DNA of 64,000 nt from the NCBI GenBank assembly GCA_037501455.1, contig CM074855.1, positions 57,357,001 through 57,421,000 on the forward strand, given 5' to 3'. This DNA comes from Lantana camara (lineage: Eukaryota; Streptophyta; Magnoliopsida; Lamiales; Verbenaceae). Of this stretch, positions 1 through 64,000 are shown in pieces. The position numbers and the translations under genes are program-made. Position 1 is the first letter of the stretch; each line of letters starts with the position of its first letter. Below the pieces are notes generated by a model. The model did no database searches and was not told where the DNA came from. It saw only the letters and a list, made by a program, of their open reading frames with translations.

Positions 1-1660
1 TTATTGGGATCTGGGAAAAATGCTAACAAATTCAAGCACATAAATGTTCAGTGGGTTCTTCGATCTTCATAAATTAGTCGATATCTTGGGGTTACAGTGG
101 TGCAGGTGTGAACTTTTCTTACTTCAGGTCATGAGCTCAGTTACACAAATATCAATTCCTTGGAGGCAATAGGTAGTAAGTACCAACAGACAGACAACAG
201 AAATCCACCACCTTCACCTAAGGAACTTATGACGGCTGATTATGTCTTTTATCGGATTGTGGGATTTAAGAAATCACAAGTATCAGATCAATTTGGCAAT
301 ATAGTTGGAGAAATTTACGGTGTGGTAAAGAAGCTCGAGGAATTAGACAACTTCTATTTTCTCAAGGGGAAGAGTCGACCGGGAAACAAATTGAAAACAG
401 AAGCTAGGACCTTGTTCGGGGAAGAATGGGTTTGAGAAAACCAATTCTTTTTAGAGCCTCTATTGAAGTCGGGTGAAAGAATTCTTCAATATCTCAAACC
501 TTTGCTCCCTCTTGCACAAAGAAAGTCCAATCATCGATAGCATCTTTGATTCATTGTTGTTCTCAAAAGGTGGGTGCCTTTGAGTGGTGTGTGTGAAGTC
601 TTGGAATATCAGTTGACTCAGTAAATAGAAAGGGATTCAACTTGGTTAATACTCAGAATCAATCCCAAGTTGTAATAGGTTAACTCCGACAAGAGTTTTG
701 TTACGAAGTTGTTAATTATACCCTAGAGATGCTTGTAACTGCGCATCACTCTTTCATCTGTGCTGCCGGCGTCGCTTCCATGAATATACTAGTTGCCGTG
801 AACATGTTTGAGAAAATTGAAGCCAATCGATCATCTCTTTCAAGATCTTTTGCAAAGTTGTTGGGTATATCAGCAGATTCCAGGAGTCAAATGAAAGACG
901 TTTCACTAGGACCGGATTCCTTCGGTTTCTATGCAAGTGTACTTGCTGAGTTACTCTCAAGGGATGACGACCTTGTTCCTTTTCCGCATCAAACATCCGT
1001 CTTGAATGGAAACCTTCATGAAATGGAAAGGGCAAACAATTCGACTAAAAATAGTCGTGGAACCAAAGATACTAATGGTATTAATGGTTTCGCCGTATTA
1101 TTTTATAGTGTAATAAGAGCTTGCTTGGAGCACAAAGCCAGTCTTTTAAACTTAAACATACAACCACTCCATAATAAGAAACCCAAGGTTGTTTTCAATT
1201 CCAAAACCCGAAAGTGGATGTGGTAATTAATTTAAGAAGGGTGCAACCGGTAAATCTGAGGTTAAAAACGGGCATGAAGACATGGTGATTAATGATGATT
1301 TACGGATTATGCTAGAAAATAGCACTGGAACTAAGATGGCTATTAAAAATGGGAATATCGAACCGTAGCGGTACAAAGCGAGAAAAATCTCAACTAAAGA
1401 ATCAAGTACTCAGCCGAGTTGTTTCAGTGCAAGAACTTCAATCCTCGGTGAACGGTACACTTAATCATGCATACCACGTGCACCATTATTTTATTATTAT
1501 TTTTTTATCATTACTTTTGTTATTTTTGTATATGATTCCTTATTACTATTAATTATTTTATGTGAACAATAAGTTGTATAACTGATAATTTCTACTTGCT
1601 CCTTGTGTGTTAATTGTAAATGTTTATCTAGGTACTTGCTTGAATTTTATTTTGTGTGCG

Positions 1661-1765
1661 TGAGAGACGGGGATTCTCTCAGGGTTGTCAAGAGACGGGT
1701 TTCTCTTATTACGTGCTCGAGAGATGGGGTTCTCGCGTTGGTTATTGAGAGACGGGGCACTCTCA
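1661..1765 (+). repeat. Tandem hairpin array, 4 units (element Z)
   Basis: Four short inverted repeats built on GAGAGA-CGGGG-TCTCTC lie at 1661-1680, 1690-1707, 1718-1736 and 1746-1765. Unit 2 is AAGAGA...TCTCTT, a paired change relative to GAGAGA...TCTCTC. Related arrays are at 16422-16640 (minus-strand element B) and 41016-41150 (element D). Confidence 0.8.
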
Positions 1766-1957
1766 CTATTTTTGGTTACTTGTCAACTTGTTCTAGTGGA
1801 AGGTAGATTTTCTATCAAGTGTTTAGGTTCCGGAAAGTTGAGGGTCGCGATTTCACACATTGGAAGACCTCTTTCGAACTAATCCCTGATGGGGAGTAGC
1901 TAACTCGTGTGGGATGAACACGTAAGAGCCAATTAAAATCTAGGAATTCAGGACAAT

Positions 1958-1993
1958 GAATCCGAGGATGGATTCTCTTAAGGGGGAGAGAGT
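1958..1993 (+). promoter_or_regulatory. Pre-PPT hairpin and polypurine tract (element Z)
   Basis: GAATCC-GAGGAT-GGATTC (1958-1975) is followed by TTAAGGGGGAGAG, the presumed plus-strand primer, ending next to the LTR start at 1994. Confidence 0.8.
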
Positions 1994-2053
1994 TGTAACG
2001 CCCCAATTTTCAGACAGACAGGTAGCTTGACAAGTGTGAGTTTCGAGCGTTAG
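1994..2053 (+). mobile_element. First 60 bases of the Z 3' LTR, interrupted by element A
   Basis: The LTR begins TGTAACGCCCC directly after the purine tract. Element A inserted at 2053/2054, and the LTR resumes at 23947. The sequence immediately left of A is GTTAG and immediately right is GTTGG, read as a target-site duplication with one later change. Confidence 0.7.
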
Positions 2054-5011
2054 TGTAACACCCCGAGTTTTCACACGTGTAGGTAAGTGTTACGTGCCCA
2101 TTTTTATTTAATTATGTGGTTTTATAAATTGATTTGCTAATTGAATTCGTTTCTAATTTTATTTATTTGATTAAATTCTATATGAGTTCCAATATGTGCT
2201 ATGTATATATGAATGATTTTGTGCAAATGTGAATTTCGTGAATTTGGTGTTAATTGAATGAAATTACATGGTTCGTGTAACCCGTGGGTTTGATTGTAAC
2301 TTATTTGAATGTTTTGGACTCAATTGGAAATTGAGTTTGGGCTTAATTGCTACCTTTTGAAAGTTTAGGGACCTATTTGTATAATAGGCAACCCTGAACG
2401 GTTTTCGCGATATCTTGAGCTCCGGAACTCGAAATCGAGATCCGTAACCGGTGTTGAACTTGTTTCGACGTTACCTATTCATTAAACTTGACCTCGTACT
2501 CTTTCGATATCATTTGAACCTTCGACAACAAACCTTTCCGTAGCCTCGACTTTATAACTTGTTTTGAACCTTTTTCTTAACCGAACCGGACTTGGACCGA
2601 CCTGTATCCTACCGATTTTGTCGCTGAATATCAGCATTTGTTCTCTTATACATCTCATTTCATCGATCATCATCATTCCAAGAGAGGGAGAGAGCTCCAA
2701 GAAACCCTTGTTTTTGAGCAACCAACTTTGAGCTCAAGAGTTACCAATCCTCCATCTCTCTCCAAGGTAATAAGTGTTTTGTAAGCTCCATCTTATTCTC
2801 TATATTTTCATCTAAGGGAGGCATGATAGAGGTTGGAGAATTATGTGTTTTGAGTTTGAGCATGAATTGAGGGTTTGCTCTTGAACTTGGGATTTTAATG
2901 GTTTTAAGTGAGAGTTGATGCATGGAATGTGTTACTCGTAGCTTCCTTATCGTTTCTATATGCTAGGTTTTTGTGTTGGTTGAGTATAACATGATTTGCC
3001 ATTAATGAAGCTTGAAGCTTCCATGGATGAAAGCTTGTTGTTGGGTGATCTTTTGCGAATCTTATGCATGAATTCTTGCATATATGAATGAATTGCATGT
3101 TATATGTGAATTATATGGATTAAATTCATGTCTAAGTGTGTATAAGAGCTTCCTTATTGCTGCCTCTGTTTTTGCAAGCTTTTTCCACGCAAAAACAGGG
3201 CTTCTGCTCTGTTTTCTTTGCAAAACGATGAGCTGACACGGCCATGTCAGCTTTGAACTGAAAATGGACACGGCCGTGTTGGGCTCTCGACTTTGAATTT
3301 TTGTGATTGTAACTTCGGACACGGCCGTGTCCAATTCCTTTGAAAACTCAACACGGCCGTGTCAAGCTCTCGACTTTGAATTTTTGGATTTTTAAACCTC
3401 GGGCACAGCCGTGTCCGTTTCCTTTGAAAACTCAACACGGGCATGTCATTTGAAATAGCAGCTTTGGGGAACCTCTTTTCTTGCTTATATCTCGTTTTTG
3501 GCTCGTGATGGTGTAATATATGTAACGTGATTATATTAAAGATATGTTTTATGAGTGATCTTTGATATTGATAACCATATGAATGCAAGTATGAAAGTAT
3601 GAACGATATGATCGGGAACGCATACGATTTTTATCGTATAATGAACGAACCTTGTTGAATTATGTGTTTAATTGGATTCTATGACATTCATGACCATATT
3701 TGAACATGATATTGCATAGCCGAACGTCAAATGTGGTCATATTGAGTGTCACACTACCTTTATCACACAGATATTGATCCAGTGGGTGATGAGGTCGGGC
3801 AGTGAGAGTGTTGTCGAGTTCTCTTGTCTACCAGGTGGGTTTTTCTTCTATTAGTTAACAATATGACCCCGAACACCTAATGTGCAAGATTTTGGCCAAA
3901 ACCCTATATGTGTATTTATATCAAGTTTTAACGAACAAATGTTTTCGAACGAAAGCCTTTATTATGATTGTCCTACCAAAACGTTTTGGCGAGAAATGAA
4001 TGTTCACAATGAATGGGGGCCCGGGACTTAGTGTATTGGTGAACCGGGGAAGCATGGGCTGACGGGAATCCACATATACAAGTTCCAACAATTTCGGCAA
4101 CCTAGATTTCACTAGGAGATTAGTGAATGAAAGGGGTCCCGTGCTTTTGGGGATTCATATACCCCTCTAGCATTAATGAATGAGGGTTCGGTCCTTGCAA
4201 ACCCGTTCCCTACCCGGAGGAAGAAGGTGGTATATGAACGATTGAATGAATGATCGAATGTATGTGCACGAAAGAATGTAATGTATGAATGAATGAATGA
4301 ATGACTAATGGATTACACGAGGTGATGGTTGGAGATAATGTACGCCCTCTCGCCGGGCCACTAATGACCTAATGAATGAAATGAATTGTTATAATCCTAT
4401 TCGTTGTATTTTATTTCCCACTTGGGAAAAATGCTTCTAAACCTCGAATAAGGATTATAACTTGCATGTATGTGTTTCAATTCCGTGATATACTGATATT
4501 ATGCCTATCTTTTTATACCCACCAGTCTGTCTAAGACTGAACCCGGAGTTGGTTCAGTTGTTTTTGCAGGAAGGGATGCTAGGCGGGATACAAGTCTGAG
4601 AGAGAGTCTTGCATAGTGTCTAGCCTTTCTTTCTTTACACTCATACTCTTACTTGTATTGATACTCTTGGATTTTGTTTATGTATGGAGCGTACATGTAT
4701 ATGGTACCTATATGTATCTTATTCAGACTTAAATGTTGGTACCTAGAGCATATAGCTCAATATATGGAATACATGTTGGTACCTAGAGCATCTAGCTCAG
4801 CATATAATATATGAATGATTACTTCCGCCTTTCTGTTACTCTGATTGTTGTTGTTGTTGTTGTTGGGGTTTAAGTTATAGGTTAGTCCCGCCTGGTTTAG
4901 AGAGTGTGTATGTCTCCGTTTGCTATGATTCGGCTCGTGTGTGGAAATCCATTTCATATACGGGTCGGGTCATGGTGCGGGGGATGTGACGTCTCGCGCT
5001 CGGGCGTTACA
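2054..5011 (+). repeat. Element A 5' LTR (2958 bp)
   Basis: It starts TGTAACACCCCGAG and ends GGGCGTTACA. Inverted-repeat structures inside are: an early palindrome GGAACTCG-AAAT-CGAGATCC (2424-2443); an array of ACACGGCCGTGT-type palindromes (3231-3447); a long stem with arms 4388-4403 and 4445-4461 enclosing TTTCCC-ACTT-GGGAAA (4414-4429); a hairpin CAGTCT-GTCTA-AGACTG (4523-4539); and GCTAGGCGGGA (4578-4588) complementary to TCCCGCCTGG (4886-4895). The promoter and poly(A) site should lie in this LTR, but I could not place them. Confidence 0.93.
3231..3447 (+). repeat. LTR palindrome array, about 6 units (element A)
   Basis: Units include AGCTGACA-CGGCCA-TGTCAGCT (3231-3252), GACACGGCCGTGTT (3267-3280), GGACACGGCCGTGTCC (3318-3333), AACACGGCCGTGTC (3350-3363), GGGCACAGCCGTGTCC (3401-3416) and AACACGGGCATGTC (3434-3447). 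Some spacers repeat as well. The other A LTR carries the array at about 10911-11128. Confidence 0.85.
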
Positions 5012-5020
5012 TCCTTTGAG

Positions 5021-5048
5021 TGGTATCAGAGCCCAGGGTTGCAAAACC
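5021..5048 (+). promoter_or_regulatory. Primer-binding site (initiator tRNA-Met) and adjacent GNRA hairpin, element A
   Basis: TGGTATCAGAGC (5021-5032) matches the complement of the 3' end of plant initiator tRNA-Met. It lies 9 bases after the LTR end. GGTT-GCAA-AACC (5037-5048) follows and can form a GNRA-type tetraloop hairpin. The untranslated leader continues to the gag ATG at 5231. Confidence 0.9.
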
Positions 5049-5230
5049 AGGGTTCTAGTGTCGTGTTGAGTCAGTAGGTCGTTCGGCTGTAGGAATTACT
5101 TGGTAATATGGAGCATTTGCATTTTATATGATAAGGTGTTTTGATTCTTGACTCGAATGTTTGATTGCATTTATTGTATTGTCACGCATGAACTAAAATT
5201 GGCATGCATGTTAGTGTTTGAGTGAACAGG

Positions 5231-8200
5231 ATGCCTCCTAGAAGACATCGGGAAATGTCTCCGGGTCATCATCATCATAGAGATCGTTCTCCTAATCCTC
5301 CACAGCCGCCTATGAATATGGAGCACTTTATGGAGGCGGTATATAATTACGTGGAACATAGAAAGGCTCAGGATCCTCCAGTACAATCGCAGGCTGAACA
5401 TCAAGCACCTCCTCCAAATAACCTGAGAGATCATCATGGGTTGTTTTTTAGTTATAATCCTCCGAGATTTTCGGGTTCTGTAGATGATGCGATATCAGAG
5501 GGATGGTTAACCAGAATTGAGAGGATTTTCAATGTCAGACAATTCACCTCTCAATAGAAGGCTCAGTTTGCTATCTTTCAATTGGACGGAGAGGCCTATG
5601 ATTGGTGGGAACGTACACGAGAGAAGCTTGAGGTGGAAGGAGAAGAAGTCAACTGGGAAGTCTTTTTAAGGGAGTTTAGAGAAGCTTTCGTTCCGGAAGT
5701 TGTTCGAGAAAGAAAAGAACAAGAATTTATGGATCTGAAGCAAGGAACTCGAACGGTGGCTCAGTATCTTTCCCTTTTCAATAGGCTAGGGAAATATGCA
5801 CCCCATATTACAAGGGATGAAAAGAGAAAGGGAAAGAGGTTTATAGCTGGATTGAGACAGGATCTCCGACACGGGCATGCAGGCCATAATTTTGAGTCGT
5901 TTGCTGACACTGTACAAAGGGCTCTGGTATTGGAAGAGGAGTATAAGAAAAAGGACCCCTTACCTCGTATGCAAATGGGACAAGGATCGGGGTTTGGAAA
6001 GGGGAAAAGGCCTATGGTATCTCCTCCTCAGCCATTTCAAGGGCAAAATAAGAAGTTTCGACCTGCAGGGACTGCACCGCCAAAGCCACAAGTACCTCCG
6101 GTTACTTCTGATCCACGACATGATAGGTCACCATGTTTATATTGTGGAGGCCCTACTCACACCTACAACACTTGCAGAACAAGGTTGGGTCAGTGCCTAA
6201 TATGCGGGAAGACAACACATATGGCCAATACTTGTCGAGATAAGACTTCGGGCTATCAACCGGGAGCTCAGAGGCCGATGATCCCAGCTCGTGCATATGC
6301 CCTTGCGGGTGAAGAGCAAGATGTGGAAGCCAATCCCAATGCTATGGTGGAAGGTACGATATGCATCCATAACACGAACATACATGCATTATTTGACCCT
6401 GGCGCTACTCATTCTTTTATATCTTGTAAGTTAATTGATACTCTGTGTTTGCCTGTTATGTGCTTAAATGCTTGTTATGTGGTGAGTTCGCCGTTGGGTG
6501 GAAGTCTTGAGACGGATCAGGTGGTTAGAGATTGTGTGTTTGGGTTTGAAGGCAGAGAATATCAGGCAGATTTGGTGGTAATGCCGATGAATAGATATGG
6601 GGTTATTCTGGGAATGGATTGGTTGTTTCGGTATCACGCCACGGTTGATTGTTTCACCAAGATAGTTAAGTTGGGAGAAGAAGTGACAGTGGGGAAAGAA
6701 CCAGAGATTACACCTCTTTTGTCGTTTACTGAGGCTCATAAGTTGATAAGGAATGGGACAACGGGATTCATTGCCTATATCTTGAATAAGCCGAAAGATC
6801 AGGCGAAACTCGAAGAGACAGAAGTGGTAAAGGAATATCTTGAGGTGTTTCCCAAAGTTTTAGGTTCTTTGCCTCCGGATCGAGAGATCGAATTTGTAAT
6901 AGACTTATATCCGGGATCTAAACCTTATTCTAAGACTCCTTACCGGATGGCACCGGCAGAGTTACAGGAGTTGAAAGTTCAGTTGGAAGATCTTCTTAAG
7001 AATGGATATATTCGGCCAAGTTCATCACCGTGGGGCGCGCCGGTTCTCTTTGTTAAGAAGAAAGATGGAACCTTAAGGATGTGCATTGACTACCGGGAGT
7101 AATAAATATCCATTGCCTAATATAGAGGATTTGTTTGATATGCTACAAGGGTCAAGAGTGTATTCCAAGCTCAATTTAAGGCAGAGATATTATCAGTTAA
7201 AGATCAAGGAGGAAGATATTCCTAAGACAGGATTTAATACCCGGTATGGTCATTATGAATTCGTGGTGATGCCCTTTGGATTAACTAACCCGCCTGCAGC
7301 TTTTATGGACATGATGCATCGGATTTTTCGACCGTATTTGGATAAGTTTGTTGTGATCTTCATTGATGATATTTTGGTGTACTTAAGGTCAGAAGAGGAT
7401 CATGCTCGGCATTTGAGATTGGTGTTGGAGACTTTAAGAGATAACCAGCTCTATACAAAATTCAGTAAATGCGAGTTTTGGATTGACAGGGTGAGTTTCT
7501 TGGGACATGTCATTTCTTGCAAAGGATTAGAAGTGGATCCTTCGAAAATAGAGGCAGTTTCACAGTAGCAGAGTCCTAAGAATGTTTCTGAGATCCAAAG
7601 TTTCGTGGGTTTAGCCGGTTATTACCGAAGATTTGTTAAAGATTTCTCTAAGATTGCGGCTCCGTTAACCCAATTAACCAAGAAAGAGGTTCGGTTTAAA
7701 TGGGATGAGAAGTCTGAAGCTAGTTTTCAGCTCTTGAAGGATAAGTTATCTTCTGCACCGATACTTGCACTTCCGGATGGTAGTGAAGGGTTGGTGGTGT
7801 ATACGGATGCTTCCCATGAAGGCTTAGGTTGTTTTTTGATGCAGAATGGGAGAGTAATTGCTTATGCCTCTAGGAAATTGAAAGAGCATGAGAAGAATTA
7901 TCCCACTCACGACCTCGAACTTGCAGCTGTGATTTTTGCCTTGGGAAAGTGGAGACATTATTTGTATGGAACTTCTTTTGAGATTTTCACCGATCATAAG
8001 AGTCTTCAGTATTTGTTTTCTCAAAAGGATTTGAATAGAAGGCAACGAAGGTGGATGGAGACTCTCGAGGATTATGATTGTGTGATTAAGTACCACCCGG
8101 GTAAAGCTAATGTGGTCGCGGATGCATTGAGCAGGAAGGCTAGTGTATCCAATTTGAAGGTAAATATTTGACAACCAATGGAGTTGGTTAAGATAAAGGC

Positions 8201-9698
8201 TCGTATTGGTAATATCTTAGTACGTCCAGAGTTAAGGCAACAGATATTTGAGGCACAACGGACGGATGTTGAGAGTCAGAAGTTGATTGAAAAGACTCGA
8301 TCAGACTCCGAGTGTCCGTTTGGATTCGATGATACGGGAATCTTTCGATTTAAGAACAGAGTGGTGGTTACAATAGAATTGAGAAGAGCTATTTTGGATG
8401 AAGCTCATAAAACTGCGTATTCAGTACATCCTGGTGGAAACAAGATGTATCGGGACTTGAAACAGTATTGTTGGAGGAATGGGTTGAAAAGAGACGTAGT
8501 GAATTATGTGAAGCAATGTCTGACTTGTCAGCTAGTGAAAGCTGAGCATCAGAAGCCGTCAGGATTATTACAGCCACTACCTATTCCCGAATGGAAGTGG
8601 GACCAGATAGCAATGGATTTTGTATCGGGTTTACCTAGAGTGAAGGGTGGATTCGATGGAATTTGGGTAATCGTGGACAGGTTAACCAAGTCAGCAGATT
8701 TTCTTGCAGTTTGGATGTCAGACAAGATAGGTAAGTTGGCTAAGAGGTATTGTGATGAGATTGTTCGGTTACATTGAGTGCCAGCTAGTATCGTTTCAGA
8801 CAGGGATCCAAGATTCACTTTCAAGTTCTGGCAAGAGTTACAGAAGTATCTAGGGACTAAGCTCCAATTCAGTACAGATTTTCATCCACAGACTGATGGG
8901 CAATCTGAAAGGTTAATCAGATATCTTGAGGATATGTTAAGGGCATGTGCGTTGGATTTCTCGAGTTCATGGAATGAACAACTGCCCTTGATTGAATTTG
9001 CCTACAATAACAGTTATCAAGCTTCTATAGAAATGGCACCGTATGAGTTTCTTTATGGAAGAAAGTGTCGATCCCCGATGTTTTTCGATTTGGATGAATG
9101 GAAGTGGGTTAAGCAAGAAGGGGTACAAAGAGGTGAAAAGAAAGATAAACCTTCTAAGGCTATTCGGGATGCTATTGAAAAAGTTCACATTATTCGACAA
9201 CGGATGAAAGTAGCTCAAGATCGACAGAAAAGTTATGCAGATAAGCGAAGGAAAGATCTTGAATTTGAAGTTGGGGATAGGGTATTCCTGAAAGCTTCAC
9301 CTCGGAAAGGATTTACCCGAATTGGAAAAGGAGGAAAGTTGAATCCCCGATATTTGGGACCTTATGAGATTTTGGAGAGAATCGGAGATACAACTTATAG
9401 ATTGGATTTGCCTCCAAGTTTAACGGGTATTCACAATGTCTTCCATGTACCACAACTTCGGAAGTACTATCCCGATGAATCAGTGATCATACCGATTGAA
9501 GAAGCGGAGCTTGAACCGAATCTCACTTTCGTTCAGAAACCAGTTAAGATTTTAGATCGGAAATTTCAAGAACTTCGAAACAGACGGTTTCCCTTGGTGA
9601 AAGTGTTGTGGCGAAGTGATAAGACGGAAGAAGCCACGTGGGAAACTGAAGAGAAAATAAAGAAGTTCTACCCCGAATTGTTTCCGACCGAGCAATGA
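5231..9698 (+). pseudogene. Decayed gag-pol polyprotein, Ty3/gypsy chromovirus (element A)
   Basis: The family's polyprotein supplies capsid, protease, reverse transcriptase/RNase H and integrase. The start is taken as the ATG at 5231 (MPPRRHRE...), matching element F. Two intact CX2CX4HX4C knuckles ([28 protein letters not shown]) precede the protease motif [12 protein letters not shown] has the FIDD box (about 7360-7373), RNase H has YTDAS, and integrase has HHCC and a DD35E core, followed by a GPY module and chromodomain ([14 protein letters not shown]). Breaks: in-frame stops at 5555, 7566, 8169 and 8775, and a net loss of about 20 bases after CIDYRE (near 7100) that shifts the frame between RT motifs. 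No functional product is expected. Confidence 0.93.
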
Positions 9699-9732
9699 AT
9701 CCGAGGACGGATCCTCTTTAAGGGGGAGAGGT
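9697..9732 (+). promoter_or_regulatory. Pre-PPT hairpin and polypurine tract (element A)
   Basis: GAATCCG-AGGA-CGGATCC (9697-9714) overlaps the gag-pol stop codon TGA (9696-9698). AAGGGGGAGAG follows, next to the LTR start at 9733. Confidence 0.85.
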
Positions 9733-12348
9733 TGTAACGCCCCGAGTTTTCACACGTGTAGGTAAGTGTTACGTGCACATTTTTATTTAATTATGTGATT
9801 TTATAAATTGATTTGCTAATTGAATTCGTTTCTAATTTGATTTATTTGATTAAATTCTATATGGGTTCCAATATGCGCTATATATATATGAATGATTTTG
9901 TGAAAATGTGAATTTCGTGAATTTGGTGTTAATTGAATGAAATTACATGTCTCGTGTAACCCGTGGGTTTGATTATAACTTATTTGAATGTTTTGGACTC
10001 AATTGGAAATTGAGTTTGGGCTTAATTGCCACCTTTTGAAAGTTTAGGGACCTATTTGTATAATAGGCAACCCTGAACGGTTTTCGCGATATCTTGAGCT
10101 CCGGAACTCGAAATCGAGATCCGTAACCGGCGTTGAACTTTTTTCGACGTTACCTATTCATTAAACTTGACCTCGTACTCTTTCGATATCATTTGAACAT
10201 TTGACAACAAACCTTTCCGTAGCCTCGACTTTATAACTTGTTTTGAAACATTTTCTTAACCGTACCGGACTTGGACCGACCCGTATCCTACCTATTTTGT
10301 CACTGAATATCAGCATTTGTTCCCTTATGCATCTCATTTCATCGATCATCATCATTCCAAGAGAGGAAGAGAGCTCCAAGAAACCCTTGTTTTTTAGCAA
10401 CCAACTTTGAGCTCAATAGTTACCAATCCTCCATCTCTCTCCAAGGTAATAAGTGTTTTGTAAGCTCCATCGTATTCTCTATATTTTCATCTAAGGGAGG
10501 CATGATAGAGGTTGGAGAATTATGTGTTTTGAGTTTGAGCATGAATTGAGGGTTTGATCTTGAACATGGGATTTTAATGGTTTTAAGTGAGAGTTGATGC
10601 ATGGAATGTGTTGCTCGTAGCTTCCTTATCGTTTCTATATGCTAGGTTTTTGTGTTGGTTGAGTATAGCATGATTTTCCATTAATGAAGCTTGAAGCTTC
10701 CATGGATGAAAGCTTGTTATTGGGTGATCTTTTGTCAATCTTATGCATGAATTCTTGCATATATGAACGAATTGCATGTTATATGTGAATTATATAGATT
10801 AAATTCATGTCTAACTGTGTATAAGAGATTCCTTATTGCTGCCCCTGTTTTTGCAAGCTTTTTCCACGCAAAAACAGGGCTTCTGCTCTGTTTTCTTGGC
10901 AAAACGATGAGCTGACACAGCCGTGTCAGCTTTGAACTGAAAATGGACACGGCCGTGTTGGGCTCTCGACTTTGAATTTTTCTAATTTTAACTTCGGACA
11001 CAGCCGTGTCCAATTCCTTTGAAAACTCAACACGGCCGTGTCAAGCTCTCGACTTTGAATTTTTGGATTTTTAAACCTTGGACACGGCCGTGTCCGTTTC
11101 CTTTGAAAACTCAACACGGTCGTGCCATTTGAAATGGCAGCTTTGGAGAACCTCTTTTCTTGCTTATATCTCGTTTTTGCCTCGTGATGGTGGAATATAT
11201 GTAACGTGATTATATTAAGCTATGTTTTATGACTGATCTTTGATATTGATAACCATATGAATGCAAGTATGAAAGTATGAACGATATGATCGGGAACGCA
11301 TACGATTTTTATCGTATAACGAACGAACCTTGTTGAATTATGTGTTTAATTGGATTCTATGACTTTCATGACCATATTTGAACATGATATTGCATAGCCG
11401 AGCGTCAAATGTGGTCATATTGAGTCTCACACTACCATTATCACACAGATATTGATCTAGTGGGTGACGAGGTCGGGCAGTGAGAGTGTTGTCGAGTTCT
11501 CTTGTCTACCAGGTGGGTTTTTCTTCTATTAGTTAACAATATGACCCCGAACACCTAAAGTGCAAGATTTTGGCCAAAACCCTATATATGTATTTATATC
11601 AAGTTTTAACGAACAAATGTTTTCGAATGAAAGCCTTTGTTATGATTGTCCTACCAAAACATTTTGGCGAGAAATGAATGTTCACAATGAATGGGGGCCC
11701 GGGACTTAGTGTATTGGTGAACCGGGGAAGCATGGGCTGACGGGAATCCACATATACTAGTTCCAACAATTTCGGCAACCTGGATTTCACTAGGAAATTA
11801 GTGAATGAAAGGGGTCCCGTGCTTTTGGGGATTCATGTACCCCTCTAGCATTAATGAATGAGGGTTCGGGCCTTGCAAACCCGTTCCCTACCCGGAGGAA
11901 GAAGGTGGTATATGAACGATTGAATGAATGATCGAATGTATGTGCACGGAAGAATGTAATGTATGAATGAATGACTAATGGATTACAGGAGGTGATGGTT
12001 GGAGATAATGCACGCCCTCTCGCCGGGCCACTAATGACCTAATGAATGAAATGAATTGTTATAATCCTATTCGTTGTATTTTATTTCCCACTTGGGAAAA
12101 ATGCTTCTAAACCTCGAATAAGGATTATAACTTGCATGTATGTGTTTCAATTCCGCGATATACTGATATTATGCCTATCTTTTTATACCCACCAGTCTGT
12201 TTAAGACTGAACCAGGAGTTGTTTCAGTTGTTTTTGCAGGAAGGGATGCTAGGCGGGATACAAGTCTGAGAGAGAGTCTTGCATAGTGTCTAGCCTTTCT
12301 TTCTTTACACTCATACGATTACTTGTATTGATACTCTTGGATTTTGTT
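9733..12348 (+). repeat. Element A 3' LTR, left part
   Basis: It aligns with 2054-4676 of the 5' LTR. It carries the early palindrome (10103-10122), the ACACGGCCGTGT array (about 10911-11128), the long-stem arms (12058-12073, 12115-12131), the CAGTCT hairpin (12193-12209) and GCTAGGCGGGA (12248-12258). Element B interrupts it after TTGTT (12344-12348). Confidence 0.93.
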
Positions 12349-15300
12349 TGTTGCACCCCGCACGTGAGGCACCACATCCCCCACACTAAGACTCAACACG
12401 AGTAACGAAATAGTAAATCCGCACCCGTATCAAACCCTAGCGAACGGGAGACAAACATAAAAACCTTCCTAAGCTAGGCGGAACTAGACCCTGCAATGAT
12501 AACCAAATCACAATATATAATGCATGGCAAAGCCCAAGTACAAACATACAAACCATAAACGGAATTTGGGCTCTTCAGGCCTCTTTTAAAACATAACAAA
12601 ACCAAGTAAAAGCAATTCAATAACGATTACATAAATATTCAAGTCCAAGATACTACAGAATCGAATCAAACATAAATCCAATACATGAATGAGTGCAGGG
12701 ACTCTCCTAACCTAACTGGACCCACTTAAAGACTCCAAACACCTCCGCCTAGCTCGAAACTCCAAAGCCAAACCTGCACACTAAAGTGTTGGGGAGGGAG
12801 AGGGTCAGTCTCTAGAAGACTGAGTGAGCAGGAGCGATATACATATATAAAAACATGCACATACAAGTCATAAATTCCGAATAAGGTTTTATTTGAAATT
12901 AGTTCCCAAGAAGAGCAAGAGAATGACTAATCCATGCTCGGATTTTATGACTAATCATATTAATTCATTACATTCATAAATCATACATAAACATAAGGCT
13001 CGGCGAGTGAGCGTGCACAATCTCCAACCAAACTCCGACCGTGTACGACAAATATCCTTAATATGTTGATTAGGCGATCATGCAATATATCATAAAACAC
13101 ACAGACCATAAATCATATCATAAATATATTCGTTTGGGTAATCCGTGTCCCGGCTTTCCCGCACGGTGCATAATCATATCATAACATATACATAAGCATA
13201 AGCATAAATCATAACCAACCTTCTTCCTCCGGGTGGTGGACGGGCTTGCAAGACCCGGCCACCGGTTCATACATAGGCCCATGGGGGTACATGAATCCCC
13301 CAAAGGCACTCAGCTCCCACTCCCCGCTAAACCTCCTAGCGAGGGCCGGTATCACCGTAGTTTGGTTGGGACTAGTATATGGCATCCCCGTCAGCCCTTG
13401 CTTCCTCGGTTAGCCACATATACTAAGTCCCGGGGCCCGAACAAGCATAAATATAAATGTGTCTCGCCAAACATATCAATTCATACCTAGGATACATACT
13501 ATAAGAAATCATACTTTACCGTGTAACTCGGCATATGTTATATACGTACCTCTCCGTGTCATCCGAATCCGTAGCTAGCATGAAGATACACGGTTTGGAG
13601 CATAGCCTCATTAAAAAACCATTTTTAAGCTTATATACGCTCATACATATAATTCAGAAGAATTTACTCGATAACTTCATTTGAAAACCATATATATATA
13701 ATCGTAAGGTTTTGGCCAAAGCTTTTCACATAAGGGTTGTAGGGTTTGTTACATAGGTAGAACAAAACCACCCTCACCTGAACCGTGACGAAACAAGGAA
13801 CGAGTTACCAAGTGCCCGAAGGATCAAGATCTCTCCAGCCTAGAGATAAACTGTACAAAAGACAACATGACGTGTTCGTGAGACTCAAGACTCTAAATGA
13901 ACCACAAATGACGCACGACAATGCTCAAGCATGATATGAATGCACAAAGATGATATTATGTCATGAAAGTGTTCATGTGCACTATTAAGGCATTTAAATC
14001 GTATAACCAAGTCATTCACTCATTCATTAATTTTCATTCAAATTCATCAATTCATATCTCCAATCAAATTAATTCAAGAATTCAAATAGGAGCATAGAAC
14101 ATATTCAAGCTCTCCCAAAATGCTACCACATACTTTATATTACATAAGATAGCATATTTCCAAGGTTTGACAACAAGAAGGAAGCATATGAAATAGAAAA
14201 TGAATTATGCGATTCATAAACGACATATAAACACACATAAACGGCAATAAGCAAAAGCATGCCTATAACTCATCCAAATGCCATGAAATTAAACCACAAT
14301 GCTCCCAACATATAGAAAAACAAGTTCATAGTTCAACACAAAAGGAGATAAAGTCATCCAAGAAGTGAAATAAATCAAAAACCGAAAAGGAAGCAACAAG
14401 GACTGCGCAAGGGAAGGGACACGGGGGTGTCACCCTCCTTAGCCAAACTGAGCCACGACCGTGGCTCAGTATAGACCTACCCAGAAGGTGTGACACGCCC
14501 GTGTCTCACACTTATGTGTAAATGAGACACGGGGGTGTCACGGTACAGAACTAAACCACACACAAAGTTTTACCGGCAAAACTGAACCCATACCAAATCA
14601 ATCCAAAAGCATACCAAATCAACTCCAAATTCTATGAAACATAATATAAAACATATTTAGCATGTTAGGAACATTTTTCATTTAGAGTTAAAAGGCTAAA
14701 TCACACGTTAAGATCATCTAAATCATGCATAAAAACTGGGTCGCTAAAATCGCACATAAGAGCCCTATTGTTTCAATCAGCCATGATCAAGTACTTAGGG
14801 GTTGAATTTGGATCTGAAATCTTGGGAAAAGCATTATAACATACTAAAAAACTAATATACTTCATATATATGCAAAATGGCACAAATTAAAGCACATTAG
14901 GGTGACCACCAACCACACAATTGTCACAGCAGCAAGTCTGTCAAAGATCATGCATAAGAACAGGCCATGTCTTTCGGTTTTGAGGCTTAAAATGGATCCA
15001 AATACTTGAAACATCAATTTTAACATATAGAGCAATGAGTGTACATAATTTCCATGCAATTTCACATGAAAAGAAGATCATTTGGTCAAGCAACAAAGCA
15101 AAATGAACAGCAGCAGTCCGGAAAACAGGGGAAGCAGTTTGATCATCAAGTTTGGAACTCCATATCTCATAATTTCACCAAAGGGTCAAGAGATAAAATC
15201 CTTCTCATATCGTATACTATCAGTTAGGAAAGAAATAGGTCAAGAAACAAGCTCATATGATCATGTATAAGCAAGGAAATCAGCTACACAAGCAAATAGG

Positions 15301-16362
15301 TCACAAGAGCAAAAATCCCAAAAAGTTCATACCAAACTCATCACCCAAACTCTAATCAAATCTGATCCAAATCAAGAATTTAATGGATGAAATCAAGCAT
15401 AATAGAGTAGAGAAGACATAAATATTCATACCTTGAAGATTAGAAGAAGAAGGGAGGTGATTTGAGCTCCAAAATCACAAGAATGGCCAAGGTTTTCTCT
15501 CCTTTCTTCTCTCTTTCTCTCTCGATCAGTTCCAGCTGCAAGGGGAGATATTTTGGCTCGGTTTTCAGAGGTAAAGGGGGAAGAAATAGCTTAACTCAAG
15601 GTACATAAGTCATGGTTTAAATTATGGTTAGGTTAGAGGAGTGTTAAGGGTCCCACCACGAAGACTAGTCAACAAAAGAAGCTCTTCTTGCACGAGTTGC
15701 TCGTTACGGTTGGATTTCGGAGGTCTTAATGATTTCAAAAAGGTATGAGGCTTGCTCCATTGTCTCCGAATCGTCGATACGAAGGCAACGGAGGTGTCAG
15801 AATTCAAATCCGAATTCCCGAGCTCAAGATATCACGTAAGGAACCAAGGGTGCGCTAATTGCTCGTTAGCCCCCGATTTGGTTCCACAATCAAAATTAAA
15901 TTCGTTAACACAACAAATGAGTCCGAAAACATAAAACGAGCATATAGGCATGTTCATAACACACATATTTACGACATACTAAATTTCCATACCATTCCGA
16001 TATCATTACATATATGAACGAAGTACAAATAGAACACTCATGCGCATGAATGAATTCATAACGTTATAAATTAATTACTAAAACTTAAATCCCATTTTAA
16101 TTAAATTAAAACCAACTAATAACATGTTGAAATTAATTAACGAAATTACCGAAATAGTTAAGGTAACACGAAACCTTATTTAAGAAATTAAACACTAAAT
16201 ATCAAAGTAAAATAAAATGAATTAATCAAAATAACCATAGTCTATAGTTTAAATCAAATATAAACACTTATAAACAATTAATCATATAATTAAATAATTA
16301 ATTTGCGCAACTTATAAACAAATACGCCACATTATTTTAAACTGAAAAACTGGGGCGTTACA
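12349..16362 (-). repeat. Element B 3' LTR (4014 bp)
   Basis: On the plus strand it starts TGTTGCACCCCGCACG and ends GGGGCGTTACA. Structures at plus-strand positions are: GCTAGGCGGAA (12473-12483) with TCCGCCTAGC (12744-12753); CAGTCT hairpin (12806-12822); long-stem arms 12867-12880 and 12938-12951; a block shared with element F (13222-13440); palindrome array (14416-14540); early palindrome (15799-15818). Confidence 0.93.
14416..14540 (-). repeat. LTR palindrome array, 4 units (element B 3' LTR)
   Basis: Units include GACACGGGGGTGTC, TGAGCCAC-GACC-GTGGCTCA (14449-14468, perfect 8-bp stem), GTGACACGCCCGTGTCTCAC and GAGACACGGGGGTGTCA. The same array is at 21656-21780 in the other B LTR and 34375-34499 in the solo LTR. 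Confidence 0.85.
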
Positions 16363-16398
16363 ATCTCTCCCCCTTAAAAAGAATCCGTCCTCGGATTC
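16363..16398 (-). promoter_or_regulatory. Polypurine tract and pre-PPT hairpin (element B)
   Basis: Read on the minus strand, GAATCCG-AGGA-CGGATTC (16398-16381, perfect 7-bp stem) is followed by AAGGGGGAGAT next to the 3' LTR. Confidence 0.85.
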
Positions 16399-16421
16399 AC
16401 AACACGCCTGAAAACAAACAA

Positions 16422-16640
16422 TGAGAGATTCCCCGTCTCTCAGAAAGAACAAGGAGAGAGCCCCGTCTCTCGAGCAGCAATGAGAGAACCCCGTCTCTCG
16501 CAAGCAACAAGGAGAGAGCCCCGTCTCTCGAGCAACAATGAGAGAACCCCGTCTCTCGCAAGTAAAGAGAGTACCCCGTCTCTCAAACAAAATAAGAGAA
16601 TCCCCGTCTCTTATAAACAAAGAGAGCACCCCGTCTCTCA
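16422..16640 (-). repeat. Tandem hairpin array, 8 units (element B)
   Basis: Eight inverted repeats lie at 16422-16442, 16453-16472, 16481-16500, 16511-16530, 16539-16558, 16566-16584, 16593-16613 and 16620-16640, with a period of about 27-31 bases. The minus-strand consensus is TGAGAGA-CGGGG-NN-TCTCTCA. The unit at 16593-16613 has TAAGAGA...TCTCTTA, a paired change that keeps all seven base pairs. The CGGGG loop is kept in every unit. Confidence 0.9.
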
Positions 16641-19553
16641 ACCGAAAATAAAACAAGGAAGTCTCCAATACTCCCAAGCAACTCACGCAAAACCAAATTT
16701 AAAATCACATAAGGCACCCAAAGCAAGTAATAAATGTCGCCCACATAGATTTTCAATTACTCCAAGTAATTTAACACAGTACAAGATCAAAGCACTTTAA
16801 CATAAAAATTATGTAGGTTAAATTTGCAAGGATGCATGTATCATGAATGCTATAAGTACCCTTCACCATAGTTGCAAAATTCAGATTTGTGAGTTGTCGT
16901 TGTCCAAGGTATGATCTGTCCTGAATGTAACTCAGTGCCCAGCTTGTCTTGGACCTCTTCAGGGCTCCCCGGTGAAACGATTGCTGAATTTTTTAAGGAG
17001 TATATTCTTAGATCCTTTCTAACTTGTACTGCTACCCAACTTCTTCAATCCTTATCCAAATCGGTGCTCAACATATCCCCGAGGATCACCACTCTGAGCA
17101 AACTTGATAATTCGATCCCAACCTTACGACGTTTGTTCTTATAGTCTCTCCCAACACAAGTCTTTTCCTACCTTCGGTTCCAATTGTCCGTTCATTCCCC
17201 TTTTACCCCCTCAATGTTATATTCGATAACTGGTCCCATATTTCCTTACCCGAAGACAGAAGGTTCTTGATGAATCTTGAAGTTTGAGACCAATCCTTCA
17301 ATTATCACCCTTTCTATTTGGTCTCTACTTAAGCTTCCTTCTGGATTATCGTTGATATAACTAATGACTCGATAATATTGTCTTGGACTCCTTCGTACTT
17401 CATTGACTAAGTCTTGATCGACACCATCCCCTTATATGATAGCTTGATTCGGTTTTCCCTTGTTAATTCCAACTTAGAAGTTCATAGAAACTCTCTTATG
17501 ATTCCATCACCTCCAGATCAGAATTCCATACGTAGCTTCTCTCTTAACAGCTTAACCATAACCGCCGTCTTATTCATTCCTAATCACCACCCTCAAGACT
17601 CCCAGATTCTCCTTACTTTGCATCCTCGTCATTACTCCTAACATATTCATTCGAGCACCACTCCCTTCGTCCAATTCACCTCTCGATCGTGCTCTCCCCC
17701 TTAAAATTTTTCGCTCTCACATGTCAAACTCCATGAATCCTTCTTTCATTGAAATTTTTGCTGAGCCACTTTTGTTTCTTTAATTCACTCCTAAGGTTCA
17801 ATTCAAACCCTTCAATAATTACTTCCTTCTAATCCCCAACTTTTTTCTTTCTCGCTCTTCTTGAAATCTAGACTAATTTGATCCCCTCTTGTATTTCCAT
17901 TCTTTCAACTAAAGGTAATCCCTTCAAGGATCGAAAAGGAGTTACATTATTTCCTAACCAATGCTCCCTTATTTGGAAATTTTAGTTGAATTCGTTACTT
18001 CGCCTCTGAGATTAAGGTTTCTCCAAAACTCTTCAACTTAGTTTCTTCGGTGTAGATCGTGCTAGCTAAGCTACATGCTCGGAACTCCCAAGATATAACC
18101 CAACTATTCTTCTCATCTTGATTCGAGTAAGCCTTAATCAAAGAATCGATTGATGAACAAGGTGGAGCCATTCCCTATCAATTAAACACTAAGCCATGCA
18201 TGTTGGATTAACATGCATATGCACATAGTAACAGTTAAAGATGCAACGATGCAATACGTTGGAGCAATTATATTAATTAAACATAAACGTACGTATAGAT
18301 AAAGAAAGCAACTAAGTTAAATCGATGCATGATGTTCATGCCATGAATATGCAGAACCTGTCACCGAGGTGGTGAACTTTTAGCTTGATGACGTGTTTCT
18401 CATTCCCATAATTGTAACTTTCTTTGAAGACATTGATAATTCCTTAGCTTTCCATGGTTTTCGAATCTCCCCAACCTTCTTCCATCCATTTGTATATCCT
18501 ATGGCCCGAACGTGCTATTCTTGAACCCAAGGTCTTATTTGTCAATGGAGTTTACCCCTCAACGTACTTCCAAGCATCAACCTCCAAAGGTCATCCGACT
18601 CTTCATCTTCATGTCCTCTCCGGTAAAAGTTCCTTTAGCTTATCCTTTGTTTCCGATCCACGCGCATAATTCACCCATGATAACGCTTTCCATTCTTGCT
18701 TGCTTCTTGATGTCTCCATAAGGTTCTGAGAAGACGACACGATTTGTATTCCTCGATGCTCATAAGTATCTTTGCCTTGCGTCCATTTGTTGTCCCACGC
18801 TTATATTCGTATCAAGTGAGCTTCCATAGTTGACCTCATAATGAGCTTTATGATTAACGGCTCCCCATCCTTGCATCTGAGTTGAGTCGAACCCTTTTAA
18901 CACATCTTGTATCCGATCCCTTGAAGCTTCCCAATTTGGTCTTCCAATCACTGAACCATTCCAAACTCGGAGCTTCAACGGTGAACCTTGGAGCATTTAA
19001 TCTTGTATTAAATGTCTTCAAAATCGGGGTGGTGAAGAGTTCCACACCCCTCTCGTTGTCTTACGCATTCCTCAAGTTAGAACTTGAGTCTTTGCAATTC
19101 TTGTATGTTGAGAACCTTCAAGGTTTGTAGTTAGGGCATGATTGATGAACCTTCCCGTGATCCAAGCTTTCTCCCATGATACGAGCCATGATAGGTAGTC
19201 CCATTGTGCACGCCGTGGAATTTGAACACTTGGCCTTCAAGTTACTTTGTCAATCGTAGTTGGTGTGAATGGTAGCTTTGTTTGCATGATAGTAGCCTAT
19301 ATAAGAAAGATCAACTCAAATATGGATGCATGAGGATTAGTGTATGCTCATGGCACGTAGTTAAAGGAATCAATGCACATAGAATGGAAAATGCATATTT
19401 AAAGCAACTAAATGAGAGAATAGATCGTATACACGTATTAAGCAATTTCCAACAATTAGTATCAAATATTCATGCCAAATCGATGCAATGTACACATTAA
19501 CAAGTTGTTCCTATGCCGTGCGACCTAACTGACTCAAACACGACTCAAGAACA
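16641..19553 (-). mobile_element. Element B interior: non-coding domain
   Basis: About 2.9 kb with no recognisable domain in any frame. The scattered open stretches (for example 16911-17144, 17414-17641 and 18454-18721) lack family motifs. Minus-strand sequence of about 16945-16830 matches element D (about 40705-40830): both contain GACAAG, then GGCACTGAG or GCACTGAG, then GGACAGATCA and GGTGAANGGTACTT. Part of the T-rich middle (17100-18200) is low in complexity on the plus strand. The roughly 100 bases next to the primer site resemble the gag leader of element F (GAGTCAGT...AGGTCG, GGAACAACTTGT), consistent with a retained packaging region. Confidence 0.75.
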
Positions 19554-19581
19554 CCGGTTTTGCAACCGGGCTCTGATACCA
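19554..19581 (-). promoter_or_regulatory. Primer-binding site (initiator tRNA-Met) and GNRA hairpin, element B
   Basis: On the minus strand TGGTATCAGAGC (19581-19570) is followed by CCGGTT-GCAA-AACCGG (19569-19554), a perfect 6-bp stem with a GCAA loop. The spacer to the 5' LTR (TCCTTAAG) is 8 bases. Confidence 0.9.
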
Positions 19582-19589
19582 CTTAAGGA

Positions 19590-22500
19590 TGTAGCACCCC
19601 GCACGTGAGCCACCACATCCCCCGCACTAAGGCTCAACACGAGTAACGAAATAGTAAATCCGCACCCGTATCAAGCCCTAGCGAACGGGAGACAAACAAA
19701 AAAACCTTCCTAAGCTAGGCGGAACTAGACCCTGCAATGATAACCAAATCACAATATATAATGCATGGCAAAGCCCAAGTACAAACATACAAACCATAAA
19801 CGGAATTTGGGCTCTTCAGGCCTCTTTTAAAACATAACAAAACCCAGTAAAAGCAATTCAATAACGATTACATAAATATTCAAGTCCAAGATACTACAGA
19901 ATCGAATCAAACATAAATCCAATACATGAATGAGTGCAGGGACTCTCCTAACCTAACTGGACCCACTTAATGACTCCAAACACCTCCGCCTAGCTCGAAA
20001 CTCCAAAGCCAAACCTGCACACTAAAGTGTTGGGGAGGGAGAGGGTCAGTCTCTAGAAGACTGAGTGAGCAGGAGCGATATACATATATAAAAACATTCA
20101 CATACAAGTAATAAATTCCGAATAAGGTTTTATTTGAAATTAGTTCCCAAGAAGGGCAAGAGAATGACTAATCCATGCTCAGATTTTATGACTAATCATA
20201 TTAATTCATTACATTCATAAATCATACATAAACATAAGGCTCGGCGAGTGAGCGTGCACAATCTCCAACCAAACTCCGACCGTGTACGACAAATATCATT
20301 AATATGTTGATTAGGCGATCATGCAATATATCATAATACACACAGACCATAAATCATATCATAAATATATTCGTTTGGGCAATCCGTGTCCCGGTTTTCC
20401 CGCACGGTGCATAATCATATCATAATATATACATAAGCATAAGCATAAATCATAACCAACCTTCTTCCTCCGGGTGGTGGACGGGCTTGCAAGACCCGGC
20501 CACCGGTTCATACATAGGCCAATGGGGGTACATGAATCCCCCAAAGGCACTCAGAACCCATTCCCCGCTAAACCTCCTAACGAGGGCCGGTATCACCATA
20601 GTTTGGTTGGGACTAGTATATGGGATCCCCGTCAGCCCTTGCTTCCTCGGTTAGCCACATATACTAAGTCCCGGGGCCCGAACAAGCATAAATATAAATG
20701 TGTCTCGCCAAACATATCAATTCATACCTAGGATACATGCTATAAGAAATCATACTTTACCGTGTAACTCGGCATATGCTATGTACGTACCTCACCGTGT
20801 CATCCGAATCCGTAGCTAGCATGAAGATACACGGTTTGGAGCATAGCCTCATTACAAACCATTTTTAAGCTTATATACGCTCATACATATAATTCAGAAG
20901 AATTTACTCGAAAACTTCATTTGAAAACCATATATATATAATCGTAAGGTTTTGGCCAAACCTTTTCACATAAGGGTTGTAGGGTTTGTTACATAGCTAG
21001 AACAAAACCACCCTCACTTGAACCGTGACGAAACAAGGAACGAGTTACCAATTGCCCGAAGGATCAAGATCTCTCCACCCTGGAGATAAACTGTACAAAA
21101 GACAACATGACGTGTTCATGAGACTCAAGACTCTAAATGAACCACAAATGACGCATGGCAATGCTCAAGCATGATATGAATGCACAAAGATGATATTATG
21201 TCATGAAAGTGTTCATGTGCACTATTAAGGCATTTAAATCGTATAACCAAGTCATTCACTCATTCATTCATTTTCATTCAAATTCATCTATTCATATCTC
21301 CAATCAAATTAATTCAAGAATTCAAATAGGAGCATAGAACACATTCAAGCTCTCCCAAAATGCTACCACATAATTTATATTACATAAGATAGCATATTTC
21401 CAAGGTTTGACAACAAGAAGGAAGCATATGAAATAGAAAATGAATTACGCGATCCATAAACGACAAATAAACACACATAAACGGCAATAAGCAAAAGCAT
21501 GCCTATAACTCATCCAAATGCCATGAAATTAAACCACAATTCTCCCAAAATATAGCAAAACAAGTTCATAGTTCAGCACAAAAAGAGATAAAGTCATTCA
21601 AGAGGTGAAATAAATCAAAAACCGAAAAGGAAGGAACAAGGACTGCGCAAGGGAAGGGACACGGGGGTGTCACCCTCCTTAGCCAAACTGAGCCACGACC
21701 GTGGCTCAGTACAGACCTTCCAAGAAGGTGTGACACGCCCGTGTCTCACACTTATGTGTAAATGAGACACGGGGGTGTCACGGTACAGAACTAAACCACA
21801 CACAAAGTTTTACCGGCAAAACTGAACCCATACCAAATCAATCCAAAATCATACCAAATCAACTACAAATGCTATGAAACTTAATATACAACATATTCAG
21901 AATGTTAGGAACATTTTTCATTTAGAGTGAAAAGGCTAAATCACACGTTAAGATCATCTAAATCATGCAGGAAAACTGGGTCGCCAAAATCGCACATAAG
22001 AGCCCTATTGTTTCAATCAGCCATGATCAAGTACTTAGGGGTTGAATTTGGATCTGAAATCTTGGGGAAAGCATTCTAACATACTAAAACACTAATATAC
22101 TTCATATATATGCAAAATGGCACAAATTAAAGCACATTAGGGTGACCACCAACCACACAATTGTCACAGCAGCAAGTCTGTCAAAGATCATGCATAAGAA
22201 CAGGCCATGTCTTTCGGTTTTGAGGCTTAAAATGGATCCAAATACTTGAAACATGAATGTTAACATATAGATCAATGAGTGTATATAATATCCATGCAAT
22301 TTCACATGAAAAGAAGATCATTTGGTCAAGCAACAAAGCAAAATGAACAGCAGCAGTCCGGAAAACAGGGGAAGCAGTTTGATCATCAAGTTTGGAACTC
22401 CATATCTCATAATTTCACCAAAGGGTCAAGAGATAAAATCCTCCTAAAATCATATACTATCAGTTAGGAAATAAATAGGTCAATAAACAAGCTCGTATGA

Positions 22501-23602
22501 TCATGTATAAGCAAGGAAATCAGCTACACAAGCGAATAGGTCACAAGAGCAAAAATCCCTAAAAGTTGATACCAAACTCATCACCCAAACCCTAATCAAA
22601 TCTGATCCAAATCAAGCATTTAATGGATGAAATCAAGCATAATAGAGTAGAGAAGACATAAATATTCATACCTTGAAGATTAGAAGAAGAAGGGAGGTGA
22701 TTTGAGCTCCAAAATCACATGAATGGCCAAGGTTTCCTCTCCTTTCTTCTCTCTTTCTCTCTCGATCAGTTCCAGCTGCAAGGGGAGATATTTTGGCTCG
22801 GTTTTCAGAAGTAAAGGGGGAAGAAAGAGCTTAACTCAAGGTACATAAGTCATGGTTTAAAGCATGGTTAGGTTAGAGGAGTGTTAAGGGTCCCACCACG
22901 AAGACTAGTCAACAAAAGAAGCTCTTCTTGCACGAGTTGCTTGTTACGGTTGGATTTCGGAGGTCTTAATGATTTCAAAAAGGTATGAGGCTTGTTCCAT
23001 TGTCTCCGAATCGTCGATACGAAGGCAACGGAGGTGTCGGAATTCGAATCCGAATTCCCGAGCTCAAGATATCACGTAAGGAACCAAGGGTGCGCTAATT
23101 GCTCGTTAGCCCCCGATTTGGTTCCACAATCAAAATTAAATTCGTTAACACAACAAATGAGTCCGAAAACATAAACCGAGCATATAGGCATGTTCATAAC
23201 ACACATATTAACGACATACTAAATTTCCATACCATTCCGATATCATTACATATATGAACGAAGTACGAATAGAACACTCATGCGCATGAATGAATTCATA
23301 ACGTTATAAATTAATTACTAAAACTTAAATCCCATTTTAATTAAATTAAAACCAACTAATAACATGTTGAAATTAATTAACGAAATTACCGAAATAGTTA
23401 AGGTAACACGAAACCTTAATTAAGAAATTAAACACTAAATATCAAAGTAAAATAAAATGAATTAATCAAAATAACCATAGTCTATAGTTTAAATCAAATA
23501 TAAACACTTATAAACAATTAATCATATAATTAAATAATTAATTTCCGCAACTTATAAACAAATACGCCACATTATTTTAAACTGAAAAACTGGGGTGTTA
23601 CA
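19590..23602 (-). repeat. Element B 5' LTR (4013 bp)
   Basis: It pairs with 12349-16362. Structures at plus-strand positions are: GCTAGGCGGAA (19714-19724) with TCCGCCTAGC (19985-19994); CAGTCT hairpin (20047-20063); long-stem arms 20108-20121 and 20179-20192; palindrome array 21656-21780; early palindrome GGAATTCG-AATC-CGAATTCC (23039-23058, perfect 8-bp stem). Confidence 0.93.
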
Positions 23603-23941
23603 TTGTTTATGTATGGAGCGTACATATATATGGTACCTATATGTATCTTATTCAGACTTAAATGTTGGTGACCTAGAGCATATAGCTCAATATATGGAAT
23701 ACATGTTGGTACCTAGAGCATCTAGCTCAGCATATAATATATGAATGATTGCTTCCGCCTTTCTGTTACTCTGATTGTTGTTGTTGTTGTTGTTGGGGTT
23801 TAAGTTATAGGTTAGTCCCGCCTGGCTTAGCGAGTGTGTATGTCTCCGTTCACTATGATTCGGCTCGTGTGTGGAAATCCATTTCATATACGGGTCGGGT
23901 CATGGTGCGGGGGATGTGACGTCTCGCGCTCGGGCGTTACA
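23603..23941 (+). repeat. Element A 3' LTR, right part
   Basis: It resumes with the duplicated TTGTT, matches 4672-5011 of the 5' LTR (including a GTT repeat run near 23780 and TCCCGCCTGG at 23816-23825) and ends GGGCGTTACA. GTTGG at 23942-23946 is the right-hand flank of A. Confidence 0.92.
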
Positions 23942-23946
23942 GTTGG

Positions 23947-26900
23947 GATTTATTTTATTATTTTGTTATTCAATTTACACGTGTTATGATAATTTATAAA
24001 TTATATTTCAACCGTGATTACATTAAATTATGTGAAAACGTGTTAATTTGTGAGTTATTGTACAATTGGAGTTCAATTGTTACACGGATTAATTGTCAAA
24101 CATGATTTAATTGCTTATGTGTCCTTAATTGATCATTTATTTAAAGTAGAGGGCTAAATTGCATACTTATTTCTTGGGCTTAAGTGATCAATTTGCAAGC
24201 CTCCCATCCTTAAATGCATGATTATATTAAATGTTAATTACTTTATTTTAATAATATTAATATCAAATATATTTATATATATATATATATATATGTTAAT
24301 TGTGTACATTATTTGATATTAAGTATTTGATTGATTAATTTTGTCCATTTACATTAATGGAGTTAATTAGTGCATACAATTTATGGTAACTAATTATGCA
24401 TGCATATTATATTTATAATTATATATGTATTTATATTATATTATTTGTAATATTATGAATTTTATTGTTACATTGCGTATGAGTGACATTTACGTGCTTC
24501 GTTTCTATATGAATTGATACCGGAATTTCGTGCAAATTTAATATATTGAATTTATACGTGTCTTGTATATGAATCTATGTTCGTTTCGTATTTTCGGGTT
24601 CATTTGCATGTGTTTCGGATTTATTTTAATTTTGGAATCCAAGTCGGGGGCTAACTACCACTTAGCGCACCCTTGGTTCCGTATTTGATATCTTGAGCTC
24701 GGGAACTTGGATTTGAGTTCTGTCAACTTTGTTGAACTTGTATCAAACATTCGGGTTTAATAAACTTAGCCTTATATTTTTCCAAAGTCATTTGAACCTC
24801 CGAAGTCCAACCGAAAAACGAAAAGGCGACCAAACTGACCTTGTTGCACATATATGGCCATAACTCATTCATTTATTGGCCAAATTAACCATGGTTCCAC
24901 TCTATAGAACCCTAACTCAACCCTTTATTCTACCATTAGCCCCCCAAACCGAACTAACCCTTCCCACTTGCTGAAAATTGGCCAAACATCTTCTGCTTCC
25001 CAGTTTTTCCCGTAGCTCAAGCATTACCAAGAGATTCAAGCTCAAATCTTCTTCCAAACCTCCATTAATCCACAAGGTAAGCTTAGATATGTTATGTACA
25101 ATCAATATGAGTCATTTTCATTCATTCATCCCTAATTTTCATCATGATTTCATGGATATATGGCTGCCTTGAGTAGATCTTTAGGTTTTGAGCATTTTGG
25201 TTGATCTCTTTCAATTCTTGAGCTTTTTGAATGATTCCAAGCATGAAAATGATTGTTTTGATCTCCATTTTACATTTATGGTGATGTATTAGCTGTTAGT
25301 TGAGGCATTTATGAGCCACCATTAATGAGTTGTTGAAGCTTTGGCATGAAATGATCACCATACACCCCACCTCACGTCTTGTTGGTTTGAGAGCATGGTT
25401 GCACGTTGGTTTGGAGTTATTTTTGCTGCATACTTGTGATTAATTGATGGCTCAAACTGTTGGGAAGGTTGTGCCTTAGTTGTGCTCTGTTTCGTTGTTT
25501 CTCTGTTTTTCTACTCCGTAATTCAGACACGGGCGTGTCAACTTTTTCTTCTTCAGCATGACACGGGGGTGCACGTTTATCTGATCCCGTTGTACCGAGA
25601 CACGGGGGTGTCCCGGTTTACTTTATATTTGTGACACGGGCGTGTTACCTTCTGAATTTCTTGCATATATGTACGTTACATGCATGTGGTGTATATATAT
25701 ATATATATATTTATATATGTTTATTACATATTAAATGTTATTTGATTTAATTGAATGTGTTTAATTGTTTATGTTCTAATTGTAAATGCGATTGAATACG
25801 TGTTATGCTCCTATTTGAATTCTTTGATTAATTAGATTGAAAATGTGAATTTATGAATTCGAATGAGAGTGAATGAATGACTTGATTATATGATTTAAAT
25901 TCCTTAATAGAGCACATGAACATTTTCATAACATAATCTTATCTTTTACATATTCATATCATGATCATTACATTGCCGGGCGTCTTATTTGGTCATATTG
26001 AGTCACACTTTACCTTTCTTGCACAGATTTTGATCCCGTTGGAGATGAGGCTGGTCAGTGAGTGGCTATCCGGGGAGGCATGGGTCGACGGTGATCCCTC
26101 ACACTAGTTCCACCAATGAAAGGCATAACCGGACCTCGTTAGGAGTTAGCGAGGAATGGACGCTGAGCGCCATCTGGGGAGTCATGTAACCCCTTTTGGT
26201 TAATGAATGGGTGGTCGGGCCTTGCAAACCACCACCAACCCGGAGGAAGAAGGTGTAAATGTTAATGAATGTGCACAAAGGAATGTTATGCATGAAAAGA
26301 AAGAATGAACAAATGTCTAAATGATTTACACAAGGTGTTGGTTGGAGATAATGCATGCCCACTCGCCGGGCCAATAATGACCTAATGTAATTGAATCGTT
26401 ATAATCCCTTTTGATGATTTCTATTCACCCACTTGGGAAATTCTTTAAAAACTTCACTTGGGATTATAACCTGCATGTGAATGTTTAATTACCGCCGTAT
26501 ATTATATTTATGCCCGGTTTTTATACCCTCCAGTCCCTTTTGGACTGAACCCGTTTGGTTTTCAGCTGTGTCGTGCAGCTGTCGAGGGAGCTAGGCGGGA
26601 ATACGAGTCCTAGGTCTTGCATTCGTCTCTAGCTCTTATATTTTAGTTTTTACACTTGCATGCACTAGTTATGATTTGGTATACGAGTACTCTACTTTTG
26701 ATCCTTGTATATGAATGATATTATGGAGCGTACTTGTTTTGAGCCGTGACGGCAATTAATGATGTATATGACTTATTTTTGGAGCTGTGATGCTCATTGT
26801 ATATATATATATGATGTATATTCGCTTATTGCTTCCGCTTTAATGTTTATTCTGATTTTATGGTTTAAGGGTTAGCCCGCCTAGTTTAGAGTGTGTGTTT

Positions 26901-27001
26901 GTCCCCGTTCGCCATGACTTAGCTCGAGTATGGATCGTCCATTTCATATTCGGGTCGGCTCTCGGTGCGGGGGATGTGGTACCTTGCGCTCGGGTGCTAC
27001 A
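23947..27001 (+). repeat. Chimeric LTR: Z-type start joined to C-type body; 5' LTR of element C
   Basis: This is the continuation of the LTR begun at 1994. From about 24227 it aligns with element C's 3' LTR (from about 31858), but the preceding 280 bases do not, so two LTR families meet here in an AT-rich stretch. It ends GGGTGCTACA directly before C's primer site. Structures: early palindrome (24702-24721), palindrome array (25526-25650), long-stem arms GTTATAATCCC (26398-26408) and GGGATTATAAC (26460-26470), hairpin CAGTCC-CTTTT-GGACTG (26531-26547), and GCTAGGCGGGA (26590-26600) with CCCGCCTAG (26876-26884). Confidence 0.8.
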
Positions 27002-27009
27002 TCCTTAAG

Positions 27010-27038
27010 TGGTATCAGAGCTTAGGGTTGCAAAACCC
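27010..27038 (+). promoter_or_regulatory. Primer-binding site (initiator tRNA-Met) and GNRA hairpin, element C
   Basis: TGGTATCAGAGC (27010-27021) lies 8 bases after the LTR end. GGGTT-GCAA-AACCC (27025-27038) follows. The leader runs to about 27214. Confidence 0.9.
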
Positions 27039-27214
27039 GGGCTTTCGTATCGTGTAAGTCAGTCTAGGTCGTTCATCTTAGGGACTACTTGACAATGTGT
27101 TGCATATGCATCTTTTTCGTGCTTAGTTGTTTTAAATTTTGAATTTCGGGTGAATTAATTGCATTAACATGCATAAACTAAAAATAGCACGCATTTTTAG
27201 TGTTTATTGACAGG

Positions 27215-30200
27215 ATCCCTCCACGTAGACATCGAGATCAATCCCCAGGACGGCGTCATCATCGTGATCGTACTCCTACACCTCCACCTCCACAACCACC
27301 TCCAACAGAGGCCTTTGTTAATTCTGTTATCAATATCATAGATCAAAGGCTGCGAGATTATGTACCACCGGCACCTCCAGCACCACCTGCACCTGTTGTA
27401 CCGCCCGAAACACCGATTTCTGTTATACTTAGGGAGTTTCAGAATCAAAGACCTCTCAAGTTCTTCAAGGGAAATGATATGCAGGCGAAAGTGTGGCTGA
27501 AGGAAGTTGAGAGGATATGTGAGCTCATTCCATGTGAGTCCCGAGAGAAGGCTCGATGCACCATCACTTTAATACAAGGAAAAGGCTACTCTTGGTGGGA
27601 AAGCACACGGATAGTCTTCGAAGCAGCTGGAGAAGAGATCAATTGGGAAGTATTTACAAGGGAATTCAAGAATAAATTCATCCCTCCCTCATCCCGTACT
27701 CGAAGGCTTAGGGAATTCACCGAATTGAAGCAAGGATCGAGGTCTGTGGCCGAATATATTTCAGAGTATGAGAGGTTATCCCGCTATACACCAAATATAG
27801 CAGGCGATGACTTCCATAAGGTTATGCAGTTTTTTCAGGGGCTTCGACCGGATATGCAGACAGCTCTAGAGGTAGTTAATACGAGCACTTGGGCGAAGGC
27901 TACTTCGAAAGCCTTAAAGGTTGAAGATTCTGTGAATGCGAGGAGGCCAGTTTCTCGCCAAGGACAAGGATCAGGATTCGGCTGGGGATTCAACAAAGGA
28001 AAGAGGTCGATGAATGCACCAACTCCACCACAAAAAGGGCCTTTCAAGAAGCCGAGAATTGGAGGTCCGATTGCACCCATTCCACGACCACCTCAGGCTC
28101 CACCGGTTCCTAAGGGATCTCACAACGATCAGCCACCGTGTACTTATCGTGGATGGCCAACTCATTCTTTTAACAATTGCCGAAAAAGATTGATGTTGTG
28201 TTTGATTTGCAGGAAAGGAGATCATATGGCTTTTGCATGCCCGGACAAGATTCCAGGATATCAAGCTGGGGCTCAGAGACCGATGGTTCAGGCACGAGCT
28301 TATGCCCTTAAGCGCGAGGAGCAGAATATCGAGGTTGATCCAAACGCCGTGGTGGAAGGTACCGTTTGCATTCATAACACGAACATTCATGTATTACTCG
28401 ATCCGGGTGCCACGCATACTTTTATATCTTCTGATCTATGTGCCTCTTTGTGCCTACCTGTTATTTGCTCAAATTCTTGTTATTATGTGAGTTCGCCTCT
28501 TGGAGGTAGTTTGCAGACGGATCGGGTTGTCAGGGGTTGTTCAGTTTTGATAGAGGGGAAAGATTATCCGACAGATTTCATTGTGATGCCTATGAAGAAG
28601 TACGGGGTAATATTCGGGATGGATTAGTTGTATCGGCACCGGGCCAAAGTGGATTGTTTTAAAAAGAAGATTAAGTTGGGTCAAGAGTTGATTGGAGAAG
28701 TTGGGTCGAAGAATGTACCTCTTTTGTCGTTTATGGAAGCTCGCAAGTTGGTGAAGGATGGAGCCATGGGATTTATTGCCTATCTCCTTAATAAACCAAA
28801 GGATCAATCAAGTTTTTAGGAGACGACTGTGGTAAAGGAATATCCCGACGTATTTCCAGAAAATTTAGGTTCTCTACCACCGGATCGGGAGATTGAGTTT
28901 GTCATTGATTTATATCCGGGATCAGAACCTTATTCTAAGACTCCTTATAGAATCGCTCCGGCAGAGTTGAAGGAGTTGAATATTCAACTTGAGGAATTAC
29001 TCAAGAGCGGATATATCCGACCGAGTTCATCTCCGTGGGCTGCTCCGGTTCTCTTTGTCAAGAAGAAAGATGGATCGCTGAGGATGTGTATAGATTACCG
29101 GGAGCTTAATCGGATGACTATCAAGAATAAGTACCCGTTGCCCCATATTGAGTATTTATTTGATATGCTGCAAGGTTCAAGGGTTTATTCGAAATTGGAT
29201 TTAAGGCAAGGCTATTACCAGTTGAAAATCGAGGAAGAGGATACACCAAAGACAGGATTCAATACCCGGTATGGGCATTATGAGTTCGTAGTGATGCCGT
29301 TTCGTTTGACAAATGCCCCTGCAGCATTTATGGATATGATGCATCGGATTTTTCGGCCTTATTTGGATAAATTCGTTGTAATCTTCATCGATGACATTCT
29401 TGTGTATTCGAAGACTCCGGAAGATCATGCTAGACATCTCAAATTTGTATTGGAGACGTTGCGAGAGCACCGGTTGTATGCGAAGTTTAGTAAGTGTGAG
29501 TTTTGGATCGACCGGGTTGCTTTTCTAGGCCATATTATTTCAAGTAAGGGTTTGGAAGTTGACCCTTCAAAGATCGAGACAGTTATTAAATGGCAGAGTC
29601 CGAAGAATGCTTCCGAGGTTAGAAGTTTGTTGGGACTGGCAGGTTATTATCAACAATTTGTGAAGGATTTTTCAAAGATAGCCGGTCCTTTAACTCGATT
29701 GACTAAGAAGGTAGCTAAATTTGAGTGGGACGAGGCATGCGAAGCTAGTTTTCAACTCTTGATGGAAAAATTGACCACTGCACCGGTATTAGCACTCCCC
29801 GAGGGCACTGAAGGATACATGGTTTATACGGACGCCTCGAAAGAAGGATTGGGATGTGTTTTGATGCAGAATGGTAAGGTGATAGCTTATGCCTCGAGGA
29901 AATTGAAGGATCATGAACAGAATTATCCCACTCACGATCTCGAGCTTGCAGCAGTGATCTTCGCTTTGGGAAAGTGGAGACACTATCTTTACGGAGTTTC
30001 TTTCGAGATCTTTTCCGACCACAAGAGTCTTCAGTATTTGTTTTCTCATAAGAAATTAAACAAGAGACAAAGGCGTTGGATGGAGATTTTGGCGGATTAT
30101 GAATGTACGATTAGATACCATCCCAGAAAGGCCAACGTGGTCGCAGATGGGCTTAGTAGAAAGGCTAGCGTGTCGGGTGTTAAAGTGGAAACTGTGGATA

Positions 30201-31721
30201 AATCTGAGTCTTTCAAGCTGAGATCTAGTATTCGGAGTATTACCGTTCAACCGGACCTTCAGCAGAGATTGTTTGAAGCTCAGAGAGTGGATTCCGAGGT
30301 TCATAGGTTAGTGCAGAAAGCTAGAAATGGTTCAGAGAGTCCGTTCGGATTTGATGACACTGGGCTTCTATGGTTTAAGAACAGAGTGGTGGTTCCGGAA
30401 GAGTTGAGACGGTTGATATTGGAAGAAGCTCATCGATCAGGGTATTCGATATCCCGCGGGAAATAAGATGTATAAGGACTTAAAGAAATTTTATTGGTGG
30501 AATGGACTTAAGCGGGATGTAATCAATTTCGTGAGACATTGTTTGACTTGCCAAGTGGTGAAAGCAGAGCATCAGAAGCCATCGGGGCTACTTCAACCGT
30601 TACCTATTCCAGAATGGAAATGGCAGCAAGTGGCCATGGATTTCGTTACGGGTCTTCCTAGAGTGAAAGGTGGTTTAGATGGAATTTGGGAAATAGTGGA
30701 TCGATTAACGAAATCGGCACATTTTCTTACTATTCGGATGTCGGATAAGGTGAATAAATTAGCTAAGAAGTATGTTGATGAAATCGTCCGACTTCATGGA
30801 GTACCGGTTAGCATTGTATCAGATCGGGATTCAAGGTTTACTTCTAGATTTTGGCAAGAATTGCAAAGGAATCTGGGCACAAGGCTTCAATTCAGCACAG
30901 CTTTCCATCCTCAAACGGACGGGCAATCAGAGAGATTAATTAAATATTTAGAGGATATGTTGAGAGCATGTGCATTGGATTTTTCAAGTTCGTGGAACGA
31001 TCAATTGCCTTTGATTGAATTCGCTTATAATAACAACTTTCAAGCATCGATAGAAATGGCTCCATATGAGGCTCTCTACGGACGGAAATGCAGTTCACCG
31101 TTGTTCTTTGATTTGGAAGAATGGAATTGGACGAAGCAAGAGGGTGTGAAATGAGGGGAGAATAAGGAAAGACCCTCTAGGGCCGTGCAAGAAGCAACTG
31201 ATAAGATCCAAATAATCAGGCAACGGATGAAAGCAGCCCAGGACCGACAGAAAAGCTATGCCGATCACCGAAGGAAAGATCTTCAGTTTGAGGTTGGTGA
31301 TAGGGTATTCTTCAAAGCCTCACCTCGTAAGGGATTTTCGAGGATTGGAAAAGGAGGGAAATTGAATCCTCGGTATCTAGGTCCGTATGAGATTTTGGAG
31401 AAAATTGGAGATACGGCCTACCGTTTGGACCTACCCCCGAGTTTGACCGGAATCCATAATGTATTTCATGTGTCTCAACTTCAGAAATATTATCCGGATG
31501 AATCCGACATCATACCCGTTGAAGAAGTGGAGTTAGAACCGAATCTCACCTTCGTTCAGTAGCCGATTAAGATATTGGATCGTAAATTTCAGGAGCTTCG
31601 AAATCGTCAGATTCCACTAGTTAAAGTCTTATGGAGAAGTGATAAAATGGAAGAGGCTAAGTGGGAGACGAAGGATAAGATGAAAAGATTTCATCCCAAA
31701 TTGTTTTTGGGCGATCAATGA
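27215..31721 (+). pseudogene. Decayed gag-pol polyprotein, Ty3/gypsy chromovirus (element C)
   Basis: Domain order is the same as in elements A and F. The position of the family's first Met is ATC here (27215), so the usual start is lost. In the first zinc knuckle the second Cys is Arg (CTYRGWPTHSFNNC); the second knuckle is intact (CLICRKGDHMAFAC). The protease motif is LLDPGATHTF, RT has FIDD, RNase H has YTDAS, integrase has DD35E, and a GPY module and chromodomain follow. Breaks: stops at 28625 (a Trp position), 28817, 31152 (Arg position) and 31560, and a frameshift near 30450-30466 in the integrase zinc-finger region. The RT to integrase stretch 28829-30466 is otherwise open. It is immobile by itself. 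Confidence 0.93.
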
Positions 31722-31754
31722 ATACGAGGACGGATTCTTTTAAGGGAGAGAGGT
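31720..31754 (+). promoter_or_regulatory. Pre-PPT hairpin and polypurine tract (element C)
   Basis: GAATACG-AGGA-CGGATTC (31720-31737) starts inside the stop codon TGA (31719-31721). AAGGGAGAGAGG follows. One stem position is mismatched. Confidence 0.8.
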
Positions 31755-31909
31755 TGTGACGCCCCGATAATTCGGCCGTACAGGTATGACGTAATTATTT
31801 ACCAAATTGCGCGAAATAATTAATTATACGTGTTTTATGTATTTAATTTTACTTTAATTATATTAAATGTTAATTACTTTATTTTAATGTTATTAATATC
31901 ATATATATT

Positions 31910-31957
<48 letters not shown>

Positions 31958-32455
31958 TAATGCGTACGAATTATTTAATATTAAGTATTTGATTAATTAA
32001 TTTTGTCCATTTACATTAATTGAATTAATTAGTGCATGCAATTTATGGTAACTAATTATGTGTGCATGTATTAATAAGTTATATATGTATTTATATTATA
32101 TTATTTGTAATATTATTAATTTTATTGTTACATTGCGTATGAGTGACATTTACGTGCTTCGTTTCTATATGAATTGATACCGCAATTTCGTGCAAATTTA
32201 ATATGTTGGACTTATACGTGTGTTGTATATGAATCTATGTTCGTTTCGTATTTTCGGGTTCATTTGCATGTGTTTCGGATTTATTTTAATTTTGGAATCC
32301 AAGTCGGGGGACTAACGAGCACTTAGCTCACCCTTGGTTCCGTATTTGATATCTTGAGCTCGGGAACTCGGATCCGAGTTCCGTCAACTTCGTTGAACTC
32401 GTATCGAACATTCGGGTTTAATAAACTTAGCCTTATATTTTTCCATGTAGCACCC
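31755..32455 (+). repeat. Element C 3' LTR, left part
   Basis: It starts TGTGACGCCCCGATAATTC. It holds an (AT)n run (about 31919-31954) and a perfect 20-base palindrome GGAACTCGGATCCGAGTTCC (32363-32382) after TATCTTGAGCTC. It is interrupted after TTCCA (32451-32455) by a solo LTR. Confidence 0.9.
31919..31954. repeat. (AT)n microsatellite
   Basis: An uninterrupted AT dinucleotide run inside the C 3' LTR. The matching place in the 5' LTR (about 24275-24295) is much shorter. Confidence 0.95.
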
Positions 32456-35400
32456 CGCACGTAAGGCACCACATCCCCCGCACTATGGCTCAACACGAGT
32501 AACAAAACAGTAAATCCGCACCCATATCAAACCATAGCGAACGGGAGACAAACATAAAAACCTTCCTAAGCCAGGCGGAGCTAGACCCTGCAATGATAAC
32601 CATACAACAAAATATAATGCATAGCAAAGCCAAAGTTCAATCATACAAACCATAAGCAGAATTTGGGCTCTTCAGGCCTCTTTTAAATCATAGCAAATCC
32701 CAGTAAAGTCAATTCAATAATAATTTCATAAATGTTCAAGTTCAGGATACTATAGAATCGAATCATACAAAATTCCAATACATGAGTGAGTGTAGAGACT
32801 CTCCTAACCTAACTCGACCCACATAAAGACTCCAAACACCTCCGCCTAGCTCGAAACTCCAAGATCAAACCTGCACACTAAAAGATTGGGGAGGGAGAGG
32901 GTCAGTCTCTAGAAGACTGAGTGAGCAGGAGCAATATACATACATAAAAACATGCACATGCAAGTCATAAATTCCGAATGAGGTTTTATTTGAAATTAGT
33001 TCCCAAAAAGGGCAAGAGAATGATTAACCAATGCTCGGATTTTATGACTAATCATTTTAATTCATTACTCTCATAAATTATACATATACATAAGGCTCGG
33101 CTAGTGAGCGTGCACAATCTCCAACCAAACTCCGATCGTGTACAACAAATATCAATAATATGTTGATTAGGTGTTCATGCAATATCATAATACATGCATA
33201 CCATATATCATAAGACATATTTATTTGGGCGATCCGTGTCCCGGCCTTCCCGCACGGCGCATAAACATAACATAACATAACATAATCATAAATCATTTCC
33301 AACCTTCTTCCTCCGGGTGGTGGAAGGGTTAGCAAGACCCGACCACCTCATACATAGGCCAATGGGGTTTCATGACTCCCCCAAGGGCACTCAGCTCCCA
33401 TTCCTCGCTAAGCCTCCTAGCGAGGGCCGGTATCGCCGTAGTTGGTTGGGACTAGTATATGGGATCCCCGTCAGCCCTTGCTTCCTCGGTTAGCCACATA
33501 TACTAAGTCCCGGGGCCCGTACAATCATAAATCATAAATGTGTCTCGCCAAACATATCAATTCATAAGTACATATCATAATTCATAAATCATTTGAAAAG
33601 GGGTTTACTCGATCCATATTTACTCGATGACTTTACTTTAAAAGTAACATATTTATAATCATAAGGTTTTGGCCAAAGCTTTTCACATAAGGGTTGTAGG
33701 GTTTGTTACATAGCTAGAACAAAAACACCCTCACCTGAACCGTGACGAAACAAGGATACGAGTTACCAAGTGCCCGAAGGATCAAGATCTCTCCACCCTG
33801 GAGATAAACTGTGCAAAAGACAACATGACGTGTTTGTGAGGCTCAAGACTCTAAATGAACCATATATGACGCACGGCAATGCACAAGCATGATATGAAGG
33901 CATAAAGATGATATTATGTCATGAAACTGTTCATGTGCACTATTAAGGCATTTATATCGTATAACCAAGTCATTTACTCATTCATTCATTTTCATTCAAA
34001 TTCATTAATTCATATCTCCAATCAAATTAATTTAAGAATTCAAATAGGAGCATAGAACATATTCAAGATTTCCCAAAATGCTACTACATACTTCATATTA
34101 CATAAGATAGCATAATTCCAAGGTTTGACAACAAGAAGGAAGCATATGATATAGAAAATGAGTTACGCAATTCATAAACGACATATAAACACATATAAAC
34201 GGCATTAAGCAAAAACATGCCTACAACTCATCCAAATGCCATGAAATTAAACCACAATACTCTCAACATATAGCAAAACAAGTTCATAGTTCATCACAAA
34301 AGGAGATCAAGTCATTAAAGAGGTGAAACAAATCAAAAACCGAAAAGGAAGCAACAAGGACTGCGCAAGGGAAGGGACACGGGGGTGTCACCCTGCTTAG
34401 CCAAACTGAGCCACGACCGTGGCTCAGTACAGACCTGCCCAGAAGGTGTGACACGCCCGTGTCTCACACTTAAGTGTAAATGAGACACGGGGGTGTCACG
34501 GTACAGAACCAAAACGTTTACAAAGTTAAACCGACAAAACTGATCCCTTACAAACTCAATCCAAAACCATACCAAACCAACTCCAAATCTTATGAAACTT
34601 GATATACAACATATTTAGAATGTTAGGAACATATTTCATTTAGAGTTCAAAGGATAAATCAAACATTATGAGCATCTAAATCTTGCAGCAAAACTGGGCC
34701 GCCAAAATCGCACATAAGAGTCCTATTGGTTCAATCAAGCCATGATCAAGTACTTAGGGGTTGAATTTGGATCTGAAACCTTGGGGAAAGCATACTAACA
34801 TACTAAAAAACTAATATACTTCATATATATGCAAAATGGCACAAATTAAAGCACATTAGGGTGACCAACAACCACACAATTGCAACAGCAACAAGTCTGT
34901 CATAGATCATGCATAAGAACAGGCCATGTCTTTCGGTTTTGAGGCTTAAAATGAATCCAAATACTTAAAACATGAATTTTAACATATAGATAAATGGGTG
35001 TACATAATATCCATGCAATTTCACATGAAAATAAGATCATTTGATCAAGCAACAAAGCAAAATGAACAGCAGCAGTTCGGAAAACAAGGGAAGCAGTTTG
35101 ATCATCAAGTTTGGAGCTCCATATCTCATAATTTCATCAAAGGGTCAAGAGATAAAATCCTCCTAATATCATATACTATCAGTTAGGAAAGAAATAGGCC
35201 AAGAAAAAAGCTCATATGATCATGTATAAGCAAGAAAATCAGCTACACAAGCAAATAGGTCATAAGAACAAAAATCCCCAAAAGTTCATACCAAACTCAT
35301 CACTCAAAACCTAATCAAATCTGATCCAAATCATGTATTAAATAGATGAAATCAAGCATAATAGAGTAGAGAAGACATAAATATTCATACCTTGAAGATT

Positions 35401-36308
35401 AGAAGAAGAAGGGAGGTGATTTGAGCTCAAAATCACAAGAATGGCCAAGGGTTTTCTTCTCCTTTCTACTCTCTTCTCTCTCGATCAGTTCCAGCTGAAA
35501 AGGGGCAAGTTTGGATCGGTTTTTGCTGCTAAAAGGGAGAGAAAGGGGTTAACCCAAGGTACATAAGTCATGGTTTAAGGTATGGTTAGGTTAGAGGAGT
35601 GTTAAGGGTCCCACCATGAAGACTAGTCAACAAAAGGAGCTCTTCTTGCACGAGTTGTCCGTTACGGTTGGATTTCGAAGGTCTTAATGATTTCAAAAAG
35701 GTATGAGACTTGTTCCATTGTCTCCGAATCGTCGATACAAAGGCAATGGAGGTGACGGAATTCGAATCCGGATTCCCCAGCTCAAGATATCACGTACGGA
35801 ACCAAGGGTGTGCTAATTGCTCGTTAGCCCCCGACTTGGTTCCACCAACAAAATTAAATTCGTTAACGCGCCAAATGAATCCGAAAACATAAACCGAGCA
35901 TATAGGCATGTTCATAACACACATATTTACGACATACTAAATTTCCATACCATTACATATAAGAACGAAGTACAAATAGAACACTCATGCGCATGAAGGA
36001 ATTCATAACGTTATAAATTACTTACTGAAACTTAAATTCCATTTTAAACAAATAAAGCCAACTAATAACATGTTGAAATTAATTAACAGAATTACCGAAA
36101 TAGTTTAGGTAACATGAAACCTTAATTAAGAATTTAAACACTAAGTATCAAAGTAAAATAAAAATGAATTAAATTAAAATAACCATAGTTTCTAGTTTAA
36201 ATCAAATATAACATTTATAAACAATTAATCATGTAATTAAATAATTAAATTGCGCAATTTATAAATAAATACGCCACATTATATTAACCGGAAAACTGGG
36301 GCGTTACA
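32456..36308 (-). mobile_element. Solo LTR of the element B family (3853 bp)
   Basis: TGTAGCACCCCGCACG...GGGGCGTTACA, flanked by the target duplication TTCCA (32451-32455 and 36309-36313). It aligns end to end with the B LTRs, with more differences than B's two LTRs show from each other. No interior is present, as left by recombination between two LTRs of one element. Structures: GCCAGGCGGA (32570-32579) with TCCGCCTAGC (32841-32850); CAGTCT hairpin (32903-32919); long-stem arms 32964-32977 and 33035-33048; palindrome array 34375-34499; early palindrome 35757-35776. Confidence 0.93.
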
Positions 36309-36313
36309 TTCCA

Positions 36314-38678
36314 AATTCATTTGAACCTCTGAAGTCCAACCGAAAAACGAAACAGCGACCAAACTGACCTTGTAGCACATATATGGCCATAACTCATTCA
36401 TTTGTTGACCAAATTAACCATGGTTAGACTCTATAGAACCCTAACTCAACCCTTTATTCAGCCATTAACCCCCCAAACTGAACTAACCCTTCCCACTTGC
36501 TTCCCAGTTTTTCCCGTAGCTCAAGCCCTACCTAGAGATTCAAGCTCAAACCTTCTTCCAAACCTCCATTAATCCACAAGATAAGCTTAGATATGTTATG
36601 TACATTCAATATGAGTCATTTTCATTCATTCATCCCTAATTTTGATCATGATTTCATGGATATATGGCTACCTTGAGTAGATCTTTAGGTTTTAAGCATT
36701 TTGGTTGATCTCTTTCAATTCCTGAGCTTTTTGAATGATTCCAAGCATGAAATGAGCCACCATTAATGAGTTGTTGAAGCTTTGGCATGAAATGATCACC
36801 ATACACCCCACCTCACGTCTTGTTGGTTTGACAGCATGGTTGCACGTTGGTTTGGAGTTATTTTGCTGCATACTTGTGATTAATTGATGGCTGAAAGTGT
36901 TGGGAAGGTTGTGCCTTAGTTGTGCTCTGTTTTGCTGTTGCTCTGTTTTTCTACTGCGTACTTTAGACACGGGCGTGTCAACTTTTTCTTCTTTAGCATG
37001 ACACGGGGGTGCAAGTTTGTCTGATCCCGCTATACCGAGACACGGGGGTGTCCCGGTTTACTTTATATTGGTGACACGGGCATGTCCCCTTCTGAATTTC
37101 TTGCATATATGTACGTTGCATGCATGTGGTGTATATATATATATATATATACATATATTTATATATGTTTATTACATATTAAATGTTATTTTATTTAATT
37201 GAATGTGTTTAATTGTTTATGTTCTAATTGTAAATGAGATTGAATACGTGTTATGCTCCCATTTGAATTCTTAGATTAATTGGATTGAAAATGTGAATTT
37301 ATGAATTCGAATGAGAGTGAATGAATGACTTGATTATATGATTTAAATTCCTTAATAGTGCACATGAACATTTTCATAACATAATCTTATCTTTTACATA
37401 TTCATATCATGATCATTACATTGCCGAACGTCTTATTTGGTCATATTGAGTCTCACTTCACCTTTCTTGCACAGATTTTGATCCCGTTGGAGACGAGGCT
37501 GGTCAGTGAGGCTCGTGTTTTCTCCTTTTTGCGGTTAAAGGTGGGTTTCTCTTCTATGTAGGTATAAGACCCTATATATACCTTCAATGTGAAAGTTTTC
37601 GACCAAAATTATATATATCGAGAGAGTCGTTTTAAAGAGTAAATGTTTTCAACGTCAAGCCTTGTTTTATAAACCCTACCTAATGTTTTGGCGAGAAATG
37701 AACGAATGCACGAATGGGGCAAAGGGACTTAGTGTGAGTGGCTATCCGGGGAGGCATGGGCCGACGGTGATCCCTCACACTAGTTCCACCAATGAACGGC
37801 ATAACCGGACCTCGTTAGGAGTTAGCGAGGAATGGACGCTGAGCGCCATCTGGGGAGTCATGTAACCCCTTTTAGTCAATGAATGGGTGGTCGGGCCTTG
37901 CAAACCCGCCACCAACCCGGAGGAAGAAGGTGTAAATGTTAATGAATGTGCACAAAAGAATGTTATGCATGAAAAGAAAGAAAGAATGAATGTTTAAATG
38001 ATTTACACAAGGTGTTGTTTGGAGATAATGCACGCCCACTCACCGGGCCAATAATGACCTAATGTAATTGAATCGTTATAATCCCTTTTGATGATTTCTA
38101 TTCATCCACTTGGGAAATTCTTTAAAAACTTCACTTGGGATTATAGCCTACATGTGAATGTTTAATTACCGCCGTATATTATATTTATGCCCTGTTTTTA
38201 TACCCACCAGTCCCTTTTGGACTGAACCCGTTTGGTTTTCAGCTGTGTCGTGCAGGTGTCCAGGGAGCTAGGCGAGAATACGAGTCCTAGGTCTTGCATT
38301 CGTCTCTAGCTCTTATATTTTGGGTTTTACACTTGCATGCACTAGTTATGATTTGGTATACGAGTACTCTACTTTTGATCCTTGTATATGAATGATATTA
38401 TGGTGCGTACTTGTTTTGAGCCGTGACTGCAATTGATGACGTATATGCCTTATTTTTGGAGCCGTGATGCTCATTGTTTATATATATATGATGTATATTC
38501 GCTTATTGCTTCCGCTTTAATGTTTATTCTGATTTTATGGTTTAAGGGTTAGCCCGCCTAGCTTAGAGTGTGTGTTTGTCCCCGTTCGCCGTGATTTAGC
38601 TCGAGTATGGATCGTCCATTTCATATTCGGGTCGGGTCTCGGTGCGGGGGATGTGGTACCTTGCGCTCGGGTGCTACA
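36314..38678 (+). repeat. Element C 3' LTR, right part
   Basis: It continues the LTR after the TTCCA duplication and ends GGGTGCTACA. Structures: palindrome array (36966-37090), long-stem arms (38075-38085, 38137-38147), CAGTCC-CTTTT-GGACTG (38208-38224), GCTAGGCGAGA (38267-38277) with CCCGCCTAGC (38553-38562). About 37501-37740 contains sequence missing from the 5' LTR (the block with GGTGGGTTTCTCTTC), so the 5' LTR has an internal deletion near 26060. Confidence 0.9.
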
Positions 38679-41015
38679 TGCACCAGGGTGAATATAGAGA
38701 ACTCGAGATGCGTGGTCTTCATAGATGGAGTTAGAGTTAATAACTAGGAGTAGGAATGGTGGATCGTTTTGGAGATGCAGGGTAGAAAGGCATTTGATGA
38801 GATAAGAGTTGTCGGGGAATATAGTTGAGTCCGAAAATTGATATATGCAGCTCTCCACAATAAAATACGATAATCAAATTCAACGGGATCATTCAATCTA
38901 AGGAATGAAGTGAATGAACCTTGGAGGTATTCGGGTTCAGGGTTCGGATCATTAAAGATATATTGATAATGAAGAGGGGTTAAAGTAAATTGGGTCCGGT
39001 ACGAGTCATGCACCAAGGGACATCAAGGAAGGGTTTCTAAATAATCCTATTAATTAGGGATCGAGTGGTAGGAGTCAAGATCGGGAAAAGTCCGAATTCG
39101 AGAGCTCTAGATTTTGATCAAGATGGAAAACGAGTCGGGAGGGAATTGAAGAAAGGCAAGTAAGGTGATAAACACAAATTCATGGAAGATGATAATACTA
39201 AGGACAGGATTTGAGTTCATTTTTTCAATCCAAGCTGAATTGTCGTGTTGTGAGGTTGAATTGGAAAATCTGGAGCAACAAATGGAAACGGATAAGCACG
39301 GGAGTCTTGATGAATGTGATGATGAGAAGTAGGGTTCAGAACTACATTGCGGTGTAATTGTGTAAGAGAACTTGGGCAAAGTTGAAGGGTGATTCTCCGG
39401 GAGAAATGCGGGTGTTACTACAGTGAATGTTGAAAAAGCAGGGATCGCGAAATTGTAATTCCGGACTATGGAAGACACAAGTGATACACAAAGATTCAAG
39501 GGAAATTTGAAGACCGTGGGAAAGACATGGCATGATTACCAAATCAAAGTAATCTTGTGATTGAAGGAACGAGGAGAAGCTACCGAGCTAACAACATGTT
39601 GTATTGGTGACAGGTTTCAAAACATTCATGGCACGTGCATCATATTTTGCATCAATTATTTATTCTCTTTACTTTAGTTCGTGCGCGTATTTCTATCTGA
39701 TTTCGTTGCTCTAATGTGCTGTATATTTAATTGTTGTAAGTGTGTTACGTGCATTGTCATTTTAACCCGACATGCATTTTAGTGTTTATGTGATAGGAAG
39801 TTCTTTCACCTCACCTACCAAGTATCCTTCGAAACGAGCTACCTTCGAATTAAGAAAAAAAGGAATCATTAGGTTACGGAAGATGATTTTGGGAAATAAA
39901 GAACTTCAAGTAAGGGATAGGTTGGTAAAAAGGAAGATCCGGGGGTTTTATGTTAGTGAGCGGAAGCGAATAAGACGACTTTAACGGTTGACCATTAAAA
40001 TGAGAGCTAAGCTATTAAAGTTGGGTTGAAGATTTCCACGGGGAATAGAGAAGATAGCTCTTTAAATCATTCTATGTATATTAGTTAATTTGAAGATAAA
40101 GGAGTTACAAAGGGGTGGAGAAACTCCTAAGCTAAGCTGTCAGGAGGGAACCAAATCAAGTTATCATAGAAAGGGATGTTGTTAATAAAGCTTGGTTCTA
40201 TGAATTCAGAAAGAGTTTTAAGAAGAAACAAAACCGGCCAGGATGAACATTTGGGAAATTTAAATCAAATTTCAAGTATCATCAAGAACATCATCTCTTC
40301 GATTAAAGGATTGTAGGAGCCGAATACCAAATTTCACCTTAAAGGTTTAAACAGAGTAAAAAGGGTAAATTGAACGGAAGATGGGGAAAGATTTGGGGGA
40401 TATATATTAAGGTTGGGAATAAACTTTTAAAGACGCCAAGGATAGCTACTTTCAATGGTACGTTAGGCTTTGATATGGATAAAGAAAATAGTTATGGATC
40501 TGATTTCGGGATGAATGATTTAAGGGTATTCGGGGAGGTCAAGCTCGGCCATTTAAAAAAGAGTTGGGTTGGTTGGATAAGGATTATGGGAAATGATGAA
40601 AGATCGAAAAGGATTAAAAGCAGTAAAAGTCCAAAGGGAATCAAGAGTAAAATCCTTAGCGGATTTATCATTGGCGTCACCCAGGTACCCTGAAGAGTTT
40701 AAAGACAAGTCAAGCACTGAGCTCACTTCTGGGACAGATCAGACAATGGATAACAAAACTCATAGCCCTAAACTATGCAACCACGGTGAACGGTACTTGT
40801 AACATCCATGATATATGCATTCATGCAAATTTATTTCAAATAATTTCTATGTTATATGCTTTGATCTCTTATCATGTTCAATTTGCTCGTAGTATTTGAT
40901 AGTCAACGTGAATGATATTTGTTACCTGCTTCGAGTGCTTTATGCGATTTTAATTATAATCTTGCGTTGAGTTGCATGGGAGTATTGAAGATTTCCTTGC
41001 TTTATATTTTTGTTT

Positions 41016-41150
41016 GAGAGACGGGGTGCTCTCTTTGCTTGCGAGAGACGGGGTTCTCTCAATATTTCTTGAGAGACGGGGCGCTCTCATTGTTGGTTGT
41101 GAGAGACGGGGCTCTCTCCGTGTTGCTTGTGAGAGACGGGGAATCTCTCA
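41016..41150 (+). repeat. Tandem hairpin array, 5 units (element D)
   Basis: Units at 41016-41033, 41043-41060, 41071-41088, 41101-41118 and 41131-41149 all have GAGAGACGGGG followed by 1-2 bases and CTCTC or TCTCTC. The period is 27-30 bases. The CGGGG loop is invariant. Confidence 0.9.
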
Positions 41151-41171
41151 TTGGGTGTTTGGTTGAGTAGT

Positions 41172-41207
41172 GAATCCGAGGACGGATTCTTTTTAAGGGG
41201 GAGAGAT
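41172..41207 (+). promoter_or_regulatory. Pre-PPT hairpin and polypurine tract (element D)
   Basis: GAATCCG-AGGA-CGGATTC (41172-41189, perfect 7-bp stem) then AAGGGGGAGAGA next to the LTR start at 41208. Confidence 0.85.
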
Positions 41208-42980
41208 TGTAACGCTCTAACTTTTCAGTATTTTAAAATGACATATGTGTTTACTAATTTGCGCAAATTAATTAGCTTTCAGCGTTTTCTATAATTAAAT
41301 TTTATTGTTTAATTGTTAAATGAATGATTAATTGGAACATATGCAATATTTGAATTTGAATTAATATGAATAACTTGTGTGTACCCTAATTGTGCGTTTA
41401 AATTATTTAATTATGTAATTAATTATTTATTTTAATTATAAATTTTAAATATATTTGTTTCATTATATTTTAATCAATTTTTAAAACGAAATTTAATTTT
41501 ATAATTTAAATATTTGAATATGAATTTAAATGAATTCTTGAATGTTTTGCACATATATGTTTTGATCGTGTGCCGTTCTTACTTGATTCATTCCGAAAAA
41601 TTGCGCAATTTTAGTATGTTGTAGAATTATGTGTTATGTATATTTCTATGTGCTCGTTTCATGTTTTCGACCTTGTTTGATATGTTAACGAATTTTATTT
41701 TTGGGAAAGAGACCAAGTTGGGAGATTAAGAGTATTCGGCGCTCCTTTGGTTCCGGACGGCGTATCTCGAGCTAGGGAATTCGGATTTGAATTTCGGAAG
41801 AGGCGTATGACTCGTAATGAAGAAAGGAAACCAAGGAACCTAGATTCATATTTTTCTAAGCCCGTTTGATCCCTCGAATTTCGACCGAAACATGACTCGT
41901 GTGACAGATTTGCGACCCTTGCCCGTTTTGCTCATATCCGACCCGTTTCTTATCCGATTTGACCCATTTTTGAATCCATGTAATCCTCTTTTAACCCTTT
42001 ATCACCCTATATCTCCCTCATCTCGGTTAACACCAAGGAAAAAGAAGAAAGGACCAGAAACCGAAGCAGCAAGGGAGAAAAGGAAGAGGAGGGCAGTCAC
42101 TATTCACTTTTGCACATTTCTTGCTCGGCCGACCACTAATCTTCTTCAAATTCGAAGGGTAAGCTTAGAATTCGAATATCCACCTCCTTACCTTTCTTTT
42201 AAGTCATGATTTGTCTATTTTCATCCTTGTTTGAGCATGTTTTGGGACTGCTATGTAAATAGTAAGGGTTTTGGAATTTTTGAGGAGTTCTTGCACTCCT
42301 TTGCTTGTTTCCTTGAATTGATGAGTTATATATAATCTATGTGACTTCTATGTATTAATTCCAAACATGTTCTTCATGGGAATTGGCTGAAATTCGAACC
42401 ACCATTGAATGTGGTAAATGAGTTATATTTGCATCTCTTCCTTTCTCGATCCATTTCTGCTGCGTTGCTGCATTGTTTGTTGCTTTTAGCTGCTGTTATG
42501 TGCTTCGTTTTGCTGCCTTTTATTGCTTCTTTGTGGCCTGGGTTGCTGCTGCTGTATTGAAGCTTTGGAGAAGACGAAACAGGGGAAAGAAAGCTTCCCG
42601 CGACCTGCTGTGTTGAGGTTGCGCCCGCGACCGAGACAAGCTTGTTTCTGGTCGTGGCCGGGACCAGATTTAGAGCCACTTTCGACCTGAGGCTGCTGTG
42701 AAAGTTGGAGGAATTGGTGGTCGCGCTTGCAACCACATTTGAACTGGTCGGGACCCCATTTGGGGCTGTCTTCGGCTGTTGCTTAGGTGTTAATTGTTTT
42801 TGCTTTGTGTTGTGTGTGCGTGGCTGTTGTGCTTGTGTTTTCTTATTTAATGCATGGTTTTATTGTTCAATCATGCTGCATGTGTGTGTGTATATTTAAT
42901 ATATGCATGTAGTGCATGTATATATATATTAAACATTATATATATATATGTGTGTGTATATTTAATTTATGCATGAGTAC

Positions 42981-43031
<51 letters not shown>

Positions 43032-44816
43032 TGCATTTGTTATGTTCAGTTTATATTATATATATTTCATGCATGCATGTGATTTATTGTTTTATGCATG
43101 TTTATATATATATATATATATATGTTTGTTATATATTAAGTATAGTTTGATTTACTTGAAATTTGGAAATTAAATTGTTACATATTTCATGTTCTTATCT
43201 AATTTCCGATATTGATTTGAATGTATTTATTTGTCGATTCTTTAATTGTAATTGGGATATAGTAAGTGATATGATCGTTATATGAAATTCTTGGATTGAA
43301 TTGTTATGAAATGTGTGAGGATTGAACTTGAATGAATGAATGGCTTGTTTAAATGCCTTAAATGCATTAATGGTGCACATGAACGTTTTCATGACTTAAT
43401 ATCATCTTTTATGTATTCATATCATGTTCATTGTATTGTCGTGCGTCATATATGGTTCATTTAGAGTCTTGAGTCTCACATTTACACCGTGTTGTCTTTT
43501 CTACAGTTTTCTCCGGGGTGGAGAATTGTCGGGTTCCTAGGACACTTCCGAGTCCTCTTGCTTCTCCTTATTTTTGGATGGTAATCTAAGGACAGGTGGG
43601 TTTCTCTTCTATCAGATAAAACAGACCCTATATATTCCAATGTGTATATTTCAAGCCAAAGGCAATATATATATATATCGAGTCGTTTTCAAGGAGTCTA
43701 CGATTTTCATTGTTAAAGCCTTTGTTTTATGAACACTTACCGATTGTTTTGGCGAGGACATGATTGATTGATTGCCCGGGCCTAGGGACTGGTACATGTG
43801 GCTATCCGGGGAGGCAAGGGCCGACGGTGATCCCGTGTGCTAGTCCCATATTGTAGCGGTGATACCGGCCCTCGCTAGGAGTTTTAGCGGGGAATGGGAG
43901 CTGAGTGCCAATTGGGGAATTCATGTAACCCCTTTTTAGTCAATGAATGGGTAGACGTGTCCTCCTGGGTCGGTACACGGTAGGGAGGAACAAAACCTGT
44001 CCAATGAGAACAACATCGTTAGGGCGGGAAGGTACACTTCAACCCTAAACGACGCGTCCACCACCCGGAGGAAGAAGGAGTAATTGTTATGCATGAATGA
44101 ATGATAATGATTGATTGATCGATTGAATGAAATGATTGTTGCATGATCGGTAATGAATAAAGTTTTGCACACACGAGGTGTAGGTTGGAGATTTTACCCC
44201 CCGTTGTCAGGCTCACGTTTTGATCGATTGAATGACTGAATTAAATTGATTGTTGTCGTCCCGAGCGTTGTTTTATTTTGTTTTTACTCACTTGGGAAAT
44301 ATTCTAAAAACGTCGCACGGGATTATAGCTTGCATGTGTGGGTGTTTAAATTCTGTAGTATTATATTAATAAGCTATTTTATACCCACCAGTCTCCTATA
44401 GACTAAACCCGGCTTTGTTTTCAGTTCTTTTGCAGTTTGGAGTGCTAGGCGGGGTTCTGAGTTTGTCAAGTCTCATATTTAAGTCTAAGTCACTTCATAC
44501 GCATTTTGTACACTTGATAACTTACAAGAATGTATAATTGGAAATGTTTTTGTATGAATTTTCGGGACTAGGTATCTATGTTAGTGAAACAGTCAATTGC
44601 TCATTGTATTGTTGATGGATTTTATATTTTGCTTCCGCACATTCATTTGTTTTTTTGAAATTATTTTAATTGGTTGCGAGTTTAGTTCCCGCCTAGCCTA
44701 AGGAGTGAGTGATTCCTCGTTCGCTGTGAGCTAGGTTCATGTATGGACCTTCCATTTCATTCGTGGATCGGGCTCATAGTGCGGGGGATGTGGCGCCTTC
44801 CGGTTGGGGTGCTACA
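41208..44816 (+). repeat. Element D 3' LTR (3609 bp)
   Basis: TGTAACGCTCTAAC...GGGGTGCTACA. Structures: early palindrome-like GGAATTCG-GATT-TGAATTTC (41776-41795); CTGGTC-GTGGCCGG-GACCAG (42648-42667) in the mid-LTR region; a large (TA)n tract; long-stem arms 44252-44263 and 44318-44329; AGTCT-CCTAT-AGACT (44390-44404); GCTAGGCGGG (44444-44453) with CCCGCCTAGC (44688-44697). Confidence 0.88.
42984..43028. repeat. (TA)n microsatellite
   Basis: A pure TA dinucleotide run within the D LTR, in a region with further TA and TG runs (42880-43125). Confidence 0.95.
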
Positions 44817-46567
44817 CCTGCTTCGTCCCCTGTTTCTGTATTGTCTACGTAACATGAACAACCCTTCCAGTTCCCTTTATATTTAGGGAACGACCGTTCC
44901 CATATATTTGAATTGTGTGCATGGCGGCGAGGACAGGAACGGCCCTTCCCGTTTTGGTTCACAAGCCCTTCCCGTTTTGCTTCACAAGCCAGAACGGCCG
45001 TTCCCATCTTCGGGGAACAACTTCGGGGAGCTGGGAACGGCCCTTCCCATTTTGAACTAAGGGTTGGAACGGCAGTTCGCAGGCCTCTGGAGAGGTAGAA
45101 ACATTCTGCATAAAATTCTATTTTTCACTTTCAATTCCAATGGTTTTATTGATCCCAATTGGTGATTATATGATTGATTACATGCCAAAACATGATATTT
45201 ACATGCTACATTGCTCGTTGCACGAAGTCTCGTTACTTGATCAGGCCGTGCGTCTTATTTGGTAATATTCTTGAATTGTGGTCTCATGCACGTACATTGT
45301 CCCGTTTCTTGTCCCCTTATTCTCCAGGGCGGAGATTGTTGATCATGAGCACATTCACGCATCCATGAGTCGTTGTGTTGCCTTTCCGGCGAGGTTTAAT
45401 TGCTAGTTATATAGAACCCGTATACCCCTTATGTGATCTTTCGGCCAAAAGGTATTTATATCTATAATTTTAAATGAAATCACTTATCATTTCAAGCAAG
45501 TCATGTTCAGGAAAAGCAAGCAAGCCATGTGTCGTGCATGTTTTGGGCGAGTAGCATGACCGTTCACGTTGGGCCCGAGGGTAGTAGCTTGAGCCAACCG
45601 AGAACGCAAGGGCTGATGGGTAACTAAAGCGTTATCCTCACCACATTGGGATGGCCCCTGAATCCGCTAGGAGATTAGTGGAGAAAGGAGTTCCGGGCTT
45701 AGGGATTCATATACCCTCTGCTCAATGAGATTGGATGGTGGGGCCTTACGATCCCACCATCACCCGGATGAAGAAGGAGACTGGGGACGGGTCCGGCACC
45801 ACGGATTGTCCTTGGGTTATTGCATGATTTTCATTCCATATACATGTTACTTGATTACACTATCGCACGATTGCACGATAATTGAATTGCATGATCACCT
45901 ATTAGTTAATAAAGCAAACATGTTTCATGTACATTTGGAGTAAGGTTGGAGACTGGCCTCACTCGCCGGGGCCATGTATTGAACGCATGAAATGAACAAG
46001 TATTTAATATTGATAGTTGTATTCTCGGGCGAAGGGTACTTCATTATTGAATTTATACATTTATCTTTTATAAAACTTTACCTGAGAATATAGCTTGCAT
46101 GTTATTTGCGCTAGTATTATTTAAACCCCTCACTCGGTCTTCACGGACTGACGCCTCCACCTTTCAGGTTATTGCAGGTATACGCCAGGCGGGAATCGAG
46201 TCATGTCCAGTCCATGTAGTTGAGTCAGGCACGGTGCATTTATTTGTTTATTTATCATTGCCTAAGACATTATTGTTAAAGTTAATTGTTATATATTCGG
46301 AGATGATAATGTATTAATATGTGAACTAGTATATATAAGTTATCGAATAGACAATCCAAGATATAGCATGTTTTAAATAGTTATATTTGCAAGTGAATCC
46401 ACTATGCTCCGCTTTATTATGTTGCATGTGTGAGTTAGTCCCGCCTAGCTTGTCATTCTATTGCATTGTCACCCGTTCACTATAGGTTAGTTCATGTACC
46501 GATTTCCCGTTTCGTATGTGGATTGACCTATAGTACGGGGGTGTGGCATCTCCACGTGTAGGGGTGC
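44817..46567 (+). mobile_element. LTR fragment E (3' part), interrupted by element F
   Basis: The start is missing, as expected if D inserted into E and E's left part was later deleted. It carries the shared LTR order: a palindrome array with a different stem, GGGAACGACCGTTCCC-type (44886-45083); long-stem arms 46016-46028 and 46082-46094; hairpin CGGTC...GACTG (46135-46150); GCCAGGCGGGA (46184-46194) and TCCCGCCTAGC (46439-46449). F interrupts it after GGTGC (46563-46567). The last four bases, TACA, are at 58863-58866. Confidence 0.8.
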
Positions 46568-49500
46568 TGTAGCACCCGAGCGTTAGTTACCACATCCCCC
46601 GCACCGGGACCCGACCCGTATACGAAATGGAAGTCCATACACGTGCCAAATCCACGGCGAACGGGGACACAACACACACGCTATGCTAGGCGGGACTAAC
46701 CCTTAAACCAATCAACTCAAGATAACAGAAAATCAGAGTTAAAATAATACGCGGAAGCAAGAATAACATAGCATATATACAGTGAGCCACCAAGCTCCAA
46801 AAATAGATATACAAAAGCATTCCAATATTCAACGGCGCTCATGGCCTACAAAAATCATAACGCTCCAAGCATAAACTATGATCATATACAAAATACCAAT
46901 AAGAGTATGAATATGAGACAAAAAGGAAGTGCTAAACATAAATGCAAGACCTAGACGACTTGTATTCCCGCCTAGCACTCCTATATCTACACAAAACAAC
47001 TGAAAACAACCGGGTTCAGTCTAAAAGAGACTGGTGGGTATAAAAACAGGGCATAAAATATATAATATCGCATAAATTAAACACATACATGCAAGCCCTA
47101 ATCCCGTATGATGTTTGATAAGGATTTACCAAGTGGTTAAAACAAAAGGAAACATCAACGGGATTACGACGTTCATATTCATTCATAATTGTTCATAAGG
47201 GTTTATGGCCCGGCGAATGGGCGTGCACAATCTCCAACCTACTCCTCATGTAATCATAATTAACTATTCAATCATTCATTATCATACATAAATCTTTTGT
47301 GCTCATAAATACATGATCATAATCATTCATATACTCCTTCTTCCTCCGGGTGGTGGACGGGCTTGCAAGACCCGGCCACCGGTTCATACATAGGCCAATG
47401 GGGGTACATGAATCCCCCAAGGGCACTCAGCTCCCATTCCCCGCTAAAACTCCTAGCGAGGGCCGGTATCACCGTAGTTTGGTTGGAACTAGTATATGGG
47501 ATCCCCGTCAGCCCTTGCTTCCTCGGTTAGCCACATATACTAAGTCCCGGGGCCCGTGCAATCATAAATCATAAATATCTCGCCAAACATAAGGTAGGGT
47601 TCATAAATAAAAGAAAGGGGGTCATACGTTTGAAATTATTTACCCGAAATGACTCGATATAAATAAATATACGATTTTAGCTTACAACTTTGCACATAAG
47701 GAATATATATGGTTGTTTTAGCTAATAGAAGAAAAACCCACCTTTATCAAAGCAAAAGAAAGGTACAAGCGTCTCAAGGCTCGCCCTCGTCTCCGACCAA
47801 ACCCGAATCTGTGCAAAAGAAAAGGTATGAGACTCAATGACCACATATGACGCTCGGCAATGAAGTGAATATGACATGAATGCATAAATGATCATATTAT
47901 ATCAATAAGATGTTCATGTGCACTATTAAGAGATTTAAAACATATAATCATATAAATTTCATAAATTCATAACATTCATAATATTCATAAATTCATAATT
48001 TCATAATGCATATCAATTAATGTAAAATCCATTTAATAAGCATAACACATATTATTCAAATTCACAATTAGGAATAAAACAAATAAAACGTTCAATCAAA
48101 AGTCGGTAGAATAAATACGCGAAATAGAAATCAATTAATTTCAATAATTAAATTAAATCAAATAATATTCAAAATATATAATAAATATATATATAATATA
48201 ATATATATATATAATATACTAAATATATAATAACATAAGTGGATATATAATATACATATATACACGTACACACACAACACACCCATGCATGCATATATAT
48301 TACATACATAATAGGTATACTATATATTATACACATGCATGCAAAAATAAACAACAAACACACACCATACACAAATATATACACAGCCACACACACATGC
48401 ATGCAAGAACAAACACACGCAGCAGCCATGCATACAAACAGCAGTAGCAGCCATGGAAGACGCAGCAAAAGTTCAAGAAAAACGGGGTGACACCCCCGTG
48501 TCACCTCCCAAGCCTAGACAGAGACACCCCCGTGTCTCGGTACAGCAATACCAGACCACACAGCACCCCCGTTCCTCGCTGGACCGAGCAACCACGACAC
48601 ACCCGTGTCTCGCAGCAGCACAGCCCCTGTTTTTTGACAGCAGAAACGCAGAAACAGAGCAGCCCTTATATGCGAGAAAAACAGGTAAGAAAGGCAACAA
48701 GGCAAGGCATAAATGGCAGCAAAACTCAGTCACAACACACACCACAAAGCCACGAACTGACAGCAAAAGAAGGAAGAAAATTACAGCAGTTTTGACAGCA
48801 ACTCTGCGTGAAAAGAAACAGGGCCAAGCTTGAAGAAAAACAGGGTATGCCTATACCAAATTAATCCGACTCAGTTCAGGTCCATAAGTCCCTCAAATGT
48901 GCAGCAAAACATCATAAATTCAACAAGTAAATCAGTCCCAAACAAGCTCAAACAAGACAGCAACCGTACGTGACCTTCATGCGAAATTTTCTCAAAGATG
49001 TCATAAATGATATCTCATAAATATCTCAACAACCACGAAATCAATGACCATAAATAATATGAGGATGTCAAAACAATCAATCTCAAGCTTGGAATCAATC
49101 AAAACCATTGAGAATCGAAGGAGATCAAGAAATTGCCCAAAATCTCTTATTTTCGGAAAAATGCCCAGAAATGATGAAACCATGCTCAAATTCATGAATG
49201 AAAGGGTGAAAATGATCAGAATTAAACATATAAGACAACCCTTAACTTACCTTGATGATTGGATGAAGTTTGGATGAGATTTGAGCTCCAAAATCTCCAA
49301 GGGATGAAGGGTTATGGGACTGGAATGAAGAGCAGTAGCTTTGGCTGAGTTTTGGGGATTTTGTGAGGGTAATCTCGGTTAGGGCTTGATATGTCATGAT
49401 AGGTGGTTGAGTTAGGGATCTAAGGAATCAAACCATGGTTAATTTGGTTATGGTTTGGACAAGATATGGCTGATTTTGTACAACAAGGTCAAATTGGTCG

Positions 49501-50290
49501 CCGATTCATTTTTCGGTTGAATTTCGGAGGTTCAAACGACTTAGAAAAAATGTAAGGCTAAGTTTACTAAACTCGAATTTTTGTTATGAGTTCAGCGGAG
49601 TTGACGGAACTCGAATCCGAGTTCCCGAGCTCAAGATATTAAATTCGGAACCAAGGGTACGCTAAGTGCTCGTTAGCCCCCGATTTGGTTCCTCAAAACA
49701 AATTAAATTCGTTAACATAACAAATAAATACGAAAACATAAACCGAGCATAAAATCATGTTCATAACACATATATATACGACATATTACAAAATCGTGGC
49801 AATTCGATATCGTATCATATAAGAACGAAACACAAAATAAACGAACAAACTCATTCATGCAATTCATGCATAATTATAAAAATTCCATGCAAAAAAAAAA
49901 AAAAATGAAATAAAATCCATGCATAAATAATTCCCATGCAGAAATCAAATAAATAAATAAATAAATTCTAATATTAAATAAATTAAATAAAGTCACGTCT
50001 ATATATATATATAAATAATTAATTAATATGATTAAACATGATTAATTAACATAACATATAAATAGCATAATCATTAAATTAATAATAAAATAATTAAACA
50101 TATATATATATATAATACGAAATATATATATATAAGATTAATAATATTAAAATAAAATATTATAATATAATATAGTAAAATAATAACAATTATAATAAAA
50201 TTAAATATAAAACACGTAAAAACAATTAATTCGCGCAAATTGGTAAACACATACGTCGTACCTTTACGTCCGAAAAGTCGGGGCATTACA
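46568..50290 (-). repeat. Element F 3' LTR (3723 bp)
   Basis: Plus-strand start TGTAGCACCCGAGCG, end GGGGCATTACA. Structures at plus-strand positions: GCTAGGCGGGA (46685-46695) with TCCCGCCTAGC (46966-46976); CAGTCT hairpin (47017-47033); long-stem arms 47099-47116 and 47150-47166; block shared with B (47339-47555); palindrome array with GGTGACAC-CCCC-GTGTCACC (48485-48613); early palindrome GGAACTCG-AATC-CGAGTTCC (49606-49625). Confidence 0.94.
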
Positions 50291-50325
50291 ATCTCTCCCC
50301 CTTAAAAGAATCCGTCCTCGGATTC
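50291..50325 (-). promoter_or_regulatory. Polypurine tract and pre-PPT hairpin (element F)
   Basis: On the minus strand GAATCCG-AGGA-CGGATTC (50325-50308) lies just after the gag-pol stop TAA (50329-50327), followed by AAGGGGGAGAGAT next to the 3' LTR. Confidence 0.88.
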
Positions 50326-50326
50326 A

Positions 50327-53300
50327 TTACTCGCTCGAAAACAACTCGGGGTGAAACCTTTTCATCTTATCCTCCGTCTCCCACATAGCCTCTTCGGTTT
50401 TATCACTTCTCCAAAGAACTTTAACTAGTGGAATACACCGATTTCGAAGTTCCTGAAACTTTCGATCCAATATCTTAATCGGCTTCTGAACGAAGGTGAG
50501 ATCCGGCTCTAATTCCACTTCTTCAACTGGTAGAACCTCGGACTCGTCTCGATAATACTTTCGGAGCTGTGAAACATGAAACACGTTATGAATTCCAGTC
50601 AAACTCGGAGGCAAGTCCAGTCGATAAGCCGTATCCCCAATCTTCTCCAAAATCTCATACGGTCCCATATACCGAGGGTTTAATTTTCCTCCTCGTCCAA
50701 TCCTTGAGAACCCTTTTCGTGGGGAAGCCTTTAAGAAAACCCTATCTCCAATCTCAAACTCCAAATTCTTTCTCCGAAGATCTGCATAACTCTTTTGTCG
50801 ATCCTGAGCAGCCTTCATCCATTGTCTAATTATCTGGACCTTATCAATAGCTTCTTGTACAGCCTTAGAGGGTTTTTCCTTCTTTTCCCCTCTTTTAATC
50901 CCTTCTTGCTTGGTCCAATTCCATTCCTCCAAGTCAAAGAACAATGGTGATCGACATTTACGTCCATAAAGAGCTTCATAAGGGGCCATTTCAATCGAGG
51001 CTTGATAGCTATTGTTGTAAGCAAACTCGATTAACGACAACTGTTCATTCGACGAGCTTTGAAAGTCCAATGCACATGCTCTCAACAAATCCTCCAGATA
51101 CTTAATTAACCTTTCTGATTGTCCGTCGGTCTGAGGATGGAAAGTTGTGCTGAATTGAAGCCTTGTTCCCAAACACTTCTGTAATTCTTGCCATAACCGT
51201 GAAGTAAATCTGGGATCCCGATCCGAGACAATACTAACAGGTACACCATGAAGCCTGACAATCTCATCATTGTATCTCTTAGCCAACTTACCCACTTTGT
51301 CAGACATCCTGATAGTAAGAAAATGAGCTGATTTTGTCAATCTGTCAACAATAACCCAAATTCCATCGAAACCTCCTCTCACTTTTGGTAATCCCGAAAC
51401 AAAATCCAAAGCTATTTGTTCCCATTTCCATTCCGGGATAGGTAATGGTTGAACTAGCCCCGATGGCTTTTGATGTTCTGCCTTTACCACTTGACAAGTC
51501 ATACAATGTTTCACGAAGTTGATAACATCCCGTTTCAATCCATTCCACCAATAGAATTGCTTAAGATCCTTATACATTTTGTTCCCTTCGGGATGTATCG
51601 AATAACCTGACCGATGGGCTTCCTCAAGAATAATCCTTTTTAACTCTTCCGGGACAACAACTCTATTCTTGAACCTTAGAAGTCCCGTATCATCAAACCC
51701 AAACAGACACTCTGAATCAGTTCGAGCTTTCTCAGCTAATTTCTGAACCTCGGGATCAATCCTCTGAGCATCAAATAATCTCTGTTTAAGATCAGGTTGA
51801 ACCGTAATATTCCGAACACTAGCCCTCAGTCTGAACAACTCATTCTCATCTCCAATTTCCACTTTCACATTGGACACGCTAGCTTTCCGACTAAGCGCAT
51901 CCGCGACCAAATTGGCTTTGCCGGGATGGTATCGGATTGTACACTCATAATCCGCCAAAAGTTCCATCCAACGCCGTTGTCTCTTATTCAATTCCTTTTG
52001 CGAGAATAAGTATTGGAGACTCTTGTGATCGGAAAAGACCTCGAACGAAATTCCATAAAGATAATGTCTCCACTTACCCAAAGCAAAGATCACTGCCGCT
52101 AATTCCAAATCGTGAGTGGGGTAGTTCTGTTCATGCTCTTTCAATTTCCTTGAGGCATAGGTGATTACTCTTCCATTCTGCATCAACACACATCCCAAAC
52201 CTTCCTTTGAGGCGTACGTATAAACTGTATATCCTTCTGTACCTTCGGGAAGTGCTAATACAGGAGCGGTGGTCAACTTCTCCTTTAAAAGTTGGAAGCT
52301 AGCCTCACATGCCTCGTCCCACTCAAACTTAACCGCTTTCTTAGTCAATCGGGTTAAAGGAGCCGCAATCTTTGAGAAATCCTGAACGAATCTCCGATAG
52401 TAGCCTGCCAAACCCAAGAAACTCCTTACTTCTGAAGCATTTTTCGGGCTTTGCCATTGAATAACCGTCTCAATCTTAGAAGGGTCTACTTCCAAACCTT
52501 TCCTTGAAATAATATGACCCAAAAATGCTACCCGATCAATCCAGAACTCGCATTTGCTAAACTTAGCATACAACCGATGTTCCCTTAAGGTCTCCAACAC
52601 AATCCTGAGGTGCCTTACATGATCCTCCGGAGTTCTCGAATAAACCAAGATGTCATCGATGAAGATTACCACAAACTTATCCAAATAGGGCCGGAAAATT
52701 CGATGCATCATATCCATAAAAGCAGTCGGAGCATTAGTCAATCCAAAAGGCATCACTACGAACTCGTAGTGTCCATACCGAGTGTTAAATCCCGTCTTCG
52801 GAACGTCCTCTTCCCGGATCTTCAATTGATAATATCCTTGTCTCAAGTCCAATTTTGAGTAAACCCCCGAACCTTGTAACATGTCGAATAATTCCTCAAT
52901 ATGGGGTAAAGGATATTTATTCTTTACGGTCATCCGATTAAGCTCCTGGTAATCTATACACATTCTTAGGGTTCCATCCTTTTTCTTAACAAAGAGAACC
53001 GGAGCACCCCAAGGTGACGAACTTGGCCTTATATATCCAACTTTGAGCAATTCCTCTAATTGAATCTTTAACTCTTTCAACTCGGCCGGTGCCATCCGAT
53101 ACGGAGTCTTAGAATACGGTGTGGATCCTGGATGTAAGTCAATAACGAACTCAATCTCACGGTCTGGTGGTAAAGAACTCAAATTCTCCGGAAACACATT
53201 GGAGAAATCCTTAACAACCGCGGTATCCTCCAACTTAACTTGATCTTTCGGCCTATTCAGAAGGTAAGCAATAAATCCCGTTGCTCCTTCTCTCATCAAC

Positions 53301-54844
53301 TTGTGAGCTTCCATATAAGACAAGAGAGATACCGTTCTTGATCCACTACCAATCACCAATTCATTCCCCAAAATCACCTTCTTCGCAAAACAATCAACAT
53401 TGGCCCGATGCCTGGATAACCAGTCCATACCCAAGATAACTCCGTACCTCCTCATGGGCATAACAATTAAATCAGCCGGATATTCTTTCCCTTCAATCAG
53501 AACTGAACACTCCCGAACCAACTGATCTGTCTGAAGACTCCCTCCAAGAGGCGAACTCATCAAATAACAAGAAGAAAGACAACTGACAGACAAGCACAGA
53601 GTGGCAACTATATCACAAGAAATAAAGGAATGCGTGGCACCCGGATCAAAGAGTGCATGAATGCTCATGTTATGTATGCATAGGGTACCTTCTACCACGG
53701 CTGTGGGATCAATCTCTGCATCTTGCTCCTCACCCTCGAGGGCGTAAGCACGAGCCCGAATCATTGGCCTTTGAACTCCTTTCTGAAATCCGGGGTTCTT
53801 GTAGGGATATGTCTCCGCCATATGGTCACTTTTCCCACATATGAGGCACAAGTTCAACCTTCTTCGACAATTATTATAGGTATGGGTCGGTCCCCCACAA
53901 TGAGTACATGGAGGCACATCCGGGCGTGAATTTGTAGGTGCCGGAGCCATAAGTAGAGCCTTTGGTCGAGTCGGTGCGGCCTGAGAACCTTGTCCTCCAA
54001 ACCGAGCCTTCTTAAACGGACCCTTAGGAGGTGGACTAGCTTGAATCATCGACCTCTTTCCTGAATTCGATCCGGAACCTCTTCCCATTGGAGCTCTAAA
54101 CATCGGATCCTTCTTCTTGAATTCCTCCTCTTGAACCAAAGCCCTTTGCACGGTGTCGGCAAATGACTCGAAATTGTGACCCGCTTGACCGTGTCTCAAA
54201 TCTTGTCTCAATCCCGCTACGAATTTCCTTGCTTTCCTCTTCTCATCCCGGGTGACATGAGGAGCATATTTCCCAAGTCTATTGAATACGGTGAGGTATT
54301 GAGTCACCGTACGAGCACCTTGCTTTAATTCCATAAACTCTTGCTCCTTCCTTTCCCTTACCACTTCCGGTACAAAGCATTCCCGGAATTCTCTCTTGAA
54401 AACCTCCCAAGTGACTTCTTCTTCATCCACCTCGAGCTTCTCCCTTGTTCGTTCCCACCATTCATATGCATCTCCATCGAGTTGGAATATAGCAAATTGA
54501 GCCTTCTCTTGCGTACTAAACTGTCGGACCCCAAATATCCTCTCCAATCGAATCAACCAACCCTCCGAGACCGCATCGTCAATAGAACCAGAAAACCGAG
54601 GGGGGTTGTAACTCACAAACACTCCATGAGGATCTCTATTGTTATGGTTTGGTGGAGGAGCTTGTTGTTCTGCTTGTTGTGGTGGGGGAGCTTGAGCCCT
54701 CCTATGCTCAACATAATTGAAAACCGCTTCCATAAAATTCCCCATGTCCATCGGTGGTGCTTGTGGTTGGGGTGGAGGCGTAGGAGATCGATCATGATGA
54801 TGACGATGTCCGGGAGATCTCTCACGGTGTCTACGTGGCGGCAT
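50327..54844 (-). CDS. gag-pol polyprotein, Ty3/gypsy chromovirus (element F)
   Basis: A single uninterrupted frame of 1505 codons from the ATG at 54844 (MPPRRHRER...); an in-frame TTG lies three codons upstream. Residues are counted here from that TTG (subtract 3 for the ATG). Capsid-like gag spans about 85-250. Knuckle 1 is C316, C319, H324, C329; knuckle 2 has C336, C339, H344 but Tyr349 in place of the last Cys. Protease has DPGA at 403. RT has D669 and FIDD 731-734. RNase H shows Tyr880 where A and C have the catalytic Asp of YTDAS, with E917, D942 and D985 present. Integrase has H1080, H1087, C1117, C1120 and D1150, D1211, E1247 (35-residue spacing). GPY is at 1397-1399 and the chromodomain at about 1458-1505. 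The frame is intact, but the two substitutions suggest impaired RNase H and RNA binding. Confidence 0.96.
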
Positions 54845-55021
54845 CCTGTTCAAGAAATACTGAAATGCATGCTATTTTTAGTCCATGCATGCAAGTGCAA
54901 TTAATTCGATCAAAATTCGAGATTTAAAGCACACAAGCACGTAAACAATGCATATGCAACACATTGACAAGTTGTTCCTAAAGCCGAACGACCTGACTGA
55001 CTCAACACGACACTAGAGCCC

Positions 55022-55050
55022 GGGTTTTGCAACCCTAAGCTCTGATACCA
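55022..55050 (-). promoter_or_regulatory. Primer-binding site (initiator tRNA-Met) and GNRA hairpin, element F
   Basis: On the minus strand TGGTATCAGAGC (55050-55039) is followed by GGGTT-GCAA-AACCC (55035-55022). The leader from here to the gag ATG (54844) has short matches to element B's leader. Confidence 0.9.
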
Positions 55051-55058
55051 CATAAGGA

Positions 55059-58000
55059 TGTAGCACCCGAGCGTGAGGTACCACATCCCCCGCACCGGGA
55101 CCCGACCCGTATACGAAATGGAAGTCCATACACGTGCCAAATCCACGGCGAACGGGGACACAACACACACGCTATGCTAGGCGGGACTAACCCTTAAACC
55201 AATCAACTCAAGATAACAGAAATTCAGAATTAAAATAATACGCGGAAGCAAGAATAACATAGCATATATACAGTGAGCCACCAAGCTCCAAAAATAGGTA
55301 TACAAAAGCATTCCAATATTCAACGGCGCTCATGGCCTACAAAAATCATAACGCTCCAAGCATAAACTATGATCATATACAAAATACCAATAAGAGTATA
55401 AATATGAGACAAAAAGGAAGTGCTAAACATAAATGCAAGACCTAGACGACTTGTATTCCCGCCTAGCACTCCTATACCTGCATAAAACAACTGAAAACAA
55501 CCGGGTTCAGTCTAAAAGAGACTGGTGGGTATAAAAACGGGGCATAAAATATATAATATCGCATAAATTAAACACATACATGCAAGCCCTAATCCCGTGT
55601 GAAGTTTGATAAGGATTTACCAAGTGGTTAAAACAAAAGGAAACATCAACGGGATTACGACGTTCATATTCATTCATAATTGTTCATAAGGGTTTATGGC
55701 CCGGCGAGTGGGCGTGCACAATCTCCAACCTACTCCTCGTGTATTCATAATTAATTATTCAATCATTCATTATCATATATAAATCTTTTGTGCTCATAAA
55801 TACATGATCATAATCATTCATATACTCTTTCTTCCTCCGGGTGGTGGACGGGCTTGCAAGACCCGGCCATCGGTTTATACATAGGCCAATGGGGGTACAT
55901 GAATCCCCCAAGGGCACTCAGCTCCCATTTCCCGCTAAAACTCCTAGCGAGGGCCGGTATCACCGTAGTTTGATTGGAACTAGTATATGCGATCCCCGTC
56001 AGCCCTTGCTTCCTCGGTTAGCCACATATACTAAGTCCCGGGGCCCGTGCAATCATAAATCATAAATATCTCGCCAAACATAAGGTAGGGTTCATAAATA
56101 AAAGAAAGGGGGTCATATGTTTGAAATTATTTACCCGAAATGACTCGATATATATAAATATACGATTTTGGCTTAAAACTTTGCACATAAGGAATATATA
56201 TGGTTGTTTTAGCTAATAGAAGAAAAACCCACCTTTATCAAAGCAAAAGAAAGGTACAAGCGTCTCAAGGCTCGCCCTCGTCTCCGACCAAACCCGAATC
56301 TGTGCAAAAGAAAAGGTATGAGACTCAATGACCACATATGACGCTCGGCAATGAAGTGAATATGACATGAATGCATAAATGATCATATTATATCAATAAG
56401 ATGTTCATGTGCACTATTAAGAGATTTAAAACATATAATCATTCATTCGTTCATATATTTCATTCAATTTCATAAGTTCATAAATTCATATAAATTTCAT
56501 AAATTCATAACATTCATAATATTCATAAATTCATAAATTCATAATTTCATAATGCATATCAATTAATGTAAAATCCATTTAATAAGCATAACACATATTA
56601 TTCAAATTCACAATTAGGAATAAAACAAATAAAACGTTCAATCAAAAGTCGGTAGAATAAATACGCGAACTAGAAATCAATTAATTTCAATAATTAAATT
56701 AAATCAAATAATATTCAAAATATATAATAAATATATATATAATATAATATATATATATAATATACTAAATATATAATAACATAAGTGGATATATAATATA
56801 CATATATACACGTACACACACAACACACCCATGCATGCATATATATTACATGCATAATAGGTATACTATATATTATACACATGCATGCAAAAATAAACAA
56901 CAAACACACACCTTACACAAATATATACACAGCCACACACACATGCATGCAAGAACAAACACACGTAGCAGCCATGTATACAAACAGCAGTAGCAGCCAT
57001 GGAAGACGTAGCAAAAGTTCAAGAAAAACGGGGTGACACCCCCGTGTCACCTCCCAAGCCTAGACCGAGACACCCCCGTGTCTCGGTACAGCAATACCAG
57101 CCCACACAGTACCCCCGTTCCTCGCTGGAACGAGCAACCACGACACACCCGTGTCTCGCAGCAGCACAACCCCTGTTTTTTGACAGCAGAAACGCAGAAA
57201 CAGAGCAGCCCTTATATGCGAGAAAAACAGGTAAGAAAGGCAACAAGGCAAGGCATAAATGGCAGCAAAACTCAGTCGCAACACACACCACAAAGCCACG
57301 AACTGACAGCAAAAGAAGGAAGGAAATTACAGCAGTTTTGACAGCAACTCTGCGTGAAAAGAAACAGGGCCAAGCTTGAAAAAAAAACAGGGTATGCCTA
57401 TACTCAATTAATCCGACTCAGTTCAGGTCCATAAGTCCCTCAAATGTGAAGCAAAACATCATAAATTCAACAAGTAAATCAGTCCCAAACAAGCTCAAAC
57501 AAGAAAGCAACCGTACGTGACCTTCATGCGAAATTTTCTCAAAGATGTCATAAATGATATCTCATAAATATCTCAACAACCACAAAATCAATGACCATAA
57601 ATGATATGAGGATGTCAAAACAATCAATCTCAAGCTTGGAATCAATCAAAACCATTGATAATCGAAGGAGGTCAAGAAATTGCCCAAAATCTCTTATTTT
57701 CGGAAAAATACCCAGAAATGATGAAACCATGCTCAAATTCATGAATGAAAGGGTGAAAATGATCAGAATTAAACATATAATACAACCCTTAACTTACCTT
57801 GATGATTGGATGAAGTTTGGATGAGATTTGAGCTCCAAAATCTCCAAGGGATGAAGGGTTACGGGACTGGAATGAAGAGCAGTAGCTTTGGCTGAGTTTT
57901 GGGGATTGTGTGAGGGTAATCTCGGTTAGGGCTTGATATGTCATGATAGGTGGTTGAGTTAGGGATCTAAGGAATCAAACCATGGTTAATTTGGTTATGG

Positions 58001-58645
58001 TTTGGACAAGATATGGCTGATTTTGTACAACAAGGTCAAATTGGTCGCCGATTCGTTTTTCGGTTGAATTTCGGAGGTTCAAACGACTTAGGAAAAATGT
58101 AAGGCTAAGTTTACTAAACTCGAATTTTCGTTATGAGTTCAACGGAGTTGACGGAACTCGAATCCGAGTTCCCGAGCTCAAGATATTAAATTCGGAACCA
58201 AGGGTACGCTAAGTGCTCGTTAGCCCCCGATTTGGTTCCTCAAAACAAATTAAATTCGTTAACATAACAAATAAATACGAAAACATAAACCGAGCATAAA
58301 ATCATGTTCATAACACATATATATACGACATATTACAAAATCGTGGCAATTCGATATCATATCATATAAGAACGAAACACAAAATAAATGAACAAACTCA
58401 TTCATGCAATTCATGCATAATTATAAAAATTCCATGCAAAAAAAAAAAAAAAAAATGAAATAAAATCCATGCATAAATAATTGCCATGCATAAATAAATA
58501 AATAAATAAATAAATTCTAATATTAAATAAATTAAATAAAGTCACGTCTATATATATATATAAATAATTAATTAATATGATTAAACATGATTAATTAACA
58601 TAACATATAATTAGCATAATCATTAAATTAATAATAAAATAATTA

Positions 58646-58684
<39 letters not shown>

Positions 58685-58857
58685 CGAAATATATATATAT
58701 AAAATTAATAATATTAAAATAAAATAATATAATATAATATAGTAAAATAATAACAATTATAATAAAATTAAATATAAAACACGTAAAAACAATTAATTCG
58801 CGCAAATTGGTAAACACATATGTCGTACCTTTACCTCCGAAAAGTCGGGGCGTTACA
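55059..58857 (-). repeat. Element F 5' LTR (3799 bp)
   Basis: It pairs with 46568-50290. Structures at plus-strand positions: GCTAGGCGGGA (55176-55186) with TCCCGCCTAGC (55457-55467); CAGTCT hairpin (55508-55524); long-stem arms 55590-55607 and 55641-55657; palindrome array 57032-57158; early palindrome 58153-58172; an (AT)n run near 58651-58681, longer than in the other LTR. Confidence 0.94.
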
Positions 58858-58866
58858 GGTGCTACA

Positions 58867-59489
58867 CATGTAACCCCGCCCCACGGGACAAAATCAACCC
58901 TTAGCACTTCCGGCATCGGTCAAGGCTAAATGCACATATTGCAAGGGTCCTCATCTAGTGGAAAACTCCTTGAAACTTGACTAGAGGTGTTTCATTTTGG
59001 GGCATCGGATCATATGGTGAGCACGTGCCGAAAGAAGAAGACCAGAGATAACCAAAGGCCCGCGATTCAAGCTAGGCCCTGTACTTTGGGAGGCGAGGAG
59101 GAAGAGACGGTTGAGATTGATCCAAATATCCTGATTGAAGGTACCATTAGAATTCATGGCACTACATTGCTTGCATTGTTTGATTCCGGGCCCACACATT
59201 CTTTCATTTCTCGGGATCTTGCTTCTTCATTGCCTTTGCCTATTTCTCTCTCTACGCATGATTATGTGGTTAGTTCTTCCCTCGGGGGTTTTTTGGTGAG
59301 TTCTAGAGTGTACCGGGAGTGTTCGGTGAGCTTTGAGGGTCGACTTTTCCTTACCAAGTTGGTTGAGATGCCGATGCTGAGGTACAATGTGATCCTTGGT
59401 ATGGATTGGTTATTTGAGCATGGAGCTATGATGGATTACCGTGGGAAGAAGGTTTCGTTGGGTTCAGTGGCTTTTACGGGTGAGAGGAA
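58867..59489 (+). pseudogene. gag zinc knuckle and protease fragment (element I)
   Basis: After LTR fragment E's last bases, a + strand frame reads PRPTGQNQ... into a zinc knuckle start CTYCKGPH (about 58931), meets a stop (58981), and continues in another frame with FHFGASDHMVSTC, where Phe stands in for a knuckle Cys. The protease motif LFDSGPTHSF (about 59176) and the conserved VILGMDWL (about 59391) follow. The Asp-Ser-Gly triad differs from the Asp-Pro-Gly of A, C and F, so this is another lineage. RT and everything after it are absent, cut by LTR G at 59490. The left side is cut by E. Not functional. Confidence 0.88.
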
Positions 59490-60134
59490 TGTAGCACCCC
59501 GAGCGGAGGGTACCACATCCCCCACACTAGAGTCCGACACGTGCAACGAAATGGAAAATCCGCACACATATCAAACAATAGAGAATGGGTGACAAACAAA
59601 ACTGACCCTAGCTAGACGGTCTAGACCCTCAATCAGAGTACATATCAAATCAATAGTATAGAGGAAGCGATTAAAAAACTAAAAATTCTAAATCTCAAGA
59701 TCATCATTCTAGATCAAAAGCCCATATTTATACAAGTTATTTACACATTCACGCCCATCCCGGGCCCAAAAGATTAAGTATCCAAGTATAGATCATAAGT
59801 ATCAAAGCTTAAGCCACTACAATGTAAATACGACTCGAGCTAAACCACAAGTAAGACTCAATGAACACTTGCCGCCTAGCTCGACTCTAACTGTACCTAC
59901 AACTCAAAAGAAAAGGGGAAAAAGAAGAAACAACAATAAGGGCTAGTCCTAGTGACTAGTGAGGGGCTAACACACGCACCCAAAATCCATATTGAGCATA
60001 ACGTTTAACAAAATTCATAAAGATCTATGAACCGAGAATGGTTTTTGCAAGCTAAAGCGTTTCTCGTGATAGTATATATATATATATGTCTTTAAAAGAA
60101 GTTAAGGGCCACAGGCCAAAATAACAAGTTTTAG

Positions 60135-60138
<4 letters not shown>
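59490..60138 (-). mobile_element. LTR fragment G
   Basis: It starts TGTAGCACCCCGAGCG after AGGAA and follows the terminal layout of the other LTRs: GCTAGACGG (59611-59619) with CCGCCTAGC (59872-59880), and CTAGTC-CTAGT-GACTAG (59943-59959). About 650 bases from its start the similarity ends at an (AT)n tract, beyond which element K begins, so most of the LTR is missing. Confidence 0.75.

Positions 60139-60186
<48 letters not shown>
60139..60186. repeat. (AT)n microsatellite at the G/K junction
   Basis: A pure AT run of about 48 bases separating LTR fragment G from the protease fragment of K. Confidence 0.95.
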
Positions 60187-60189
<3 letters not shown>

Positions 60190-60343
60190 CGGGCACTCTC
60201 GGAACCCTCGGTCCATCACCAAGCTCCCCCCGAGGGGGGAACTTATCACACAAGAATCAGCAATACAAACAACAGACAAGGAAACAGTAGGAACAAGCCG
60301 GGAAGCAATAAAAGAATGTGTTGCTCTTGGATCAAACAATGCA
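60187..60343 (-). pseudogene. Protease fragment of gag-pol (element K, distal part)
   Basis: The minus strand reads ALFDPRATHSFIASRL, then ISSPLGGSL and RECPVI, matching the protease domain of F and A. The Gly of the Asp-Pro-Gly triad is Arg here, which should inactivate it. It continues the frame from 63808-64000 across the solo LTR J, and ends in the (AT)n tract. Confidence 0.88.
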
Positions 60344-63300
60344 TGTAGCACCTCGAACGCAGGGTCACCACATCCCCCGCACCTAAGCCCAATTCACATA
60401 CGAGATGGAGAGCCCGTACATGAACCAAGCCTAGGCGAACGGAAAACAACAAACACACTCCCTGGCTAGGCGGAACGTAGAGCCCAATAAGAACAACTCA
60501 AACATGCATGAATGTGGAAGCTTAAAAGTGACATACAAAATTCAATCAAAATCAAATAACGGGTTTAACTATCTCCGAGCACTTGTCCTAACCTGTCCCG
60601 AGTTCCATCCATTCAAACATAAGCACAACGGGTTCAATCTGTTTCCTAGAAGTCTGTCCCGAACATAATATCCATTACATAATTATCCTAAATATCGAAG
60701 CATACAAACTTATACATACTTGTACAAAAGTTCAAATACAAAATGCGAAAATGCAAACTAACAAAGGACCCGACTCAACACGGACTCTACAAACTGACAG
60801 ACTTCGCCAAACACGAACCTCCAAAGCAAACCTGCAAAGTAAAAACATAAAGAGGGAGGGGTCAGTCTTAACACGACTGTGTGAGGGGCGACACATGCAC
60901 GCTACATATATATAAAGGAGCATAGCACATTTAAATAACATTGTTCGTGAACTAGGGGATAGTTTTTGCATGCCAAATCATTTTCCATGAAACATACATA
61001 TAGGGGTCGTAACAAATCAAAACTAAATAAAACAAACTTAATTTAACATACAATTTTAACATACGTACAAAATGTAACAAATCAATTTCATCTCGAATCT
61101 TAACATTTCAAAATATCATATTTTATCTTATTAAATAGTCTATCCCCATTTCACGAACTTTAACATAACATGCATACATACTTAACTCGGCGGGTACGAG
61201 TACCTAGTCCCATCATGAGCTCCTCCGACTAATCATGTAAACAAATGAAATTAAACGAAAACATTCTTACACGTTAACCTCCTTCTTCGGCGATGGAAGG
61301 GTGTATGTGCCCTAACCATCCATTACTGTCGAGGGGAGTGCAAGCTTCTCAACCCTCAGGATATCTATCCCCCACTAAACCTCCTGGCGAGTTCAGGAGT
61401 AATCCGAGCTAACTGTGGAGATGTGTAAAGGGGTCATAACCGGCGACCCCACGGCCGTCCCAGGTCTCCCTTACCTACAACTTCGGGGGCCATCATTACC
61501 ATTACATGACATTCATTACATTACATTACTTAACCCGCTATAAATCATTACATACGTAAATTACCTAACATTAACATTACATACCTTACCTTACAACAAC
61601 CACGCTTTACATACCTCTCCGTGTCAAATCATCAACATAATCCTTAGTTCATGTCTCCCGGCTCATAAGAGGCACACGATTTCAAGCGTGGTTTAATGTT
61701 GCAAAACATTACAAATCAACCTGAATCCAAACAAGCATAAATAAGCTCGTACATAGCGAATCATACTTACAAACTTATGGCAAATTCATAAAATTACATA
61801 TCTCGCACATATTTATATATAAGTAAGGTTATAATTCGCATGCATAGAAAACGAACACGTTTCAATAGGGTTTAACTATAACCTAACCTCACCTTACACC
61901 AAAAGAACCGAGAATGAGACAAATGATCCACCCCAAAATCACCACGGCTCACGAAACACCACCCCGGGTGGTCCTGTACAAACTGAAGACAGGACATAGA
62001 ACTTAGACTCAAGGATGAACCATATAGACGCACGACGTATGCATAGGCACTTAAGAGATGAAACACTTAGACAAAACTCATATTCAAATCAATTACATTC
62101 AATTAAATATGTTACATAGCCCCACATATTCATTTATAATCATTCAACACGTTCATGTGCACAATTAATGCGTATCACAATTTGGAGATACATAAGAAGG
62201 TTCATATGTGCCTCGTGCAATCAATTCACATTACTTAAGCAATATAACATGCGTATAAGAATAAATGCACATATATAACCATGTTATAATAGGTTAGGAA
62301 CAAGATCAGAGGTGGAAAGATATGCGAAAAACGGAATACAAACACAAAAAGGGGTTTCGAGTGAAATTGGGCCAAAGCTGACAATTTTACCGAAATGCAC
62401 AAGCTGCACGAAAATGTGAATATCTTGAGTTTCAAGAATGAGAGCTAAGTTTTGTTTCTTGTACATGAAACTAGATATATAGATCTTTCAAATTGTAGGT
62501 GGCTCGCATCATGGTTCAAAGCGAGGCAAAAATGGCGTAGGTTTGAAGTTGGACCATTACAGTATTTCAGCGAAGTGGCGACACAAATTTAAAACGAATA
62601 TATCTCCCAAACCACAACAAATTATGGGGTTATTCCAATTGGAATTGTTCTAGACACAAAAAGGTTGATCATATCTGAAAATCAGGTCAATCGGAGTCCG
62701 TATGGGGGGGTACCCGGCTGGGGAAAGCATACGGAAAAATTTACCCAGTCGGGGAAAAGCAATGCAGAAACTCTTCTGTAGTAAAGTACCCACCCAGGGA
62801 CTTTTCAGTGGGAAAAACTCCCCACCCGGGGAGTCATTCTTGGTACAAGAAACGTAGCAAAAATAGGGTTTAATACGGGAGAAATCAAAATTCACCAAAA
62901 CCAGCTCAAATCTTAACGAAAACACTTCAAATTCAAGGCATAAGTTCATATATATATGCTTTATCACATATCCCAAGTTCAAGTCATGAAATCCAGTATA
63001 TAACAAGGTGTCATTAAAGCTCATTTAAGCTCCAACAATGGAGTTTCATACAATACTCAACCAATAACAAGAATTCCTACAAATATACGATAATGGAACT
63101 CACGGAAACAACATACATAAGTCTTAGAGCCAATAATTCAAGAATGGAAGCAAGGGAGCAATTTTTCACAAGAATTCTACTATACATCTTCTTCTCCAAG
63201 ATCAAAGAATCAAGCAAAGAAGTCAAGATTTATTCAAGAAGAATCAAAGCATGTAATGAGAGGATCACAAATCATATATTTAATCTTAGATCGGGTGGTC

Positions 63301-63807
63301 GGATGAAGCAAAACTTGAGCTTGAAGAGGCTAGGGCTTGGGAGCTCTTCTCTTGGCTGCTCTAACGTGATGAAGACAGAGATAAATGAGCTGATAAGGGT
63401 ATAAATGGGTCAAGCCATGTGAAAACGGGTCGGGTCAAAAGATCTGGTCCATTCGGATCGGATTTTAAAATGGTTGGGCAATGAAACGACTTTAGAAAAT
63501 AAAAAAAAAGTAAATTCATCGTGTCCGAATCATCGAAAAGAACTCAATGACAAGGTTGGAATTCACATTTGAATTCTCGAGCTCAAGGTAGCCAAGAAGG
63601 CTCAAACACCCTAATTATAATTAGGTCCTTACATAGCAATTATTGGGCGATTGAGTCCAAGTACATTAATTAAATACTAATGCGCATACAATTAAAATAA
63701 GATACAAAGTGACAATTAAGGCATGCGAAGTCGGGTAAAAACGAAATTACAGAATTAAACTCTCTCGTGATGTCATACCTGGATTGCTGCGAAAACGGAG
63801 TGTTACA
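60344..63807 (-). mobile_element. Solo LTR J (3464 bp)
   Basis: TGTAGCACCTCGAACG...GGAGTGTTACA with a perfect target duplication ATGCA (60339-60343 and 63808-63812). No gag-pol, primer site or purine tract is inside. It has diverged from the other LTRs but keeps their layout: CAGTC-TTAACAC-GACTG (60863-60879); long-stem arms 60943-60962 and 61140-61158; a palindrome array of another sequence including ACTCCCC-ACCC-GGGGAGT (62710-62834); early palindrome GAATTC-ACATTT-GAATTC (63559-63576). The open frame at 63093-63404 has no recognisable domain. Confidence 0.92.
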
Positions 63808-64000
63808 ATGCATACAATGGAATGCCATGTATGCTAATAGTACCTTCCACAACAGTGTTAGCATCAACTTCGGCATCCTCTTCCTCTCCTTCCAAAGCAT
63901 ATGCCCTAGCTTGAATAGGAGCTCTCGGAGGAATAGCATTCAAGGGCTGTGGTTTCTTTTTGTTTGGACAAGCATTGATCATGTGTCCGGACTCTCCGCA
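63808..64000 (-). pseudogene. gag zinc knuckle to protease linker (element K, proximal part)
   Basis: From the window edge the minus strand reads a zinc knuckle (CGESGHMINAC, its first Cys outside the window), a linker with [15 protein letters not shown], and EGTISIHGIPLYA, which leads into the protease. It matches the same part of A, C and F. It is split from its continuation (60343 downward) by solo LTR J. The frame is open up to the insertion. Confidence 0.9.

Follow-up and report, generated by a model that had tools for sequence, protein, structure and literature searches.

In a 64,000-nucleotide stretch of the Lantana camara genome (contig CM074855.1, positions 57,357,001 to 57,421,000; hereafter the window) and at the loci sampled elsewhere in this genome, a tandem array of short hairpins occupies the 3' end of the internal region in a set of LTR retrotransposons, before the polypurine tract (PPT). 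The array marks elements that are without pol, not elements that are without protein genes. The two arms of its hairpins have covaried, suggesting that the array serves as an RNA signal with which such elements exploit complete relatives. Because the G-loop hairpin is repeated, lies 3', is absent from the sampled pol-coding elements and sometimes stands beside a protein with two zinc knuckles, we tentatively propose, at just short of an even chance, that the array works in cis in the RNA of pol-less chromovirus-related LTR retrotransposons, as a putative multivalent Gag/nucleocapsid-binding packaging site.

The array and its host elements in the window

The array was first noticed in a sequence-only reading of one element, here called B, and the eight inverted repeats claimed there are present on the minus strand (Table 1). 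Typical units of the form GAGAGA-CGGGG(N1-3)-TCTCTC lie 27-30 nt apart, with successive distances of 27, 28, 27, 28, 30, 28 and 30 nt, and TRF gives a period of 28 with 7.9 copies. Since spacings of 27, 28 and 30 nt disrupt the frame, a peptide repeat is ruled out. The unit that had been singled out as altered on both arms is indeed so altered; the 7-bp consensus stem given with it holds for some units, the usual stem being one of 6 bp (GAGAGA/TCTCTC) around a loop of 6-8 nt. Similarly, the CGGGG core, described as constant, is kept in 8 of 8 units of B in the window and is variable in other copies, with TGGGG, CGGGT and TGCTGG-type loops in other families.

The two LTRs of B are 97.4% identical, and its uninterrupted target is readable at a related LTR-internal junction near 4675. 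We take its primer binding site, TGGTATCAGAGC, to be of the initiator-Met tRNA type. In RNA sense, 23 bases separate the array from a downstream hairpin that directly precedes the PPT. As had been claimed, B appears to be devoid of protein genes: its internal region of ~3.2 kb has no tblastn match to the polyprotein of the autonomous element F and none to the sampled gags, and the longest stop-to-stop ORFs in the part beyond the array reach 78 aa (sense) and 93 aa (antisense). The stretch 32445-36311 is a solo LTR of B-family type, 89-92% identical to the LTRs of B and apparently inserted in another element, C.

Table 1. Features of the array-bearing elements and of the comparator; positions refer to the window unless a sampled locus is named
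Feature	Position	Strand	Basis or remark
Tandem hairpin array of B, 8 units	16422..16640	minus (RNA strand)	unit positions and TRF
Array unit of B altered on both arms, ATAAGAGA CGGGGAT TCTCTTAT	16592..16614	minus	8-bp stem
Pre-PPT hairpin of B, GAATCCG-AGGA-CGGATTC	16381..16398	minus	
PPT of B	16363..16379	minus	inferred from sequence and adjoining LTR
3' LTR of B, 4014 bp	12349..16362	minus	
5' LTR of B, 4013 bp	19590..23602	minus	
Primer binding site of B	19570..19581	minus	
5-bp target-site duplication TTGTT flanking B	12344..12348, second copy 23603-23607		
Rest of the internal region of B	16641..19569	minus	tblastn and ORF list
Second array, element E1, 4 units including AAGAGA/TCTCTT	1661..1765	plus	
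Third array, element E3, 5 units	41015..41150	plus	
Autonomous element F, one ORF	50330..54871	minus	comparator without array
Mini-Gag ORFs	L065:487-1308, L058:488-1309, L039:554-1291	plus	

Two further arrays occur in the window, in the elements E1 (internal region from about window position -1437, its left flank being taken from the sampled locus L017, to ~1990) and E3 (internal region ~38685-41207). Neither internal region matches the F polyprotein. With array and PPT set aside, the internal regions of B, E1 and E3 are 61-76% alike over parts, and on this sequence relatedness we regard all three as old representatives of a single lineage. The comparator F codes for gag, protease, RT, RNase H and integrase in one ORF that stops just before its pre-PPT hairpin, and the related autonomous element A carries a chromodomain. 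Thus, the array is present in 3 of 3 non-coding elements (B, E1, E3) and in 0 of 3 complete elements (A, C, F) of the window, the latter being array-free as had been stated. The window contains four matches to the unit pattern; in 100 dinucleotide shuffles of it, as many were never found.

The LTRs of these elements also contain hairpins. That of F has two with GGGG tetraloops (~57032-57087 and 48486-48540, minus strand), GAGACAC-GGGG-GTGTCTC and GGTGACAC-GGGG-GTGTCACC, whose stems differ from those of the array units; hence, the GGGG hairpin loop is not unique to the parasites. In the LTRs of A and B the hairpin loops instead read AGCC, GGCC or GGTC. Kissing of the GGGG loops of the array with C-rich LTR hairpins was considered on reading the sequences and set aside, the LTR tetraloops being variable (AGCC, GGCC, GGTC, GGGG).

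A separate hairpin with a GGA-containing loop directly precedes the PPT at 16381-16398, 41172-41189 and 1958-1975 and at the ends of A, C and F, and is therefore common to complete and pol-less elements. It occurs in covarying versions, GGACCTGG-GGA-CCAGGTCC and GGATCTGG-GGA-CCAGATCC in other families and also AGGACCTG-AGGA-CAGGTCCT (counts include overlapping loci), and may assist plus-strand priming.

Distribution of the array among pol-less and complete elements

The exact unit pattern, GAGAGACGGGGN{0,5}TCTCTC, has 32,350 matches in the 1.27 Gb genome, a count in which a long pyrimidine run can score twice, and the reversed pattern has none. The first 30 matches along contig C1 define 16 arrays (loci L038-L067), of which 14 are distinct, two neighbouring pairs being near-identical. 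The start of the LTR, the flanks, the spacers and the number of units vary among these 16 arrays, with 2 to 12 accepted units per array. A PPT-like tract follows the array in 15 of them by script and in the remaining one, L038, by eye. A copy of the B family (L034:497-828) has an array expanded to 12 units (10 by a stricter scan). Near-identical arrays on the same strand, 6-7 kb apart, are seen at L009/L010, L050/L053 and L056/L058, suggesting LTR-internal-LTR-internal tandems. At L038 and L063 (~1200-1620, sense) a long row of hairpins with TGCTGG or TGTTGG loops precedes the CGGGG units; about 12 to 14 such upstream hairpins were counted in all, by eye, and the LTR of this family begins TGTGACATCCC or TGTAACATCCC.

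The PPT motif, CCGAGGACGGATN{4,7}TTAAGGGGGAGAG, has 6,414 matches in the genome and the control has none. Within C1:0-16.24 Mb, the span shared by the matches listed for the unit and the PPT pattern, there are 23 PPTs of this type; for 15 of them an exact unit lies on the same strand no more than 400 nt upstream, proximity being judged by eye from coordinates. So, rather than being missing from most complete copies of the B family, the array accompanies the majority of PPTs in this small sample. That the eight array-less PPTs would belong to complete elements had been predicted before their upstream sequence was read: in the roughly 1 kb examined upstream of each, integrase sequence continues as far as the pre-PPT hairpin in all eight, in some cases with a broken frame, and a loose unit scan found no unit there. 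Among the 15 array-bearing PPTs, the five whose upstream sequence was examined (L041, L042, L047, L053, L061) have no gag or pol match. RT, RNase H and integrase matches are likewise absent from ~1.4 kb upstream in all 16 sampled array loci. The difference, 0 of 16 against 8 of 8, gives p=1.4e-6 by Fisher's test (3.1e-6 with the 14 distinct loci), the two groups having been ascertained by different patterns. Compared with pieces of A, C and F, a further 29 loci (L009-L037, mostly of the B family) gave a single match, at L013, ~4 kb from its array.

The idea that the array is specific to a protein-less class does not survive this sampling, as gag homology is present in 5 of the 16 array loci. 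In one of these, L067, a piece of gag shares 58% identity with the gag of C. The other four (L039, L046, L058, L065) encode what we call mini-Gags, 75-96% alike over aligned parts, with uninterrupted frames of 263-274 aa in L039, L058 and L065 and a frame split in two in L046. Their similarity to gag covers the N-terminal part and the nucleocapsid end, extending a little past the latter, and two CX2CX4HX4C (CCHC) zinc knuckles are retained. A Pfam gag/capsid domain was found in L067 and F, and Pfam, run on three of the four mini-Gags, gave no match for any of these three. Their dN/dS of 0.31-0.56 (Nei-Gojobori, given without a significance test) lies below 1 and so suggests constraint at the protein level. 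A search for mini-Gag relatives in a large protein collection, which may hold little plant transposon protein, returned 480 candidates, none at E<=0.001.

Covariation of the arms and computed folding

We examined covariation between the arms in 95 units from 19 arrays, namely the 14 distinct arrays of C1, those of E1, B, E3 and the B-family locus L034, and a second array of L012. L053 and L058 were left out as near-duplicates, and a candidate at L011 yielded no unit with the seed used. The search entered each C1 array by way of one or more perfect consensus units; a unit then counted if a purine-rich left arm had a pyrimidine run to its right, whether or not the two paired. Own arms pair at 5.689 of 6 positions, as against 5.451 (sd 0.037) when right arms are permuted within the array and 5.409 when they are permuted globally; none of 2000 permutations of either kind reaches the own-arm value. 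Relative to GAGAGA/TCTCTC, 24 cells are changed on both sides and paired while one is changed on both sides and unpaired, and the one-sided cells comprise 21 G-U, 5 A-C and 13 other mismatches; these cells are not events, as related units share changes and kinship survives shuffling. Paired changes on both sides are present at all six stem pairs, with that at pair 2 coming from one unit whose register was picked for best pairing and that at pair 5 from units with shorter loops. When the units with the longest loops are removed, G-U to A-C stands at 14 to 5 (p=0.06). Pairs 7-9, which serve as a negative control, show no pairing excess over permutation in the 95 units; a longer covarying stem is thereby ruled out and the stem is bounded at about 6 bp.

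A subset with fixed register, consisting of 28 distinct 18-nt units (29 minus one with a deviant loop), gives a concordant picture. Here 92.9% of cells are paired versus 88.0% after shuffling, nine cells are changed on both sides versus 2.2, and the covariation score is 0.264 versus 0.168, each unmatched in 500 shuffles. Changes on both sides affect four of the six pairs, against a mean of 1.6 after shuffling (at least as many in 6 of 500), and further pair types number 9 versus 7.4 (53 of 500). In every slid register the covariation score and the both-side count are lower, one slide equalling the percentage paired. The covariation of the array hence exceeds that of shuffled sequence with slid registers as the control. 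An arm pairs better with its own partner than with the arm of the neighbouring unit in 32 of 76 comparisons, equally in 34 and worse in 10; pairing of the right arm of one unit with the left arm of the next was rejected as the intended structure, at 5.375 against 5.697 for own arms.

Genome-wide counts at stem pair 3, the one pair that this test covers, point in the same direction. Besides the 32,350 G-C units there are 1,555 with A-U, against ~105 expected under independence and 2 in the control, and 535 with G-U against 184 with A-C; since copies amplify together, neither the counts nor their p-values reflect independent events. Register artefacts from longer pyrimidine runs affect 16 of 100 G-U and 4 of 100 A-C units among the matches listed, and removing 15% of the G-U units leaves 455 to 184. 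Because the contexts of the left G and the right C, AGA and TCT, are reverse-complementary, symmetric mutation of DNA would be expected to give G-U and A-C equally. The G-U excess thus has the sign expected for pairing in the sense RNA. Together with the compensatory changes across the sampled units, these counts uphold the kept pairing that had been described from B. They also bear on the least probable alternative, that the units are DNA-level palindromes bound by a host DNA-binding protein controlling transcription or chromatin: many inverted repeats with a recurring core would suit such sites, but the one-strand G-U excess, the asymmetric core inside symmetric arms and the freedom of the arm letters to change as long as they pair all speak against it.

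Among 28 copies of the close B family (98% identical, picked by array similarity) no pair has changed on both sides, so the absence of covariation that the sequence-only reading had named as counter-evidence holds within this family and fails across families. In these copies 7-10% of arm sites vary versus 30% of spacer sites; the CGGGG sites vary as much as the spacers (12 of 40, 30%), with 11 of the 12 changes being C>T or G>A.

Computed folding gives a different verdict from covariation. With ViennaRNA, the z-score of the B array against dinucleotide shuffles is -0.18 on the RNA strand and -6.79 on the opposite strand, and the RNA strands of the E3 and E1 arrays score -0.28 and -0.72; none of the three is more stable on its RNA strand than shuffled sequence. 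As left and right arms are interchangeable, the structure with all own hairpins is not that of minimum free energy (MFE): it lies at -51.4 versus -79.7 kcal/mol in B, and in each of the ten arrays so computed it is far above the MFE. Own stems are thus favoured by covariation but not by computed thermodynamics, and co-transcriptional folding or a bound protein would be needed for them to form.

It is against these results that an origin without selection has to be weighed, namely a neutral tandem repeat generated by slippage or strand transfer, whose arms are kept matched by hairpin-templated (quasi-palindrome) correction. This is consistent with the variable number of units per array, with the units being disfavoured in MFE folding, and with the frequency of 3'-UTR tandem repeats in plant Tat/Ogre/Retand elements, as described in the consulted parts of PMC7004042 and PMC11963269. 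Nevertheless, we hold it to be quite improbable: otherwise different families have much the same unit and loop in much the same place, symmetric correction at the DNA level does not predict the G-U excess, and the arms of the 28 close copies vary less than their spacers. Very improbable, too, is that the GGGG loops of several units or of two RNAs stack into a G-quadruplex that dimerises or marks the genomic RNA. The eight GGGG tracts of B and the five of E3 would allow it; however, by reading, E1, L038, L041 and L067 have three each and L060 two, L038 and L063 are rich in TGCTGG-type loops, and a plain quadruplex does not need a covarying stem.

Known systems and a possible role in packaging

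The location of the array and the non-autonomous nature of its hosts are familiar. The literature examined, however, contains no description of a multi-copy hairpin with covarying arms that several families share and that sets the sampled pol-less elements apart from the sampled complete ones. A search of titles and abstract openings for such elements with hairpin arrays or packaging structures gave no match, which is weak evidence as subscription papers were mostly outside it. The nearest parallel is in the Tat lineage. According to the parts of PMC7004042 and PMC11963269 consulted, tandem repeats of Ogre/Retand elements lie in the 3'-UTR between pol and the 3' LTR, abnormal strand transfer has been hypothesised as the origin of such repeats in plant Tat elements, and those of Retand are family-specific and of unknown function, with some Retand elements lacking coding domains. 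A short array of variable length before the PPT and 3' LTR is shared with these. In contrast, going by the same excerpts, their repeats are downstream of gag-pol, whereas here a covarying hairpin unit is common to several families; and the complete relatives are here chromovirus-like and array-free where examined. With a chromodomain in A and no pol in the sampled carriers, these are not the arrays of the Tat lineage.

B itself answers to the description of a LARD, having two long LTRs, a primer binding site, a PPT (by position), a target-site duplication and a non-coding internal region of ~3.2 kb, though not all array carriers are non-coding. RNA structures that are well conserved have been attributed to LARDs and TRIMs (PMC7215508, consulted in part); the consulted part names no tandem hairpin array, and the array is here also found in gag-bearing elements. 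TR-GAGs, which are gag-only non-autonomous LTR elements, are resembled not by B but by L067, which has gag homology without pol within the 3 kb examined. The mini-Gag group (L039, L046, L058, L065) resembles them in part and differs in having no recognisable capsid-domain match. Finally, retroviral nucleocapsid binds exposed guanosines in packaging stem-loops (the portion consulted of PMC4576207), and by analogy the hairpins of the array may expose guanosines for zinc-knuckle binding. The retroviral psi differs in comprising a few unlike stem-loops in the 5' leader, as against similar tandem hairpins at the 3' end.

In the packaging reading, each hairpin would present its G-rich loop (CGGGG), and several to a dozen of them would make up a multivalent platform on which the zinc-knuckle (nucleocapsid) region of Gag could dock. 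The RNA so bound might then be packaged and reverse-transcribed by the pol proteins of complete relatives. Several observations go against this reading. The array is 3', whereas known retroviral packaging signals are at the 5' end, and elements with gag also carry it. Computed folding does not favour own hairpins; the 28 close B copies show no compensation and vary in CGGGG as often as in their spacers; the small-sample G-U excess stands at p=0.06 once long loops are set aside; the genome-wide counts cover one pair and copies that amplify together; and GGGG-loop hairpins are also present in the LTR of F. Conceivably, the mini-Gag of one group could be an adaptor linking the array to helper capsids. 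This would amount to two-part parasitic packaging, with a multimerised CGGGG array and, in some families, a capsid-less mini-Gag that reads it and docks the array RNA into the particles of complete elements, a scheme that we regard as somewhat unlikely as a whole.

The main rival to packaging, RNA export or stability, is in our estimate unlikely. Here the array would be an RNA stability, nuclear-export or decay-protection element for transcripts without a long ORF, comparable to the constitutive transport elements found at the 3' end of some retroviruses. That it precedes the PPT and 3' LTR, lies in a 3' region that is not pol-coding in the sampled carriers, and has covarying stems is in keeping with such a role. 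On the other hand, gag-bearing elements have the array as well, its multiplicity and recurring G-rich loop better suit a repeated binding site, and Rfam covariance models gave 0 matches up to E=1 over 16300-19700.

Pol-less elements are often abundant in plant genomes, and their RNA has to enter particles made by others. A precise repeated motif that has evolved under pairing constraint separates the sampled pol-less from the sampled complete elements, so that their route into these particles can now be put to the test with a small RNA and known candidate proteins. If the packaging reading is right, the motif would be diagnostic for non-autonomous LTR elements; and were the two-part system true, an amplified recognition tag would let RNA parasites outcompete their helpers.
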